In this document: positions 1-64,000 of the stretch, piece by piece | Layout: each line of letters starts with the position of its first letter | Position numbering within the stretch: position 1 is the first letter of the stretch | DNA from: Muribaculaceae bacterium | GTDB taxonomy: Bacteria; Bacteroidota; Bacteroidia; Bacteroidales; Muribaculaceae | Reading direction: 5' to 3' | NCBI GenBank assembly: GCA_017620635.1 | Contig: JAGAUV010000027.1 | Span: forward strand, 46,301 to 110,300 | Length of the DNA stretch: 64,000 nt | Program-made: the position numbers and the translations under genes | The notes under the pieces: model-generated | What the model was told of the DNA's origin: nothing | Databases searched by the model: none | What the model saw: the letters and a program-made list of their open reading frames with translations, nothing else

Positions 1-14
1 GAAATACTAATATC

Positions 15-28
15 ATATATCGATATAT
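15..28. repeat. AT-rich perfect palindrome upstream of mutA
   Basis: Fourteen bases reading ATATATCGATATAT form a perfect palindrome ending 9 bases before the mutA start codon. It could be an operator or only a by-product of an AT-rich leader. The rest of the upstream region lies outside the window, so no promoter can be assigned. Confidence 0.25.
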
Positions 29-37
29 CAATTATTT

Positions 38-1885
38 ATGGCAGAAAATAAAGAAAGATTATTCGACCAGTTTCCTGAGACGAGCTATGCTGAATGGCGC
101 GCAAAAGTAGAAACTGACCTCAAAGGGGCGGATTTCAACAAGAAACTGGTATGGCGAACAAACGAAGGCTTTGACGTACAGCCCGTATACAGAGCCGAAG
201 ATATCGCAGACTTCAAGACAACAGACTCACTTCCCGGGCAATTCCCCTACGTTCGCGGCACTCGCACCGACAACAACTGGCTCACTCGTCAGGACATCAT
301 TGCCGACAGCGCTGAAGCTGCAAACGCTACTGCACTCGAAGTGCTCACTAAGGGCGTGACTTCATTAGGCTTCAAAGTTGCAGAAGCCGCCGATGTTGCC
401 ACCCTGCTCAAAGGCATCGATCTCGCAAACGTTGAGATCAACCTCACATGCTGCCCCGGCAAGGTTACAGATGTAGCCAAGGCTCTCGTAGAGGCCGTCG
501 AAAATGCCGGTGCCGCAGCCTTCTTCCGCGGTTCGATCGACTACAATCCCCTCCGCCGCCAGCTGCGTCACGGTGTGGAAGGCGTCGATAAAGCCGCTGT
601 CACAGAAAAGGCTTGCGCCCTTCTCGACATTGTTGCTCCCGTGCCCGGCCTGCGCTGCCTCGCTGTCGACTCCGACATCCTCGCAAACGCCGGTGCTTTC
701 ATATATCAGGAATCCGGCTATGCTCTCGCATGGGGCGCCGAATGGATGACTCTCCTTACCGAAGCGGGCCGTAGCGCCGACGAAGTAGCCAAGCGCATCA
801 AGTTCAACATGTGCGTGTCGAGCAATTTCTTCATGGAGATTGCAAAGTTCCGCGCATGCCGCATGCTCTGGGCTCAGATCGTAAAACAGTATGGCGCCGA
901 CGAAAACGCTGCCAAGATGCTTGTCAACGCAAGCACATCGCGTTTCAACCAGACCATCTACGATGCTCATGTCAACCTTCTCAGAAGCCAGACCGAGACT
1001 TTCTCGGCCTGCGTGGGCGGTGTCGACTCCATCGTGACCACTCCCTTCGACACTCCTTACAAGACACCCGACACATTCTCTGAGCGCATCGCTCGCAACC
1101 AGCAGTTCCTCCTCAAAGAAGAAAGCCACATGGACAAGGTCGTCGACCCTGCAGGCGGCAGCTACTATGTAGAGGAGCTCACTGTCGCTATCGCCGCAGA
1201 AGCATGGAAATTATTCCTCGCCACTGTCGACGAAGGCGGTTTCTTCGAGTGCACAGGCAACGGCAAAGTACAGAAAGCCGTTAACGAAAGCTGCGAGAAG
1301 CGTCACACCGATGTCGCTCGTCGCAAAGAAGTACTTCTGGGCACAAACCAGTACCCCAACATCAACGAGAAAGCAGCCGACAAGATCGAAAACACCGCTT
1401 GCAAATGCCACTGCGGATGCGGTCACGAGGATGGCCCCAACGCGCTCCTCAACAAACGTGCGGCTACCGACTTCGAGGCGCTGCGTCTCGCCACTGAGGC
1501 TGCCGCCAAACGACCCAAAGTATTCATGCTCACAATCGGCAACCTTGCAATGCGTCTGGCTCGCGCACAGTTCTCTACCAACTTCTTCGGTTGCGCAGGC
1601 TATGAGATAATCGACAACCTCGGCTTCAACACCGTAGAAGAAGGTGTCGATGCTGCTCTCGCAAAAGGCGCCGACGTTGTTGTGCTCTGCTCAAGCGACG
1701 ACGAGTACGCCGAGCTCGCTCCGGCGGCATTCAAATACCTCGACGGCCGTGCCGAATTTGTTGTTGCAGGAAACCCGGCTTGCACCGACGACCTGAAGGC
1801 TGCTGGTATAAAGGACTTCGTTCACGTTCGCTGCAACGTGCTCGAGACACTTCGCGATTTCAACAACCGATTACTCAACAAATAA
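38..1885 (+). CDS. mutA: Methylmalonyl-CoA mutase small (beta) subunit
   Basis: Non-catalytic partner of the B12-dependent mutase that interconverts succinyl-CoA and (R)-methylmalonyl-CoA in the cytoplasm, on the route to propionate in Bacteroidales. The 615-residue protein has the TIM-barrel mutase domain (about 30-440) and a degenerate cobalamin-binding-type domain (about 490-610). It lacks the DxHxxG motif that MutB carries, as is known for small subunits. It starts with ATG at 38 and lies 16 bases before mutB, so the two are surely cotranscribed. An oddity is a short Cys/His cluster (C455, C457, H458, C459, C461, H463) in the linker between the two domains. Family assignment is secure; the role of the cluster is unknown. 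Confidence 0.95.
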
Positions 1886-1901
1886 GTCACAGACCCACAA
1901 T

Positions 1902-4031
1902 ATGAAACCCGATTTTAAAAACATCGATATAACTTCCGGGCTCTGTGGCGCCAAACCTGCTGCCACAGCAACGGAAACCTGGACAACTCCCGAACTCATT
2001 CCGGTTAAGCCCGTATATACCAAAGCCGACCTCGAGGGCCTCGAGCACCTCAACTTCATGAGCGGCATTCCTCCCTATCTCCGCGGACCGTACAGCGCAA
2101 TGTACCCCCTGCGCCCCTGGACTATCCGCCAGTATGCAGGCTTCTCTACAGCTGCCGAGTCGAACGCATTCTATCGCCGCAACCTCGCTTCTGGCCAGAA
2201 AGGCCTTTCTGTAGCATTCGACCTCGCCACACACCGTGGATACGACGCCGACCATGCTCGCGTGGTAGGCGACGTCGGCAAAGCCGGTGTGTCGATTTGC
2301 TCGATCGAAGACATGAAAGTACTCTTCGACGGTATACCCCTCAACAAGATGTCGGTATCTATGACCATGAACGGCGCTGTGCTTCCCGTACTCGCCTTCT
2401 ACATCAACGCCGGTCTTGAGCAGGGTGCGAAACTCGAGGAGATGGCAGGTACCATTCAGAACGATATCCTCAAGGAGTTCATGGTGCGCAACACCTATAT
2501 CTATCCGCCTGAATTTTCGATGCGTATCATCGCCGACATATTCGAGTACACATCGCAGAACATGCCCAAATTCAACTCGATATCGATCTCCGGCTACCAC
2601 ATGCAGGAAGCCGGCGCTACCTGCGACATCGAGCTGGCCTACACCCTCGCCGACGGTCTCGAGTACCTCCGCGCCGGTGTCAACGCTGGCATGGATATCG
2701 ATGCCTTCGCTCCTCGCCTCTCTTTCTTCTGGGCTATCGGCATGAACTACTTCATGGAAGTCGCCAAGATGCGTGCAGCCCGTATGCTCTGGGCAAAGAT
2801 CGTAAAACAGTTCAACCCAAAGAACCCCAAATCACTGGCTCTGCGTACACACTCGCAGACTTCCGGCTGGTCGCTTACCGAGCCGGATCCCTTCAACAAC
2901 GTCGGCCGCACATGTATCGAAGCTATGGGCGCAGCTCTGGGTCACACTCAGAGTCTCCACACCAACGCGCTCGACGAAGCCATCGCTCTCCCCACCGACT
3001 TCTCGGCCCGTATCGCCCGTAACACTCAGATCTACATTCAGGAAGAGACTCAGGTTACACGCGCGATCGACCCCTGGGGCGGTTCCTACTACGTCGAGGC
3101 TCTTACAAATGAGATCGCACACCGCGCATGGGAGCACATCCAGGAAATCGAGAAACTCGGCGGTATGGCTAAAGCCATCGAGACAGGTCTTCCCAAACTG
3201 CGTATCGAAGAAGCTGCCGCTCGCACTCAGGCCCGTATCGACTCAGGTCGTCAGACCATCGTAGGCATCAACAAGTATCGTCTCGACCATGAAGATCCTA
3301 TCGACATCCTCGAGATCGACAACACCGAAGTTCGCCGCGAGCAGATCGAACGTCTCAACGAAGTGAAGGCAAACCGCGACGAAGCTAAGGTAAAAGAAGC
3401 TCTCGCTGCCATCACAGAGTGCGTGCGCACAAAAGAAGGCAACCTCCTCGACCTCGCTGTCAAGGCCGCAGGCCTTCGCGCCACCCTCGGCGAAATATCC
3501 GACGCTTGCGAAGAAGTTGTCGGCCGTTACAAAGCTCAAATCAGAACAATCTCAGGCGTGTACGCAAACGAAACAAAACAGGATCCGGACTTCATCAAGG
3601 CACAGCAGATGTGCGAGGAGTTCGCTAAACGCGAGGGCCGTCAGCCCCGTATCATGATAGCTAAAATGGGTCAGGACGGTCACGACCGTGGCGCAAAAGT
3701 CGTTGCAACAGGTTATGCCGACTGCGGATTCGACGTCGACATGGGTCCCCTCTTCCAGACTCCGGCAGAAGCCGCCCGTCAGGCTGTCGAGAACGACGTT
3801 CACATCCTCGGCGTTTCGTCGCTCGCCGCAGGCCACAAGACACTCATTCCGCAGGTTATCGAAGAGCTCAAGAAGCTCGGTCGTGAGGACATCCTCGTTA
3901 CCGCAGGCGGCGTTATACCCGCTCAGGACTACGACTTCCTCTACAAAGCAGGCGTCGCTGCCATCTTCGGCCCAGGCACTCGCATCCCCCTGTCGGCCAT
4001 AAAGATGCTCGAGATTCTCAACGAAGAATAA
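1902..4031 (+). CDS. mutB: Methylmalonyl-CoA mutase large (alpha) subunit
   Basis: Catalytic, adenosylcobalamin-dependent subunit of methylmalonyl-CoA mutase. The 709-residue length is normal for the family. Residues about 20-560 form the substrate-binding barrel. The C-terminal B12 domain shows the diagnostic DGHDRG at 592-597, so H594 should be the lower axial cobalt ligand, followed by the usual Ser-Leu (SSLAAGH) and Gly-Gly (TAGGV) elements. The gene follows mutA by 16 bases and is closed by a strong terminator at 4058-4092, which makes mutAB a two-gene unit in this window. No epimerase or MeaB-type chaperone gene is visible nearby. Confidence 0.97.
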
Positions 4032-4057
4032 CCGCACACACCATCAATCCCCCCTTC

Positions 4058-4092
4058 ATCGGAGCCAGCCCCTCGGCCGGCTCCGATTTTTT
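4058..4092 (+). terminator. Rho-independent terminator after mutAB
   Basis: A perfect 9-bp stem, ATCGGAGCC (4058-4066) with GGCTCCGAT (4079-4087), encloses a 12-base loop and runs into six T residues. It begins 27 bases after the mutB stop codon. Confidence 0.85.
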
Positions 4093-4189
4093 ATCTAAAA
4101 AAGCCTCACAACCATTAAACATATGCTACCAAATAAGACCGACATACAAATATTTGCCACGTTTTACCGCCTTATTAAAAATAATTGCT

Positions 4190-4197
4190 TATATTTG
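4190..4197 (+). promoter_or_regulatory. Bacteroidales -7 box (TATATTTG) for the 4266 gene
   Basis: TATATTTG fits the Bacteroidales -7 consensus TAnnTTTG and lies 68 bases before the start codon at 4266. No convincing TTTG -33 element sits 19-21 bases upstream. The 4093-4189 stretch is AT-rich with no other recognisable feature. Confidence 0.45.
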
Positions 4198-4265
4198 CAG
4201 TCGTAAAACACATCGCAAGTACCATTCCTATAAATAAACTTACCTAAACCAATTAAAACCTGCTT

Positions 4266-6482
4266 ATGACTGATTTTACAAAAGTATTGGCATTGACATG
4301 CCTTGCAGCGGTAGCCATGCCTGTCGGGGCATCTGCCGACACCAAAGCCTATGGCTATCTTTTCGGCTCTAAAGATGGTCGACACGGATTTGTGTCTTTC
4401 GATATCGCAAAACCACAGACACTCACTATCGAAGGAAGCCGCGATTTCGGCAGTTACTACCCTTCTGCCGGCGAATATGTCGACGGCAAAATCTACACCT
4501 ACAGAGTAAGTGAAGCCGACTATTTCGAACTTGAAGCGGACTCGTGGGCTGTATACGACGCCGAAACTTTCAAGCTGATAAGCTCAAAGGATATGTACAG
4601 CATGAACAGAGCAGTCGACATGACATACGACTACACGACAAACACCATGTATGCCCTGATCGAAGACAGACGTACAAGTTCAACTCTGATCGAAACAAGT
4701 CTGTATGCAATCGATCTTGCCACAGGCGACTATACACTTATCGGAAGCCCAGGCGAGCTTAAAGCCATCGACGGCAACAACAAGGTCGCTATCGATGCTC
4801 TGATCACGTTGGCTTGCGACCCCGAAGGACAACTTTACGCCATGTCATCTTACCGCTACCTATACAAAATCGACAAATTTACCGGAAAAGTAGAACAGGC
4901 AGCTCCTCGCCACAACCTTGGCACTGCGTCACAATTCCAGTCAATGACATTTTCATCCGACGGCAAACTATGGTGGGCTCAGGCACATCCGAGCTATGGT
5001 CACTTCTGTGAAATAGATCTTACAACCGGAGTCCCCGGTGGTTTCGTCGATTTCAGAACCGACTACGAAAAGTTGAACAAGCTGGGCGATGACGCACAGG
5101 TTACAGCATTATTCTTCAAAGACAAGAATGTTCGTAGCGACTCGCCTAATGCCGTTACCGAACTCTCAGCTTCTATCAGCGAGAATGATGTAAACACCGT
5201 CATTCTCTCATGGGTCAATCCCACCGAAGATTATAGCGGCAATGATGCCGAACCGACAGCAATAAGAGTATATCGTATCGGCACCACAGAACCTATTGCG
5301 ACTCTGAGCGGAGACGCTACAAGTTATACCGACACATCCGCGCCTAATGGCAACACCACTTACGAAGTAATTGCTGAAAACAATTCGGGTTGCGGCTTCC
5401 CGGCCTTTACTACGATTTTCGCCGGTTACGACCGCCTGAAAGCCGTCAACGATCTTGTTCTGACCATTGATGACCGTACCGCTAATGTAACATGGTCCGC
5501 CCCGACAGCTACTGTCAACGGTGGATATTCCGACTTCAACGCAATAACATACAACGTCTACAGGGCTAATGGCAACACAATTACAAGCCTTGCGACAGGC
5601 ATCGACAAAACAGAATTTACCGAAACAGTCGAAGACGACGGTACATTCTATTACATCATTGAGCCGGTAAGCGGTGGCGCTTTAGGAGTACAGGCCGAGA
5701 CAGAAAGTTTTACACTTACATCGCCCAAAAGCATACCTTACTTTACCGGTTTCGAAGATGACCAGGATGGTCAGCAGTGGATATTTATAAACGCTTCAAC
5801 CAACACAGGATGGAGTATCGGCAAAAAAAGTTACATCTACGACGGAAGTAAGACGGCTATTGGTTCGACCCTGGGCAATACAGCCGATGACTGGCTCATA
5901 TCTCCGCCTCTCGAATTTGAGGCCGGTGAGTATACCGTCGATTTCTATGCCAACGGTGCCTCTTACGACACTCACACATTCAGTGTTTGCTTAGGCAATG
6001 ATCCGAAAGACCCCAAGAGCTTTACAAAGAATTTCTATTCGGTAAACAATGAAAAAATATATGACGAGACCGGAGCTAATGCAAGCGGTTCCGAGTCCAA
6101 AGGATGGGCTCACATAGAGACCGGATTCAAAGTAGACGACAAAGGCATATATCATGTAGGATTCCACAACACAAATCCTACCACTTACGCAAATCTGCGT
6201 ATCGACAATCTATCGGTAAAAAAGAGTGGCCAAAGCGGAATAACTGCTGTAGGGAGCAATAATAAAGTGACATTCACAACTTGCGGCAAAGACATCACAG
6301 TGACTTCTTCTATTGCCATTACAAACATAAGTGTCATTAATATTGCCGGTCTTGCCGTTGAGTCGGTCGATGGAGAAAGCAATACCATTACAGTATCATG
6401 CTCAGACATAGCATCCGGTGTATATGTCGTTACCGTAAGACTTGAAGATGGTTCTTTAGTATACAAAAAAATTGTAATGTAA
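4266..6482 (+). CDS. Secreted multidomain protein with FN3 domains and a T9SS-like C-terminal sorting domain
   Basis: Extracytoplasmic protein of unknown specific function, 738 residues. A signal peptide covers about residues 1-24 (hydrophobic segment ending ASA). Residues about 27-290 look like an irregular beta-propeller. Two fibronectin type III-like domains follow (about 295-385 and 390-480), then a jelly-roll 'cleaved adhesin'-type domain (about 490-655; FEDDQDGQQW, DDWLISPPL). The last 75 residues resemble type IX secretion C-terminal domains (ITNISVINIAGL ... SGVYVVTV ... YKKIVM). Surface display or release is inferred from that domain; a binding role is a guess from the architecture. 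The gene is monocistronic, with its own promoter and terminator, and is more AT-rich than its neighbours. Confidence 0.75.
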   Translation: MTDFTKVLALTCLAAVAMPVGASADTKAYGYLFGSKDGRHGFVSFDIAKPQTLTIEGSRDFGSYYPSAGEYVDGKIYTYRVSEADYFELEADSWAVYDAETFKLISSKDMYSMNRAVDMTYDYTTNTMYALIEDRRTSSTLIETSLYAIDLATGDYTLIGSPGELKAIDGNNKVAIDALITLACDPEGQLYAMSSYRYLYKIDKFTGKVEQAAPRHNLGTASQFQSMTFSSDGKLWWAQAHPSYGHFCEIDLTTGVPGGFVDFRTDYEKLNKLGDDAQVTALFFKDKNVRSDSPNAVTELSASISENDVNTVILSWVNPTEDYSGNDAEPTAIRVYRIGTTEPIATLSGDATSYTDTSAPNGNTTYEVIAENNSGCGFPAFTTIFAGYDRLKAVNDLVLTIDDRTANVTWSAPTATVNGGYSDFNAITYNVYRANGNTITSLATGIDKTEFTETVEDDGTFYYIIEPVSGGALGVQAETESFTLTSPKSIPYFTGFEDDQDGQQWIFINASTNTGWSIGKKSYIYDGSKTAIGSTLGNTADDWLISPPLEFEAGEYTVDFYANGASYDTHTFSVCLGNDPKDPKSFTKNFYSVNNEKIYDETGANASGSESKGWAHIETGFKVDDKGIYHVGFHNTNPTTYANLRIDNLSVKKSGQSGITAVGSNNKVTFTTCGKDITVTSSIAITNISVINIAGLAVESVDGESNTITVSCSDIASGVYVVTVRLEDGSLVYKKIVM

Positions 6483-6509
6483 CGCTATAAGAGCATAATT
6501 TCCTGAAGA

Positions 6510-6543
6510 GTAGCCTGTCATGTCGACAGGCTACATTTTTTTT
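6510..6543 (+). terminator. Rho-independent terminator
   Basis: A perfect 10-bp stem, GTAGCCTGTC with GACAGGCTAC, encloses a 5-base loop and is followed by an A and a run of eight T. It closes the 4266-6482 transcript. Confidence 0.9.
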
Positions 6544-6601
6544 GTAAACAATAAAATCATAATTTATCTTAAAACACGGATAGACCCCATAGAAATTTTA
6601 T

Positions 6602-6609
6602 TACCTTTG
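6602..6609 (+). promoter_or_regulatory. Bacteroidales -7 box (TACCTTTG) for malQ
   Basis: TACCTTTG is an exact match to TAnnTTTG. It lies 58 bases upstream of the malQ start and just after the terminator of the preceding gene. No clear -33 TTTG is visible. Confidence 0.55.
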
Positions 6610-6666
6610 TATCTGCATTAGGCACAACCATATGAAAATAATTTATATCATACATAACACAAGCTT

Positions 6667-9339
6667 ATGAAGATCATCTTCAACATAATATACCGCACCA
6701 ACTGGGGAGAATCGGTATATATAACAGGCGCTCCGGCAGCTCTGGGCCAATGGGATAAAAGCCGCGCCGTCAAGCTGAATCTTGATGGCAACGACCACTG
6801 GACCGCTACTGTCGACCTGCCTGCAAGCGATAAAGACTTCGGCTACCGCTACTTCGTCCGCAACGACAACGGAACAATCCGCGACGAATGGGGACACGGC
6901 GACCATTTCACGGCAAACAGCGACGGCACATTCCGCGTCTACGACAGATGGCAGGACCAGCCCTTCGACAAACCGCTGTATTCATCGCTTTTTACCGAGT
7001 GCGTATGCCGCCAGAAGACCACCGACGGCATTGTGACACCGACACGCGCTTTCGTGACCATTTCGGTAAGCGCCCCCATGGTCAACGGCGACATGGTGCT
7101 CGCCATCAGCGGCAACAACGAAGCGCTGGGCAACTGGGACACCAAGCAGGCGATCCGACTTTCGAACTGCTCTTTCCCCATATGGAAAGTCAACATACCG
7201 GCCGAAAGGCTTGATCCTGCGACCGAATACAAATTCCTCGTGCTCGACCGCAAGAGCGGCGCCGTAATAACATGGGAAGGCGGCGAAAACCGACGCATCG
7301 GGGTGTCGCTCAATCCGTCGGACGCAACACTGCTTTCCGGCATGCGCTTCATCAACACTCTCAAGCCGTGGCGTGGTGCCGGCACGGCAATACCGGTGTT
7401 CTCGCTCCGGAGCAAGGGCGATATGGGCGTCGGCGACTTCTACGACCTGTTCGGCATCATCGACTGGGCCGCAAACACACATCAGAGCATACTCCAGCTG
7501 CTGCCTATCAACGACACCACCATGACAGGCACATGGACCGACTCATATCCCTACAACGCCAACTCCACATTTGCCCTCCATCCCATGTTCCTGAGGGTAA
7601 CAGAGCTGGGCGAGATAGCCGATGCCAAGCGGTGCGAGTACTACAGAAATGCCGCCGCAGAGCTCAACGCCCTGCCTACTGTCGACTACGAGCGTGCAAA
7701 TCAGCTCAAGGCCGAATATATCGACGAGATATTCGCTCAGGAAGGCGCCAAGACACTTGAATCGGATGATTACAAGGCATTCGTCGAGCACAACTCACGC
7801 TGGCTGAGGCAGTACGCCGCATTCTGCGCCTTACGCGACCGATTCGGCACACCCGACTTCACTCAATGGGGCGAATACGCAAAATATTCCGACGAGGTGC
7901 TTAAAAAAGTGCTTGCCGAGGATGCCGCGAAAATCGACCGGGCATGTTACGTGCAGTACCACCTCGACCGCCAGATGCGCCGCGTACACGAATACGCAGC
8001 GTCAAAGGGTGTAGCTCTCAAAGGCGACGTGCCCATCGGCGTATCGCGAACAAGCGCCGACGCATGGACCGACACCCGTCTGTTCAACATGGACTGCCAG
8101 ACCGGCGCTCCACCCGACGATTTCTCCGTGATGGGACAGAACTGGGGCTTCCCGACCTACAACTGGGAAGAGATGAACAAGGACGGCTTCGCCTGGTGGA
8201 AAGACCGTTTCCGCAAGATGGCCGAGTACTTCGACGCATACCGCATCGACCACGTGCTGGGCTTCTTCAGGATATGGCAGATACCCATGGACGCCATCCA
8301 CGGCCTGCTCGGATACTTCTACCCTGCACTCCCCTTCTCGGCAGAAGAGATGCGCAACAGCTACGACTTCTGGATCAATCCCGAAGTACACACCAAGCCC
8401 TACATCATGGACTATTTCCTGTCGGACTTCTTCGGACCATACACCTCGGAAGTAGCAGAAAAATATCTCGACAAAGGCAAGGACGGCCGCTACACCTTCA
8501 AGGCCGACTTCGACACACAACGCAAGATAGCCGACTATTTTGCCGCGCTGCCTAAGGACGAAAAGAACACACGCATCTGCAACGGCCTCCTCGGCCTCGC
8601 CGACGAAGTGCTCTTCATCGAGGAGTCAAACAACAAAGGCAAATATCATCCGCGCATTTCGGCACAGTTTACCTACGTCTACCGCTCGCTCAACGACTAT
8701 GAGCGCTGGTGCTTCAACCGACTCTACAACGACTTCTTCTACCGCCGTCACAACGACTTCTGGTATGGCAAGGCGATGTGGAAACTGCCACCGCTCATCG
8801 AGGCCACCGATATGCTCTGCTGCGCCGAGGACCTCGGCATGATACCTGCCTGCGTTCCGGCAGTGATGGAGCAGCTCGAAATACTGTCGCTCGAAATCCA
8901 GCGCATGCCCAAGGATCCTAACGAGAAATTCGCCGACACACGCCGCTATCCCTACTACTCGGTGTGCACCACCTCGACCCACGACATGGGCGGCATACGC
9001 CAGTGGTGGGAGGAAGACCGCGACGCGACACAGCGCTTCTTCAACGAAGTGCTCCACGAATCAGGCGCCGCTCCTCTCTACGCCGAACCCTGGATATGCG
9101 ACCGCATTGTCGAGCAGCACCTCCAGTCGCCGTCGATGCTGTGTATCCTGCCTCTTCAGGACTGGCTGTCGACCGACGGCACAATACGCCGTCAGGACCC
9201 TCGCGAGGAGCAGATCAACGTGCCTTCGATAGCGCGCCACTACTGGCGCTACCGCATGCACCTTACCATCGAGGAGCTGCTCGCAAATACCGATTTCAAC
9301 TCTTACATAAAGGACAAGATCGACCGCACAGGCCGCTGA
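6667..9339 (+). CDS. malQ: 4-alpha-glucanotransferase (amylomaltase), GH77 with two CBM20 domains
   Basis: Cytoplasmic disproportionating enzyme that transfers alpha-1,4-glucan segments during maltodextrin and glycogen metabolism. The 890 residues contain two N-terminal starch-binding CBM20-type domains (about 1-105 and 125-225, each with a GQW/GNW signature) and then a GH77 catalytic domain (about 235-880). Expected catalytic residues are visible: nucleophile D528 (YRIDHVLGF), acid/base E721 (CAEDLG) and D773 (STHDMGG), by analogy with Thermus amylomaltase. There is no signal peptide. CBM20-MalQ architecture is usual in Bacteroidales. The gene is followed after 26 bases by the TamB-like gene, so the two may share a transcript despite unrelated roles. 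Confidence 0.95.
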   Translation: MKIIFNIIYRTNWGESVYITGAPAALGQWDKSRAVKLNLDGNDHWTATVDLPASDKDFGYRYFVRNDNGTIRDEWGHGDHFTANSDGTFRVYDRWQDQPFDKPLYSSLFTECVCRQKTTDGIVTPTRAFVTISVSAPMVNGDMVLAISGNNEALGNWDTKQAIRLSNCSFPIWKVNIPAERLDPATEYKFLVLDRKSGAVITWEGGENRRIGVSLNPSDATLLSGMRFINTLKPWRGAGTAIPVFSLRSKGDMGVGDFYDLFGIIDWAANTHQSILQLLPINDTTMTGTWTDSYPYNANSTFALHPMFLRVTELGEIADAKRCEYYRNAAAELNALPTVDYERANQLKAEYIDEIFAQEGAKTLESDDYKAFVEHNSRWLRQYAAFCALRDRFGTPDFTQWGEYAKYSDEVLKKVLAEDAAKIDRACYVQYHLDRQMRRVHEYAASKGVALKGDVPIGVSRTSADAWTDTRLFNMDCQTGAPPDDFSVMGQNWGFPTYNWEEMNKDGFAWWKDRFRKMAEYFDAYRIDHVLGFFRIWQIPMDAIHGLLGYFYPALPFSAEEMRNSYDFWINPEVHTKPYIMDYFLSDFFGPYTSEVAEKYLDKGKDGRYTFKADFDTQRKIADYFAALPKDEKNTRICNGLLGLADEVLFIEESNNKGKYHPRISAQFTYVYRSLNDYERWCFNRLYNDFFYRRHNDFWYGKAMWKLPPLIEATDMLCCAEDLGMIPACVPAVMEQLEILSLEIQRMPKDPNEKFADTRRYPYYSVCTTSTHDMGGIRQWWEEDRDATQRFFNEVLHESGAAPLYAEPWICDRIVEQHLQSPSMLCILPLQDWLSTDGTIRRQDPREEQINVPSIARHYWRYRMHLTIEELLANTDFNSYIKDKIDRTGR

Positions 9340-9365
9340 CCTATCGTAAGACTCAAGTTTAAAGA

Positions 9366-12300
9366 ATGCGTATATTCTGGAAAATCTTTAGAGCTATTGC
9401 ATCCGTATTGCTGCTGTTGGCCGTAGTGCTGCCGGCAGCAATTTACGTGATATTGTCTCTGGAGCCGATACAGACTACCGTGCGCACCACCGCCTCCGAG
9501 CAGCTTAGCGATCTGCTTGGCGCGGATGTGCGCGTGAGGTACGTACGCATCCACCCGTTCAACCGCGTGACCGTCGGGGGCATCAGTCTTGCCCTCGGCA
9601 GCGACACGGTGGCACAGGTCGAAACCGTCAGTGCCGGCTTCGACCTGTGGCCTCTCATCAGCAAAGGCGATATCATTTTCGACTATGCCCTGCTCGACGG
9701 CGTGACAGCACACATCAACAGGGCGACGCCCGAATCCGGGCTCAATATACAGCCCATAATCGACCGTCTGCGCTCCGACCGTCCGTCCGAAAAGAAGAAA
9801 TTCAGTGTTGAGATCAGCACCGTCGTGATACGCCGTGCATCGGCAAGCTACGACATACTGTCGGCACCCATGCCCGACTCTGCGCTTTTCGACCCTAGGC
9901 ATATCGCCATCAAGGACCTTGCGATCAACGCATTCATACCGCAGATAAGCGACGAAGGTTTCAGGGTCAACCTCGACCACCTGTCGTTTACCGAGCGCTC
10001 GGGATTCGCCATCGACAAACTGAGCGCGAAATGCTACATATCGCCCGACGAGATCTCGCTCGAGGATTTCTCGATAGCACTGCCTGAAAGCCGCTTTGAG
10101 CTCGAGCCGATGTCGATGCGCCGCGGAGGATATGCAAATCTTGTCGAGGCCGCGCATCACACACCGGTGCACATCACTACCAAGGACGACTGCGTGATAT
10201 ATCCGCCCGATTTCAAGGCCTTTGTCCCCATATTGTCGGATATGTCGCGTCGTTTCGACCTCTCATTCGACGCCTTCGCCTCGCTGTCGGCTGTCGACAT
10301 GCAGAAGTTTATGCTCTCCGACGCCGATGCCGGATCTGTCAAGATCAACCTCGAGGCTTATGCAATAGGGCTTGACTCGATATCCGGGATGAAGTACAAG
10401 ATCAACCGGGGCTGGTTCGACGTCAACGGCCGTGAACTGGCCACATTGCTCTCCCCGGCACTAAAAAGCGATGTCAACAAGACCATCTCGCGCCTCAACG
10501 AGCTGAAGTTCGCAGTCCGCGGCGGTGGGTCGCTCAGCGAGGGCGGCATACAGCTGAGGACCGACGGTACAGCAGGCAAAATCGATATCGACGCGATATA
10601 CAAGCATAAAGACAAATACACGACCGTCAACTCCTCTGTCGACATAAAAGGCTTCAATGCCGGCCTGTTTACCGGCGACACCCGGCTCGGCACAGTCGAC
10701 GCATCTGCGGAATTGAAGACCTCGTTCGCCGGGAAACTGCAGAGCTGCGCCGGAATTGTAGAAGTAGGGCTTTTCGAGTACAAGGGCTACCCCTACACCG
10801 GCATAACAGCCGGCATCGACATGCAAAGCCCCAGATCGAGCGAGGTCAATGTCAGCATCAACGACCCGGCAGCCAAACTCAAGGCATACGCGATGTACAA
10901 CGGCGACAAGGAAGCGAAACTGTTCAAGGCCACGGCGACAGTCAGCGACCTCGACATCAACAGGCTCGGCTTCACACAGAAACACGAGGGCGAGCTGTTG
11001 TCGGCCAAGCTCAACATCAACTTCAACAATACCGACCTGCGCAAGCTCGACGGCAGCGTCGACATCAGCGACCTGCGCTGGGTCGACAGCAATGGCAAAG
11101 GACTGAAGTTCGACCGCCTGCATGTTCATGCCGAGCCCGACGAGAAGCACGCCGTGCTGCAGATAGAGACACCCGTGATCAAGGGCTCGCTGCAGGGCCA
11201 TTACGATTTCGTATCGCTCGTACCGACCGTCAAGACGATGGTCTATCAGGTTATGCCGGCATTAAAGCCCGAGGAAAAAGCCGGTAAGGCCAAGAAAAAA
11301 GCCGGTCCGGAAGGCTATAACGACTTTACCTTCGACTTTACCATCAGCCCGACCAAAGAGCTCAGCGAGTTCTTCAAACTGCCTCTCCAGAACATCGACA
11401 ATGCCACACTCCACGGCAAAGTAGACACCCGTTCAGGCTATGCGTACGTCGACCTCAACGCCCCGTATCTCTACAACGGGAAGGTAATAGAAAACACCTG
11501 TGTATTCGGACAGCTCGACACCACCGGCGACAACAGCATGGTCTACGCCACCACGACAATGCCGACCAAGAAAGGCGACATGACAATAATGTCGACCATC
11601 CGCTTCTCCGACAACAAGATCGACACACATGTCGACTGGGATATCGCCCGTCGCATACCGCTCAACGGCACGATAGACTTCAGCGCCACCCTTTTGTCGG
11701 CACATACACCCACAGGCTCGGCATTCCCGGCAGAGGCCACACTCGATATGAAGCCCGGCACCATCAATTTCGGCGACGAGACATGGAGCATCGGAGCATC
11801 GAAATTCACACTGACTCCCGATCTCTTCAATATCGATGACTTTACCCTCAACACAGCCACGCAAAGCATAGCCATAGACGGCAACATAAGCAAGGATATC
11901 GAAGACAAACTGTCGGTAAACCTGTCGAACGTGCAGCTGCTGCCCATCTTCGAGACCCTCGAAATCGACAAGGCCATGATAGGAGGACGAGCCACCGGCC
12001 ATATAACCGCGTCAGAGCTCCTGAGCGGCAATCCGCATCTCTACTGCCCCCGGCTTCATGTCGATTCGATAGGATACAACAGATGCCCGATCGACAACGC
12101 CGAGATCAAGGCCAACTGGGACAACGAACAGAAAGGCGTGTATCTCGATGCCGCCATTACCGGCTTCGAGGGCCGACACTCAAAAATCGACGGCTTCATC
12201 TACCCCATGGGCGAAGCCCTCGACATCAATTTCGATGCCGACAGTATACCTGTCGCCTTCCTCAAACCGTTTATGGAGGCATTCGCCAGCGATATCTCCG

Positions 12301-13919
12301 GCCGTGCGTCGGGCAAGTGCCGCCTCTTCGGCACATTCAAGGAAATCGACCTCGAAGGCGATATCTATGCCGACAATGTGGGCCTCAAGATCGATTTTAC
12401 CAACACAACCTACCACGCCAGCGACAGTGTGCACATCCGCCCCGGCAGAATCCTGCTTGACAATATCGTCATCCGCGACCCCGAGGGACATACAGCGAAC
12501 CTCACGGGCGTTGTCGGCCACACATTCTTCAAGGCTCCCAATTTCAAATTCGACATTACCCAGGCGCTCAATTTCCTGAGCTACAATGTTACCTCCCGAC
12601 AGAATCCCGACTGGTACGGCACCATCTACGGCAACGGAGGCGCGACAATCACAGGCTGGCCCGGCGTCGTCAACATAGGCGTGAACATGACAACCGCTCC
12701 CGGCTCCAGCTTCACATTCGTGCTGTCGGACCGCCTCGATGCCGAAAACTATTCCTTCCTTACCTTCCGCGACGTTACCCCAGATTCGCTTAAGGCTCCC
12801 GACAGAGCTATCGACGACACACCGCTGATAGTGAGGACACTCAAGAACTCCGGCTCGGACATCAACACCGACGAGCCCTCGCAGTACAACATGGACATCG
12901 CCGTGAGCGTGACACCCGACGCCCGTCTGACCCTCGTAATGGACCCGGCCGGCGGCGACGAGATCAAGACCCTCGGCTCAGGCAATCTTCACATGGCCTA
13001 CCACTCGGCCAACAACGACCTCAACATGTGGGGCAAATACACGGTGCTGTCGGGCAGCTACCGCTTCACACTACAGGACATCATCATCAAGGACTTCACG
13101 ATAAAGGAAGGCAGCGAGATACAGTTTGACGGCGATCCGTACGGCGTAAAGACCAAGCTGTCGGCATACTATGCCACCAACGCCAACCTCAGCGACCTCG
13201 ACGAATCATTCCTGCAGGACAAAGAAGTGGCACGCACGAATGTACCCGTACATGCCTTGATGCAGGTAAGCGGCGACATACGCCAGCCGGTCATCGACTT
13301 CGACCTCGAATTCCCGACCCTTACCCAAGACACCTACCGCAAGGTAAAGAGTATCGTCAGCACAGAAGACATGATGAACCGCCAGATAATCTACCTCCTC
13401 GCGCTGAACCGTTTCTATACTCCCGACTATATGGCCTCGACCACCAAGGGCAACGAGCTCTTCTCTGTAGCGTCCTCCACAATATCGAGCCAGCTCGGCA
13501 GTATGCTTGGCAAACTTAGCGAGAACTGGAGTATATCGCCTAACCTCCGCAGCGACCGCGGCGACTTCTCGGACGTGGAAGTGGATCTGGCACTGTCGAG
13601 CCGCCTGCTCAACAACAGGCTGATATTCAACGGCAACTTCGGCTACCGCGACAAGGCGCTGAACACCAACCAGTTTGTCGGAGACTTCGACATAGAATAT
13701 CTATTAAACAAAAGAGGCTCGTGGCGACTGAAAGCATACAACCGCTACAACGACCGCAACTTCTATGTGCGCACAGCACAGACGACACAGGGCGTGGGCA
13801 TCATGTTCCGTCGAGACTTCGACCGCATGTTCAACTTCCTTCGCCCCAATAAAAAACACAAGAAAGACACTACCGAAACAGACAGCATATGGAATCCATC
13901 CGTCAAATCTATAAAATAG
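9366..13919 (+). CDS. tamB: TamB-like translocation/assembly module protein (DUF490)
   Basis: Very long (1517 residues) inner-membrane-anchored periplasmic protein of the TamB/AsmA-like superfamily. These proteins are thought to bridge the inner and outer membranes in outer-membrane protein assembly or lipid transport. A single N-terminal membrane segment (about 10-32) precedes a long beta-rich, low-complexity-free repeat region. The C-terminal DUF490 domain (about 1050-1490) is recognisable from its arrangement: TVLSGSYRFTL, then the SEIQFDGDP element, then QIIYLLAL. A Lys-rich stretch lies near residue 640 (KAGKAKKKAG). Its 3' end overlaps the serine dehydratase start by 31 bases. No TamA/BamA-like partner gene is adjacent, although the two are often neighbours in other Bacteroidota. 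Confidence 0.88.
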   Translation: MRIFWKIFRAIASVLLLLAVVLPAAIYVILSLEPIQTTVRTTASEQLSDLLGADVRVRYVRIHPFNRVTVGGISLALGSDTVAQVETVSAGFDLWPLISKGDIIFDYALLDGVTAHINRATPESGLNIQPIIDRLRSDRPSEKKKFSVEISTVVIRRASASYDILSAPMPDSALFDPRHIAIKDLAINAFIPQISDEGFRVNLDHLSFTERSGFAIDKLSAKCYISPDEISLEDFSIALPESRFELEPMSMRRGGYANLVEAAHHTPVHITTKDDCVIYPPDFKAFVPILSDMSRRFDLSFDAFASLSAVDMQKFMLSDADAGSVKINLEAYAIGLDSISGMKYKINRGWFDVNGRELATLLSPALKSDVNKTISRLNELKFAVRGGGSLSEGGIQLRTDGTAGKIDIDAIYKHKDKYTTVNSSVDIKGFNAGLFTGDTRLGTVDASAELKTSFAGKLQSCAGIVEVGLFEYKGYPYTGITAGIDMQSPRSSEVNVSINDPAAKLKAYAMYNGDKEAKLFKATATVSDLDINRLGFTQKHEGELLSAKLNINFNNTDLRKLDGSVDISDLRWVDSNGKGLKFDRLHVHAEPDEKHAVLQIETPVIKGSLQGHYDFVSLVPTVKTMVYQVMPALKPEEKAGKAKKKAGPEGYNDFTFDFTISPTKELSEFFKLPLQNIDNATLHGKVDTRSGYAYVDLNAPYLYNGKVIENTCVFGQLDTTGDNSMVYATTTMPTKKGDMTIMSTIRFSDNKIDTHVDWDIARRIPLNGTIDFSATLLSAHTPTGSAFPAEATLDMKPGTINFGDETWSIGASKFTLTPDLFNIDDFTLNTATQSIAIDGNISKDIEDKLSVNLSNVQLLPIFETLEIDKAMIGGRATGHITASELLSGNPHLYCPRLHVDSIGYNRCPIDNAEIKANWDNEQKGVYLDAAITGFEGRHSKIDGFIYPMGEALDINFDADSIPVAFLKPFMEAFASDISGRASGKCRLFGTFKEIDLEGDIYADNVGLKIDFTNTTYHASDSVHIRPGRILLDNIVIRDPEGHTANLTGVVGHTFFKAPNFKFDITQALNFLSYNVTSRQNPDWYGTIYGNGGATITGWPGVVNIGVNMTTAPGSSFTFVLSDRLDAENYSFLTFRDVTPDSLKAPDRAIDDTPLIVRTLKNSGSDINTDEPSQYNMDIAVSVTPDARLTLVMDPAGGDEIKTLGSGNLHMAYHSANNDLNMWGKYTVLSGSYRFTLQDIIIKDFTIKEGSEIQFDGDPYGVKTKLSAYYATNANLSDLDESFLQDKEVARTNVPVHALMQVSGDIRQPVIDFDLEFPTLTQDTYRKVKSIVSTEDMMNRQIIYLLALNRFYTPDYMASTTKGNELFSVASSTISSQLGSMLGKLSENWSISPNLRSDRGDFSDVEVDLALSSRLLNNRLIFNGNFGYRDKALNTNQFVGDFDIEYLLNKRGSWRLKAYNRYNDRNFYVRTAQTTQGVGIMFRRDFDRMFNFLRPNKKHKKDTTETDSIWNPSVKSIK

Positions 13920-15088
13920 GCCAGGGACCGAGCAGCTCACACACCATGGGCCCCCGTAAGGCCGCTTTGCTCTTCGCCGAACGCACAATCGGCCGTGCAT
14001 CGCACTACCGTGTCACACTCTACGGCGCCCTTGCGGCCACCGGTCGCGGCCACCTTACCGACCAGGCCATAATAAACGCCCTCACACCGAGCGCTCCGGC
14101 CGAAATAGTATGGCAACCCGACATAGTACTGCCCTTCCACACCAACGGCATGAAGTTCGAAGCCCTCGACCGCAACAACAACACGATAGACAACTGGACT
14201 GTATACTCTGTGGGCGGCGGCGACATCGTAGAAGAGGGACAGCCCCGCACGGCCGGCGAATCGATCTATCCTCTGACCAAGATAAAAGACATACAGGCCG
14301 AGTGCGAGAAGAACGGCACAAGCTACTGGGAGTATGTCGACAAATACGAGGGCTCGGGCATATGGGAATATCTCGGCAAGGTATGGAATGTGATGAAAGC
14401 GGCCGTAGAACGCGGCATAGAGGCCGAGGGGGTACTACCCGGCGGTCTTGGCGTCCGACGCAAGGCCGTAAGCTATTACGTCCACGCCGAGGGCTACAGC
14501 CAGTCGCTCAAGAGCCGCGGCCTTGTCTATGCTTATGCGCTTGCCGTCAGCGAAGAGAACGCCTCGGGCGGCGAGATAGTGACCGCGCCCACCTGCGGCT
14601 CGTGCGGCATCGTGCCGGCAGTACTCTACCATCTGCATAAATCCAAAAACTTCTCGGAGCAGCGCATACTCAGGGCACTTGCCACCGCCGGCCTGTTCGG
14701 CAATGTCGTTAAGCACAACGCCTCGGTTTCGGGAGCGGAAGTAGGCTGCCAGGGCGAGGTAGGCGTGGCATGCGCAATGGCAGCAGCCGCGGCCTCACAG
14801 CTTTTCGGCGGCACCGTCGCCCAGATCGAATACTCCGCCGAGATGGGTCTCGAGCATCATCTCGGCCTCACATGCGACCCTGTATGCGGTCTCGTACAGA
14901 TACCATGCATAGAGCGCAACGCCTATGCAGCGGCCCGAGCCCTCGACGCAAACCTTTACGCCGCATTCAGCGACGGCCGTCACTCTGTAGATTTCGACCG
15001 TATAGTGGAGGTCATGAAGCAGACGGGCCACGATATACCGTCGCTCTACAAAGAAACCGCCATGGGAGGTCTGGCGGCGATACGATAA
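13889..15088 (+). CDS. sdaA: L-serine ammonia-lyase (iron-sulfur type, single chain)
   Basis: Converts L-serine to pyruvate and ammonia in the cytosol using a [4Fe-4S] cluster. The 399-residue protein starts with the expected N-terminus ESIRQIYKIG-GPSSSHTMGP, whose Ser/His loop is conserved in the family. That fixes the ATG at 13889 even though it lies 31 bases inside the upstream gene. Cysteine motifs of the alpha domain are present: TCGSCG (about 233-238), GCQGEVG (about 286) and CDPVCG followed by PC (about 329-341); the last group supplies cluster ligands in characterised relatives. The overlap implies translational coupling to, or at least cotranscription with, the TamB-like gene. The gene converges on the 15108 gene with only 19 bases between. 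Confidence 0.93.
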   Translation: MESIRQIYKIGQGPSSSHTMGPRKAALLFAERTIGRASHYRVTLYGALAATGRGHLTDQAIINALTPSAPAEIVWQPDIVLPFHTNGMKFEALDRNNNTIDNWTVYSVGGGDIVEEGQPRTAGESIYPLTKIKDIQAECEKNGTSYWEYVDKYEGSGIWEYLGKVWNVMKAAVERGIEAEGVLPGGLGVRRKAVSYYVHAEGYSQSLKSRGLVYAYALAVSEENASGGEIVTAPTCGSCGIVPAVLYHLHKSKNFSEQRILRALATAGLFGNVVKHNASVSGAEVGCQGEVGVACAMAAAAASQLFGGTVAQIEYSAEMGLEHHLGLTCDPVCGLVQIPCIERNAYAAARALDANLYAAFSDGRHSVDFDRIVEVMKQTGHDIPSLYKETAMGGLAAIR

Positions 15089-15107
15089 AGAGTCATGAAT
15101 TTATGCC

Positions 15108-16055
15108 CTAACGCTTGCAGATCCAGGCGTTGGGGTGTTTCTCGAACATACCGGCATCTGTCGCGGCATGATAGAGCGAGGCAAAGCTCTCGCCGGTCAT
15201 CGTGTATACGCGGAAACGACCGTCTTTCTCGAGGATGTTGAAATCGCCCTGATTGTATTTGATGAACAGTTCGGCATCGGCCCGGCTTGCCAGAGAGGCT
15301 ACAACAAGGCAATAGGCATCGTCGTTGGCCTTTGGCAGCTGAACCACTGCAATGGGGTCGGACTCAACAGGGCTCGAAGCATCGGCCGGAGTGTTGAATA
15401 TAAGCACGAGCGAAGGCTCGGCACGGCGTGTGTCGGCATTTATAGGCCGCACAGGCAGCGACGACTGTTTTTCGATCCCGAGAGAGGCATACTTATGATC
15501 CTCGGGCTGACGTGCCGGGAGCTGAGAGAAAACAAATGCAAGAACGGCGAACACAGCGATAGCGGCCGCGCTCGAAGCCGTACGGCTGAGCGAGCGCAGG
15601 AATGCCTCCCTGTGCATCTGAGCAGCGATATCGGCAGGATCGGGCTTCTCTTCGGCATCGAGAGCAGACACAGGCAATGCCTGAAGCCAAGAGGCATCGT
15701 TCTTTGCCTCGAACTCTATTCCGTCCGAATTCTTAACCAGTCTGCCGCAGCGACCGATCTCGGAATGCCCCTCTATCTCAATCTCACGGCGTATGTGCTC
15801 CACATCGTCGGTCAGAATATTCGACGCGGCCGTGGTATCGCACTCGAGGGCGCGAACCAATGATGCACACAGCTCGTCGTCGGAGAGCTGAGAATTATAT
15901 GTCTCGAACGAAACGATGTCCGCCGGAGCCACAAGCTGTCCGTCGGCATCAAAAGCAGCCGGCATATGACGCGACACGAATGTACCGAGCCCGGGCACAG
16001 CGACGAAGCCGTGCTCTGCTATAAGATGCTCGATATGTAGCTTGGTGTTGTTCAA
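15108..16055 (-). CDS. HU-CCDC81-like / SPOR domain single-pass membrane protein
   Basis: 315-residue protein with two tandem HU-like domains of the CCDC81 type at the N-terminus (about 1-60, with AEHGFVAVPGLGTFV, and about 65-125). A single transmembrane helix follows at about 159-179, and a C-terminal SPOR domain occupies about 247-314. In known families HU folds bind DNA and SPOR domains bind glycan strands lacking stem peptides at septa. The predicted topology puts the HU part in the cytoplasm and SPOR in the periplasm, so a tie between nucleoid and division-site wall is an inference. A clean promoter lies at 16098-16129. Confidence 0.82.
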   Translation of the reverse strand: MNNTKLHIEHLIAEHGFVAVPGLGTFVSRHMPAAFDADGQLVAPADIVSFETYNSQLSDDELCASLVRALECDTTAASNILTDDVEHIRREIEIEGHSEIGRCGRLVKNSDGIEFEAKNDASWLQALPVSALDAEEKPDPADIAAQMHREAFLRSLSRTASSAAAIAVFAVLAFVFSQLPARQPEDHKYASLGIEKQSSLPVRPINADTRRAEPSLVLIFNTPADASSPVESDPIAVVQLPKANDDAYCLVVASLASRADAELFIKYNQGDFNILEKDGRFRVYTMTGESFASLYHAATDAGMFEKHPNAWICKR

Positions 16056-16097
16056 TGCCTTATAGTTATACTGCGTTTTTTGCTATTTTCGGTCTTA

Positions 16098-16129
16098 CAA
16101 AGTTAAACTTTTTCTGTCAATCATGCAAA
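16098..16129 (-). promoter_or_regulatory. Bacteroidales promoter (-33 TTTG, -7 TAACTTTG)
   Basis: On the minus strand TTTG (16129-16126) is separated by 20 bases from TAACTTTG (16105-16098), which lies 42 bases before the HU/SPOR gene start. Both elements fit the Bacteroidales consensus. Confidence 0.65.
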
Positions 16130-16136
16130 TAAAAAA

Positions 16137-17114
16137 TCATAGCGAAGCCACCATATAGCCGACATAAGCTATGTAACAGGAAGTGAGCACAGCCCCTTCG
16201 GCACGCGTGATTGTGCGCTCCTTGAAGAACCATCCAAAGAACCAGAACAGCAGACAAGCGCCGGTAAGAGTAAGGAGGTCGATATTGCCAATGTTGCCGA
16301 ACGAGAGCGGACTGATGACCGACGACACACCCAACACCATAAAGATATTGAATATGTTACTGCCAATCACATTACCTATAGCCATGCCGGGCTTACCCTT
16401 CAAAGCGGCAGCTATCGAGGTGGCGAGCTCGGGGAAAGAAGTGCCGGCCGCCACAATAGTGAGACCAATCACTGCATCGCTGACACCGAGCGCCGAAGCA
16501 ATGCCGGAAGCTCCGTCGACGAATCTGTCGCCGCCATATACAAGGCCGGCCAGACCACCGACAACCCACAGCAACGATTTCCACATGGGCATAGTCTTTA
16601 TCGACTCCGGGTTCTGGTCTGCCGCCTCATGATGCTCCGGTCCTTTTGTAGCCTGCGCGAAAGTGTAACGCATGAAGATAGCAAAGAAGAGGAGCAATAG
16701 AATACCATCGACACGCGACACTACAGGATATGCCGCGCCGTCGAGAAGCGGCGAGTTGCCTATAGCGAGAAGCGCAACCGCCGACAGAATGACCAAAGGA
16801 ATCTCGTTGATCATTATGCTCCGCTCTATTTTCATAGGCATTACCATCGCAGTTATACCGATGATAACCAATACGTTGAAGATATTGCTGCCGACGACAT
16901 TGCCTATAGCCAGCTCCGAGCTGCCGCTGAGAGCTGAAATCACGCTGATCACAAGCTCAGGGGCGGATGTGCCGAAGGCCACCACGGTAAGACCGATGAC
17001 AAGGTCGCTCACTCCCCAACGCTTCGCCATGGCCGAAGCGCCGTCGGTAAGGGCATTGGCTCCTACAAGAATGAGAACCAGCCCGAAAAGCAGAAAGAAT
17101 ATATCAAGCCACAT
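16137..17114 (-). CDS. Calcium/sodium antiporter (CaCA family, YrbG-like)
   Basis: Inner-membrane cation exchanger of 325 residues, presumably exporting Ca2+ in exchange for Na+. It shows the two inverted alpha repeats of the family: GTSAPEL followed by NVVGSNIFN, and GTSFPEL followed by NVIGSNIFN, in about ten hydrophobic helices. The acidic residues in the GTSxPE motifs are the ion ligands in characterised relatives. I start it at the ATG at 17114 (MWLDIFF); an in-frame TTG further upstream would add nine poorly hydrophobic residues. A promoter lies at 17160-17191, divergent from the GH95 gene. Confidence 0.92.
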   Translation of the reverse strand: MWLDIFFLLFGLVLILVGANALTDGASAMAKRWGVSDLVIGLTVVAFGTSAPELVISVISALSGSSELAIGNVVGSNIFNVLVIIGITAMVMPMKIERSIMINEIPLVILSAVALLAIGNSPLLDGAAYPVVSRVDGILLLLFFAIFMRYTFAQATKGPEHHEAADQNPESIKTMPMWKSLLWVVGGLAGLVYGGDRFVDGASGIASALGVSDAVIGLTIVAAGTSFPELATSIAAALKGKPGMAIGNVIGSNIFNIFMVLGVSSVISPLSFGNIGNIDLLTLTGACLLFWFFGWFFKERTITRAEGAVLTSCYIAYVGYMVASL

Positions 17115-17159
17115 AATGTAAGATGCTGATCGTATCAGCAAAGTTTAACTTTACGAGGA

Positions 17160-17191
17160 CAAAAGTACGAATAAGTAGAGAGCAAAGCAAA
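17160..17191 (-). promoter_or_regulatory. Bacteroidales promoter for the antiporter
   Basis: On the minus strand TTTG (17191-17188) is followed after 20 bases by TACTTTTG (17167-17160). The start codon at 17114 is 45 bases further on. Confidence 0.55.
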
Positions 17192-17226
17192 TTTATACAT
17201 AATGTATCTATCCTAAAAAATTTTAG

Positions 17227-17234
17227 TACTTTTG
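17227..17234 (+). promoter_or_regulatory. Bacteroidales -7 box (TACTTTTG) for the GH95 gene
   Basis: TACTTTTG matches TAnnTTTG and lies 28 bases before the start codon. The intergenic region 17115-17262 thus holds divergent promoters. No good -33 element is visible for this one. Confidence 0.5.
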
Positions 17235-17262
17235 CAACAGTAACGAAACAGAAGGATATGCC

Positions 17263-19662
17263 ATGACTAAATACCTACTTCCGCTATTAATAGCGATAAG
17301 CTGTCTGTTCCAGGCCCAGGCCAATGATCTCACGCTCAAGTTCGACCGTCCGGCCCAATTTTTCGAAGAAACATTCGTGATAGGCAACGGCAGCCAGGGC
17401 GGAATAATATACGGCAATCCCGACCGTGAGCGTATATCGCTCAACGATATCACACTATGGAGCGGCGAGCCTTATACAGCAGCATACAATCCGGGGGCAC
17501 ACAAGCACCTCCCGGCTATCAGAGAAGCGATCGCCAAGGGCGACTATGCAACAGCAGACGCCCTGCAGCGCAAAATGCAGGGTAGCAACAGCCAGTATTA
17601 CCAACCGTTAGGCAATCTGTTTATCGATTTCAAAGACAAGAGCCCGGTGTCGGACTACCGCCGAGAGCTTGACCTCAAGACAGGCACAGCCAAGGTAGCC
17701 TACCGCAAAGGCAATACCCGAATAATGACGGAATATCTTGCCTCCGCACCCGACAGTATCATAGCCATAAAGATAATGTCGTCGGCACCGATAGACCTGT
17801 CTCTATCGTTTGACTCGCCTCTGAAGCATGAAAGCGCATATGCTCCAAGGCTTATTAAAGCTGACGGCTACGCTCCCTACGGTTTCGAACTCGTCAATGA
17901 CAATGGCCATATGAGCGAGGAGTTCCGCAGCGACCCCGACCGAGGCATACATTTCAGCGTAAGGGCGGAGGTAACAAGCAAGCCGGGCAAGGTTACGGCC
18001 GATAAGGGCCGGCTCCTTGTCTGCGGAACGAAAGAGCTCACTATCTATCTGGCAATAGCGACGAATTTCGTATCGTCGGAGATAAACCCGACGGAATCGG
18101 GACGCGACTACAAACAGATAGCCGCGACAAGAGCCCGACAGGCCGCACTGAAGAATTACACCAATATATCACGAGACCACCGCAATGACTACTCTGCCCT
18201 GTTCTCGCGAGTGCATATAGATCTTGGCAAGTCGGCCGATTCACTCGCTGTCATGCCTACAGACAGAAGGCTTAAATCGTACACCGACAACAAGAACTTC
18301 GACCCGGATCTCGAAGAGCTTTACTTCCAGTACGGCCGCTACCTGCTTATAGGGTGCTCGCGCACAAACGGCGTACCGGCAAACCTGCAAGGACTCTGGA
18401 ACGAGTACACCCGTGCACCATGGCGGTCGAACTACACGACCAACATCAATCTCGAAGAAAACTACTGGCCGGCCGAAGTTACCAACCTGAGCGAGATGCA
18501 CATGCCGCTGCTGACGTTCCTGAAACGATTAGAGGCCGGCGGCCGCACAACAGCACGAGAATACTACGGCATAGAGCGAGGCTGGTGCTCGGCGCACAAC
18601 AGCGACATATGGGCCATGTCGTGTCCTGTAGGCTTCGGCTATGACAGTCCGTCGTGGGCAAACTGGAATATGTCGGGCGCATGGCTGGTATCGCACATAT
18701 GGGAGCATTACCAGTTCACAAAAGACAAAGAGTTCCTGCGCGAGTATTACCCGACACTCAAGGGCGCGGCAGAGTTCTGCCTTTCGTGGCTTATCGAAGA
18801 TGAAAACGGCCATCTCATCAGCTCGCCGTCCACATCGCCCGAAAACCTCTTCATCAGCCCCGACGGGCATGCGGCCGCGACAAGTGCCGGCGGCTTCGCC
18901 GATCTCGCCATCATACGCGAATGCCTTACCGACGCCCGTCTTGCCGCTGTCGCCCTCGGCGAAGACAAGGCATTCGTAGAAGGAGTCGACCAGGCCTTGA
19001 CACGCCTGGCACCATACAAGACAGGCTCCAAGGGACAGCTGCAGGAATGGCAGAGCGACTTCGCAGAGGAGGATCCACAACACCGCCACCAGAGCCATCT
19101 CTACGGTCTCTATCCCGGCCACCATATAAGGCCTGATATCACGCCAGAGCACGCACAGGCAGCATCGCGCACACTCGAAATCAAGGGCGACAACACCACC
19201 GGGTGGAGCACGGGCTGGCGCGTGAACCTTCTGGCGCGACTCCTGCAGGCCGACAAGGCATATTCGATGTACCGCCGTCTGCTCAAATACGTAAGTCCCG
19301 ACAAATACAAGGGCCCTGACTACCGAAACGGCGGCGGCACATATCCCAACCTTCTCGACGCCCATTCGCCCTTCCAGATCGACGGCAATTTCGGAGGCAC
19401 GGCAGGCGTAGCCGAAATGCTGATACAATCGACACCCGAAACCATAACACTGCTCCCGGCACTTCCGAAGGCATGGGCCAACGGAAGCTTCAAAGGACTG
19501 CGAGCCCGAGGGGCCTTTACTGTCGACGCCGAATGGACAAACGGCAAAGTGACACGGCTTACCGTCAGGAGCGACAAAGGCGGCTCCACTACAGTGACAG
19601 CCAACGGCAAGAAGCTGCCTCTGAAACTCAAAGCCGGACAGGCAAAGACACTGGAGATATAA
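17263..19662 (+). CDS. Secreted GH95 alpha-L-fucosidase
   Basis: Glycoside hydrolase family 95 enzyme, 799 residues, expected to remove alpha-1,2-linked L-fucose (some members act on L-galactose) from host or dietary glycans by inversion. A signal peptide covers residues 1-20 or so, ending AQA, so it should be periplasmic or surface-associated. The N-terminal beta-domain runs to about 270, and the (alpha/alpha)6 barrel bears [13 protein letters not shown] and the [20 protein letters not shown] catalytic segment near residue 400, where GH95 uses Asn-activated water with an acid elsewhere in the barrel. No SusC/SusD genes are adjacent, so it stands outside a recognisable polysaccharide utilisation locus. 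Confidence 0.93.
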
Positions 19663-19690
19663 AAAACGCCACAGCCAAAAGGCGGTGGCG
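19661..19690 (-). terminator. Terminator for the minus-strand amidase transcript
   Basis: On the minus strand CGCCAC (19690-19685) pairs with GTGGCG (19672-19667) around a 12-base loop and is followed by six T (19666-19661). It lies just beyond the end of the 19721-20755 gene and borders the convergent GH95 gene. Confidence 0.6.
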
Positions 19691-19720
19691 AAAAACAAAT
19701 ATATACTTACCTAAAACAAG

Positions 19721-20755
19721 TTACCACATAGGAGTAAAGGGCGCGGATTTCTCGAGCAGATCATTTACACAACCGGTAGCCGAGCCGTGTTTGGCCATGT
19801 CGAGTTTCAGCACAGGAGCTCCGGGCGTGAGAACGAGTCGGCCAAGATCGATCCAGAGCGCGCCGGTGGATGTGGCCTGACGGAAGTAATACTTACCGCC
19901 TGTACTGTCGGCTATCGAGGTCCACTGTGTCGACGACACATTAGGCTCGCCCACTATCTCATATCCGAAAGGCACACTTACGGTACCCATAATGCTCATC
20001 AGCGAGCCCAGAGCCTGAGGATAGGCGAAGTCGGTAGGCACATGCTTGATAAAGAAGGAAGCGCGGACAAATCGATCGGCACTTCTGACCGTACCGGGCA
20101 GCATATTCACACCGCCAACCTGATTCCAGTACTGCTCTATAACTTCCATCTTGGGATGTGTAGGGTCATTTGTGAGCACCTGAAGCTCGCGTCCTTTATA
20201 TGTATTAAGCTTTCCGTCGGTGTACTCCATGATCATTGTCATGCCTGTGGCATCGGTAAGGGCCCAGTGGAGAGTCGATACAGTGCCGCCGTCGAAAGTC
20301 TTTCCAAAGATAGCGAAATCGTTAGTATCAAGCCAGGTCTCTACCTCATCGACGGTAGCGAAATTATCGAGGAAATAACTTACTATCACGGCCAGACTCA
20401 TGACAGGCGTATCGCCTCCGACAGCTTCCCTGTAGATGGTTCCCTTGCAGAAAAGACCGTTCATTACCAGGCCTTCGTCGTTCATGCCCTCGGTCACGCC
20501 GCCATCGTAGCCGACAGCTATTACCGAGGCATATTTCGAAGTCCATTTAAGGTAAGGCTTATCGGGCATCGACGTACGCTCGAGTCCACGGGGGTATACA
20601 TATATATTGGTCGGGATAGGAGTGCGCCAGTCGAGTGTGCGTCCAACCAGGACAAAACCTTTATCGCCAAGATAAACGACACGCGAGCAGGCATCGGCCT
20701 TGTATCCGGCAAAAACAAGGATGAATGCGACGAAGAGGAGCTTAAGAAACTTCAT
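19721..20755 (-). CDS. Choloylglycine hydrolase family (linear amide C-N hydrolase)
   Basis: Ntn-hydrolase of the bile salt hydrolase/penicillin V acylase family, 344 residues. A signal peptide ends in ADA at residue 22, so export exposes Cys23 as the N-terminal nucleophile. The family arginine and aspartate follow in GRTLDW (R39, D42), and the YDGGVTEGMNDEGL segment around residue 105 matches the region carrying a substrate-loop Asn. Export-linked activation is the layout known in Bacteroides bile salt hydrolases. Whether bile salts, penicillin V or N-acyl amino acids are the substrate cannot be told from sequence alone. It follows the MBOAT gene by 57 bases with no clear promoter of its own, so cotranscription is possible. 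Confidence 0.85.
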   Translation of the reverse strand: MKFLKLLFVAFILVFAGYKADACSRVVYLGDKGFVLVGRTLDWRTPIPTNIYVYPRGLERTSMPDKPYLKWTSKYASVIAVGYDGGVTEGMNDEGLVMNGLFCKGTIYREAVGGDTPVMSLAVIVSYFLDNFATVDEVETWLDTNDFAIFGKTFDGGTVSTLHWALTDATGMTMIMEYTDGKLNTYKGRELQVLTNDPTHPKMEVIEQYWNQVGGVNMLPGTVRSADRFVRASFFIKHVPTDFAYPQALGSLMSIMGTVSVPFGYEIVGEPNVSSTQWTSIADSTGGKYYFRQATSTGALWIDLGRLVLTPGAPVLKLDMAKHGSATGCVNDLLEKSAPFTPMW

Positions 20756-20812
20756 AATATCTGTAAGTTTAAGACGTAATTACTCTTAAAACTAACAGAA
20801 GGGTCAAAATGT

Positions 20813-22291
20813 TCAGTATTGCAGATAAATAAAAGGCACGAGCTCGCTCTGCCGTGTCTGCACGACGATAAAAAGTATCAGCGCCAGCAGAATAGCCTGC
20901 CATACGACCGGCATCGCCACATATGCCTGAGTGGCACCTGTAGTCCACGCACGAGGTGTGAGATGCGCTATGTAACCGGCAGCGGCAACGAGCACTATCA
21001 TCATGTAGCTCTCGACAAACTGAGGCGCGACGGCGAGGTGGAAGTTATTGAAGATCTGGCTGCCGATCTGCGATACGGTCTCGAGCGAGGAGGCTCTGAA
21101 GAAAGTGAAGCCGAAAACCACGAGGAGGAAGGTAAAGGCAATGTTGGCGAGGCGTATCTCGGGCCGTCCTTTCATGCTTTCGGGGAGGCGCCATACCTGC
21201 TTTATGGCCTTATGGAGCACAAGCAGGAGTCCGTGATAGGCACCCCATATGACATACATCCACGACGCACCATGCCACAAACCGCCTATAAGCATGGTAA
21301 TGAACTGGTTGAAATAGGCTCTGGCGCGGCCTTTGCGGTTGCCGCCGAGCGGAATATAGACGTAATCGCGCAGCCAAGTGGAGAGCGAGATGTGCCAGCG
21401 GCGCCAAAAATCAGTAGGGCTCTGCGATTTGAACGGGGCGGCGAAATTCTCCTTAAATCTGTAACCGAGCAGAAGGGCGAGGCCGATGGCCATATCGGAG
21501 TAGCCCGAGAAGTCGCAATAGAGCTGGATAGTGAAGCCGATGCAGCCCATCAGGTTCTCGAATCCGCTGTAGAGCAAGGGATTGTCGAAGATACGATCGA
21601 CGAAGTTGCCGCTGATGTAATCGGCTATCACAACTTTCTTAAGCAGTCCGGTCATTATCAGGAAGAGGCCTTCGGATATCATCTGTGGGGTGGCTTTGGC
21701 ATCCTCGGCGATCTGGGGCAGCATGTCCTTGGCACGGACAACAGGGCCGGCGAGCAAGGGGGGAAAGAATGTGAGGTAGAAGCTGTAGTCGAGCAGGCTG
21801 CGGCAGGGGCGCAGGTCGCCGCGATAGATGTCGACCATATAGCTTATCGAACGGAATGTAAAGAATGATATGCCGGCCGGCAGTATGACGTCGAGAGGAT
21901 CGAAGGAGCTTCCGGCTATGCTTGTAATGGCATCGAGAAGGAGATTGACATACTTGAAGTAGACGAGCATGCCGACATTGATCACTATATTGAGAGTCAC
22001 AAGCCCCAGACGCAGAACATTATCCCTCGCACGGCCGAGCAAGAGCCCGAGCACATAATCGCTCAGGCACACTCCGCAAAGGATAAACACACACCACTCG
22101 CTCGATTTATAGTAGAAGTAGAGCGAGAAGGCTATGACGAGGAACATCTTCAGACGGCGGTGGTCCTGTACGGCCTGATATATGATGATAAACAGCACAA
22201 ACAGAACGAGGAACAGACCCGAGTTGAACAACATCGGGCTGGCCGGATCGTATCTGAGCAAGTCTGTAAGTCTTTCGAATAGATGTTCCAT
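20813..22291 (-). CDS. MBOAT family O-acyltransferase (AlgI/DltB-like)
   Basis: Polytopic membrane acyltransferase, 492 residues from the ATG at 22291 (MEHLFERLTDLL). An upstream in-frame start would add a non-hydrophobic tail that crosses the promoter. It has about ten transmembrane helices and the MBOAT signatures: SPTDFWRRWHISLS near residue 310 and the active-site His in GGLWHGASW about 30 residues later. AlgI/DltB relatives move acyl groups across the membrane onto polysaccharides or cell-wall polymers; the acceptor here is unknown. The usual periplasmic SGNH/AlgJ-like partner is not adjacent. It shares a divergent promoter region with the ABC-F gene. Confidence 0.9.
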   Translation of the reverse strand: MEHLFERLTDLLRYDPASPMLFNSGLFLVLFVLFIIIYQAVQDHRRLKMFLVIAFSLYFYYKSSEWCVFILCGVCLSDYVLGLLLGRARDNVLRLGLVTLNIVINVGMLVYFKYVNLLLDAITSIAGSSFDPLDVILPAGISFFTFRSISYMVDIYRGDLRPCRSLLDYSFYLTFFPPLLAGPVVRAKDMLPQIAEDAKATPQMISEGLFLIMTGLLKKVVIADYISGNFVDRIFDNPLLYSGFENLMGCIGFTIQLYCDFSGYSDMAIGLALLLGYRFKENFAAPFKSQSPTDFWRRWHISLSTWLRDYVYIPLGGNRKGRARAYFNQFITMLIGGLWHGASWMYVIWGAYHGLLLVLHKAIKQVWRLPESMKGRPEIRLANIAFTFLLVVFGFTFFRASSLETVSQIGSQIFNNFHLAVAPQFVESYMMIVLVAAAGYIAHLTPRAWTTGATQAYVAMPVVWQAILLALILFIVVQTRQSELVPFIYLQY

Positions 22292-22320
22292 CGCACTCCT
22301 TATCGGGAAATTCGGGAATA

Positions 22321-22328
22321 CAAAATTA
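22321..22328 (-). promoter_or_regulatory. Bacteroidales -7 box (TAATTTTG) for the MBOAT gene
   Basis: The minus-strand reading TAATTTTG (22328-22321) lies 29 bases before the start codon at 22291. A candidate -33 CTTG is only 15 bases upstream, so the upstream element is uncertain. Confidence 0.45.
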
Positions 22329-22371
22329 GTCATTTTCGGCACTCAAGTTCAATATTTCATTTATTTTTTTG

Positions 22372-22379
22372 TAATTTTG
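22372..22379 (+). promoter_or_regulatory. Bacteroidales -7 box (TAATTTTG) for the ABC-F gene
   Basis: TAATTTTG lies 20 bases upstream of the ATG at 22400. It faces the minus-strand box at 22321-22328, which gives a compact divergent promoter. Confidence 0.5.
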
Positions 22380-22399
22380 CAGTTCGTAAGAAGGTAAAA

Positions 22400-24376
22400 A
22401 TGATTTCAATCAATAACTTAACGATAGAATTCAGTTCACAGGTATTGTTTGACAACATCAACTATGTCATCAATCCCAAGGACAAGATAGCGCTTGTAGG
22501 CAAAAACGGCGCCGGCAAATCGACAATGCTCAAGATAATTGCCGGCCTGCAGGCCCCGACGGGTGGCAGCGTAGCCGTACCGGCCGACGTCAGCATAGGC
22601 TATCTGCCTCAGCAAATGGTGCTTGAAGACACCCTTACGGTAGTAGAGGAGGTACGCAAGGTGTTCGCCCATATCGACGACATGCAGCGACAGCTCGACC
22701 GCATGAATCAGGAACTTGCCGACCGCAGCGATTACGAATCGATGGAATACGGCGAGCTGATAGAACGAGTGAGCAATCTCACGGAAGAACTTGCCCTTGC
22801 CTCAAGCGACAACTGCGAGGCCGAAATGGAGAAGACACTTCTCGGCCTGGGCTTCCTGCGCAGCGATTTCGACCGACCGACGTCGGAGTTCAGCGGCGGC
22901 TGGCGAATGCGTATCGAGCTTGCCAAGCTACTCCTGCGCCGTCCCGACGTACTCCTTCTCGACGAACCTACCAACCACCTCGACATAGAGTCGATACAGT
23001 GGCTTGAGAGTTTCCTTATCACGAAAGCGAAGGCAGTGGTGCTCGTCAGCCACGACCGTGCGTTTATCGACAATGTGACCAACCGCACGATAGAGATAAC
23101 GATGGGCAAGATCTACGACTATGCCGTGAACTACTCCAAGTTTGTCAGCCTCCGCGCCGAACGACTGGAGCAACAGATGCGAGCCTATCGCAACCAGCAG
23201 AAACAGATAGAGGACACGGAAGCATTTATAGAACGCTTCCGCTACAAGGCAACCAAATCGGTACAGGTACAGAGCCGCATCAAGCAGCTCGCCAAGATAG
23301 AGCGCATCGAGGTGGACGAGGTGGATACCTCGCATCTGAGCCTGCGCTTTCCGCCGGCACCGCGCTCGGGCGATTTCCCCATCATAGCGGAAGACGTGGG
23401 CAAGGCCTACGGCGATCATCAGGTCTTCGACCATGCTACGTTCACACTGCGCCGAGGCGAGAAAGTGGCCTTTGTAGGAAAGAACGGCGAGGGTAAATCG
23501 ACCCTTGTGAAGTGTATAATGGGCGAGATACCATTTACCGGCAGCCTGCGGCTTGGGCATAATGTCAAGGTAGGCTACTTCGCCCAGAACCAGGCACAGC
23601 TGCTCGACGGCGAGATAACGGTGTTCGACACCATCGACCGTGTGGCTGTAGGGGATATCCGCCTCAAGATACGCGACATACTGGGCGCCTTCATGTTTGG
23701 CGGCGAGGCCTCCGACAAGAAGGTCAAGGTGCTGTCGGGTGGCGAGAAGACACGTCTGGCTATGATCAAGCTCCTTCTGGAGCCGGTCAACCTCCTCATA
23801 CTCGACGAGCCTACCAACCACCTCGACATGAAGACGAAGGACATACTCAAACAGGCGATCAAGGATTTCGACGGCACGGTAATAGTAGTCAGCCACGACC
23901 GCGAATTTCTGGACGGGCTTGTAGAGAAAGTGTATGAGTTCGGAGGCGGCAAGGTGCGCGAGTGCCTCGGCGGCATCTATGAGTTCCTCGAGAAGAAAAA
24001 GCTGGCGTCGCTCCGCGAACTCGAGGCAAAGGCACCGGTAGCCAAAGAGCCTTCAGCCGACAAGAACGAGCCTTCCGGCAAAGAAACTGCGGCACAGAGC
24101 CCGAAACAGACCGCCAAACTCACATATGCCGAGCAGCGCGAACGTGACAAGAATCTACGCCGCCTGGGCAAGAAGGTAGAAGAGGCGGAGCAGGAAGTAG
24201 GCCGCTACGAGCAGGCGCTTGCCGATATAGAATCGAGAATAGCCGCCGGCGAGGTAACGCCAGAGATATTCGAGGAGCACGCCAAGGCCGGCAAGGACCT
24301 CGAGAATGCCATGAGCCTGTGGGAACTCGCCCAGATGGAACTTGACGAACTCAAGGAACGATATGCGGCCGGTTGA
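22400..24376 (+). CDS. ABC-F family ATPase (ribosome-associated)
   Basis: Soluble tandem ABC ATPase of 658 residues without membrane domains, the ABC-F group that acts on ribosomes (EttA/Uup/antibiotic-target-protection types). Both nucleotide-binding domains are intact: Walker A GKNGAGKST and GKNGEGKST, signatures FSGGWRMR and LSGGEKTR, and two LLLDEPTNHLD / LILDEPTNHLD Walker B motifs. A linker helix pair separates them (about 240-330), and a charged coiled-coil tail covers about 580-658. I use the ATG at 22400 (MISINNLTIEF) because the family begins there and the frame extended upstream runs through the promoter. The subtype (translation factor or resistance protein) is not resolved; the C-terminal coiled coil resembles Uup. 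Confidence 0.93.
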   Translation: MISINNLTIEFSSQVLFDNINYVINPKDKIALVGKNGAGKSTMLKIIAGLQAPTGGSVAVPADVSIGYLPQQMVLEDTLTVVEEVRKVFAHIDDMQRQLDRMNQELADRSDYESMEYGELIERVSNLTEELALASSDNCEAEMEKTLLGLGFLRSDFDRPTSEFSGGWRMRIELAKLLLRRPDVLLLDEPTNHLDIESIQWLESFLITKAKAVVLVSHDRAFIDNVTNRTIEITMGKIYDYAVNYSKFVSLRAERLEQQMRAYRNQQKQIEDTEAFIERFRYKATKSVQVQSRIKQLAKIERIEVDEVDTSHLSLRFPPAPRSGDFPIIAEDVGKAYGDHQVFDHATFTLRRGEKVAFVGKNGEGKSTLVKCIMGEIPFTGSLRLGHNVKVGYFAQNQAQLLDGEITVFDTIDRVAVGDIRLKIRDILGAFMFGGEASDKKVKVLSGGEKTRLAMIKLLLEPVNLLILDEPTNHLDMKTKDILKQAIKDFDGTVIVVSHDREFLDGLVEKVYEFGGGKVRECLGGIYEFLEKKKLASLRELEAKAPVAKEPSADKNEPSGKETAAQSPKQTAKLTYAEQRERDKNLRRLGKKVEEAEQEVGRYEQALADIESRIAAGEVTPEIFEEHAKAGKDLENAMSLWELAQMELDELKERYAAG

Positions 24377-24430
24377 GATGCCGCGGACTATATATAGAGC
24401 AAAATACAACAATCAACATATCAAACAAAA

Positions 24431-26449
24431 ATGAAGAAAGCAAATATGATTCTTGCTTTGTCAGCTTTGGCTATGGCCGGTGCATCGTGCAGTCAGAAAT
24501 CAGCTGCACCCAAAGGCATCGACGCAGCCAACCTCGACACAACAGTCAGCGCCAAGGCTGACTTCTACGATTATGCCTGCGGCGGCTGGATGAAGGCCAA
24601 TCCCCTCAAGCCCGAGTACTCACGCTTCGGCACATTCGACCAGTTGGCAGAGAACACCCGCGAACAGGTACGCGGCCTGGTAGACAGCCTCGCCTCAGCC
24701 AGCGCCGAGCCCGGCACCAACGCACAGAAGGTGGCCGACCTCTATCGTATGGGCATGGACAGCGTACGCCTTAACAACGAGGGCGCCGCACCTCTTGCCG
24801 CCGACCTCGAAGTGATAGCCAACACACCTCGCGAAAAGGTGGTAGAGCTCATGGCTACTATGCCCGGCGTGGGCGTGTTCTTCGGCACCGGCGTGTCGGC
24901 CGATCTCGCCAACTCGGATATGAACACCATGTATCTCGAGCAGGGCGGACTTGGCCTCGGCGACCGTGACTACTACACCGACAAGACAGAAAACGCAGAG
25001 AAGATACGCGCGGCTTACAGCACATATCTGATGACACTCGCAAAGCTCATCGGCTATGACGAAGCTGCGGCAAAACGCTTTACCGACAATACCATCGCCA
25101 TCGAGACTCAGCTTGCCAACAGCCAGATGACACGTACGGAGCAGCGCAATATCGCCGCCCAGTACAACCCCATGTCGGTTGCAGCTCTTGTGGAGCAGTA
25201 CCCCAATGTAGACCTCAAGCACTACTTCGAGCTCCAGAATCTCGATGTAGACACAGTGATAGTGAGCCAGCCTAACTATTACGCAACTGTCGCCAAAGTG
25301 CTCAAGACAGCCGACGAGCAGGCTCTTCGCGACTATCTGACAGCATCGTATGTATCGTCGGCCGCACCCTACCTCAGCGACGACTTCATCAACGCCAACT
25401 TCGCACTCGACCAGGCAATCTCGGGCGTCGAGGAGCAGCGTCCGCGCTGGAAACGCGCACTCGCCGTGCCTAACGGCATTCTCGGCGAAGCCCTCGGCGA
25501 GCTCTATGTAGAGAAATACTTCCCTGCATCGTCCAAAGAGAAGATGCTCAATCTCGTAGGCAACCTCCAGACAGCCCTTGGCGAACACATAGCCAATCTG
25601 ACATGGATGAGCGACACCACCAAAGCCAAGGCTCAGGAGAAGCTCAACGCATTCACAGTGAAGATCGGCTATCCCGACAAGTGGCGCGACTACAGCTCGC
25701 TGACCGTAGACCCGTCGCTGCCCTACTGGAAGAATATCCAGAAGGCTATCCAGTTCAATGTAGACTATAACAACAATGACTACGGCAAACCCGTAGACCG
25801 CGACCGCTGGCACATGTCGCCCCAGACAGTCAACGCCTACTACAACCCGACCACCAACGAGATCTGCTTCCCTGCCGGCATCCTTCAGCCGCCGTTCTTC
25901 GACCCGAGTGTCGACGACGCAGTCAACTATGGCGCTATCGGTGTTGTAATCGGCCACGAGATGACTCACGGCTTCGATGACCAGGGCCGTCAGTTCGACA
26001 AGGACGGCAACTTCGCCAACTGGTGGACCGAAGACGACGCCAAGGCCTTCAACGAGCTTGCCGACAAGCTTGTGGCCCAGTTCGACAGCATCTATGTAGC
26101 TCCCGGCACCCACGCCAACGGCCGTCTTACCCTTGGCGAGAACATCGCCGACCAAGGCGGTCTCCGCGTAGCCCGTACAGCATATCTCAACTCACTCAAC
26201 GGAGCAGAGGCACCTGTCATCGAAGGCTTCACTCCCGATCAGCGCTTCTACCTCGCCTATGCCAATGTATGGGCAGGCAACATCCGTCCCGAGGAGATAC
26301 TGCAGCGCACACAGACCGACCCCCACTCGCTCGGCCGCTGGCGCGTGAACGGCACACTCCGCAACATCGAGCCTTTCTTCGAGGCATTCGAGATAAGTGA
26401 AGGCGATCAGATGTACCTCCCCGAAGAGGAGCGCGTCATCATCTGGTAA
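24431..26449 (+). CDS. pepO: M13 family zinc endopeptidase (PepO/neprilysin-like)
   Basis: Extracytoplasmic zinc oligopeptidase, 672 residues. The N-terminus carries a signal sequence with a possible lipidation Cys at residue 20 (AGASC), so it is probably a lipoprotein, although the lipobox is not classical. The catalytic motif HEMTH (H509, E510, H513) and the third ligand with its supporting Asp in ENIAD (E570, D574) are intact, as is the NAYYNP substrate-binding element near 475. The length fits the family. It lies 54 bases after the ABC-F gene with no evident promoter and is closed by a strong terminator at 26472. Confidence 0.94.
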   Translation: MKKANMILALSALAMAGASCSQKSAAPKGIDAANLDTTVSAKADFYDYACGGWMKANPLKPEYSRFGTFDQLAENTREQVRGLVDSLASASAEPGTNAQKVADLYRMGMDSVRLNNEGAAPLAADLEVIANTPREKVVELMATMPGVGVFFGTGVSADLANSDMNTMYLEQGGLGLGDRDYYTDKTENAEKIRAAYSTYLMTLAKLIGYDEAAAKRFTDNTIAIETQLANSQMTRTEQRNIAAQYNPMSVAALVEQYPNVDLKHYFELQNLDVDTVIVSQPNYYATVAKVLKTADEQALRDYLTASYVSSAAPYLSDDFINANFALDQAISGVEEQRPRWKRALAVPNGILGEALGELYVEKYFPASSKEKMLNLVGNLQTALGEHIANLTWMSDTTKAKAQEKLNAFTVKIGYPDKWRDYSSLTVDPSLPYWKNIQKAIQFNVDYNNNDYGKPVDRDRWHMSPQTVNAYYNPTTNEICFPAGILQPPFFDPSVDDAVNYGAIGVVIGHEMTHGFDDQGRQFDKDGNFANWWTEDDAKAFNELADKLVAQFDSIYVAPGTHANGRLTLGENIADQGGLRVARTAYLNSLNGAEAPVIEGFTPDQRFYLAYANVWAGNIRPEEILQRTQTDPHSLGRWRVNGTLRNIEPFFEAFEISEGDQMYLPEEERVIIW

Positions 26450-26471
26450 GACCTGTTGCACTAAAACTCTT

Positions 26472-26506
26472 CGGAGCCGGTACCGCGTGATACCGGCTCC
26501 GTTTTG
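26472..26506 (+). terminator. Rho-independent terminator after pepO
   Basis: A perfect 11-bp stem, CGGAGCCGGTA with TACCGGCTCCG, encloses an 8-base loop and is followed by TTTTGTT. Confidence 0.9.
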
Positions 26507-26541
26507 TTGTATGACTCCAATTTTTTAACTAAATTCGCAGC

Positions 26542-27336
26542 ATGAACACGAAGGCTGTATTTTTTGATATTGACGGAACGCTGGTGCCGTTCGGCGACAA
26601 AGATATTCTCGGCGAGGTAAAGGCAGCGATAGCCGCCATGCGCCGCAAAGGAATCAAGGTATTCATCGCCACCGGGCGCCATACAGTGTGGATCGACAAC
26701 ATAGGCGACACCGAGGTCGACGGCTATGTGTCGGTAAACGGCGGCATGTGCACACTGTCCGACAAGAAGACAGTTATCTACGAACGCTGTGTCGACCCGG
26801 CCGATATCGAGCGTCTCGCCGACGTATACCGCAGTCTGCCTCTGGAGTTCTGCCTTGTACCTGACAATGGCGACATATTCATCTCCGGCATCAACGACTA
26901 CGCAAAACGGATATGGGCGATGCTGAATCCGCCTGCTGTTCCGGTCCGCGACCTCTCAGTGGCAAAAGGGATGAAAATAGTACAGCTCATGGGCTTCGGC
27001 GACAAAAAAGACTGGGATTCGCCCCGGCTTTACGAAGAAGTGCTCCGCGACTGCGAAGCGACGAGCTGGAATCCGTACTTCTGCGACATAGTGCCTCGCG
27101 GCAGCAGCAAGAGCATAGGCATAGACGAAATGCTACGCCATTTCAACATCGGCAAGAGCGAGACGATAGCTTTCGGCGACGGCGACAACGACATTACTAT
27201 GCTCGAACACTGCGGCATAGGCGTGGCTATGGGCAATGCGACCGACAAGGTCAAGGTCGCGGCCGACTATATAACGGATGATGTAAGAAAGGGCGGCGTG
27301 GTCAATGCTCTACGCCATTTCGGACTTATCGAATAA
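26542..27336 (+). CDS. Cof-type HAD-IIB family phosphatase
   Basis: Cytosolic haloacid dehalogenase-like phosphatase, 264 residues, of the Cof/YbiV type that dephosphorylates sugar phosphates or similar small metabolites. Motif I is DIDGTLV with the nucleophilic Asp near residue 9. Motif II is the Thr of IATGRH (about residue 44), and motif IV is GDGDND (about 213-218), with a C2 cap between. The actual substrate is unknown. A near-consensus -7 box TAAATTCG at 26530-26537 lies only 4 bases before the ATG, so if it is the promoter the message has almost no leader. Confidence 0.9.
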   Translation: MNTKAVFFDIDGTLVPFGDKDILGEVKAAIAAMRRKGIKVFIATGRHTVWIDNIGDTEVDGYVSVNGGMCTLSDKKTVIYERCVDPADIERLADVYRSLPLEFCLVPDNGDIFISGINDYAKRIWAMLNPPAVPVRDLSVAKGMKIVQLMGFGDKKDWDSPRLYEEVLRDCEATSWNPYFCDIVPRGSSKSIGIDEMLRHFNIGKSETIAFGDGDNDITMLEHCGIGVAMGNATDKVKVAADYITDDVRKGGVVNALRHFGLIE

Positions 27337-27408
27337 AAATTTTTTTGCGAGTGTGTAATTTTCCGATACTTCATAACGTCTAATTAACGAATCTATAATC
27401 TTAAGCAT

Positions 27409-28221
27409 ATGAAAAAAGTACTGATCGCCGTTATTGTGCTGGCAGCAGCCTTCGTTACGGTGGCAATGGTCACAGCGCTGAACACCAGCTCCAAACTCTT
27501 CAAATCCGAGACACCGAGTAAAAATATCGTAAGCCGGGAACTTGCGTTAGGCGACTTCGACGAGATAGATGCTTCACGCGTCGACATCGAATATACCATA
27601 GGCACTCCCGGCAAGGCTATACTTAGCGCTCCCGACAATGTGATAGATGCAATAAACGTGGATATCCGTAACGGCGAGCTGAAAGTGAGCGTCGATGACA
27701 GGACAAACTACAACGGCAAACTGAATGCCACCCTCAAGGTGTCGTCGAGCAGCATCAAGGATATCGAAGCCGCGCTCTCGGCTCATGTCGATGTAAAGAG
27801 CCCTGTCATTACTGTAGAAAAGCTCGATCTGAATGCGTCGACATCGGCAGAGATTACCATCGACAGCGTTGTGTGCGAGGAAGCCGACTTCGTAACAAAG
27901 ACATCGAGCGAAATCACAGTAGCCTCTCTCACATGCAGCGACAAGGCTTTTCTGAAAGCAAGCACATCGGCCAATCTCTCTGTCGGCAAACTTTGCGCCA
28001 ACAAAACCGAGGCAGAATCGTCGACCTCGGCAAGCATCAGAGTAAACAGCGGCAAGACAACGAAAATCGATCTTGACGCCTCTACCTCAAGCGATATCGA
28101 GATATTCGCCGACTACGATTTCGGCAAAGCCGACGCATCGACATCGGGTAACATCAATCTAAGCTACGACAAGCTTACCGAACGCGCCACCTCAACACGC
28201 GGCAGAATAAGATTCAAATAA
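27409..28221 (+). CDS. DUF2807 (head GIN domain) exported beta-solenoid protein
   Basis: 270-residue protein with one hydrophobic segment at the N-terminus (about 3-23), which acts as a signal or anchor, followed by a DUF2807 domain typical of Bacteroidota surface proteins of unknown function. From about residue 140 onward a Ser/Thr-rich pattern recurs about every 20 residues (STSAEI, TSSEI, STSANL, STSASI, STSSDI, STSGNI), consistent with successive turns of a right-handed beta-solenoid. It is sometimes annotated as a putative autotransporter adhesin, but no translocator domain is present. It follows the HAD gene by 72 bases; no promoter was convincing. Confidence 0.82.
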   Translation: MKKVLIAVIVLAAAFVTVAMVTALNTSSKLFKSETPSKNIVSRELALGDFDEIDASRVDIEYTIGTPGKAILSAPDNVIDAINVDIRNGELKVSVDDRTNYNGKLNATLKVSSSSIKDIEAALSAHVDVKSPVITVEKLDLNASTSAEITIDSVVCEEADFVTKTSSEITVASLTCSDKAFLKASTSANLSVGKLCANKTEAESSTSASIRVNSGKTTKIDLDASTSSDIEIFADYDFGKADASTSGNINLSYDKLTERATSTRGRIRFK

Positions 28222-28406
28222 GGAGGATTCCGAACAAGCGCCGAGCCGGAACTGCTTGTAAATCCTTTGTATTGCGACAGCAGATCGGACATGGAGGTGT
28301 GCGACACAGTCACAGTAAAATAAAAATTGGCCATTAGAGACTACATTAAAGGATATTTGGCCAATAGGTAATGACAGGATGAAATAAATTTTGTAAATTT
28401 GCACTC
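28222..28406. other. Intergenic region with a TTGGCCAnTAG direct repeat
   Basis: 185 non-coding bases before mlaE. TTGGCCATTAG (about 28327) and TTGGCCAATAG (about 28357) are near-identical direct repeats one base apart in sequence and about 30 bases apart in position. They overlap a second possible promoter, with GATATTTG at 28352-28359. No RNA gene or stable hairpin with a T-tract was seen. Confidence 0.3.
28394..28401 (+). promoter_or_regulatory. Bacteroidales -7 box (TAAATTTG) abutting the mlaE start
   Basis: TAAATTTG is a perfect -7 match, but the ATG of the next gene begins only 5 bases after it. Transcription would therefore start at or beside the initiation codon. An upstream, weaker box GATATTTG (28352-28359) would give an ordinary leader of about 40 bases. 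Confidence 0.45.
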
Positions 28407-29156
28407 ATGTTACTTACCGAATCTCTGGCCACATTCGGCCGCTACTGCATGTTTATGACGCGCGCGTTCGCCATCCCCGACCGCTGGTCGGTGTTCGGCC
28501 GCCGCACCATCGCCGAGGTGTCGAAACTCGGCATAGGCTCTATCCCCCTCGTTCTGATCATTTCAGTATTCATCGGCGCTGTATGTACCATACAGATGAA
28601 GCTCAACACTTCGTCGCCGCTCATGCCGGCCTACTCGGTCGGCCTTGCTACCCGTGAGATCATCCTGCTCGAGTTCTCCAACTCCATCCTCTGCCTCATA
28701 CTTGCCGGCAAGGTAGGTTCGAACATAGCATCGGAGATAGGCACCATGCGCGTGACCGAGCAGATCGATGCCCTCGAGATAATGGGCATCAACTCGGTCA
28801 ACTATCTGGTAATGCCCAAGGTCCTGGCATTTGTATGCTTCATGCCGGTGCTCGTTGTGTTCTGTATGTTCACAGCCATTCTGGGCGGCTACGGTGTGGC
28901 AATATTTACCGACATAATATCAGTGTCGAAATATGAGTACGGCATTCAGGCGATGTTTACCGAATGGTATGTCTGGTACGCCATCATCAAATCGCTCTTC
29001 TTCGCATTTATCATTGTCACAATCTCATCGTTCTACGGCTACTATGTCAAGGGCGGCGCCCTCGAGGTTGGCAAGGCCAGTACCGACAGTGTGGTATCGA
29101 GCAGTGTGTTTATCCTCCTCTTCGACGTAATCCTCACTAAACTCCTGCTGCAATGA
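28407..29156 (+). CDS. mlaE: MlaE-type phospholipid ABC transporter permease
   Basis: Inner-membrane permease (249 residues, five or six helices) of the Mla system that moves phospholipids between inner and outer membranes to keep outer-membrane asymmetry. The hydrophobic core carries family features: GIGSIPLVLIISVF, EFSNSILCLILAGKVG, and EIGTMRVTEQIDALEIMGI, the coupling-helix region facing the ATPase. Its 3' end overlaps mlaF by 4 bases (ATGA). The substrate-binding MCE protein MlaD, often the third gene in Bacteroidota, is not next to it here. Starting at 28407 fits the length of relatives. Confidence 0.92.
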   Translation: MLLTESLATFGRYCMFMTRAFAIPDRWSVFGRRTIAEVSKLGIGSIPLVLIISVFIGAVCTIQMKLNTSSPLMPAYSVGLATREIILLEFSNSILCLILAGKVGSNIASEIGTMRVTEQIDALEIMGINSVNYLVMPKVLAFVCFMPVLVVFCMFTAILGGYGVAIFTDIISVSKYEYGIQAMFTEWYVWYAIIKSLFFAFIIVTISSFYGYYVKGGALEVGKASTDSVVSSSVFILLFDVILTKLLLQ

Positions 29157-29938
29157 TTGAAGTCCGCAATCTTACCAAATCGTTCGACGACAAGACCGTT
29201 CTCCACGGTGTCGACGCAACATTCTATACCGGCAAGACCAATCTCATCATAGGCCAGAGCGGCTCGGGCAAGACCGTGCTCATGAAGAGCCTTGTGGGAC
29301 TTCTGCGCCCCGAAGAAGGAGAGATACTCTTCGACGGCCGCGACCTGCTGAAGATGAAACGCGACGAGATAGCCGATCTGCGCAAGGAAATCGGTATGCT
29401 TTTCCAGGGCTCGGCACTCTTCGACAGCGAGACCGTTCTGGGCAATGTGATGTTCCCTCTTACCATGTTCAGCGACATGAACCGCGCCCAGCAGCGCGAG
29501 CGCGCGATGTTCTGCATAGAGCGTGTCAATCTCCTTGGCGCCGAGAACAAATATCCGTCGGAGATATCGGGCGGCATGCAGAAACGCGTCGCCATCGCTC
29601 GTGCGATCTCACTCAATCCACGCTATCTCTTCTGCGACGAGCCCAACAGCGGTCTCGACCCCAAGACAAGTATACTTATCGACGAGCTGCTCAGCGACAT
29701 CACGCACGAGTACGACATCACGACAGTGATCAATACCCACGACATGAACAGTGTGCTCGGCATAGGCGAGAACATCATATTCATCAACAAAGGCTACCGC
29801 GAATGGGTGGGCGACATGAGCCAGATCTACAATACCAGCAACGAGGCCCTCAATAATTTCGTCTTCGCCACCCGACTCTTCCAGGAGGTGCGCGAATATG
29901 TAGCCGAACACGGCACCATTGCCAAGCGCAAGTCATGA
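29153..29938 (+). CDS. mlaF: MlaF-type ABC transporter ATP-binding protein
   Basis: Cytosolic ATPase of 261 residues that powers the MlaE permease. Walker A is GQSGSGKT (about 37-44), the signature is ISGGMQKR (about 140) and Walker B ends FCDEPNSGLDP; the D-loop and the NTHDMNS switch His follow. The ATGA overlaps with mlaE upstream and holB downstream (29935-29938) indicate translational coupling across the whole operon. Confidence 0.94.
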   Translation: MIEVRNLTKSFDDKTVLHGVDATFYTGKTNLIIGQSGSGKTVLMKSLVGLLRPEEGEILFDGRDLLKMKRDEIADLRKEIGMLFQGSALFDSETVLGNVMFPLTMFSDMNRAQQRERAMFCIERVNLLGAENKYPSEISGGMQKRVAIARAISLNPRYLFCDEPNSGLDPKTSILIDELLSDITHEYDITTVINTHDMNSVLGIGENIIFINKGYREWVGDMSQIYNTSNEALNNFVFATRLFQEVREYVAEHGTIAKRKS

Positions 29939-31056
29939 GATTCGCAGATATCGCAGGGCATGAAGAAGTAAAGCGCCGCCTGCGCGAGATGGTAGACAAC
30001 GAGCGCATACCTCACGCACTGTTGCTTGAGGGACCTTCGGGTACGGGCAAATTCATGCTCGCACGGGCATTCGCCCAATACATACACTGCGAAAACCGCC
30101 ACGACGGCGACAGCTGCGGCGAGTGCCCGGCATGCCGCCAGCATGAGGCATTCAACCATATCGACACCATATTTTCGTTCCCTGTAGTCAAGAAGAGCGG
30201 CCGAACGGCACTCAGCGACGACTACCGCGACACATTCGGCGAGTTTATCGCCGAGTCGCCCTACATGGATTTTACCGATTGGGTATCGAGGCTCGACAAT
30301 GTCAACGCCCAACCGATGATATATGTAGAGGAGGGCGCCGAACTGTTGCGGCGACTTACCTATATGACCCGGCGGTCGAAGTACAAGGTTGTGCTTCTCT
30401 GGCTGCCTGAGCGTCTAAAAGAAGAGACGGCCAACAAGCTGCTCAAGCTTGTGGAAGAGCCTTTCGGCGACACAATCTTCGTGATGGTAAGCAACAACGG
30501 CCGGGGCATACTACCGACAATCTACTCGCGCACACAACGCATCACGGTGCCGCGCTACAGCGACGGAGAGCTTGAAGATGTCCTGCGAACGCAGGGTATG
30601 GACGAGGCCACAGCCGCCGATATCGTGCGCATCGCCGACGGAAGCGTCAACCAGGCATGGAAAATAGCCCATGTGTCGGCCGAGCGGCGAAAATATTTCG
30701 ACCTCTTCGTAGAGCTCATGCGCAAGGCTTACGGGCGCAAGGTGCTTGAACTGCGAGGATGGAGCAAGGCAGTGTCGGAGCTTGGCCGCGAACCGGCGAT
30801 GCAGTTTATCGACTATTGCTGCCGACTTATCCGCGAAAGTTTCGTCATGCACCTGCATGTAGACCGGCTGCTGACACTCAGCGCAAATGAACGCGAATTT
30901 GTAAACAAGTTCTTCACGTTCATCAACGAGAAGAATGTAGTGGACATGATAGAGCTTTTCGACCGCTCGCGCCGTGATATCGCCGCCAACGGAAACGCCA
31001 AGATAATCTTCTTCGACCTTGCCGTACGTGTCATCATGCTGATACGCCGCAAATGA
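29935..31056 (+). CDS. holB: DNA polymerase III subunit delta-prime
   Basis: Clamp-loader subunit of the replicative polymerase, 373 residues. An AAA+ domain occupies about 1-220 with a zinc finger of four cysteines (C52, C61, C64, C67) inserted after the P-loop region, a hallmark of delta-prime/DnaX-type proteins. The P-loop reads GPSGTGKF, lacking the usual Thr/Ser after Lys, so ATP hydrolysis is unlikely; non-catalytic delta-prime subunits are common. The C-terminal helical part (about 230-373) should form the clamp-loader collar. It is embedded between mlaF and the AddB-like gene with ATGA overlaps at both ends. Confidence 0.9.
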   Translation: MRFADIAGHEEVKRRLREMVDNERIPHALLLEGPSGTGKFMLARAFAQYIHCENRHDGDSCGECPACRQHEAFNHIDTIFSFPVVKKSGRTALSDDYRDTFGEFIAESPYMDFTDWVSRLDNVNAQPMIYVEEGAELLRRLTYMTRRSKYKVVLLWLPERLKEETANKLLKLVEEPFGDTIFVMVSNNGRGILPTIYSRTQRITVPRYSDGELEDVLRTQGMDEATAADIVRIADGSVNQAWKIAHVSAERRKYFDLFVELMRKAYGRKVLELRGWSKAVSELGREPAMQFIDYCCRLIRESFVMHLHVDRLLTLSANEREFVNKFFTFINEKNVVDMIELFDRSRRDIAANGNAKIIFFDLAVRVIMLIRRK

Positions 31057-34000
31057 ACAGCAGTCTAACATTTCTGGGCAGTGTCGCCGACTACTTCATG
31101 TCGGGGGTCAAAGGCCGTCCGGCCCCCTCGACAGTAAACTTCGTAGTGCCCAACAAGCGCAGCGCACTCTTCCTCAAAAAATATGTGCGCGAGCGAAGCC
31201 GGGAAATCTCCCTTATGCCACGGTTCATGACCATGCGCACATTCCTCGGCATTTACTCTGACTATCCGGCCGCACAGCCACGCGAGCTATTGTTTGTGCT
31301 ATACGACGCCTATCGCCGCGTGATGTCGCGCAAAGGACGCACCGACGGCGTGAGACAGTTCGACAGTTTCATCTTCTGGGGCGATATGATGCTCAACGAC
31401 TTCGACGATGTAGACAAAGCCCTTGTCGACGCCGACAGCATATTCCGCAACCTCAAGAACGTAAAGGAGATACAGGCCGACTATCTCAATGAAGAGCAAA
31501 AAGATGTGATACGCCGCGTATGGGGCGAGAGCAGGCTGACAGCGCATATCGAAGAGTTCTGGCTGCACCTCGGCAACGGCGAGGAATGCCGTCTGGGAGA
31601 AAAGTTCGTGTACCTGTGGGAGATACTGTCGGATATCTACCACGAGTACAAGCGCATTCTCAAGGAGTCGCATCGCGCCTCGGAAGGCACACTCTACCGT
31701 CTTGCCGTAGATAACGTCAGGAATTACGAAGCATACGATTTTACGGGCGACACGCAATATGCCTTTGTGGGCTTCAACGACCTCAGTGCAGCGGAGACTC
31801 TGATCTTCGAACGCCTCAAGCGCAAGGGCGTAGCAAGTTTCTTCTGGGATACCGCGCCCCTCAGCCTCTTCCCCGACGACAAGGGGCGCCGCCCACTCAC
31901 ACTGCAGCGTCTCGCCGACCTTTCGCGACATTTCCGCATGCCCGAGGACTACACGGTGCCGGTAAGAGACGAGCGCCCCGAGATAAGCGTGACATCGGTA
32001 CCGTCGAACGTAGCGCAGGCAAAATGTATAGCCGGCGTGCTCGAGGATTGGACCGCCAAGGGTTATCTTGATCCGAACAACGCCATAAACACGGCCGTCA
32101 TACTCCCCGACCAGAGCCTGCTGCTCCCCACACTTCTCAGCATACCCGAGGACATCAAGGCGCTCAACATATCCATGGGTCTGGCGTACCGCACGACCAC
32201 ATTCGCCTCACTGCTCCACTCCATCATATCCATGCAGCTGAGGGCGCGCAAGATACGCGGCGAGTACAATTTCTACTTCGAGGACCTCAACGCCGTGCTG
32301 TGCCATCCGCACATACAGACTATCGCACCGGAAGCCGCCGACAGAGTGACCGCCTACATCAACGGCAACAAAATGTACAATGCTCCGGCCAAGGCACTGT
32401 GCGAAGTCGCGCCGGAACTAAAAGAGGTATTCGTCCCCGTGCGCGACACCCGTGACGCAGGCGAGACAGCCGCCTATCTCGCGGCCTTGCTCGAGCGCCT
32501 CGGCGACGGGCTGAGCCGCAAGTCAGACGACGGTCCGGCCGAGCGCGGCAGCATGTTCGAGCTCGAGGCGATAAAATACTTCAGGGAGGAGCTCGACAAG
32601 CTTACCGATCTCATCAAGCGCTACGGAGTAGAAATGGCCGACCATACCTTCCTGCATCTGTTCGAGCGCGTATTCTCCAACCGCGGCCTGACACTTACGG
32701 GCACACCGCTGCAGGGACTTCAGGTGCTCGGCGTGCTCGAGACACGAGGTCTCGACTTCGACAATGTTATAATCCTGTCGATGAACGAAGGAATGCTGCC
32801 ACGCAAACAATATACACGCACAATGATACCCAACAACCTCCGCAGCGGCTTCGGCCTGGCCGACTTCGACAGCCCCGAGTGGAGCTATGCCTACAGTTTC
32901 TACAGGCTTGTATCGCGTGCGCGACGGGTGGCACTTTTCTACGATTCTCGCGTGGAGGGTATCGGTCTCGGCGAGAAATCGAGGTATATACCGCAGCTCG
33001 AATACCTTGTGCCCGATATCAAGATAAAGAATCTCACGCTGGTAACAGGCGCGAAGGCCGGAGACCGGCGCCAGTTCGAGATACAGAAATCGCCGGAAAT
33101 ACTCAGAATACTCGAGGGCTATCGCCTCGGCGGCAAGAAACGGCTGTCGGCCTCGGCGCTCAAGACATACCTCGAATGTCCTTTCTGCTTCTATCTCAAG
33201 TATGTGCGCGACATGCGCGACAGCGACGAGCTGAAAGAGGGGCTTTCGGCATCGGAGATAGGCACTATAGTACACGGAGCCATACAGCGCTTCTACGAAT
33301 CACATCCCGACGGCATCATAGATGCCTCAACCATCGGTTCGTGGCTCGAGGGCAAGGAGCTCAGCGTGCGCGACGCCGTGGTGGAGCTGATGCGCAAGGT
33401 GCACTACAAAGGCGCGTCGGCACCCGACTATGAGGATTTTACGGCCGAGATGAGAATAAACACGAGAAACATAGAGGAACTCGTCCGCTGCAATCTCGAG
33501 GCCGAACGCGAGGCTTACTGCAAGCCATCGTTCAGGTTTATCGCAAACGAATATGAAGTGAACACGATAAAAGAGAACGGGGTGTGGCATCTTGCCGACG
33601 GCCTCGACGTAAACTTCTACATGTCGATAGACCGCGTGGACGAGATAGCGCCCGGCTATCTCCGCTTCGTCGACTTCAAGACCGGCAACGACGAGATAAA
33701 GGTAGGCTCAATCGATTCGCTCTTCGACAAATACGAGCACAGCAACGGCGGCATATTCCAGCTCCTTCTCTACAGCGAGGCCTATCTGAGCCTGCGCGAC
33801 GACAAGGCAGACATACAGCCAGTACTTCATCCCTTGCGCAGCATAGCGTCGGGCACACCGATACAGCCGCTGACGATAAACAGGCAGCCACTGCCGGGCT
33901 ATAAGGCTGTGCGCGAAGAGTTCAGAACTCGCCTTGTGGATATGATAAGCGGTATCTTCGACCCCTCGCGGCCATTCACGCAGTGCGAGGACAGCGACAA

Positions 34001-34058
34001 GTGTACATTCTGCCCCTTCGTCACACTATGCAGCCGGACTGTGAGAAAACGCTACTGA
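31053..34058 (+). CDS. AddB-like PD-(D/E)XK exonuclease with iron-sulfur cysteines
   Basis: 1001-residue protein of the AddB/RexB-like group that partners an AddA helicase-nuclease in double-strand break end processing. The N-terminal helicase-like part lacks a Walker A motif, as is typical for inactive AddB-type helicase folds. The C-terminal nuclease domain starts near 695; one cysteine lies in LECPFC (about 708), the nuclease core is VDFKTGND (about 872), and the terminal CTFCPFVTLC cluster follows (about 985-994), the arrangement known to bind a 4Fe-4S cluster in AddB. The ATGA overlap with holB shows cotranscription. No AddA (UvrD-like) gene is adjacent in this window. A promoter for the next gene lies 31 bases beyond. 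Confidence 0.87.
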   Translation: MNSSLTFLGSVADYFMSGVKGRPAPSTVNFVVPNKRSALFLKKYVRERSREISLMPRFMTMRTFLGIYSDYPAAQPRELLFVLYDAYRRVMSRKGRTDGVRQFDSFIFWGDMMLNDFDDVDKALVDADSIFRNLKNVKEIQADYLNEEQKDVIRRVWGESRLTAHIEEFWLHLGNGEECRLGEKFVYLWEILSDIYHEYKRILKESHRASEGTLYRLAVDNVRNYEAYDFTGDTQYAFVGFNDLSAAETLIFERLKRKGVASFFWDTAPLSLFPDDKGRRPLTLQRLADLSRHFRMPEDYTVPVRDERPEISVTSVPSNVAQAKCIAGVLEDWTAKGYLDPNNAINTAVILPDQSLLLPTLLSIPEDIKALNISMGLAYRTTTFASLLHSIISMQLRARKIRGEYNFYFEDLNAVLCHPHIQTIAPEAADRVTAYINGNKMYNAPAKALCEVAPELKEVFVPVRDTRDAGETAAYLAALLERLGDGLSRKSDDGPAERGSMFELEAIKYFREELDKLTDLIKRYGVEMADHTFLHLFERVFSNRGLTLTGTPLQGLQVLGVLETRGLDFDNVIILSMNEGMLPRKQYTRTMIPNNLRSGFGLADFDSPEWSYAYSFYRLVSRARRVALFYDSRVEGIGLGEKSRYIPQLEYLVPDIKIKNLTLVTGAKAGDRRQFEIQKSPEILRILEGYRLGGKKRLSASALKTYLECPFCFYLKYVRDMRDSDELKEGLSASEIGTIVHGAIQRFYESHPDGIIDASTIGSWLEGKELSVRDAVVELMRKVHYKGASAPDYEDFTAEMRINTRNIEELVRCNLEAEREAYCKPSFRFIANEYEVNTIKENGVWHLADGLDVNFYMSIDRVDEIAPGYLRFVDFKTGNDEIKVGSIDSLFDKYEHSNGGIFQLLLYSEAYLSLRDDKADIQPVLHPLRSIASGTPIQPLTINRQPLPGYKAVREEFRTRLVDMISGIFDPSRPFTQCEDSDKCTFCPFVTLCSRTVRKRY

Positions 34059-34089
34059 AAACGAGCCGGGTTGAATCTGCGAGGTATTA

Positions 34090-34121
34090 TTTGTAGTTTA
34101 AAACATAAATAGTTACCTTTG
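34090..34121 (+). promoter_or_regulatory. Bacteroidales promoter (TTTG-N20-TACCTTTG)
   Basis: TTTG at 34090-34093 and TACCTTTG at 34114-34121 are separated by 20 bases, and the start codon at 34166 is 44 bases downstream. This is one of the best matches in the window. Confidence 0.7.
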
Positions 34122-34165
34122 CGAAGGAATACAACTGACACAAAAAACACCTAAATCCAATCATA

Positions 34166-35905
34166 ATGACCATTACAAAAACTCGTATTCTGACAGCATC
34201 GGCCTTAGTGGCACTCAGCCTTGCCGGATGTCAACAATCCTACCAGCGAGTAGAGACATTTGCCGAACCGGCCGACCCGACAGCGCTGAGCGATGCCGAG
34301 ACAGCCGAATGGGAAGCTGTAAAGCCGGGCCTACACGGCGCCTGGGGCGACGCGGACAGCCACTATTCACGCAGCAAAGTACCGGCCCTGATGAGCCCCG
34401 ACACATGCCGCCTGACAGCATGGAAGGGCGAACGGACCAATGCACAGCTGCTGCTATGGGCAGCCGACAGCATAGACGGCATAGAATGCAAGGTAACCGA
34501 ATTTGTCTCGGACGACAAGACACTTCCCCCGACGATAGCCGACGCCGGATTCGTGCGCTATACCATCGCCGACACACGCTTCACAGTACACGGCGACACA
34601 ATACTTGTGCCTGACATGATCGATTCGCTCGCGAGATTCGACATGGATGCACGCACCGTACGCCCGGTATGGCTTAATGTCGCCGTACCGCAGGACGCCG
34701 CAGCCGGACTCTATACGGGCGGCGTGACCGTAAGCTCGATAAACGGCGACAAGATAAACCTGCCTCTGACCCTCGAGGTGCAGGACCACACACTCGCCAC
34801 TCCCGACAAATGGAATTATCATCTCGACCTGTGGCAGCATCCCACATCGGTAGCCCGAGCCCAAGGCCTCGAGGTGTGGAGCGACGAGCACTTCGAAGCT
34901 CTCAAGCCTGTAATGTCGCGTCTCGCACAGGCCGGTCAGAAGGTAATAACAGCCAACCTCAACAAAGACCCATGGAACCACCAGTGCTACGACGGCTACG
35001 CCAACATGATAAACTGGACTCTCGGCAAAGACGGCAACTGGAAGTACGACTACACAACCTTCGACCGCTGGGTAGAGCTTATGATGAACGCCGGCATAGA
35101 CAAGATGATCAACTGCTACTCTATGGTGCCCTGGAACTGCGAGCTCGAATATTTCGACGAGAACAAGAACGAAGTCGTCACTGTAGTGGCCGAGCCGGGG
35201 ACAGCAGTCTTTGAAGAAATCTGGACTCCCTTCCTTACCGATTTCAAAAAACATCTCAGCGACAAAGGCTGGCTCGAGATCACAAACATAGCCATGGACG
35301 AACGTTCGCCCGAAGCTATGGACGCGGCCGTAAAAGTGCTCGAGAAATGCGCACCCGAAATGGGTTTTGCCCTCGCCGACAACCACGCCTCATATAAGAA
35401 ATATACCATGATGCGCGATGTATGCGTGGCTCAGGGTCAGCCGGCCGAACATGCCGACATACTGTCGCGCCGCGACCAGGGCTACAACACGACATTCTAT
35501 GTATGCTGCGGTCCGCTGTACCCCAACACGTTTACATACTCCGATCCGTATGAAGCCGAGCTACTCGGTCTATACGGTCTTGCCTGGGACTACGACGGCA
35601 TGCTGCGCTGGGCCTACAACTCATGGCCTGCAGATCCGCAGACCGACAGCCGCTACGGCAGCTGGAGCTCGGGCGATACCTATCTGGTATATCCCTACAA
35701 CCGTTCGTCGATACGCTTCGAACGCCTGATCGACGGTATCGAAGATGCCGAGAAGGTACGCGCACTGCGCGCCGAGGGCGCTGACGTGAGCGGCATAGAG
35801 GCCGCGCTCGAAGAGATACGCTCAACGAACGTCAACGACGCATCGCTGCCCTGGTGCGAAATTACCGCCAAAGCCCGCGAAGCAATCAACCAAGCCTCAC
35901 GCTGA
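34166..35905 (+). CDS. DUF4091 (GH123-like) lipoprotein
   Basis: Exported lipoprotein of 579 residues with a clear lipobox (LSLAGC, Cys22). The region from about 30 to 210 is beta-rich. Residues about 215-530 resemble the DUF4091/GH123-type TIM-barrel domain common in Bacteroides glycan-degradation loci (WNYHLDLWQHP, ITNIAMDERSPEAMD, FYVCCGPLYPNTF, AWDYDGMLRWAYNSWP). Acidic residues in MDERSP are candidates for catalysis or substrate assistance, as in GH123 N-acetylgalactosaminidases, but activity is not established for DUF4091. It is monocistronic with its own promoter and a terminator shared with the convergent glycosidase gene. Confidence 0.83.
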   Translation: MTITKTRILTASALVALSLAGCQQSYQRVETFAEPADPTALSDAETAEWEAVKPGLHGAWGDADSHYSRSKVPALMSPDTCRLTAWKGERTNAQLLLWAADSIDGIECKVTEFVSDDKTLPPTIADAGFVRYTIADTRFTVHGDTILVPDMIDSLARFDMDARTVRPVWLNVAVPQDAAAGLYTGGVTVSSINGDKINLPLTLEVQDHTLATPDKWNYHLDLWQHPTSVARAQGLEVWSDEHFEALKPVMSRLAQAGQKVITANLNKDPWNHQCYDGYANMINWTLGKDGNWKYDYTTFDRWVELMMNAGIDKMINCYSMVPWNCELEYFDENKNEVVTVVAEPGTAVFEEIWTPFLTDFKKHLSDKGWLEITNIAMDERSPEAMDAAVKVLEKCAPEMGFALADNHASYKKYTMMRDVCVAQGQPAEHADILSRRDQGYNTTFYVCCGPLYPNTFTYSDPYEAELLGLYGLAWDYDGMLRWAYNSWPADPQTDSRYGSWSSGDTYLVYPYNRSSIRFERLIDGIEDAEKVRALRAEGADVSGIEAALEEIRSTNVNDASLPWCEITAKAREAINQASR

Positions 35906-35921
35906 TAAAGATTATATATGG

Positions 35922-35948
35922 AAAACGCCCGATGTTTCGGGCGTTTTT
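35922..35948. terminator. Bidirectional terminator between convergent glycosidase-type genes
   Basis: AAAACGCCCGA and TCGGGCGTTTT pair around a TGTT loop, with T on the right and A on the left, so the hairpin can end transcription from both directions. It lies between the 34166-35905 plus-strand gene and the 35989-37848 minus-strand gene. Confidence 0.85.
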
Positions 35949-35988
35949 CTTGATTATGTACCCCAAATGTAAGAGAATAGGGGCTTGA

Positions 35989-37848
35989 TCAATACCAGGG
36001 AGTGAAATCGGGGTGGAGGAGGCCGAAATAGACGAGGCCGAAGAGGGCTGAGTTCCAGCCCTGGAGTTTGAAGCCGAGGTTCTCGCCTGTGCGGCTGTTG
36101 AGATGTTCGTTCGGCGCCCAGTCTCCCGACGCCACGAGATCGGCCTCGGCGACTGTTTTAACCAGATTGAGGGCTTCATTGCGGCGACCCATACGCAGAC
36201 GTGCCCAATCGTCCATAAAGCTTACCCAAGGCCATATGCCGCCGTTGTGGTATGTGCCCTGTTCGTAACCGAAACTGTCGGGATAGTAAGGATATGTCTC
36301 GCAGATGCCGTACGGGGTAAGATTGGTCTTGTTGAGGGAGTTTATAATGGATTCACAACGGTCGTCGGGCACAACACCGAGCAGGACTCCTATAGTCTGA
36401 TCCTGCAGAAGACGTGTGTTTACAGATCCGTCGTTCCATATCTGACAGTAGTAGTTGCCGTTCCACATACCGCCCTCCTCTACCGGGGAGTTGATAAAGC
36501 TGTAGCCCTTGGCGTAGGCCTCTGCATATACGGCTTCGGCCCGGCTGTCGTCGCACTCCACAGCCATTGCTTCCATGTTCTTGAGAGCGGCGAGGTATAT
36601 CAGCCCCGAGAATGGCGAATAGACACGTCCCTCGATGCCGCCGACGTCTTTCCAGTCGCCCCAGAACGACACTTGCATAGGCAGGCCCTTACCGGAAGTA
36701 TCTCTCGAAATAAGCCAGTCCATAACGCGCTTCATTACCGGCCACCATTGTCTGAGGTCGTCCTTGTTGTGGTAGAGTCTATAATAACGGGCTATGCGCA
36801 GCAGCAGGAATGCGTTTATGTCGAGGTCGTCCTCGCGTTCGATGAGAGGTAATATGGTCGTAGGCACTTTGCCGGACTCTCCAACAGCGGCGATACTCTC
36901 TTCTATCATCTTGCGGTCGATGTCTCTGAACATTACCAGATGCAGCCATGATGTCCAATAGCTGTCGCGCTGGTTCAGCTCGCAGTATCCCATGTTGAGC
37001 ACTTCGCCGTTGCGCGTACACTTGGTAAGCGATATGCCGGGTATCATGTACCAGCGCAGGTATGTGTCGAGTTCACGGTCGCCCGTCTGCGGTATCATGC
37101 CGGCAAAAGATTCAGTACGGGCTTTCAAATCGTCCCATACGCTGTATACGAAAGCTGCAATCTCCTGAGGCGAGGCAAAATCCTTTGCGCTTACCCAATC
37201 AGGGTCATAGTAGACCAGGAGTGCCCTGAGCGATTTCTTTTCGCCCGGGCGAAGCGACATGTTGACTTTCAGGCCTGAACCACCGGCGGAAGCGCCCGAG
37301 CGGTCGGCTGCAATGAGCACTTTGTCGTTCCCGAAGCCTGTAAACAAGTCTGTATCAAACTTCTGCGTATCCTCAGCAACTTTCGACGGACGGAAGACAA
37401 TGCCGAAGTCTTCGGATTCGTCGCCACCGGTAAAGTCGAGCTCAATCATTATAACAGGTAAGGCCGATGTGGCCATATCGTTGAGAGCGAGCGGACAGAA
37501 CAGAGTAGCGCCCACCTTTGCCGTAGCGAGAGGCGCGCCGCTATATTCGCCTTTAGCAAAGGGAAATGAACGCTCCATTGAGCGCATTGCAAAATCGGAC
37601 ATGCGGTAGGTCGAGCCGTTCTTCTCTATAAGGACGTCGACCGCGCCCATGTCTTCGAGCCATGAGCCGAGAGCGCCGGGGTTCCGCAGAACGGCACCGA
37701 CAAAGGAACCGTCGGCAGAAACGTTGGCAGTAATACCGAAGTTGGCTACAGGGTAGCCGTCGGGTGTACGTGAAGCAGTCTGAGCACCGGCGGAAGCGTA
37801 GCACAAAAGGAGAAAGACAAGCAAAAAGGATTGAATAAAACGGGACAT
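35989..37848 (-). CDS. Secreted (alpha/alpha)6-barrel glycoside hydrolase (GDE/GH63-like)
   Basis: Exported enzyme, 619 residues from the ATG at 37848 (MSRFIQSFLLVF). The signal peptide ends near residue 22 (AGA-Q). An N-terminal beta-sandwich covers about 25-225; a six-hairpin barrel follows (about 230-615) with MQVSFWGDWKDVGG, YEQGTYHNGGIWPWVS and DWAPNEHLNSRTG. The Asp in WGDWKD and the Glu in APNEHL are plausible acid/base residues by analogy with GH63 and amylo-alpha-1,6-glucosidase-like families. I cannot name the substrate or CAZy family with certainty. An in-frame upstream start would cross the promoter at 37882-37912. Confidence 0.75.
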   Translation of the reverse strand: MSRFIQSFLLVFLLLCYASAGAQTASRTPDGYPVANFGITANVSADGSFVGAVLRNPGALGSWLEDMGAVDVLIEKNGSTYRMSDFAMRSMERSFPFAKGEYSGAPLATAKVGATLFCPLALNDMATSALPVIMIELDFTGGDESEDFGIVFRPSKVAEDTQKFDTDLFTGFGNDKVLIAADRSGASAGGSGLKVNMSLRPGEKKSLRALLVYYDPDWVSAKDFASPQEIAAFVYSVWDDLKARTESFAGMIPQTGDRELDTYLRWYMIPGISLTKCTRNGEVLNMGYCELNQRDSYWTSWLHLVMFRDIDRKMIEESIAAVGESGKVPTTILPLIEREDDLDINAFLLLRIARYYRLYHNKDDLRQWWPVMKRVMDWLISRDTSGKGLPMQVSFWGDWKDVGGIEGRVYSPFSGLIYLAALKNMEAMAVECDDSRAEAVYAEAYAKGYSFINSPVEEGGMWNGNYYCQIWNDGSVNTRLLQDQTIGVLLGVVPDDRCESIINSLNKTNLTPYGICETYPYYPDSFGYEQGTYHNGGIWPWVSFMDDWARLRMGRRNEALNLVKTVAEADLVASGDWAPNEHLNSRTGENLGFKLQGWNSALFGLVYFGLLHPDFTPWY

Positions 37849-37881
37849 AGATATTAAGATTTTACAGGTCTGATGGAGAAA

Positions 37882-37912
37882 CAAAATTACGCACAATAAT
37901 CATAATACACAA
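37882..37912 (-). promoter_or_regulatory. Bacteroidales promoter (TTG-N20-TAATTTTG)
   Basis: On the minus strand TTG (37912-37910) is 20 bases from TAATTTTG (37889-37882), and the start codon is 33 bases further on. It diverges from the DUF4954 promoter in the same 177-base gap. Confidence 0.55.
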
Positions 37913-37983
37913 GCGATATCGTCGGGCTGAGCCAAGGACAGGCGTAAAAAGATGAAAAAACTGTTTAATTCAAAAAAATTTTG

Positions 37984-37991
37984 TAACTTTG
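37984..37991 (+). promoter_or_regulatory. Bacteroidales -7 box (TAACTTTG) for the DUF4954 gene
   Basis: TAACTTTG lies 34 bases before the start codon at 38026. No standard -33 TTTG is present at the expected distance. Confidence 0.5.
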
Positions 37992-38025
37992 TGGCGCAAT
38001 AACCATTTTTTACCAAAACTTCAAT

Positions 38026-40002
38026 ATGTCTTTGCGCAGTTTAACGAATGAAGAAATATCCCAGCTCAAAAGCCGCGGCTGCCGCGCAACAGAGTGGATA
38101 TCGGTTTCTGTAGGAGAAGGCTTTGATCCATCGCATCTTAGCAACGTTGAATTTTCAGGAAAAGTCATCATAGGTTCCACCGAGGGCAAATTTCATCTCC
38201 CCGGAGGACTTGTACGCCATGCCGGCATCAGCAATGTTACACTGCATAATGTAACGATAGGCAACGGCGTGTATATAAACGATATAGCCAACTATATAGC
38301 CAACTACACCATAGGCGACGGCGCGTTCATAGAGAACGTCGACAACATAGTATCGACCCTGAACAGCAGTTATGGCATCGGTACCGAGGTGTCGGTGCTC
38401 AACGAGACCGGCGGCCGCGAAGTGCCTATCTATGAGAAAATGTCGGCACAGACCGCCTATCTCATAGCGATGTACCGCAACCGCCGCGATATGGTGGAGA
38501 AGCTTATCACATCGATCAAGGTGCATGCCGGCAGTCTCTACGGGCAGCCCGGCAGCATAGGCAAGAAGTCACACATTGTCAATGCCGGCGAGATCTGCAA
38601 TGTCATAATAGGCGACTATGCTGTAGTAGACGGCGCCACACGCCTTGCCGAAGGCACCATCACATCATCGAAGGACGACCCTGTGCATGTTGGCCGCGAT
38701 GTCATAGCCGAGGGCTTTGTCTTCGCCGCCGGAGCATGTGTAGATGACGGTGCCGTCGTACATCACTGCTTCATCGGCCAGGCAACGCATCTGACACATC
38801 TCTTCTCGGCACACGATTCTCTCTTCTTCGCCAACTGCGCATGCGAGAACGGCGAGGCCGCCGCGATCTTTGCCGGACCGTATACGGTAACGATGCACAA
38901 GTCGAGCCTGCTTATCGCCGGAATGTTCTCGTTCCTTAATGCCGGTTCGGGGTCCAACCAGAGCAACCACATGTACAAGCTCGGTCCTATTCATCAGGGC
39001 GTTGTGGAGCGCGGCTCAAAAACGACGAGCGACTCCTACATATTGTGGCCGGCCAAGATCGGCGCATTCTCGCTTGTAATGGGCCGCCACGTCACACACC
39101 CCGACACCTCACGTCTGCCATTCTCTTATATCATAGAGAACCGAGGCGAGTCGTTCCTCGTACCCGGCATCAACCTCCGCAGCGTAGGCACGATACGCGA
39201 CGCTCAGAAGTGGCCCAAACGCGACAAACGCCGCGAGAAAAAGCTGCTCGACAATATCAACTTCAACCTGCTCAGCCCCTACTCCGCCGGCAAGATGCTC
39301 GACGGCATACATCTGCTCAACGAGCTTGAACGCACGGCAGGCCTCACAGCCGAACGCTTTGCCTTCCAGACAATGACCATCGAGGCCCATGCCCTGCGCA
39401 AAGGCCGCAAGCTCTACGCCATGGCCATAGACAAGTTTATGGGCAATTCGGTAATAAACCGCCTCGGCAAGACTCCCATCTCCGATAAAGGCGAGCTAAG
39501 CCGACGCCTCAAGCCCACACACAAGGCAGGGGCAGGCCAATGGGTAGACGTGTGCGGACTTTTCGCGCCCAAAAGCGAGGTAGACAAAGTATGCGACGAT
39601 ATCTGCTCTGACAAAATAGAAAATCTCGAGGAGCTCGAAAGCCGCTGGAAGAAGCTGCATGCCGACTACTACGACATGGAATGGACCTGGGTATGCGACA
39701 AGATCGAAGAATGGTACGGCAAATCGATAGAGAATATTACTGTTGATGACGTGCGCGAGATTATAGCACGCTGGCTCAAGAGCGTGACAAGCCTCAACAG
39801 CATGCTGCTCGAGGATGCAAACAAGGAATACAGCCTAAAATCACGCACAGGCTTCGGCATCGATGATCCGGGCATGAGCGCCGACGACGACTTCATATCG
39901 GTACGAGGCAGCTACGACGCCGATCCGTTCGTAGAAATGGTCAAAGAACATTCCATCATCAAAACCGCACTGGCAGAATCAGCTCTGGCACTTCTACCCT
40001 GA
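38026..40002 (+). CDS. DUF4954 left-handed beta-helix protein
   Basis: 658-residue cytosolic protein of a Bacteroidota family without known function. Residues about 40-390 contain imperfect hexapeptide repeats (IGNGVYI, IGDGAFI, IGTEVSV, VGRDVIA), the left-handed beta-helix seen in acyltransferases and sugar nucleotidyltransferases. A candidate catalytic His lies in VVHHCFIG and AHDSLFF near 245-270. The C-terminal 250 residues are alpha-helical and charged. There is no signal peptide. Homology suggests a transferase in surface-sugar biosynthesis, but that is inference. It is followed after 16 bases by the UpxY-type gene, so they are likely cotranscribed. Confidence 0.8.
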   Translation: MSLRSLTNEEISQLKSRGCRATEWISVSVGEGFDPSHLSNVEFSGKVIIGSTEGKFHLPGGLVRHAGISNVTLHNVTIGNGVYINDIANYIANYTIGDGAFIENVDNIVSTLNSSYGIGTEVSVLNETGGREVPIYEKMSAQTAYLIAMYRNRRDMVEKLITSIKVHAGSLYGQPGSIGKKSHIVNAGEICNVIIGDYAVVDGATRLAEGTITSSKDDPVHVGRDVIAEGFVFAAGACVDDGAVVHHCFIGQATHLTHLFSAHDSLFFANCACENGEAAAIFAGPYTVTMHKSSLLIAGMFSFLNAGSGSNQSNHMYKLGPIHQGVVERGSKTTSDSYILWPAKIGAFSLVMGRHVTHPDTSRLPFSYIIENRGESFLVPGINLRSVGTIRDAQKWPKRDKRREKKLLDNINFNLLSPYSAGKMLDGIHLLNELERTAGLTAERFAFQTMTIEAHALRKGRKLYAMAIDKFMGNSVINRLGKTPISDKGELSRRLKPTHKAGAGQWVDVCGLFAPKSEVDKVCDDICSDKIENLEELESRWKKLHADYYDMEWTWVCDKIEEWYGKSIENITVDDVREIIARWLKSVTSLNSMLLEDANKEYSLKSRTGFGIDDPGMSADDDFISVRGSYDADPFVEMVKEHSIIKTALAESALALLP

Positions 40003-40018
40003 CAAGAAACATATCAGC

Positions 40019-40576
40019 ATGGATACAGAACAGAAGGAAGAGACGACCGAAGAGATGCAATGGTTCGTTATGCGCGACCTCAAGAGGCCCAATGCCCTGA
40101 GGCCGGCCTATATCGAACTGTCGGATGCCGGTTTTGAAGTGTTCACGCCCCTGCGCAATATAGTGCAGGAGCGCAACGGCATACGCAAGCGAGCCAGGGT
40201 ACCGTTTATCAGCGACCTTCTATTTGTACACAGCACCCGGTCGGCGCTCGACCCGGTTGTCAACGCTACGCCCACGCTTCAGTACAGATTTGCACGCGGC
40301 GCCGCAGCCAACACCCCCATGGTGGTCCGTACCAGCGACATGACGCGCTTTATCTGCGCCGTGAACACGGTTGAGAATCCGCTCTTCTATACCATCGACG
40401 AGATATCGCCCAAAATGCTACAGCGCCATATACGCATAGTAGGCGGCCAGCTCGACGGCTACGAAGGCATATTGCTCACAGTGAGGGGATCGAAAAAGAA
40501 AAGACTGCTTGTAGAAATACCGGGGTTTATAGCTGCCGCGATAGAGGTAGAGCCACAGTTTATACAGCTCGTATAG
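40019..40576 (+). CDS. UpxY-type NusG-like transcription antiterminator
   Basis: 185-residue NusG paralogue. The N-terminal NGN domain begins WFVMRDLKRPNALRPAYIEL and continues through FTPLRN and PFISDLLFVH. A shorter C-terminal KOW-like domain is indicated by RIVGGQLDGYEGILLTVRG. In Bacteroides, UpxY proteins open capsular polysaccharide operons by antitermination. Here no capsule genes follow: downstream lies only the small MBL-like gene and then a convergent operon. It is therefore an orphan, either regulating the gene after it in cis or acting elsewhere. Confidence 0.85.
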   Translation: MDTEQKEETTEEMQWFVMRDLKRPNALRPAYIELSDAGFEVFTPLRNIVQERNGIRKRARVPFISDLLFVHSTRSALDPVVNATPTLQYRFARGAAANTPMVVRTSDMTRFICAVNTVENPLFYTIDEISPKMLQRHIRIVGGQLDGYEGILLTVRGSKKKRLLVEIPGFIAAAIEVEPQFIQLV

Positions 40577-40607
40577 GCACCGGATTCAAACCAAAGTGCC
40601 GTGTAAT

Positions 40608-40628
40608 ATGTTACTCTCTAAGTAACAT
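40608..40628. repeat. Perfect inverted repeat in the UpxY/MBL-like gap
   Basis: ATGTTACT and AGTAACAT flank a 5-base spacer (CTCTA), ending 13 bases before the start codon of the 40642 gene. No T-tract follows, so it looks more like an operator or a 5'-leader hairpin than a terminator. Confidence 0.6.
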
Positions 40629-40641
40629 AAATACATAGGCC

Positions 40642-41193
40642 ATGCAAGTAACAAAACTCGAACGCTCGGGCTATATGCTCGAATATCCTACATTCTTTCT
40701 CGTATTCAACTACACACGCGAAGAGGGTCGCAAACTCGAAAAAGCACTGAGCCAGGACCCTGACAAAGCTGTAGTTTTTCTGGTAACACACAATCACAGA
40801 AGTGCCTTCGACAGCGACATCTTCAACCTGGCGCAGAATCACAGACGTGTGTATGTGCTCAGCAACGATATCAGCGGCCAAGAGGTACCCGACACGGCAC
40901 CTGTCGCATGGATGAGCGGCGGCGACAGCATAGAGAATGTCGCCGATAAAGATATCAGAATCGAAGCCGACAAGGACGGAGACAAGGGTGTGGCATATTA
41001 TGTTACCACTCCCGATTCGACAGTATTCTATGGCGGTGCGCTCGGCACTGACAAGACACGCCAGCAGACAGATGTACTGATCGAACGTATAGCCTCGTCA
41101 CATAACAAGGTAGGCTTAGCCATGGTAAACGAGAATATCGCCGACTCCTTCGCCGCCAAAATCGCGACAGCCAGACTTCTGACTTACGAATAA
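40642..41193 (+). CDS. Metallo-beta-lactamase-like protein with a degenerate metal site
   Basis: 183-residue cytosolic protein. Its layout follows small UlaG-like MBL hydrolases: an SGYMLEYPTFFLVFNY opening, a VVFLVTHNHRSAFDSDIF segment and a late STVFYGGALG. The metal-binding motif expected as HxHxDH reads H50-N-H52-R-S54-A55, so the Asp and third His are replaced. The later Asp expected in the xxGDL turn is replaced by Ala. It should therefore not bind two metals in the usual way, and its activity is doubtful; a binding or regulatory role is possible. It overlaps the convergent 41184 gene by 10 bases and is preceded by the inverted repeat at 40608-40628. Confidence 0.65.
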   Translation: MQVTKLERSGYMLEYPTFFLVFNYTREEGRKLEKALSQDPDKAVVFLVTHNHRSAFDSDIFNLAQNHRRVYVLSNDISGQEVPDTAPVAWMSGGDSIENVADKDIRIEADKDGDKGVAYYVTTPDSTVFYGGALGTDKTRQQTDVLIERIASSHNKVGLAMVNENIADSFAAKIATARLLTYE

Positions 41194-43436
41194 GCCTTAC
41201 TCAGAATGGCACCGGGGAAATAGTGAGCGAGAATGTCGCGACAGGTCATGCCACGGGCACCCATGAGTGCGGCACCTATCTGGCATAATCCCACACCATG
41301 CCCCCAGCCGGCGCCGTGGAGTGTAAACGCCGCCGGCAGCCCTGTGGCGTCGGCCGGCGAAGCCTCCACAACAAAAGCTGAGCTATAGAGATGGCTCTGA
41401 GAAAGGGTGCGTCGTATCTCGAGCTCTTTTCCGATTATCATAGTGCGTTTTGTACCGACAATACGCAGGCGCACGATACGTCCGGAGGTGCCACGCTCTA
41501 CCGGTTCGAGAGCCACAATACCGCCAAAATCCACACCCGAACGCTCACGGATAAGTCCGGCGAGCCGGGCCTGGGTGTAATCGACTCTCCATCTGTAGAA
41601 ATCGTGAGTCTCGCGGTCATAATTGTTCAATACCTGTCCGAGTATATCGGGGTCGGAGGTATTGCAATATGCCGCCGGACGCCCGAGAATCCATTTACGA
41701 GCGTTTTCCTCTACCCTGAGGTCGGGGAAGTGATCTTCGTCGGCGTCGTCGAGTCGCGCCTCGAGATAGCTGTGATGCACCGGCTCCCAGCAGTTCTCGA
41801 ACTCCTCGAACACACCGCCGCAGCACTTCGAGAAACGGGCATCGCAGACAGCCCCGTTTTCATCAACAAGCACAAGTCCCCGGGTAGCATCGATGGCCTC
41901 GCCCACCGCCGGAGTTGTCTGGCGCGTGACTCCCTGATAGCGCTGGCAATGGTCGTCGGCACACACATCGAAGTTGAGATGATCCTCACGGTCGTACCAT
42001 TTTACGATCTCATCCTCAGTCACAGTGCACGGACACGGCCCGGCACTGCCCGAGCGGCTCTTGCGTATCTGTGCTATAAGCCAGCTGCGCGATATCACGG
42101 CATGTGCCATAAGGAACTCGCGTCCGGCGGTAGCGCTCATCTCCGACGATATGACACTCTTCAGATAGTCTTCGAGCGAAATAAGATTTATGAGCGTCAG
42201 GCTGTCGCCTTCGACTATAATCTTGAGCGAGCGGATAAAGCGCTGCCGTTCCTTCCGCTCCCAGTGGAAATTAACTCCGATTACCACATCGTCGACCTCG
42301 AAAGAGCAATCGCTGTCGGCCGTATCGAGTACGATCTCATCATACTCGCATCCCTGCCACAATATCCTGCGGTCTGGGGTAATAGTGAATACCTGCGGCC
42401 CGGTGGCACAGACGCCCGTAGCTGTGGTATAAGTATTGTTTAGCCCGACATGCAGCTCGCAGCCCGAGACAATACCGACACTTATTACCGGCTCTACCGA
42501 TATGTCGCAAACAAGTTTGCCGACAATCACGTCGATATCCTTCTGCGACAGGCACAGTTCATCGATAACACGGCGGATGATGTCAGCATCCATACGCTCG
42601 AAATCCTCAAGACGCGGAGTGATGAATACACCGCCCATATCGACGGACGCAGGGCTAAGCATCATACATCCGTCGCCTTCGGTGCCGTAGAACGACGGCC
42701 TGTGACGCCGACGAGGCACCACCACAAGTCGTGTGCCGTAGTCCGTCGCGTAGGCCAACATATTGATCATCGGCTCATAATCGCCGTCGGCGACAGGGAG
42801 AGCCTTTAAGAGAGTCGAGAACATGGAAGCGCCGTCGGCCGGCGTGGCGCTGTCGATGACAAACATCCTTAAGGGAAGAGAATCAATCAGCGACAGACGC
42901 GCGGAATCGTCTTGGCGCAACAGCTTCATTTCGGCGGCCTCGATATTGCGCTGCAGAGGCAAGAAGTCGCTGTTGCCGGCCTGGAAATGGAAATGGTCAG
43001 GCGCCGACGCTCCACAACGCGGACCATTGTAGAACACTGTATAGCCGACAAGGTCGACAGCCAGCCGCAGCATATCGGCGACAGCACCTTCGCATGCCTG
43101 CGGCACATGACTGTCGCGCGGAATAGTAAGATGTCGCGGAAAGATAGGGAAGGGATTGATGAGTATGGTATATCCGTCGCCCCATTCAATGCCGCTCTGC
43201 ACAGCCGGGCGGTTCCCGGCACACAGGAAGCAAGGGCGAGCCTTGATGGATGCGGCATCGACTTTAGCCCCGGAGGAGACTGCACGCGCAGGATTGAACT
43301 GCACCTTGAAATACATGCCGTCGACATCAAATTCCTTTACCTTTACGCCGGCCAGAGCCGCATAGTTGGCCGCGGCATCTGGCCACCGGCCAAGCTGCCT
43401 GTCGATCAGGCTTTCCACGTCCTTGGTAAGACTCAT
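41184..43436 (-). CDS. DUF4922 (GalT/HIT-like) - SpoIID/LytB fusion protein
   Basis: 750-residue fusion. The N-terminal half (about 1-330) is DUF4922, related to galactose-1-phosphate uridylyltransferase and Ap4A phosphorylase: a CxxC pair (C69, C72), the NPFPIFPRHLTIP segment and an HxHxQ active-site-like motif (H148, H150, Q152). The C-terminal half (about 420-745) is SpoIID/LytB: LKSVISSEMSATAGREFLMAHAVISRSW and GAGWGHGVGLCQIGA. SpoIID proteins elsewhere are lytic transglycosylases or amidase enhancers acting on peptidoglycan outside the membrane. This protein, however, has no visible signal peptide. Its start codon shares one base with the stop of the upstream GT gene (TAATG), so it is the last gene of a three-gene operon. 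Confidence 0.83.
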   Translation of the reverse strand: MSLTKDVESLIDRQLGRWPDAAANYAALAGVKVKEFDVDGMYFKVQFNPARAVSSGAKVDAASIKARPCFLCAGNRPAVQSGIEWGDGYTILINPFPIFPRHLTIPRDSHVPQACEGAVADMLRLAVDLVGYTVFYNGPRCGASAPDHFHFQAGNSDFLPLQRNIEAAEMKLLRQDDSARLSLIDSLPLRMFVIDSATPADGASMFSTLLKALPVADGDYEPMINMLAYATDYGTRLVVVPRRRHRPSFYGTEGDGCMMLSPASVDMGGVFITPRLEDFERMDADIIRRVIDELCLSQKDIDVIVGKLVCDISVEPVISVGIVSGCELHVGLNNTYTTATGVCATGPQVFTITPDRRILWQGCEYDEIVLDTADSDCSFEVDDVVIGVNFHWERKERQRFIRSLKIIVEGDSLTLINLISLEDYLKSVISSEMSATAGREFLMAHAVISRSWLIAQIRKSRSGSAGPCPCTVTEDEIVKWYDREDHLNFDVCADDHCQRYQGVTRQTTPAVGEAIDATRGLVLVDENGAVCDARFSKCCGGVFEEFENCWEPVHHSYLEARLDDADEDHFPDLRVEENARKWILGRPAAYCNTSDPDILGQVLNNYDRETHDFYRWRVDYTQARLAGLIRERSGVDFGGIVALEPVERGTSGRIVRLRIVGTKRTMIIGKELEIRRTLSQSHLYSSAFVVEASPADATGLPAAFTLHGAGWGHGVGLCQIGAALMGARGMTCRDILAHYFPGAILSKAYS

Positions 43437-44911
43437 TATTTCCTGTTCTTATTTAACGCGATACGGGCTTTAAGCTCCCATGTGCGTATACGGTCTTTAT
43501 AGAGATTGTTTGCGTTTGTCTTGTTTATGTCAAGAGCGTGGTCGGAGTTGTCCTCCCAGCGGCGACACAGGTACACGACATCATATACACGCCCTATCTG
43601 ATGATGACGCGAGAACGCGAGCCCGAGGGCGTAGTCCTCGCCATAGCTTGTGTTAGGCACATTGATACGGCGCAGCAAGGGAGTGTAGAAAGCTCTCGGC
43701 GCTCCGAGACCGTTGATTCGCAGGGCATTGTTGCGGCCGTTGTCGGGTGTCCACTCCTTATGGTCGATCACGCCGGGCGGAATGGTGTTCATGTCAATGT
43801 CGGTCAGGCAGTACGTGCCGACAACCATTGCCGAGTTGTTGTCGTAGAAAGCTTTGACCATCTTGGCGAGAGTATTCTCATCGGCATACACATCGTCGCT
43901 GTCGAGCTGGACGCAGAATTTACCGGCCTCAGGATGATTGGCGCCGACATTCCAGCAGCCTCCAATGCCAAGATCGTCACGCTCAGGCACTATGTGTATC
44001 ACACGGCTGTCGGCGGTAAATTCCTCGATAACCTCGCTTGTGCCGTCGGTGCTGTGATTGTCGATTATAATAAGGTTGAACGGGAAGTCTGTCTTTTGGC
44101 ATAGCACGCTGCGGATAGCATCGCGTATCGTACGGACACGGTTACGCACAGGGATTATTACCGAAGCCTCATATTCGAAATCGCCCTGATCGAAGGCAAC
44201 AGGCTCAAATTCAGGCTCGAGATAAGCGCCGACAGCTTTGAGGTGCTCGGTGCAGGCCTGCTCCATCTCAATCTGCACGGCACGGTTTTTAGGGTCGACA
44301 TATGCGAAATGAGCCTCTCCGCCAAGCGTCTCTTCAGGTTTGAACCGGGTATAGAGGTATTCGCTGATATGGACGAGAGGGGCTACTCGGCTGAGACGCA
44401 GACGTAGGTCGTAGAGACCTGCATAGCTGTAATCCTTGTCGATACCTGCGGCCGCAGTCTTAAGCGATGCTGTGTCGAACATCAAGAGAGGGCCGAAATC
44501 GAAGTCGTCGCGCAACGAACCTTCCTGATAGTCGATGACTGGGTTGTTAGACCGCACACCGCCCGACACTGTATAGTAGTCGGCATAGACCATGCCGGCT
44601 GCACTGTCGGAGCATATACGCATCATACGCTCAAGGGCCAGATAGCCGGGAGCAAGTCTGTCGTAAGCAGTGGCGACGAGTGTATATCGGCTATCGGCGG
44701 CATCGGCTATAGCGCGCGCAGTCGCCGACGAGTTGAGCGAGTCGATATATATTACATCACAGCCGGGCACCGGCTTCAGCGATGTATCGGCCGAAAGGAG
44801 CGTGATCTTAGCTACCGCCGGAGAATTTTTAAATTCGTCTATAGAATAGCTTATCCGGCTCTCGTCGAGAACAGGGATAAATACATGTATCTTTTCTTTC
44901 ATTTCAGTCAT
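43436..44911 (-). CDS. Double-domain family 2 glycosyltransferase
   Basis: 491-residue cytosolic protein with two GT-A-like units. Residues about 8-225 resemble a diverged GT-A domain (MVYADYYTVSGG). Residues about 247-480 are a standard GT2 domain, opening with ASVIIPVRNRVRTIRDAIRSVL, with a DxD-type metal-binding LDSDD at 336-340 and a GED motif around 425. The donor and acceptor cannot be predicted. It overlaps the upstream amidase-like gene by ATGA and shares one base with the downstream DUF4922-SpoIID gene, so the three are translationally linked. Confidence 0.82.
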   Translation of the reverse strand: MTEMKEKIHVFIPVLDESRISYSIDEFKNSPAVAKITLLSADTSLKPVPGCDVIYIDSLNSSATARAIADAADSRYTLVATAYDRLAPGYLALERMMRICSDSAAGMVYADYYTVSGGVRSNNPVIDYQEGSLRDDFDFGPLLMFDTASLKTAAAGIDKDYSYAGLYDLRLRLSRVAPLVHISEYLYTRFKPEETLGGEAHFAYVDPKNRAVQIEMEQACTEHLKAVGAYLEPEFEPVAFDQGDFEYEASVIIPVRNRVRTIRDAIRSVLCQKTDFPFNLIIIDNHSTDGTSEVIEEFTADSRVIHIVPERDDLGIGGCWNVGANHPEAGKFCVQLDSDDVYADENTLAKMVKAFYDNNSAMVVGTYCLTDIDMNTIPPGVIDHKEWTPDNGRNNALRINGLGAPRAFYTPLLRRINVPNTSYGEDYALGLAFSRHHQIGRVYDVVYLCRRWEDNSDHALDINKTNANNLYKDRIRTWELKARIALNKNRK

Positions 44912-47808
44912 TTGAAAAAGTCGAGGATTTGTTTCATCAAGTGTTCGCGCCGGTCTTCTTCCTTTATAGTCTCGAAGGGGAAACCTATCACTACAGTTTT
45001 ATAAGTACCGCTGTCGAAGGCCGAACCGGCAGATATGTTGTTTTCGTCGTAACGCAGCACGGTAGCTCCACGCGATTTGTCGGCCGGCATAACACCATCG
45101 GGCGATTCGACGGCATAGCAGTCGCTACCGAGAGTCTGATTGAAGGTATAGTCGCCCTTGCCGAAAGCCTTGAAGCGAGAAGGCACCTGGTATGCGCCAC
45201 CTTCAACGGCCGCACGGCTCTCGCGCCAGGCATAGCCGAGTATATTACGGGCAAAAGCCTGATCGGCTGCAGCAGTCTCGGGAGTGGAGTTTTCATTATC
45301 CCACAGGTCTGTCGCCACATACGAGCCAGAGACAAAGAAATCAGTGCCTGTAGCGGCCAGTGCCTTGATGCGCTGTTGCATTTCCGGCGTGAAGGTCTTG
45401 CAATCCGTACCGAATGCACCACGTCCGCGTCGGATCTCTTTCTGCTTGCCGAAAACGATATCGACTATAGCCGGCGAATCCGACGAGCCGACAAAAGCCT
45501 CGGCGCTGCTCGACACGAATCCGTGACCGGCAGCCGCGATCGCTTCGCCATGGATATATACGTAATCGAAAGTGTTGCCGGCAATTACCTTTGTCTCATA
45601 ATTCGAGCGCGAGTCTCCGAAGCCGGTATTGTCATCGTCGACCCATGGACGGTCGCGTCGGAACTCGAACTGCCTGCCGGTAAAGGATATATCCTGAATA
45701 TACGGCACACCGCCGTCCTTTTCATTATCGAAACCGGCAAGAGCTCCGCTGTCGAAACGGTCAGGAGCACTCACGCGTGTGAATCCGTTGACAATCGTGA
45801 TCTGTTTGCCCGGTTTGTTGCAAAGTGCCAGCACCTCGCTCGGGAAAGCGGTGCCGCCGTCGTTACCGGCGATTATCCTGTATGAATGTATATCGCTGTC
45901 GCTTACAGTCGTAGTCCATGTCGGCTCTGTCACGCGAGCCACCTGACGGAATGCGCCTTTGCCTACACGTTCTTCCACAATATAATATGCAGGAGTAGCC
46001 GAAGTCTCGGTTTTGTCCTTATGTTCCGCCCAAGTAAGGGTATAGCGGTCGTTACCTGAGCTGCTTATGGCAAATGCCCTTACAGGCAGAGGCTGCACCA
46101 CATACGTGCGGCCGTCGCGGTTGGCGAGGAACTTGAGTATGCCTTTGTAGACAGCGCGCGACACAACGAAACGGAAAGCCGGGTCGAGACCGTAACTCAT
46201 GTCGGCGAAGTTCTGATGCGAAAGGAGCTCAAGCAACATGGCCGGGACCTCGGGAGTACGTGCTTCGGCATATTGCTTGTCCCACATGCCGCGCCGTGCC
46301 CATTCAGGCTCGAATGTAGATCTTACATCGTTGACGATATTTGTCATCACAAGATCGGTATAGTCACGCGAGGCAAGGCGGTCGCTGCCGTTTGCGAGAC
46401 GGTTCCCGGCAGTGCTGTAGATACCTAAGGTACCGACAATGGTATCGCCCATGAATGTACCAGCATCGCTGTGAAATGCGAAACTCAGATCGACAGGAAT
46501 ACCCAGACCATCTTTACCGGGCAGCATCGACGAGCCGCCGGCGATCCAGTTGACCCACATGCCACGGCTACGGTAATCATCGTTGTAGTCGTTTTCGTAC
46601 TCTGTGGGCGTGTACACCGAGTCGGGAGCGCCGGCCCACTGCAGGAAGTATCTGGCGCCTTCGGTAAAGCGCGGATAACCGCTTACGGTATACTCGAAGT
46701 CCACATCGGGCGAGGCAAGAGTCGGCTTACGTCCGACATTACCCATACCGCCACCTATCTTCACGGCATCGGCGCAGACAGTGCTGCCCTCGGCGCCGTC
46801 GTTCACAAGCTCGACCACAGCCTTGCCGTCAAAGGGGAATGAACCGAGATATATCCATGTGCCGCCGCCCATTTTCTGGTTAACCCTGAAAGAATGATCC
46901 CCGTCGCTTGCCTTGACACGGTAGAGGGCCGCATCGCTGCTCGAAGGTGTAGTGGCATAGCTTACATAGACGGCATATGTGCCCGGCGCGGAGATGTCGG
47001 CGTTCCACTCGGCCGTACCGTCGGCAAAACTTATTGCAGTACCGGCATCGAAAGGCCTGTCGCCGTTCTCGAGAACACGTTTTTTGTATGCGAAACCTTT
47101 TGTCGACTTCTTGTCCTTGCCGTCGTGGATAGCGAACGAGCCCTGTGTGAAGTCGGTATCGTTATTGTCGACTATTATTTCCACTGTATTGAGGTCACGC
47201 TCGCGCGGAGTCATCACATATGCCCCGGCATTCTCGAGCATGGGTATCAGGAAAGGCAGCACATAGCTCTGTGTGTAGAGGTCCTCGACAGTACCGAACA
47301 TCCTCGCCCTCTGCCATTCCCAGCGGTTGAGATTCTGCTCGAAATACCAGCCGTGGCTCTGCCACAGGGCTATATTCTTTCCGTCAAGTCCTGACGAAGC
47401 CGGCTCACGCCCCTCGCGCACGACAAAGGGTGTCTGCTCGGTCGGCCCCACATTCTTTTTCTTGCCAAAGAGAACGAGACGGTCGAGATTCTTGTTCTTG
47501 GCCGTTATGTTTACCTCATAGCGGCTGTAATTCGCCCCGAGGGCCTTGCGGATATCCGATTTCATGTCGGCCAGACGCGACGAGGTAAACGGTATGTAGG
47601 CACCGTTCTCGCTGAGCTTGACTGTTATGACACGCTTTTTCGTATTTATCGCTACCGATTTCACATCGACATCGCCGAAGCCGGTAACTCCCGGCAGATA
47701 GTCCTCTATCACAGCGGCTACCGCATCTTCGCGCACACCTGCCGACAGCGGCTGACCGACAACAGAGAGCATCAAGAGCAGACAAGCCGGTAAGTTAATA
47801 TATTTCAT
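44908..47808 (-). CDS. Secreted amidase_3-like protein with golvesin insert ('xanthan lyase' type)
   Basis: 966 residues from the ATG at 47808 (MKYINLPACLL), with a signal peptide ending near residue 23. Relatives are often labelled xanthan lyase, but the core looks like zinc N-acetylmuramoyl-L-alanine amidase: H152 (WQSHGW), E175 (TVEDLY, then the PMLENAGAYV-TPRE signature), H446 (AFHSDAG) and E527 (MLLELLSHQNF) match its metal and catalytic positions. A golvesin-type beta-domain (about 210-355) is inserted between the first and second pair. An FN3-like domain (about 570-670) and a 300-residue C-terminal domain of unknown type follow. It is the first gene of the operon and has a consensus promoter. 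Confidence 0.78.
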   Translation of the reverse strand: MKYINLPACLLLMLSVVGQPLSAGVREDAVAAVIEDYLPGVTGFGDVDVKSVAINTKKRVITVKLSENGAYIPFTSSRLADMKSDIRKALGANYSRYEVNITAKNKNLDRLVLFGKKKNVGPTEQTPFVVREGREPASSGLDGKNIALWQSHGWYFEQNLNRWEWQRARMFGTVEDLYTQSYVLPFLIPMLENAGAYVMTPRERDLNTVEIIVDNNDTDFTQGSFAIHDGKDKKSTKGFAYKKRVLENGDRPFDAGTAISFADGTAEWNADISAPGTYAVYVSYATTPSSSDAALYRVKASDGDHSFRVNQKMGGGTWIYLGSFPFDGKAVVELVNDGAEGSTVCADAVKIGGGMGNVGRKPTLASPDVDFEYTVSGYPRFTEGARYFLQWAGAPDSVYTPTEYENDYNDDYRSRGMWVNWIAGGSSMLPGKDGLGIPVDLSFAFHSDAGTFMGDTIVGTLGIYSTAGNRLANGSDRLASRDYTDLVMTNIVNDVRSTFEPEWARRGMWDKQYAEARTPEVPAMLLELLSHQNFADMSYGLDPAFRFVVSRAVYKGILKFLANRDGRTYVVQPLPVRAFAISSSGNDRYTLTWAEHKDKTETSATPAYYIVEERVGKGAFRQVARVTEPTWTTTVSDSDIHSYRIIAGNDGGTAFPSEVLALCNKPGKQITIVNGFTRVSAPDRFDSGALAGFDNEKDGGVPYIQDISFTGRQFEFRRDRPWVDDDNTGFGDSRSNYETKVIAGNTFDYVYIHGEAIAAAGHGFVSSSAEAFVGSSDSPAIVDIVFGKQKEIRRGRGAFGTDCKTFTPEMQQRIKALAATGTDFFVSGSYVATDLWDNENSTPETAAADQAFARNILGYAWRESRAAVEGGAYQVPSRFKAFGKGDYTFNQTLGSDCYAVESPDGVMPADKSRGATVLRYDENNISAGSAFDSGTYKTVVIGFPFETIKEEDRREHLMKQILDFFK

Positions 47809-47847
47809 TATGATTCTATACTGTTTAAATTGCGTTTTGAGACAATA

Positions 47848-47879
47848 CAAAGTTAACACATCGCGCTGTAATACCCAAA
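47848..47879 (-). promoter_or_regulatory. Bacteroidales promoter for the amidase-GT-SpoIID operon
   Basis: On the minus strand TTTG (47879-47876) is 20 bases from TAACTTTG (47855-47848), and the start codon at 47808 is 39 bases further on. It diverges from the fabG promoter. Confidence 0.65.
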
Positions 47880-47913
47880 TTTTTTTGAAGGGCAGCGGCA
47901 GCAAAGTATTCCT

Positions 47914-47944
47914 TTTGCCATGTCATTTTTTTTTGTTAATTTTG
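47914..47944 (+). promoter_or_regulatory. Bacteroidales promoter for fabG
   Basis: TTTG at 47914-47917 and TAATTTTG at 47937-47944 are separated by 19 bases, the optimal spacing. The start codon at 47970 is 25 bases downstream. Confidence 0.7.
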
Positions 47945-47969
47945 CGCATAATTCTTAAACAGACAGACA

Positions 47970-48716
47970 ATGAAATTACTCGAAGGAAAAACCGCCCTCA
48001 TCACAGGCGCAGCACGCGGTATCGGCAAGGCGCTTGCCCTGCGTTTTGCCCAGGAGGGTGCTAATATCGCCTTTACCGACCTTGTAATAGACGAAAACGG
48101 CAAAGCCACAGAAGAAGAAATAGCCGCACAGGGCGTCAAGTGCAAAGGATATGCCTCTAACGCCGCCGACTTCGCCCAGACCGAAGAAGTAGTAAAAGAG
48201 GTCGTTGCAGATTTCGGCCGTATCGATATTCTTGTCAACAACGCCGGTATTACCAAAGACGGCCTTATGATGCGTATGACCGAAGGCCAGTGGGATGCCG
48301 TAATAGCAGTCAACCTCAAGAGCGCATTCAACTTTATCCACGCAGTACTCCCTGTAATGATGCGTCAGCGCAGCGGCTCCATCATCAACATGGCATCTGT
48401 AGTTGGTGTACACGGCAACGCCGGCCAGTCGAACTACGCAGCCTCCAAGGCAGGCCTTATCGCCCTGGCCAAGAGTATAGCACAGGAAGTAGGCTCACGC
48501 GGCATCCGCGCAAACGCCATCGCTCCGGGCTTCATCGAGACAGCCATGACAGCCGCTCTGCCCGACAATGTACGTGAGGAATGGGTCAAGAAGATACCTC
48601 TGCGCCGTGGCGGCAAAGTGGAAGACATCGCCGATGTGGCTACCTTCCTTGCTTCCGACATGTCGAGCTATGTAACCGGTCAGGTTATACAGGTCGACGG
48701 CGGCATGAACATGTAA
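47970..48716 (+). CDS. fabG: 3-oxoacyl-[acyl-carrier-protein] reductase
   Basis: NADPH-dependent short-chain dehydrogenase of fatty acid elongation, 248 residues, the normal FabG length. The cofactor motif TGAARGIG lies at about 12-19, NNAG near 90, and the catalytic Ser-Tyr-Lys appears as MASVVG (Ser about 140) and YAASK (Tyr about 153, Lys about 157). The C-terminal SYVTGQVIQVDGGMNM is characteristic of FabG. It is monocistronic, with a consensus promoter and a strong terminator. Confidence 0.95.
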   Translation: MKLLEGKTALITGAARGIGKALALRFAQEGANIAFTDLVIDENGKATEEEIAAQGVKCKGYASNAADFAQTEEVVKEVVADFGRIDILVNNAGITKDGLMMRMTEGQWDAVIAVNLKSAFNFIHAVLPVMMRQRSGSIINMASVVGVHGNAGQSNYAASKAGLIALAKSIAQEVGSRGIRANAIAPGFIETAMTAALPDNVREEWVKKIPLRRGGKVEDIADVATFLASDMSSYVTGQVIQVDGGMNM

Positions 48717-48737
48717 TCCACCGCAGCAACAATACTG

Positions 48738-48768
48738 AAGGCCGCTCCACGACGGGGCGGCCTTTATT
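48738..48768 (+). terminator. Terminator after fabG
   Basis: AAGGCCGCTCC pairs with GGGGCGGCCTT (one wobble) around a short loop and is followed by TTATTAT. It begins 22 bases after the fabG stop codon. Confidence 0.75.
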
Positions 48769-48771
48769 ATG

Positions 48772-48862
48772 CGCATGCCTGGGAAAAGAGCCGGGCATGC
48801 GTCAAAAAAAATTAATCCGCCCGGCTTTCTGACTGAACATAAAGCCGGACGGAAATTTTATT
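48772..48862. other. Two further hairpins between convergent genes
   Basis: CGCATGCC...GGCATGCG (about 48772-48802) is followed by an A-rich stretch, and TCCGcCCGGCTTT...AAAGCCGGaCGGA (about 48816-48853) by AT-rich sequence. The A-tract between them reads as T on the minus strand, so the second hairpin could end the minus-strand isomerase transcript, which arrives from the right. Confidence 0.5.
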
Positions 48863-48881
48863 TTCTATCTCAATACCTGTA

Positions 48882-49796
48882 TTACTTCACGAATTTAGCA
48901 TTGTTGAGATATTCAACGCTGAAGCGAGCGGCTGCTAGGAGTTCGTTGTTGATCTGCTCAGCAGTGTAGTTGCTGCCGTCCTCGTTCTTTTTCTCGCGGA
49001 GGCTCTGGGGTGTCTCGATCTCTACGACGAAATCTTTCATTCCGTTTTTGTAGAACTGCTTGAAGATGTTTTCAAAATCGATTGTACCGCTTGCGCCGAT
49101 AACGAAATCGTCCTTGATGTGGAGGAGTTTAATGCGTTTGGGATACTTCTGGAGAAGAGCGACAGGCGACTGGTTGCCCTTGGTAGCCCAGTAAACGTCG
49201 AGCTCGAAGCAAACGAGATCGGGATCGGTGTTCTCAACCAGGTATTCCCACATGAGCTGGTCGCTGTCTTTAAGTTTTGTGAACTCGTGAGAGTGGTTGT
49301 GATAACCTAATGTGAGGCCGTATTCCTTTGCGAGTTTACCAACCTTGTTGAAGTAATCGGCCATCTGCTTGATACCGGCAGTGGTGTATTCGGCCTGATA
49401 ACTGGGGATAACGAAATATTTGCCGCCGCAAGTCTTCTGTATCTCGAAGAGCTGACGCCATTTGTTCATGATCTCTTCTTCGTTTGCGGGATCCTCCTGT
49501 ATGCCTGAGTGAGTGGAGAGGATCTTCACGCCGTTACGGTTAGCCCATCCTCTGAAGTCTTTGGCGTCCATGCCGAAAACTTTGGGTTCGCCACCCCACT
49601 GAACGAGCTCGAAATTCTTGTAACCCATCTCGGCGAGTTTCTCGACTGTGCCTTTCGGATCCTTGTTCATAGCGTCCATTACAGAGTAGAGCTGGATGCC
49701 GATGTTTTTGTGGAAGTCTGCTGCATATGCGTTGGCGACGCCGGCGAAAGCGATCACTGCGACAAGTGCAGCGCGGAAGATATTAGTTTTTTTCAT
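48882..49796 (-). CDS. Secreted sugar phosphate isomerase/epimerase-like TIM-barrel protein
   Basis: 304 residues from the ATG at 49796. The signal peptide ends AYA near residue 24, so this xylose isomerase-like barrel acts in the periplasm. The order of elements fits the AP endonuclease 2/xylose isomerase-like fold: FELVQWGG, STHSG, GYHNHSHEF, FELDVYWA and VEIETPQ, whose Glu, Asp and His residues form the divalent metal site in the family. Secreted members are common in Bacteroidota and linked to unusual sugar conversions, but the substrate is unknown. It has its own promoter at 49824-49855. Base composition is somewhat more AT-rich than its neighbours. Confidence 0.85.
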   Translation of the reverse strand: MKKTNIFRAALVAVIAFAGVANAYAADFHKNIGIQLYSVMDAMNKDPKGTVEKLAEMGYKNFELVQWGGEPKVFGMDAKDFRGWANRNGVKILSTHSGIQEDPANEEEIMNKWRQLFEIQKTCGGKYFVIPSYQAEYTTAGIKQMADYFNKVGKLAKEYGLTLGYHNHSHEFTKLKDSDQLMWEYLVENTDPDLVCFELDVYWATKGNQSPVALLQKYPKRIKLLHIKDDFVIGASGTIDFENIFKQFYKNGMKDFVVEIETPQSLREKKNEDGSNYTAEQINNELLAAARFSVEYLNNAKFVK

Positions 49797-49823
49797 AATG
49801 TGTTTGATATGTGTTTTCACGCG

Positions 49824-49855
49824 CAAAAATATTGTTTTATATTCACATTAACAAA
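49824..49855 (-). promoter_or_regulatory. Bacteroidales promoter for the isomerase-like gene
   Basis: On the minus strand TTTG (49855-49852) is 20 bases from TATTTTTG (49831-49824), and the start at 49796 is 27 bases further on. The remaining bases to 49951 are AT-rich, with no terminator I could identify for the efflux operon. Confidence 0.6.
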
Positions 49856-49951
49856 CACGCTATGAAAAAAGTATAACACTTATGAATATCTAACAATAAT
49901 TAGTTTGTACAGTCGGTCTAACCTACTTTTGGCTAAAATAATAGCGTTAAA

Positions 49952-52900
49952 CTATCTAAAAATTTTTGAAAGATAGTTTTCGCGGAATTTCTGTAAAAGT
50001 TCCCAGAACGAAGGCACGAAAAGTGTGCCGAGGACAGCATTCACAGCCATACCGAAAACGACTGCCGTACCGAGCGATATCCGGCTTGCCGCTCCGGCCC
50101 CGGTGGCGAAGATCATAGGCATGACACCGAAGACAAAAGCCATAGCCGTCATCAGAATAGGACGCAGCCTTACATTGCCGGCCGACGATGCCGCCTGGCG
50201 TATAGGCTGGCCAGCCTTGCGGTAGTCCATGGCGTACTCCACTATCAGAATCGCATTCTTCGCCGCCATGCCGAGGAGCAATATGATGCCGATCTGAGTA
50301 TAGATACTCACACTCTGGCTGAGGAAGATACAGCCCATAATGGCACCCAGTACCGCTGTCGGTGTAGTCGCCACCACAGCCACGGGATCGGTCCACGACT
50401 CATATTGCGCGGCAAGCACGAGGATAGTGATGATCACTGCGAAAAGAAGCGACATCGTGATCGTAGTGCCCGACTGTGTTTCCTGCAGAGCCTCGCCGGT
50501 CCATGCATACCCGAAACTCGGGCCAACGGTATTCTTCATAATATCTTCCATAGCCCTGATACCGTCCGACGAACTTATGTTGGCATTGAGAGTGCCCGTG
50601 ACAGATGCTGTAGTGTACATGTTGTAGCGACTTACCGTAGGCTGCCCCATGACTTCCTCCACAGACCCGAACGATGCGAATGGCACCATGTCGCCCTTAT
50701 CGTTCCGCACCGAAAGGCTGAGCACGCTCTCAACTTTACTACGAGCATCGGCCGCAGCACTCAAAAGCACCTGATAAGTACGGCCGAATTTGACAAAATC
50801 GTTCACATAGTCCGACCCCATGAAGGCCGACAGAGTAGAATAAACGCTTTCGAGAGTGAGGCCGTAGAGTTTTACTTTGTCGCGATCTATCTTAAACTGA
50901 TACTGAGGCACCTGCCCCTGATACAAGGAGGTAATCTGCTTAAGCTCGGGATAGTCTGCCGCCGCACGCTGAATGTCCGCTATTGTCTGGGCTATTTCCT
51001 TAGCTCCGAGATTGTTGATGTCGAGAAGCTGCATCTCGAGACCCGACGACATGCCGAGGCCCGGGATAGCAGGCGGATTGACGGAAAACACTATCGCCTC
51101 CTGTATGCCGGCCGCCAATCTGTCGACCTCTCCTATGACGACGTCTATACCGTTTTTACGACCTTTACGATCTTTCCATGGCTCGAGGACGACAAACATC
51201 GAGGCAAGGTTGCTCCCGGCACCACCGCCCAGGAAAGACTGGCCGGAGACAGATATCACATCCTTGACCTGAGGCAGCTGCTTGATGTCGCCCGACAGCT
51301 TCCGCACGACCGAATCGGTACGTTCGAGCGACGCCCCTGTCGGCAACTGCACGGAAGTAAGGAAATAGCCCATATCCTCCGATGGCACATAGCTTTTCGG
51401 CCAACGCATGAAGCCCCAGAAAGCCAGCACACACAGCGCGGCGAATATGACCATGGCCATTACCGGCCGGCCGAGCAGGCGGCCGACGGTGGCATTATAG
51501 AACTGACGTATCTTTTCGAAGCCTGCATCGAACCAGCGGTACACACAGAATTTACGCTTGCCGCTATCAGGCTTGAGGAACAAGGCGCACATGGCAGGAG
51601 TGAACGTGAGGGCATTGAAGCCGGAGAATGCGGTCGACACGGCTATTGTGAGGGCGAATTGCTTGTAGAGCTCTCCTGTTATGCCTGAAATGAATGCCGT
51701 AGGCACAAATACCGACAGCAACACCAGCACCTCGCCGACGATAGGCCCCGTAAGCTCTTCCATCGCCTGCTCGGCGGCCTGTGCCGGAGTGGCTCCGCCC
51801 TTGTCGAGTATACGGCTCACATCCTCCACCACAACTATGGCATCATCCACCACAATAGCGATGGCAAGCACGAGGCCGAAAAGAGTAAGCGTATTCAAGG
51901 TAAAGCCCATTACCTTCATTACCGCGAAAGTGGCGATCAATGATACCGGGATAGTGATCATCGGTATTATCACAGCCCTCCAGTTCTGCAGGAACAGGAG
52001 TATTACGAGCATAACAATCAGCGTAGTCTCGAGAAAAGTGACCAGCAGGTCATCGATCGACGCCGACACGAAATCGGTTGTGTCGAGTATTATGCGGTAG
52101 TCGACACCCTCGGGAAAATATTGCTTCAGCTCTTCCAGCTTTTTCTCGACTGTCGAGGCCACCTTCATAGCATTGGCTCCCGGCAGCTGATATATGCCAA
52201 TAAGGCCTGCATCCTCGCCCGACACATGCGATATCATCGAATAAGAGTTGCTGCCGAGATCGACTCCGGCGATATCCCTGAGGCGCAGTAGCGCTCCGTC
52301 CTCGCCCGAACGTATCACGATATTGCCGAACTGCTCGGCATCAGCAAGACGTCCGCGAGCCGTAAGAGTGTACTCGAACTGCTGACCGCCGCCGACAGGA
52401 GGCGCTCCGACCGAACCGGCCGACACTTCCATGTTCTGGCTCTCTATAGCGGCTGTCACATCAGCCGGAGTCACACCCCTCACGCGCATCTTCTCGGGGT
52501 CGAGCCACACACGCATGGAGTAACTGCCCGAACCGAAAGCCTGCACCTGCCCTACTCCGTCGAGACGGGCAAGCTCGTCGACTATGCTCAGCTGGGCATA
52601 GTTTGTGAGATACAGACCGTCGTAGCGGCCCGGATCTTCCGACTCGAGAGCCACGAACAGAATAATATCCGACGAGCGCGACATGACATTGACACCCTGC
52701 TGCTTGACTGACGCAGGCAGCACCGGCTCGGCCTGGGCCACACGGTTCTGCACCTTCACGGCCGCCATGTCGAGATCCGTACCGTTCTCAAATGTTATCT
52801 CAAGACTATACGAGCCATCCGAACCCGATGTGGACGACATGTACATCATGCCCTCCACGCCATTGACCTGCTGCTCGATAGGCACACCCACCGCTTCGGC

Positions 52901-53074
52901 CACAGTCTGAGCGTCGGCGCCAGGATAAGTGGCCATTACAAAGACTGTCGGCGGCGTGATGTCAGGATACTGGGCGACAGGCAGGGTTCTGACCGTGAGT
53001 ATACCGGCCAGAAGCATCAGTATCGCCAGCACAGTGGCAAATATAGGCCTCTTTATAAAAAACTTGCTGAACAT
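49952..53074 (-). CDS. RND multidrug efflux transporter, inner-membrane pump (HAE1 family)
   Basis: 1040-residue proton-driven pump of the AcrB/MexB type. It has twelve transmembrane helices, two large periplasmic loops and the canonical N-terminus MFSKFFIKRPIFATVLAILMLLAGI. The proton-relay pair is visible in VVDDAIVVVEDV of helix 4 (about residues 407-408). HAE1 members export drugs, bile salts and detergents across both membranes together with an adaptor and an outer-membrane channel, which are the two genes just upstream (3-base gap). It is the last gene of the operon. Confidence 0.95.
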   Translation of the reverse strand: MFSKFFIKRPIFATVLAILMLLAGILTVRTLPVAQYPDITPPTVFVMATYPGADAQTVAEAVGVPIEQQVNGVEGMMYMSSTSGSDGSYSLEITFENGTDLDMAAVKVQNRVAQAEPVLPASVKQQGVNVMSRSSDIILFVALESEDPGRYDGLYLTNYAQLSIVDELARLDGVGQVQAFGSGSYSMRVWLDPEKMRVRGVTPADVTAAIESQNMEVSAGSVGAPPVGGGQQFEYTLTARGRLADAEQFGNIVIRSGEDGALLRLRDIAGVDLGSNSYSMISHVSGEDAGLIGIYQLPGANAMKVASTVEKKLEELKQYFPEGVDYRIILDTTDFVSASIDDLLVTFLETTLIVMLVILLFLQNWRAVIIPMITIPVSLIATFAVMKVMGFTLNTLTLFGLVLAIAIVVDDAIVVVEDVSRILDKGGATPAQAAEQAMEELTGPIVGEVLVLLSVFVPTAFISGITGELYKQFALTIAVSTAFSGFNALTFTPAMCALFLKPDSGKRKFCVYRWFDAGFEKIRQFYNATVGRLLGRPVMAMVIFAALCVLAFWGFMRWPKSYVPSEDMGYFLTSVQLPTGASLERTDSVVRKLSGDIKQLPQVKDVISVSGQSFLGGGAGSNLASMFVVLEPWKDRKGRKNGIDVVIGEVDRLAAGIQEAIVFSVNPPAIPGLGMSSGLEMQLLDINNLGAKEIAQTIADIQRAAADYPELKQITSLYQGQVPQYQFKIDRDKVKLYGLTLESVYSTLSAFMGSDYVNDFVKFGRTYQVLLSAAADARSKVESVLSLSVRNDKGDMVPFASFGSVEEVMGQPTVSRYNMYTTASVTGTLNANISSSDGIRAMEDIMKNTVGPSFGYAWTGEALQETQSGTTITMSLLFAVIITILVLAAQYESWTDPVAVVATTPTAVLGAIMGCIFLSQSVSIYTQIGIILLLGMAAKNAILIVEYAMDYRKAGQPIRQAASSAGNVRLRPILMTAMAFVFGVMPMIFATGAGAASRISLGTAVVFGMAVNAVLGTLFVPSFWELLQKFRENYLSKIFR

Positions 53075-53077
53075 GGC

Positions 53078-54190
53078 TTATCGTCCGCTTACAGGTTCTA
53101 CAGTCATACCGTCGCGCACTTTGAGCAAGGCTCTTGTCACATAACGGTCCTCGGGGCCGATGCCTTTCTTCACTATCCTCATGGAGTCTCCGACAAGATC
53201 GCCGACAATCACAGGCGTATATACCACGCGGTCGGAATCATTGACCACATAGAGATATTTGCCGAGCTGATCGGTCGACAGTGCCGCATCCCTGACAAGG
53301 ACAGCATGTGGCTCGTTGCCAACGGGCAGATCGATGCTCACAAGCATACCGCTGCGAAGCTCGCCATACGGGTTATCTATCGTAGCCTGGAGCTGCAGGG
53401 TACCTGTCGAAGTATTGACCTGTGGCGACATATAATCGAGCGAAGCGGTATAGCTGTGACCGGGATTCTCGGAGAATTTGACAGGTATATGCCGGTAGTC
53501 CACGGCATTGTCAACAATATTTTTCTGCAAGCCGGCCATAGCCTCGGCATCGTCGACAGAGAAGTCGGCAAGAATTTGTGCATCCTCATAGATCGACGCC
53601 AGCTCTACCGGCATGCCCTCGCCGCCTACATATGCGCCCACATCGTACACAGGGCTTGACACATGGCCGTCGAATGGAGCGCGGATAGTACAATACGACA
53701 GTTGAGTCTCGGCTGTCTTCAGTGCAGCTCTTGCCGACAGCACCTCAGCCTTGCACTCCTCGAAAGCGCTGTGCCCCTGCTCCACCTCCATACGGCTTAC
53801 AGCGTCACTCTTCAAAGCCTCGCTCAGCGCCTCATAATGTTTACGGGCATATTCGAGACTCGCCTCGGCACTCTCAAGCGCACTGCGCGCCCTGTCGACG
53901 GCGTCGCGATAGTTGCCCGATTCGATAGTGAAGAGAACTGTCCCTTTGCGCACGTAATCGCCCGACTTGTAGTTCTTTGACTCAAGATAGCCGTTGACAC
54001 GCGCCACGAGCTGCACCTCGCGGTTGGCGCTGAGCACTCCGGGATATGTCTTATATAATGTGACAGAGTCGACTACCGGAAGCACCACGTCAACGCGCTC
54101 GGCCTGCCCGGACGCAGACTCATGATTCCTGTGACAAGATGCGGCACATACAGCCGCCGCAACAAGCGCCAATGTTAGATATCTGTTCAT
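53078..54190 (-). CDS. RND efflux periplasmic adaptor (membrane fusion protein)
   Basis: 370-residue lipoprotein: a signal sequence with Cys19 (CAASC) is followed by a beta-barrel, lipoyl and coiled-coil hairpin arrangement. The lipoyl halves are indicated by VQLVARVNGYLE-KNYKSGDYVRKG and YCTIRAPFDGHVS, with the alpha-hairpin between (about 90-150). It links the HAE1 pump to the outer-membrane channel. Nine bases separate it from the channel gene and 3 from the pump gene. Confidence 0.94.
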   Translation of the reverse strand: MNRYLTLALVAAAVCAASCHRNHESASGQAERVDVVLPVVDSVTLYKTYPGVLSANREVQLVARVNGYLESKNYKSGDYVRKGTVLFTIESGNYRDAVDRARSALESAEASLEYARKHYEALSEALKSDAVSRMEVEQGHSAFEECKAEVLSARAALKTAETQLSYCTIRAPFDGHVSSPVYDVGAYVGGEGMPVELASIYEDAQILADFSVDDAEAMAGLQKNIVDNAVDYRHIPVKFSENPGHSYTASLDYMSPQVNTSTGTLQLQATIDNPYGELRSGMLVSIDLPVGNEPHAVLVRDAALSTDQLGKYLYVVNDSDRVVYTPVIVGDLVGDSMRIVKKGIGPEDRYVTRALLKVRDGMTVEPVSGR

Positions 54191-54199
54191 AATAGTATG

Positions 54200-55588
54200 T
54201 TATTCACTCCAACCGCCCCCGAGAGCTTTGTATAGATTTATAATATAGCTGATTACATTGCCGCGTGCCGTGACCAGGTTATTGCGGCATGAGAGATAGT
54301 CGAGCTGTGCGTCGACAACATTGGAAAACATCGTGAGCCCCTGCTTGTACAGATCAAGCGACAGGCGCACCTCTTCCTCCGAACTTCCGAGTACTTGCGA
54401 GAGCCGGTCGATATACTCAAGCGACGATTTATAGCTCGACATCGCATTGCGGACTTCCTCTACCGCCGTAAGCACAGTCATGTTGTAGACGTCGATCTGA
54501 GCTTCCATATTCTGTCGGGCTGCAGCTGTGTTATTGCGCCGCTGCAGTCCGTCGAAGAGCGTCCACGACAAGGTAGGCACGACAGAATAGGAGAACGAGG
54601 GACGGGAAAACAGATCGCCGAAGTTGTGTGCCGCCGTACCCAGCGATGCCGACAGACTCAGCGAAGGCAGATAGTCGCTTTTCGCTATTCCGAGGCCGGC
54701 CGCGGCAAGGTCGATATTACGCTCGGCCTCCACGATGTCGGGACGCCGCCGCAACAGATCGACGGGAGCACCGGCGGCCACGATCTGGAAATGTCCTGGC
54801 AAGTTGCCGGCGGAATAAATACCGGCCGGCAGGCCCTCGCGGCCAAGCCCCGTGAGCACACCGAGAGCATTGTACGATGCCTCGATACGGACCTCAAGCA
54901 TGGGTATGGACGCTATGGTGGAATAATACAGAGTCTTCGCCTGTGCCTCGTCGAGCTCCGACACAAGGCCGGTCTCATGACGCACCTTCACTATCCTCAG
55001 TATCTCGGCCTGATTTTCGCTGTGCTCGCGAGCTATCTCAAGCTGTATCTTACTGACCTGAAGCTCAATATATGTCGACGCTATTTCGGCATCAAGAGCA
55101 AGCATCACAGCCGCATGCTCGGCCGCCGTGACACGGACGTTGGCATCAGCCTTACGTGTCTGAGCCCTTATCTTGCCGAACACATCGACCTCCCAGTTCA
55201 TAGTCGCGCCGGCACTGAAGTACGACAAAGTCGTGGCTGCGCCTTCCCGTCCGGCCATGCGCCCCGACTGCCTTTCGCGGTTGTATGAAGCACTTACTGC
55301 AATCTCCGGCGCATAAGCTCCACGTGCGCTGCGAAGCTGGCTACGGGCAATGTCGATGCGTCGCGAAGCCGCGGCAAGGTTGTAATTGTTATCGCGGCCA
55401 AGATCAATAAGGCTGTCGAGCATAGGATCGTCAAACGAACGCCAGCACGACACGTCGTCGCCGGCAAGCGTCCCGGCAAAACAACTGTCGGCCGGCCATG
55501 CAGGAGCGAGCTCTACACGCAGGTCCCCGGCAGACAGCACATATGTGCCCGACAGCAGTATTGTAATTATTGATAATAACTTCCTCAT
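54200..55588 (-). CDS. Outer-membrane efflux channel (TolC/OprM family)
   Basis: 462 residues from the ATG at 55588 (MRKLLSIITILLSG), with a signal peptide of about 20 residues. It shows the duplicated OEP pattern of long helices and beta-strands: LDSLIDLGRDNNYNLAAASRRIDIARSQLR and RRPDIVEAERNIDLAAAGLGIAKSDYLPSLSLSASLG. No obvious lipobox Cys follows the signal, unlike OprM. It is the first gene of the operon, so the order here is channel-adaptor-pump, different from the common adaptor-pump-channel order. No regulator gene is adjacent. Confidence 0.92.
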   Translation of the reverse strand: MRKLLSIITILLSGTYVLSAGDLRVELAPAWPADSCFAGTLAGDDVSCWRSFDDPMLDSLIDLGRDNNYNLAAASRRIDIARSQLRSARGAYAPEIAVSASYNRERQSGRMAGREGAATTLSYFSAGATMNWEVDVFGKIRAQTRKADANVRVTAAEHAAVMLALDAEIASTYIELQVSKIQLEIAREHSENQAEILRIVKVRHETGLVSELDEAQAKTLYYSTIASIPMLEVRIEASYNALGVLTGLGREGLPAGIYSAGNLPGHFQIVAAGAPVDLLRRRPDIVEAERNIDLAAAGLGIAKSDYLPSLSLSASLGTAAHNFGDLFSRPSFSYSVVPTLSWTLFDGLQRRNNTAAARQNMEAQIDVYNMTVLTAVEEVRNAMSSYKSSLEYIDRLSQVLGSSEEEVRLSLDLYKQGLTMFSNVVDAQLDYLSCRNNLVTARGNVISYIINLYKALGGGWSE

Positions 55589-55703
55589 GAAAAATAGTCG
55601 AATATGAATTGTAACAAACGAGCAGAATGGCTTGGAATCCATTTAACTATTTTTAATATTTCATCTGTCGATTACGGGTGCTCGCACTTGGGCGAGGCGT
55701 TTT

Positions 55704-55735
55704 CTTGCGGTTTCTAATTTTTTTGAGTAACTTTG
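55704..55735 (+). promoter_or_regulatory. Bacteroidales promoter for the DUF4290-rimM-dnaB operon
   Basis: CTTG at 55704-55707 and TAACTTTG at 55728-55735 are separated by 20 bases, and the start codon at 55758 is 22 bases downstream. Confidence 0.6.
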
Positions 55736-55757
55736 GGCTCAGAAAAAACAGCGACTA

Positions 55758-56348
55758 ATGCTTACATACAATAACCGGCTTAAAAAGCTCATATTACCCG
55801 AATACGGGCGCAACATACAGAACATGGTCGACCACTGCACGACCATCGAAGACCGTGACGAGCGCAATCTGTGCGCAGCCACCATCGTAGATGCCATGCA
55901 GATACTCTTCCCTGCCACCGGCGACGCCAACGAATACCGCCGCAAGCTCTGGGATCATCTGGCGATCATGAGCGATTTCCAGCTTGATATCGATTACCCC
56001 TACGAGCCCGTCGACAGCCGCGTTTTCGGCGACCGCCCCGATCCGGTGCCCCTCGAACGCCCCGGGTCTTTCCCCAACCGTCACTACGGCCATCTCATAC
56101 AGGGCCTTATCGATACAGCTTCGGAGATGCCCGAAGGCAACGAGCGCGACGCCCTTGTCACACTCATTGCCAACCAGATGAAAAAGACTCTTATGGCCGC
56201 CAATCCCGAAGGCGTGGACGACCGCCGCATACTCAACGACCTGCGTATGATGAGTCACGGAGCGATCGACACCGACCCGGAGAAGATCAATCTGCTCGAG
56301 TTCAAACATGCACCGACACCTTCGGGTAGGAAAAAGAAGAAAAAATGA
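55758..56348 (+). CDS. DUF4290 domain protein
   Basis: 196-residue cytosolic protein of a family found across Bacteroidota and unknown in function. It begins YNNRLKKLILPEYGRNIQNMVDHC, which is typical of the family. It is mostly helical, with a basic C-terminal tail (RKKKKK) that may bind nucleic acid. It overlaps rimM by ATGA at 56345-56348 and heads an operon with ribosome maturation and replication genes, hinting at a role near ribosome or nucleic-acid metabolism. Confidence 0.88.
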   Translation: MLTYNNRLKKLILPEYGRNIQNMVDHCTTIEDRDERNLCAATIVDAMQILFPATGDANEYRRKLWDHLAIMSDFQLDIDYPYEPVDSRVFGDRPDPVPLERPGSFPNRHYGHLIQGLIDTASEMPEGNERDALVTLIANQMKKTLMAANPEGVDDRRILNDLRMMSHGAIDTDPEKINLLEFKHAPTPSGRKKKKK

Positions 56349-56872
56349 AAATGCCGGCGCTCACTGAAATAGGCTCGTTCGGCAAACCACACGGCATCAA
56401 GGGTGAGATTTCCGCAAGCATCGACATCGACGGCATAGAGCTGTGCCGCGACGATTTCGTATTTGCCTGCATCGACGGCCTCGACGTACCGTTCCGCGTG
56501 ACGGATATACGCACAAAAGGCAGCGGCTATCTTCTGACGCTCAAGGGCATAAACGACGAAAAATCGGCAGCCCTCCTGGCCAACAAAGCGCTTATGATGC
56601 CCGACATAGAGATAGACGAGGCTTCCGACCAGATATATCTTGAAGACCTGATCGGCTATACAGTGACCGACGGCGGCACGACCGTAGGAAAGATACTCGG
56701 TTATGAAGAACCGACTGCCGACAATCCGCTCTTCGAGGTGGAAACGCCTCAGGGCGAAACAATACTCATTCCGGCCAACGACGAACTGATATGCGATATC
56801 GATTTCGACAAGGAAACTATCGAGATGGATCTCCCTTCAGGACTCATAGGCCTAAACTCCTCAACGAAATGA
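56345..56872 (+). CDS. rimM: Ribosome maturation factor RimM
   Basis: 16S rRNA processing and 30S maturation factor that binds ribosomal protein S19; 175 residues, normal length. The N-terminal RimM domain opens with EIGSFGKPHGIKGEI, and the PRC-barrel-like C-terminal half follows with YLEDLIGY, LFEVETPQGETILIPAND and the final MDLPSGLIGL. It starts within the DUF4290 stop (ATGA) and ends within the start of the next gene in the same way. No trmD or rplS is adjacent, unlike in many bacteria. Confidence 0.95.
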   Translation: MKMPALTEIGSFGKPHGIKGEISASIDIDGIELCRDDFVFACIDGLDVPFRVTDIRTKGSGYLLTLKGINDEKSAALLANKALMMPDIEIDEASDQIYLEDLIGYTVTDGGTTVGKILGYEEPTADNPLFEVETPQGETILIPANDELICDIDFDKETIEMDLPSGLIGLNSSTK

Positions 56873-57162
56873 AAGATTACGACGAAAGCGAAGCTATTGC
56901 CATGATGCTGGCCACGCTCGCAAAAGACCGGCGCAACGATGACGCCGCCTACGAAGTACTCGACCTCATATATGACTATTATGAGGAAAACGGCGAGCTC
57001 GATATCAATATGGACGAAGACGACAGCGAAACAGATTTCGCCGACATGACCTCGTATATCGCCAAACAGCTCAAGCGCCATCCGGCCGAAGTAGATTTTA
57101 CCGTCGAAGAGATAGAGGCCATGATACGCGCCGAGGTAGAATACGAAGACAGCCTGCAATGA
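56869..57162 (+). CDS. Small acidic conserved-type protein of unknown function
   Basis: 97 residues from the ATG at 56869, placed by the ATGA overlap with rimM; a longer frame starting earlier would lie inside rimM. About 30 of 97 residues are Asp or Glu and only about 8 are basic. The sequence is predicted to be helical, and I do not recognise the family. It overlaps the following OmpA-like gene by ATGA. Its fixed place between rimM and an envelope protein is the only functional clue. Confidence 0.75.
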   Translation: MKDYDESEAIAMMLATLAKDRRNDDAAYEVLDLIYDYYEENGELDINMDEDDSETDFADMTSYIAKQLKRHPAEVDFTVEEIEAMIRAEVEYEDSLQ

Positions 57163-57773
57163 TGAAGAGCCTGACACATATATTATGTTGCCTGGCAATG
57201 CCGGTCGTGATGAGTCTGTCGCTGCATGCGGAGAAACCACAGGTGGATGTGTACTCGCTCAACATAGAGCAGAACCTCGCCACACCCGAGGTCAATCAGA
57301 AACACAGCGCGGCAGTGATAGAAGCCATGGACCTGCTTACCCGTACGCTGAAACAGGCCGGCCTCGACGCAAGCGGCGTGCGCAAGGGCGAAGTGACAAT
57401 GGTAACAATACCATGCTCCGACCTGTTTGCGCCAAACTCTATCATCGTCAAGGACAACGGCAAGGCTATCCTCGCAAAGCTGACTCCATACATCAAACGT
57501 TCCGACAAATATAAGACCGTGCTCGCCGTGCACAGCGACGATACCGGCGACGATGTGTATGCCGAACGCCTTACCGCCGACAGGGCCAATGCCATCGACG
57601 AGTACTACTCCGCCGCTCTTGGCGGAGAAAGCCCGGTAATACCCTACGGCCTCGGCAACGATGAACCGGTAGCATCGAACTCGGGCATAAACAACCGCGC
57701 CAAAAACCGCCGGGTGGAGATATATTTTGTACCTACAACAAGTTTTATCGATAACGCACGCAAGAAAAAATGA
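57159..57773 (+). CDS. Exported OmpA-like C-terminal domain protein
   Basis: 204 residues with a signal peptide ending near residue 24 (LHA) and an OmpA/MotB-like peptidoglycan-binding domain at about 80-195: FAPNSIIVKDNGKAILAKL, LAVHSDDTGDDVYAERLTADRANAIDEYY and NNRAKNRRVEIYFVP. The Asp in SDDTGD and the Arg in NNRAKNRRVEI match the diaminopimelate-binding positions of the family, so it should sit on the cell wall in the periplasm. There is no lipobox. Either of two neighbouring Met codons (57159, 57162) could be used. It overlaps dnaB by ATGA. Confidence 0.85.
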   Translation: MMKSLTHILCCLAMPVVMSLSLHAEKPQVDVYSLNIEQNLATPEVNQKHSAAVIEAMDLLTRTLKQAGLDASGVRKGEVTMVTIPCSDLFAPNSIIVKDNGKAILAKLTPYIKRSDKYKTVLAVHSDDTGDDVYAERLTADRANAIDEYYSAALGGESPVIPYGLGNDEPVASNSGINNRAKNRRVEIYFVPTTSFIDNARKKK

Positions 57774-59338
57774 CCGACAACGCCAGTCAGGAACGCCGCT
57801 ATCCGCCACGGCGCCAGAACACCGCAGCTTCATTGCCGCCTGATATCGCAGGGCGCCTTGTGCCTCGTGCCGTAGAGATCGAAGCCGCAGTGCTCGGTGC
57901 GCTTATGCTCGAGAAAGACGCGTTCTCGCTCGTGTGCGACCTCCTCAAGCCGGAAAGCTTCTACGAACCGCGCCACGCCATCATCTATAGCGCAATACAG
58001 TCGCTGGGCCTCTCTGAAGAGCCTATCGACATGATTACCGTGACCAACAAACTGCGCAACAACGGCGAGCTCGAGAAAATCGGCGGCGCGGGATTCGTGG
58101 CTTCGCTCACAATCAATGTGGCGTCGGCCGCCCATGTGGAGTACCATGCGCGCATTGTGGCGCAGAAACATCTTGCGCGTGAGCTCATAGCCTTTGCCTC
58201 CAATGTCGAGAACAGCGCTTTCGACGAAAGCAACGATGTGGACGATCTCTTGCAGGAGGCCGAAGGCAAACTGTTCGAGATATCGCAGCGAAATCTCAAA
58301 GGCGATGTCGTGCAGATTGATCCCTTGCTCACAAGGGCCGTCGACCTCATGCAGATAGCGTCGCAGAGGCAGACCGGCATCAGCGGTCTCAGCACCGGTT
58401 TCCATGAACTCGACAAACTGACCTCCGGCTGGCAGAACTCCGACCTCATCATCATTGCCGCCCGTCCTGCGATGGGCAAGACCGCCTTTGTGCTGTCGAT
58501 GGCTCTGAATATTGCCATGCAGAACAACCCGGTGGCTGTATTCTCGCTTGAAATGAGTAATCAGCAGCTTGTCAACCGTCTCATATCCAACGCCTGTGAG
58601 ATACCGGGCAACAAGATCAAGAGCGGTCAGCTCAACGACATAGAATGGAATCAGCTGCTCAACCGCATGCAGAGGCTCAACGGCCTGCCGCTTTATGTCG
58701 ACGACACTTCGGGCCTGTCGATGATGGAACTGAGAACAAAAGCTCGCCGACTGGTGCGTGAACATGGCATAAAACTGATTGTGATAGACTACCTGCAGCT
58801 TATGACAGCCGGTATAAAGCTCGGCAGCCGAGAGCAGGAAGTATCTACTATCTCGCGATCGCTCAAGCAATTGGCCAAGGAACTCGACATCCCGGTAATA
58901 GCGCTCTCCCAGCTCAACCGTAAGCTTGAGGACCGTGGCAACAAGGATAAACGCCCACAGCTCTCCGACCTCCGCGAATCAGGCGCCATAGAGCAGGATG
59001 CCGATATCGTATGCTTTATCCACCGCCCGGAGTATTACCTCAAATCGTCGGTCGACAGCGATGGCAACAACATCAAGGGCAAGGCTGAGTTTATAGTAGC
59101 CAAGCACCGAAGCGGTTCTACCGACACTGTCGACATGTTCTTCCGCCACGAATTTGTACGTTTCGAAAACTGGGATGTCAACGTCAATGCCGGCGCACTT
59201 GCCTATGGTTCTGTGGCTGCGAGCGACAATGCCGACACCGCCGTCGGTATCGCCAATCCCACTCAGGCTGCGGCCGACACTGCAGCTCTCGGCATCGACG
59301 CCGACAATAGTTTTATGGATGACGGCACACCATTCTGA
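57770..59338 (+). CDS. dnaB: Replicative DNA helicase
   Basis: Hexameric 5'-3' replication fork helicase, 522 residues. The N-terminal DnaB collar domain (about 25-130; PRAVEIEAAVLGALMLE) precedes the RecA-like ATPase domain (about 185-460) with Walker A ARPAMGKTAF (K237), Walker B IDYLQLM and the arginine-finger region HRSGSTDTVDMFF. The C-terminal 55 residues are variable. No intein interrupts the gene. It is the last gene of the five-gene ATGA-coupled operon and converges on the YolD-like gene with 7 bases between. Confidence 0.96.
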   Translation: MTDNASQERRYPPRRQNTAASLPPDIAGRLVPRAVEIEAAVLGALMLEKDAFSLVCDLLKPESFYEPRHAIIYSAIQSLGLSEEPIDMITVTNKLRNNGELEKIGGAGFVASLTINVASAAHVEYHARIVAQKHLARELIAFASNVENSAFDESNDVDDLLQEAEGKLFEISQRNLKGDVVQIDPLLTRAVDLMQIASQRQTGISGLSTGFHELDKLTSGWQNSDLIIIAARPAMGKTAFVLSMALNIAMQNNPVAVFSLEMSNQQLVNRLISNACEIPGNKIKSGQLNDIEWNQLLNRMQRLNGLPLYVDDTSGLSMMELRTKARRLVREHGIKLIVIDYLQLMTAGIKLGSREQEVSTISRSLKQLAKELDIPVIALSQLNRKLEDRGNKDKRPQLSDLRESGAIEQDADIVCFIHRPEYYLKSSVDSDGNNIKGKAEFIVAKHRSGSTDTVDMFFRHEFVRFENWDVNVNAGALAYGSVAASDNADTAVGIANPTQAAADTAALGIDADNSFMDDGTPF

Positions 59339-59345
59339 CAAAACG

Positions 59346-59753
59346 TCAGGACATGGCCGGCACATCTTTTATATCATAGATATCATCAATAGGTATTGCC
59401 GTCGATGAATCGGAAAGGATTATGACCCTCTCGATCTCGTCGATTTTCCTGATCGCACCTCTCACGCTGACATAGCGGCCGCCATCCTTCAGTGCGTCTT
59501 TCTCAAAATAGACGAACGTAACAGTCGCGCCGCTTTCCAAAGCCAGAGACAGTCTGGAAGAAAGCAGCCCCTGCTCTTCGGCTGACAGTTCTATCTTGCT
59601 GTTCGTCAGCCTGGCAGTCTCGCTTATGGCTTCATCATGCCCGGTAAGAGCGGCAAAGGGCGCGAACTGAGCCGCACGGTTCCTCATCGGCATCGGCGGT
59701 CTGTTCTTGCTCACGTGATGCGGAAGATTTATTATGTCGTCATACTTACTCAT
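59346..59753 (-). CDS. YolD-like protein
   Basis: 135-residue cytosolic protein resembling YolD-like partners of Y-family polymerases: [19 protein letters not shown] near the N-terminus is typical, followed by a beta-rich Sm-like region with [14 protein letters not shown] and IPIDDIYDI. It overlaps the polymerase gene by 8 bases. The function is unknown; association with UmuC/DinB-type polymerases is the family's regular context. Confidence 0.8.
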
Positions 59754-61230
59754 GGTGCCCTCCTATCTGTTGGTTACGTTCGCGCTGAGTGGCTCCGTCG
59801 GCATAGTTCAACCCTTTGAGTATGGCGTTCTTACCGAACATCTTCTTGATCTTCAACAAAGCCTTCTGTCTCCGACGCTCCTTGGCAAGTCTTTCTTCCT
59901 CGCGTTCCTGCCGGCGTCTTATCTCCTCGTAATCAGAGAAAAGGTCAAGCTGTACGGAACGAAAACGGGCATTCGCCTCGTCCTCCATTACAATGTGGTT
60001 CACAGTAAGGGTAAGTCGGCGCACAAGCAGGTCGGGATTGATAATATGGTCGTAAAGCTCCGCCGTCTTCTCTATCAGGACAGAGGCCGAGGATGTCGGG
60101 CGGTCAAGATTTATTGTGCCGTGGGCGTGCGCCGGCACATCTCTGCCGTAATAGTCTTTTGTCACTTTCCCGTGAAACTTCGACCTTATGGCAGGATTAA
60201 CAAGCGATTCCACATCATAGCCTACAATAAGCACAAGCTGGTCGGTAACTATCTTTTTATCAAGCAGGTCGAGCGAAACGGCATCCGCCATCTCCAGTAT
60301 CACGTTTCGCGCCTTATCGGCTGTATATGCACATTGAAGCACCTGGCCGCTGCTCATGCTTCTGGTTTCAGGACGATATGCCTTGACCTGCGCCATGCTT
60401 ACCGGTTCCCAGCCCCAGGCATGATCGATAAGCAGCTCGGCATTGACCCCTAAAAGTCTGTACAGCAGCTCCTCATGCTCGATCGAACAACGGGCTATAT
60501 CTCCCATCGTATGTATGCCGTAAGGAGCAAGACGGCCGACGACTCCCATGCCCACTCTCCAGAAATCAGTAAGCGGAGTATGCTCCCACAACTCACGGCG
60601 ATAGCTCATCTCATCAAGTTCAGCTATACGCACACCGTCCTTGTCCGGCGGCATCTTCTTGGCCACAATATCCATCGCTATCTTGCACAGATACATGTTT
60701 GTGCCTATTCCTGCCGTGGCGGTAATTCCGGTCTCCTTCAGCACTTCACGTATCATCGTCATCGCAAGCTCGTGAGCCGTCATCTTGTAGATAGGCAGAT
60801 ATTCCGTAACGTCCATGAACACCTCGTCGATAGAATAGACATGAATGTCCTCCGGCGCTATATAGCGGAGATATATGTCGTAGATACGTGTACTATAGTC
60901 TATATAGTGTGCCATGCGTGGGGGCGCCACCAGATAATCGACCGCAATCTCCGGGTGCTCATCAAGTATCGCCTTGGAATACGATTTGCCCTGCCGGCCT
61001 CTGCGATAATTGACATTCCTTACCATCTGCACCACCTCGAACAGACGAGGTCGCCCACTGATGCCGTATGACTTCAGAGCCGGAGAAACGGCCAGGCAGA
61101 TGGTTTTCTCCGTACGCGACGCATCAGCCACGACAAGGCATGTGTCAAGCGGATCCAATCCGCGCTCGACACATTCCACCGAAGCGTAAAACGACTTCAG
61201 GTCAATAGCTATGTATTGTCGCTGCTGCAT
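59746..61230 (-). CDS. Y-family DNA polymerase (UmuC/DinB-like)
   Basis: Translesion DNA polymerase, 494 residues. Palm motifs [12 protein letters not shown] (catalytic Asp about residue 9) and YSIDEVFMD (Asp-Glu about 127-128) are intact. The helix-hairpin region (GIHTMGDIA) and a little-finger domain (about 250-395) follow. The last 70 residues are highly charged ([19 protein letters not shown]). The type corresponds to the UV-damage repair protein paired with YolD in Firmicutes and some Bacteroidales. No umuD/LexA-like gene is adjacent. Large hairpins lie upstream at 61252-61351. Confidence 0.92.
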
Positions 61231-61251
61231 CTTTCCAAGTCATACATTTAA

Positions 61252-61301
61252 GATACCCCCTGAAGTCATACCATGATGCAGGTATTTTTTCAAGGGGTAT
61301 C
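61252..61301 (-). other. Long nested inverted repeat upstream of the Y-family polymerase
   Basis: GATACCCCCTGAA (61252-61264) is the inverse of TTCAAGGGGTATC (61289-61301) with one mismatch, and ATACC/GGTAT pair inside. The hairpin starts 22 bases upstream of the polymerase start. It may terminate the M3 peptidase transcript, act as an operator, or form a leader structure; no strong T-tract follows. Confidence 0.6.
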
Positions 61302-61351
61302 CCGGGAGCGAAAGGCTTCACGCCAAAGGCATCGGCCTTCAAAAGCTCCGG
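61302..61351 (-). other. Second hairpin downstream of the M3 peptidase gene
   Basis: CCGGgAGC (61302-61309) pairs with GCTCCGG (61345-61351) with one bulged base, and AAGGC/GCCTT pair inside. Together with the hairpin at 61252-61301 it fills most of the 140-base gap between the peptidase and polymerase genes. Confidence 0.45.
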
Positions 61352-61370
61352 CACTTATATTCTATATACT

Positions 61371-63521
61371 TCAATCCTTATTAAGCTGAGCCACAGTAGC
61401 CGTCGGCGTGATACCGTCGCGCTTCAGGAGAGCGTCGACTGTCGGATCCTGACCACGGAAACGACGGTAGAGCTCGGCCGGATTTTCAGTGCCGCCACGC
61501 GAGAGTATGTTGTTGCGGAAGCTGTAGGCGGCCTCGCGGTTGAAGATACCTTTTTCCTTGAAGAAGGCGAAAGCGTCGGCATCGAGCACTTCTGCCCATT
61601 TGTAGCTGTAATAACCGGCTGCGTAACCGCCCGAGAAGATGTGGCTGAACTGGGGCGATATCATGGTGCCGTCCACATCATCGAATATACGGACAGTCTC
61701 TATAGCCTTGCTCTCGAAATCGACAGGGTCGCTTACCGGTTCGGTAATTGTGTGCCATGCCATATCGAGATAGCCGAAATTGAGCTGTCGCATGCAGGAA
61801 TATGCGGCGCCATACTGCTGAGAGCGGACAAGACGCTCCACAAGCTCTTCGGGGATGGCCTCGCCGGTCTGGTAGTGACGTGCGAAGCTGTCGAGGAACT
61901 CGCGCTCGGTCAGATAATTTTCGTTGAACTGAGAGGGAAGCTCCACAAAGTCACGATAGACGTTCGTACCCGAAAGCGATGCATATTTCGTATCGGCGAG
62001 GAGTCCGTGGAGGGAGTGGCCGAACTCGTGCAGGAAAGTCTCTACCTCATAAGGAGTAAGCAGCGAGGGCTTCTCGGCGGTGGGCTTGGTAAAGTTCATC
62101 ACGATAGTGACATGCGGACGCGAGTTGACACCGTCTTCTGTAATATACTGCTCCTTGAAGTTTGTCATCCATGCGCCGGGACGCTTGCTTGAGCGTGGGA
62201 AGAAATCGGTATAAAGCACACCTATAAAGCGGCCGTCGGCGTCGTTGACATCATAAGCCTTGACATCGGGATGATATACCTCTATCGAATCGTTGGGCGT
62301 GAATGTAAGGCCGTAGAGACGTGTCGCAAGGCCGAAAACTCCGTCTACCACCTTGTCAAGAGGAAAATAAGGGCGTAGCGCCTCTTCGTCGAACGCATAT
62401 TTCTCAGCCTTGAGCTTATTGGAATAATAGCTGTAGTCCCATGGCTTTATCGTGACGGGCTTACCCTCCAGTTTTGTAGCGAACTCCGTAAGCTCGGCAA
62501 GCTCGGCATTAAGCGCCGGACGGTAGGCGTCGCGCAGGCGGCCAAGAAGGTCGTACACGGCTTCAGGATTCTGTGCCATGGTCCGTTTCAGGCTGTGTGT
62601 GGCATAGTTGTCGCTGCCGAGAAGCTTGGCAATCTCAAGGCGAAGCTCGCTTATGCGCTTGATATTGTCGATGTTGGAGTATTCGCCGCTTGTATTGCGT
62701 CCGTTGTAGAGTCTGTACATTTTCTCACGCAGGTCAGGACGGCTCGAATACTTAATGAACGCGCTGTAGACGGGCTGGTCGAGAGTAAAGAGATATTCGC
62801 CTTTGCGACCCTTGGCCTCGGCGGCCTCGGCGGCAGCTGTGACAGAACTTTCGGGCAGGCCGGCAAGATCATCGGCTGTAAGATAGATCTCGTAGGTATT
62901 CATCTCCTTAAGCACATTCTGACCGAATGCGGTTGTAAGAGCAGAAAGCTCCGACGACAGTTTACGGTACTTCTCGCGATCTTCGCCCTCAAGGTTTGCG
63001 CCGGATAAGGCAAACGAATCATAAGTGGTCTGCAACAGCATCTGCTCCTCGGGGTTGAGATCGAGCGACTCTCGATCATTATAGACCGAGCGTACGCGGT
63101 GCCACAGGTCCTCGTTGAGTGTGATAGCGGTAGTGTAGTCGCTGAGTTTCTGCGAAGCTTCTACCGCGATATCCATCATGGCGTCGTTGCTGTTGGCCGA
63201 AAGCAAAGGATAGAACACATTGAGCACACGGTCGAGATCGGCGCCAACCTCGTCGAGAGCGACGATGGTATTTTCGAAATCAGGTTCTTCGAACTGCGAT
63301 GTAATGGCCTCTATCTCATCGTTGGCCAGCTTTATGCCACGGTCGATCGCTGGCAGCCACATGCTGTCGGAAATCTGTGAGAACGGCGCGGTGCCGTGGA
63401 CCGTACCCTTGAAGGGCTCATAAAAGATATTATCTGAAGATGTCGACATAAGTTTCTTTAAAGAAAAAACAATAGCCAGTATCGCTACTATGACTATAAT
63501 CGGTAAAGCAATCTTTTTCAT
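61371..63521 (-). CDS. dcp: M3 family zinc peptidase (dipeptidyl carboxypeptidase/oligopeptidase A type)
   Basis: 716 residues from the ATG at 63521 (MKKIALPIIVIVAIL). An uncleaved-looking N-terminal hydrophobic segment (about 3-18) suggests membrane anchoring with the enzyme in the periplasm, unusual because most Dcp and OpdA proteins are soluble. The M3 motif HEFGH (H498, E499, H502) is intact and is followed by the FVELPSQFNENYL segment supplying the third zinc ligand. The C-terminal FRGQDPTVDALLKRDGI matches the Dcp ending. It should cleave short peptides. A consensus promoter lies at 63546-63577. Confidence 0.9.
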   Translation of the reverse strand: MKKIALPIIVIVAILAIVFSLKKLMSTSSDNIFYEPFKGTVHGTAPFSQISDSMWLPAIDRGIKLANDEIEAITSQFEEPDFENTIVALDEVGADLDRVLNVFYPLLSANSNDAMMDIAVEASQKLSDYTTAITLNEDLWHRVRSVYNDRESLDLNPEEQMLLQTTYDSFALSGANLEGEDREKYRKLSSELSALTTAFGQNVLKEMNTYEIYLTADDLAGLPESSVTAAAEAAEAKGRKGEYLFTLDQPVYSAFIKYSSRPDLREKMYRLYNGRNTSGEYSNIDNIKRISELRLEIAKLLGSDNYATHSLKRTMAQNPEAVYDLLGRLRDAYRPALNAELAELTEFATKLEGKPVTIKPWDYSYYSNKLKAEKYAFDEEALRPYFPLDKVVDGVFGLATRLYGLTFTPNDSIEVYHPDVKAYDVNDADGRFIGVLYTDFFPRSSKRPGAWMTNFKEQYITEDGVNSRPHVTIVMNFTKPTAEKPSLLTPYEVETFLHEFGHSLHGLLADTKYASLSGTNVYRDFVELPSQFNENYLTEREFLDSFARHYQTGEAIPEELVERLVRSQQYGAAYSCMRQLNFGYLDMAWHTITEPVSDPVDFESKAIETVRIFDDVDGTMISPQFSHIFSGGYAAGYYSYKWAEVLDADAFAFFKEKGIFNREAAYSFRNNILSRGGTENPAELYRRFRGQDPTVDALLKRDGITPTATVAQLNKD

Positions 63522-63545
63522 TAGCCTAAATATGTGATAATTGGT

Positions 63546-63577
63546 CAAAATTACGCAAAAGAACTGTAATATGCAAA
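63546..63577 (-). promoter_or_regulatory. Bacteroidales promoter for the M3 peptidase gene
   Basis: On the minus strand TTTG (63577-63574) is 20 bases from TAATTTTG (63553-63546), and the start codon is 24 bases further on. It lies directly after the stop of the DUF5686 gene, so the peptidase gene need not be cotranscribed with it. Confidence 0.6.
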
Positions 63578-64000
63578 TCAGAATGTAAATTGCATGGCTA
63601 CCCTCAGGCCGTGGCGGTCGATCTTGTATGGCTCGTCAAGATAATTGAGTCGCCACACGTAATCAAGCCTTATAAAGCGCAGTATATTGTCGATGCCGGC
63701 CGATATCTCCATGTAAGGTTTCGACATGACCGATGTAGTGGCGTCGGATGGCAGTGCAAGCAGCTCGGGCGCATTGTTGCGTCCCGACCGACGGCCATAT
63801 ATGCCGGAGAAACCGACAACTTCGCGAAGACCAAGCTTCTTGACACCGGGTATGAGATTGAACAGAGCGCCGCGAGCCTGATAGCTCATATGCCACGACA
63901 CATAACTCGAATTGATAAACTCGAGAGGATTCATCAGCGCGAACGAGCCGGGCTGTATGGTATACGACAGGTTGGCATTGGGTATGAACAGCTCGGGGAA
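63578..64000 (-). CDS. DUF5686 family outer-membrane protein, C-terminal part (5' end beyond the window)
   Basis: The frame is open to the window edge: codons before the internal Met at 63934 continue without a stop (FPELFIPNANLSYTIQPGSF...). This is therefore the last 140 residues of a longer protein. The ending DNILRFIRLDYVWRLNYLD-P---RHGLRVAMQFTF and LMNPLEFINSSYVSWHMSY match the C-terminal beta-barrel of Bacteroidota DUF5686 proteins, which often carry an N-terminal carboxypeptidase-like regulatory domain. The terminal Phe is typical of outer-membrane beta-barrels. Function is unknown. Confidence 0.82.
   Translation of the reverse strand, partial: FPELFIPNANLSYTIQPGSFALMNPLEFINSSYVSWHMSYQARGALFNLIPGVKKLGLREVVGFSGIYGRRSGRNNAPELLALPSDATTSVMSKPYMEISAGIDNILRFIRLDYVWRLNYLDEPYKIDRHGLRVAMQFTF

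Follow-up and report, generated by a model that had tools for sequence, protein, structure and literature searches.

The operon described here, three genes on the minus strand of the window (the whole stretch of DNA that was analysed, 64,000 nucleotides from a Muribaculaceae bacterium), very probably belongs to a cytoplasmic pathway for the salvage of peptidoglycan sugars. It encodes a secreted amidase-like protein (gene A), a glycosyltransferase (GT; gene B) and a fusion of a DUF4922 domain with a SpoIID domain (gene C). We assign it to cell-wall sugar salvage rather than to envelope remodelling because in relatives its genes stand beside those for AmpG, NamZ, MurT, MurK and MurQ, and because they are orthologous to the start of the ampG-murTKQ operon of Tannerella forsythia. 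SpoIID is a family of cell-wall-cutting enzymes that are normally exported. Judged from its sequence, the type found in this module should be cytoplasmic, and it may be the enzyme that opens the 1,6-anhydro ring of salvaged anhydroMurNAc, a proposal to which we give an even chance. The operon itself is already published; the SpoIID clade and its proposed role are the new part, and neither was found described in the open-licence literature.

The genes and the upstream promoter element are as follows.

44908-47808, minus strand: gene A, a secreted protein resembling amidase_3 and interrupted by a Golvesin_C domain, 966 amino acids from the ATG at 47808
43436-44911, minus strand: gene B, a GT2 glycosyltransferase of 491 amino acids, no export signal seen
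41184-43436, minus strand: gene C, the DUF4922-SpoIID fusion, 750 amino acids, no export signal seen
47848-47855, minus strand: TAACTTTG, a -7-like promoter element, with TTTG 20 bases upstream at 47876-47879

These coordinates, together with the junctions (ATGA between A and B, TAATG between B and C), bear out the tight minus-strand operon of three genes proposed in a first-pass annotation of this DNA. The consensus promoter proposed there stands in part: TTTG-N20-TAACTTTG, whose last element lies 47 bases before the gene A ATG, fits the Bacteroides promoter consensus, but the window has 11 matches, both strands counted, to the looser pattern TTG-N18-24-TAnnTTTG, so that the promoter counts as weak evidence. 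AmpG, NamZ, MurT, MurK and MurQ were not found beside the operon within the window. Since this genome carries AmpG and MurQ on other contigs (C26 and C22, respectively), their linkage to the operon is one seen in relatives.

The amidase nature claimed for the secreted gene A product is supported by comparison, the four residues on which it was based being identical in 16/16 aligned orthologues.

47353-47355, minus strand: H152, predicted zinc ligand
47284-47286, minus strand: E175, predicted zinc ligand
46471-46473, minus strand: H446, predicted zinc ligand
46228-46230, minus strand: E527, predicted catalytic Glu
46756-47025, minus strand: Golvesin_C (Pfam PF25275, E = 9.3e-22), splitting the amidase core in two

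An N-terminal hydrophobic signal is usual in gene A and its orthologues according to a hydrophobicity scan. Searched whole against Pfam, gene A yields Golvesin_C and a sub-threshold match to Amidase_3 (14.3 bits; cut-off 27); in the joined amidase cores Amidase_3 is the sole Pfam family in 4/4 cases, at 16.8 to 22.6 bits against the same cut-off. All five PDB sequences that match the joined gene A core at E < 0.5 are amidases or similar cell-wall hydrolases. Gene A resembles the Amidase_3 amidases CwlV, CwlD and LytH in having the four H/E residues at the expected places, but differs from them in falling below the Pfam cut-off, in carrying Golvesin_C in mid-core and in possessing further C-terminal domains. 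The earlier warning that a 'xanthan lyase' label would hide an amidase was apt, as the T. forsythia orthologue Tanf_08345 bears the name 'xanthane lyase' in the available part of the published account (PMC5388701). Titin-like PDB matches of the amidase profile (A4) lie within a stretch of fibronectin type and are uninformative.

Gene B belongs to GT2 on the basis of its profile match (PF00535, 78.1 bits, residues 250-379 in the second half of the protein), the sole GT domain recognised by Pfam, and of the DxD and ED motifs, each invariant in 34/34 sequences. Of the two GT-A domains proposed in the first-pass annotation, Pfam thus recognises one.

43892-43903, minus strand: DSDD (DxD motif), residues 337-340 of gene B
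43634-43639, minus strand: E425-D426 (ED motif) of gene B

Gene C comprises two regions with the following features.

42972-43409, minus strand: DUF4922 domain, residues 10-155, GalT/Ap4A-phosphorylase-like (Pfam PF16269, E = 1.8e-60)
42981-42995, minus strand: HFHFQ (HxHxQ motif), residues 148-152, with H, H and Q invariant in 27/27
41187-42506, minus strand: SpoIID region, residues 311-750 (TIGR02669, E = 6.5e-42)
42141-42143, minus strand: E432, equivalent of the catalytic Glu, invariant in 33/33 signal-less and 13/13 secreted SpoIIDs
41943-41963, minus strand: CADDHCQ (SpoIID zinc motif), residues 492-498, invariant in 33/33

DUF4922, which in the available literature was found named in two papers on plants only, shows the HxHxQ motif and the homology of GalT/APA2 nucleotidyltransferases; a CxxC upstream of HxHxQ is also invariant, and the DUF4922 profile matches Ap4A phosphorylase 2 in the PDB (4i5t, E = 3.7e-6). 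Although these motifs and the 4i5t match are shared with the HIT-like transferases Ap4A phosphorylase, GalT and GDP-L-galactose phosphorylase, DUF4922 is distant from them and in many genomes is fused to GT and/or SpoIID. The SpoIID domain reported earlier in gene C is present with its catalytic and zinc residues intact, and matches PF08486 (75.7 bits; cut-off 23), TIGR02669 (144.3 bits; cut-off 83.3) and the SpoIID structures 4rwr, 5i1t and 5txu. The catalytic Glu was identified from work on SpoIID (PMC6934232), and CADDHCQ fits the C. difficile zinc motif yCxdxxHCQ (PMC6934232).

Export was judged by an N-terminal hydrophobicity scan with a threshold of 1.8, which is not a trained predictor. 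Values lay below 1.8 in 33/34 stand-alone SpoIIDs of the module type in the order sample, in 59/61 named module-type SpoIIDs and in 7/7 from the phylum sample, read stop to stop, and above it in 12/14 other SpoIIDs. The scan thus revealed no export signal on the DUF4922-SpoIID fusion or on its stand-alone orthologues, for which reason the module-type SpoIID is predicted to be cytoplasmic and gene C is regarded as a SpoIID-domain protein that is not of the known extracytoplasmic kind. On the same ground the suggestion that SpoIID and amidase act together on envelope glycan was not sustained, and a periplasmic partnership of the two was set aside. The module-type SpoIIDs form a clade on a long branch, apart from secreted SpoIID. 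With one divergent sequence (L103) left out, 105 columns are conserved in no fewer than 32 of the 33 signal-less sequences, and 52 of these are rare (at most 2/13) in secreted Bacteroidales SpoIIDs. The separate secreted clade that Bacteroidales also hold lies mostly beside SurE-LpxB. The order sample includes 52 SpoIID-positive genomes without the module; the main SpoIID was fetched and inspected for ten of these, one of which (G233) has the signal-less type, and an eleventh (G211) contributed a weak second SpoIID copy, for which no match was obtained. The SpoIID lytic transglycosylases of B. subtilis, B. anthracis (4rwr), C. difficile (5i1t) and Chlamydiales share with gene C a full SpoIID/LytB domain, the catalytic Glu and the clostridial-type zinc motif, whereas the module SpoIID is set apart by the lack of a visible signal peptide, the long-branch clade and fusion to nucleotide-sugar enzymes.

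A neighbourhood comparison confirmed that the three genes are linked across Bacteroidales; relatives keep them together, far beyond chance. Module-type SpoIID occurs with GT and DUF4922 in 38/38 genomes. Among 80 named loci, which include Bacteroides, Prevotella, Parabacteroides, Tannerella and Muribaculaceae, 11 fuse DUF4922 with SpoIID, seven fuse GT with DUF4922 and six fuse all three, while in six Proteiniphilum loci GT is followed by SpoIID, DUF4922 not lying in between. Through these fusions SpoIID is joined to enzymes of a cytoplasmic type. The amidase is near the module in 12/18 module genomes with a strong gene A match, a count from which 12/31 genomes with weak or fragmentary matches only were left out. 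In 32/38 module genomes a fetched locus of at most 20 kb that holds a module gene also carries AmpG, and so do 73/80 named loci, many of which are truncated at a contig end; the other neighbours are NamZ (40 of the 80), a MurK-like kinase (34), MurT/NagX-like proteins (31) and MurQ (28). Genome-wide, AmpG was scored in 38/38 module genomes of the order sample and 22/22 of the phylum sample, versus 14/110 and 25/126 without the module, at a cut of > 60 bits that was picked after the scores had been seen, in a family with paralogues of which 0/148 matches reach the NCBIfam cut-off of 350. This cut dropped 4/56 order and 19/66 phylum genomes, and the window's own genome counts in both samples. 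For MurQ (TIGR00274), 32 of 141 matching genomes were kept and 109 set aside for weak matches, which scored 85 bits in one case and were listed below 45 in the rest; the DUF4922 counts exclude G027 and G136, two phylum genomes whose matches are weak.

In T. forsythia the orthologues, Tanf_08345 to Tanf_08360, follow the same order (amidase, GT, DUF4922, SpoIID), with identities of 46% (1014 aligned columns), 66%, 46% and 57%, respectively. According to the accessible portion of its description, they are co-transcribed with ampG and murTKQ in an operon (Tanf_08345 to Tanf_08385) published as one for muropeptide/MurNAc scavenging, and bear the labels 'xanthane lyase', 'glycosyltransferase' (twice) and 'lytB, amidase enhancer precursor' (PMC5388701). 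There the four shared genes run into AmpG, NamZ, MurT, MurK and MurQ; the window, by contrast, has a single DUF4922-SpoIID gene, and AmpG and MurQ are carried by other contigs. The statement that this is not a standard annotated pathway must therefore be narrowed: an orthologous operon is published, and what holds is that its four genes are given no function in that portion (PMC5388701). An amidase with SpoIID in non-sporulating Gram-negatives is likewise known, from excerpts on Chlamydiales (PMC6635528, PMC9928106). T. forsythia AmpG is described as an importer of mainly peptide-free disaccharides (PMC7670621). AnmK is predicted to be absent from this organism, which grows on GlcNAc-anhMurNAc but only poorly on anhMurNAc (PMC7670621), and an excerpt reports that its MurK does not accept anhMurNAc (PMC5790795). 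Because AnmK is not predicted there, its authors left the handling of anhydroMurNAc to be explored (PMC7670621). Cell extract of T. forsythia, which has lytic transglycosylase activity, acted on E. coli peptidoglycan to give end products that still included GlcNAc-anhMurNAc and anhMurNAc (PMC7670621). Complete ring opening was thus not seen, which speaks against the role proposed here, although the extract had not been designed as a test of ring opening. The module SpoIID, present in every module genome examined, is a named candidate for the handling of anhydroMurNAc in the absence of AnmK.

AnmK opens the anhydro ring with ATP, yielding MurNAc-6P. The module SpoIID is proposed for the same metabolic gap, from imported anhydroMurNAc to MurQ, but is unrelated to AnmK and would use water to give MurNAc. 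The window's genome, 88.6% complete, has no match to AnmK (PF03702). In the order sample AnmK occurs in 5/38 module genomes versus 94/110 others, and more weakly in the phylum sample in 8/22 versus 95/126 (p = 6.5e-4). Among AmpG-bearing genomes of both samples, which are not independent, it is found in 13/59 with the module versus 35/39 without (p = 1.9e-11); only 3/98 have neither AnmK nor a module-type SpoIID. By family the counts are 9/30 versus 18/22 (p = 2.7e-4), with the mixed families f13 and f57 counted on both sides. One genome (G181) was scored positive despite a split match, and the control genome, Bacteroides ihuae, matches AnmK, DUF4922 and SpoIID. Strict replacement of AnmK by the module is ruled out and only partial replacement is claimed, as 13/59 module genomes retain AnmK.

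We propose a salvage pathway of five steps, which as a whole could prove right or wrong with equal probability. The secreted amidase, to judge from its family residues, would strip stem peptides off muropeptides, and AmpG would import the peptide-free GlcNAc-MurNAc and GlcNAc-anhydroMurNAc to the cytoplasm, as published for T. forsythia. Cytoplasmic SpoIID would then open the 1,6-anhydro ring with water, probably on the disaccharide, doing the job of AnmK by different chemistry. That the family can use water is indicated by Waddlia SpoIID, whose products from denuded glycan are, in the available excerpt, mainly of the non-anhydro kind (PMC6635528). More speculatively, GT2 running in reverse on a nucleoside diphosphate and DUF4922 might split off GlcNAc as an activated or phosphorylated sugar; these two roles are doubtful. 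Free MurNAc would pass to MurK and MurQ, or to AmgK and MurU, as published for T. forsythia. Taken to its full extent, and rather unlikely in that form, the proposal is that a transglycosylase-type domain has moved to the cytoplasm and been reversed into a 1,6-anhydromuramic acid hydrolase which, with a backward GT and a nucleotide-sugar phosphorylase, in some cases on a single chain, dismantles imported disaccharides without ATP, a third anhydroMurNAc route beside AnmK-MurQ and AnmK-MupP-AmgK-MurU. Such a pathway may explain how many Bacteroidales manage to recycle cell-wall sugars when the usual enzyme is missing; if true, the SpoIID domain gains a second life, and DUF4922, 'xanthane lyase' and 'amidase enhancer' proteins gain a function.

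Other readings of the same genes place them outside salvage. The amidase and SpoIID could both be extracytoplasmic and act in turn on envelope glycan, the one stripping it and the other cutting it, in the manner of SpoIIP and SpoIID in sporulating bacteria, while the GT makes envelope glycan. The signal and amidase residues of gene A, the frequent proximity of amidase and module, and the action of SpoIID on amidase products in C. difficile and B. subtilis (PMC6934232) and, in the excerpt available, on amidase-treated glycan in Chlamydiales (PMC6635528) would suit this reading; it is nevertheless very improbable, since the module SpoIID shows no export signal, is fused to GT and DUF4922 and lies beside AmpG, and the order has a separate secreted SpoIID clade. 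A biosynthetic module is also unlikely: GT and DUF4922 would here make a glycan or glycoconjugate in the cytoplasm, possibly destined for protein glycosylation, SpoIID would trim it, and proximity to AmpG would come from drawing on one supply of amino sugars. The donor and nucleotide motifs of GT and DUF4922 are intact, and the available part of the source describes the T. forsythia operon as related to glycosylation (PMC5388701), but AmpG accompanies the module in every module genome of both samples and is scarce elsewhere, and the module's neighbours are MurNAc catabolic genes.

Salvage with another role for SpoIID fares somewhat better, yet is still not likely: a cytoplasmic SpoIID could stay lytic and cut imported peptide-free oligosaccharides longer than the disaccharide to GlcNAc-anhMurNAc, with something else opening the ring. 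SpoIID prefers denuded glycan (PMC6934232), the substrate that the amidase would supply, and the T. forsythia extract is lytic and leaves anhydro products (PMC7670621). However, AmpG there is said to import mainly disaccharides (PMC7670621), and the products would need an anhydro-sugar enzyme when AnmK is present in only 13/59 module genomes. The ring-opening role proposed for SpoIID draws on the AnmK pattern, which might instead reflect common descent only, the module and AnmK loss marking the same clades while SpoIID acts on another sugar. We consider this quite improbable: the genomes are related, and AnmK and the module occur together in 8/22 of the phylum sample, but the pattern holds in two samples and at family level, and the single genus g137 contains both states, one genome with AnmK (G292) and one without (G200).

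The three overlapping minus-strand genes described in the first-pass annotation (genes A, B and C) were borne out when the sequence was re-read, and their products and surroundings were assigned with Pfam and NCBIfam as follows.

38026-41193, plus strand: DUF4954-DUF6819 protein, UpxY-family antiterminator (40019-40576) and a 183-aa protein, in that order
41184-43436, minus strand: gene C, DUF4922 and SpoIID/LytB
43436-44911, minus strand: gene B, GT2 glycosyltransferase (GT)
44908-47808, minus strand: gene A, Golvesin_C
49952-55642, minus strand: RND efflux operon with AcrB-type pump, HlyD-type adaptor and OEP (Pfam)

By eye, a signal peptide is clear at the N-terminus of A and absent from those of B and C. 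The 183-aa protein gave no match in Pfam or NCBIfam, and the 3' ends of its gene and of the SpoIID gene overlap at 41184-41193. In the genome of the window, an assembly of 2.2 Mb in 77 contigs that is 88.6% complete, a profile search found a single SpoIID match.

The linkage proposed earlier is conserved in Bacteroidales. In a sample of the order (148 genomes, own genome counted), DUF4922 is present in 38 genomes, the GT orthologue (> 360 bits) in the identical 38 and SpoIID of the gene C type in all of them; among ten other order genomes inspected, this SpoIID was found in G233 alone. In a second sample of 148 genomes across the phylum, own genome likewise counted, the own genome and 21 more have the SpoIID type (> 540 bits), and these 21 are precisely the ones in which DUF4922 matches strongly. 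Strong gene A orthologues are present in 18/38 order genomes with this GT-DUF4922-SpoIID module versus 1/110 others. Contigs of named genomes were also scanned, and the best 80 loci of at least 556 confirmed relatives were compared with flanks of up to 9 kb. Of these best 80 loci, 65 contain GT and 63 DUF4922; they include 11 DUF4922-SpoIID fusions, seven GT-DUF4922 fusions and six single chains of 1251 to 1313 aa carrying all three parts (for example in Segatella buccae, locus L187); no GT-SpoIID fusion devoid of DUF4922 occurs among them. These fusions indicate that GT, DUF4922 and SpoIID cooperate in the same compartment. Six Proteiniphilum loci (L147, L151, L153, L159, L162, L163) have GT followed by SpoIID with no DUF4922 in between.

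Which compartment this is can be judged from the SpoIID N-termini, scored by a simple hydrophobicity scan with a threshold of 1.8. Values fall below it in 33/34 fetched stand-alone proteins of the gene C type from the order sample, 59/61 complete ones from the best 80 of at least 556 named loci and 7/7 from the phylum sample; in the exceptions (loci L097, L136 and L198) the first strand of the domain lies at, or a few residues after, the protein start. Among other SpoIIDs 12/14 exceed 1.8, the remaining two scoring 1.55 and 1.71. In a tree, a single branch with support 100/99 parts 33 signal-less from these 14 SpoIIDs, with a long-branch warning from the program. All 46 signal-less and secreted SpoIIDs compared share the catalytic Glu and the three zinc ligands (C, H, C), and 52 of the 105 columns conserved in at least 32/33 signal-less proteins are rare in the secreted type. 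Taken together, the signal-less SpoIID looks enzymatically active and newly placed in the cell, with much change outside these residues. The secreted type adjoins SurE and/or LpxB in 12/14 loci (12/13 without the divergent L103), a conserved pairing in Bacteroidales (L114-L116, L118-L125, L128). A possible third type (G066:C134:25512-26729, G035:C21:493527-494750, G097:C49:5555-6775) scores 154-182 bits with the profile of the signal-less type; these genomes carry the signal-less SpoIID too.

The first-pass annotation suggested envelope glycan remodelling; we favour cytoplasmic salvage of peptidoglycan sugars. The module neighbours AmpG, NamZ, a NagX-like membrane protein, a BadF-type kinase and MurQ. 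By their place, the NagX-like protein corresponds to MurT of Tannerella forsythia and the kinase to MurK. AmpG lies within the module locus in 32/38 order genomes and 73 of the best 80 of at least 556 named loci. Homologues above 60 bits occur in 38/38 module genomes versus 14/110 others (order) and 22/22 versus 25/126 (phylum); none reaches the NCBIfam AmpG cut-off. The T. forsythia homologue has been demonstrated to function as AmpG (PMC5388701). Many homologues, including that of the window's genome (G000:C26:2152-3945), have about 600-640 aa and a mid-protein insert that interrupts the alignment to the AmpG profile near position 167. MurQ is present in 21/38 module genomes versus 11/110 others of the order sample, so that none was seen in 17. 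An FAD-linked oxidase in 17 of the best 80 of at least 556 named loci could consume the D-lactate that MurQ frees. A metallophosphoesterase with a PQQ-type propeller also lies inside the cluster, mostly on the amidase side of GT, i.e. between both (L081, L087, L092:6484-8337, L094; named loci L143, L155-L157, L177, L179, mostly Bacteroides).

The T. forsythia genes Tanf_08345, 08350, 08355 and 08360 are orthologues of the window genes (46, 66, 46 and 57% identity). This operon and its role are already known, its co-transcription with ampG, ybbC (NamZ) and murTKQ being described in PMC5388701. In T. forsythia, growth on fragments of peptidoglycan, GlcNAc-MurNAc and GlcNAc-anhMurNAc among them, depends on AmpG; anhMurNAc supports growth poorly and no anhydro-N-acetylmuramic acid kinase (AnmK) is predicted (PMC7670621). 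T. forsythia MurK does not phosphorylate anhMurNAc (PMC5790795). Another ring opener must exist. From E. coli peptidoglycan, T. forsythia cell extract is reported to yield GlcNAc-anhMurNAc and free anhMurNAc as well as GlcNAc-MurNAc and MurNAc (PMC7670621), and that anhydro products last in the extract argues somewhat against an efficient ring opener.

AnmK, scored by PF03702, occurs in 5/38 module genomes versus 94/110 others of the order sample (p 8e-16), in 8/22 versus 95/126 of the phylum sample (p 6.5e-4), in 13/59 AmpG-bearing genomes (> 60 bits, both samples) with the module versus 35/39 without (p 1.9e-11) and in 9/30 AmpG-bearing families with it versus 18/22 without (p 2.7e-4; tallied by hand from family labels, positive if any member is, two mixed families standing on both sides), all p values being too small because the genomes are related. 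Of the 98 AmpG-bearing genomes, three (G226, G274, G004) lack both AnmK and this SpoIID. AnmK and the module can occur together, as in the control Bacteroides ihuae, which holds AnmK, DUF4922 and SpoIID. That AmpG importers nearly always have AnmK where this SpoIID is absent and mostly lack AnmK where it is present would be odd if this SpoIID were unrelated to anhydro sugars.

SpoIID enzymes form 1,6-anhydroMurNAc out of denuded glycan (PMC6934232), and for the Waddlia enzyme mainly non-anhydro products of denuded glycan are described, i.e. water is admitted (PMC6635528). We infer that the signal-less SpoIID may bind GlcNAc-anhMurNAc and add water, the same chemistry run from the opposite end. 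DUF4922, whose profile matches Ap4A phosphorylase, carries HxHxQ and CxxC, motifs of GalT-like transferases. GT2 enzymes, which are inverting, make beta links of the kind found in GlcNAc-beta-MurNAc; on paper, therefore, a reversed GT step followed by phosphorolysis by DUF4922 is possible and, speculatively, might occur. In the open-licence papers searched we found no report of a cytoplasmic SpoIID clade, of SpoIID fused to GT and DUF4922 or of SpoIID in anhydroMurNAc recycling.

Gene A had been called a zinc amidase, and the residues named for this, H152, E175, H446 and E527, proved invariant in 16/16 orthologues. Whole gene A scores 14.3 bits with Amidase_3 (Pfam cut-off 27), and its core is split by the Golvesin_C domain. 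In 4/4 cores devoid of this insert, Amidase_3 is the sole Pfam family, at 16.8 to 22.6 bits, below the cut-off. Each of the five PDB sequences with E < 0.5 to the gene A core (best E 0.0049) is an amidase or a cell-wall hydrolase of the amidase_3 kind, and on these matches gene A is taken as a diverged amidase_3.
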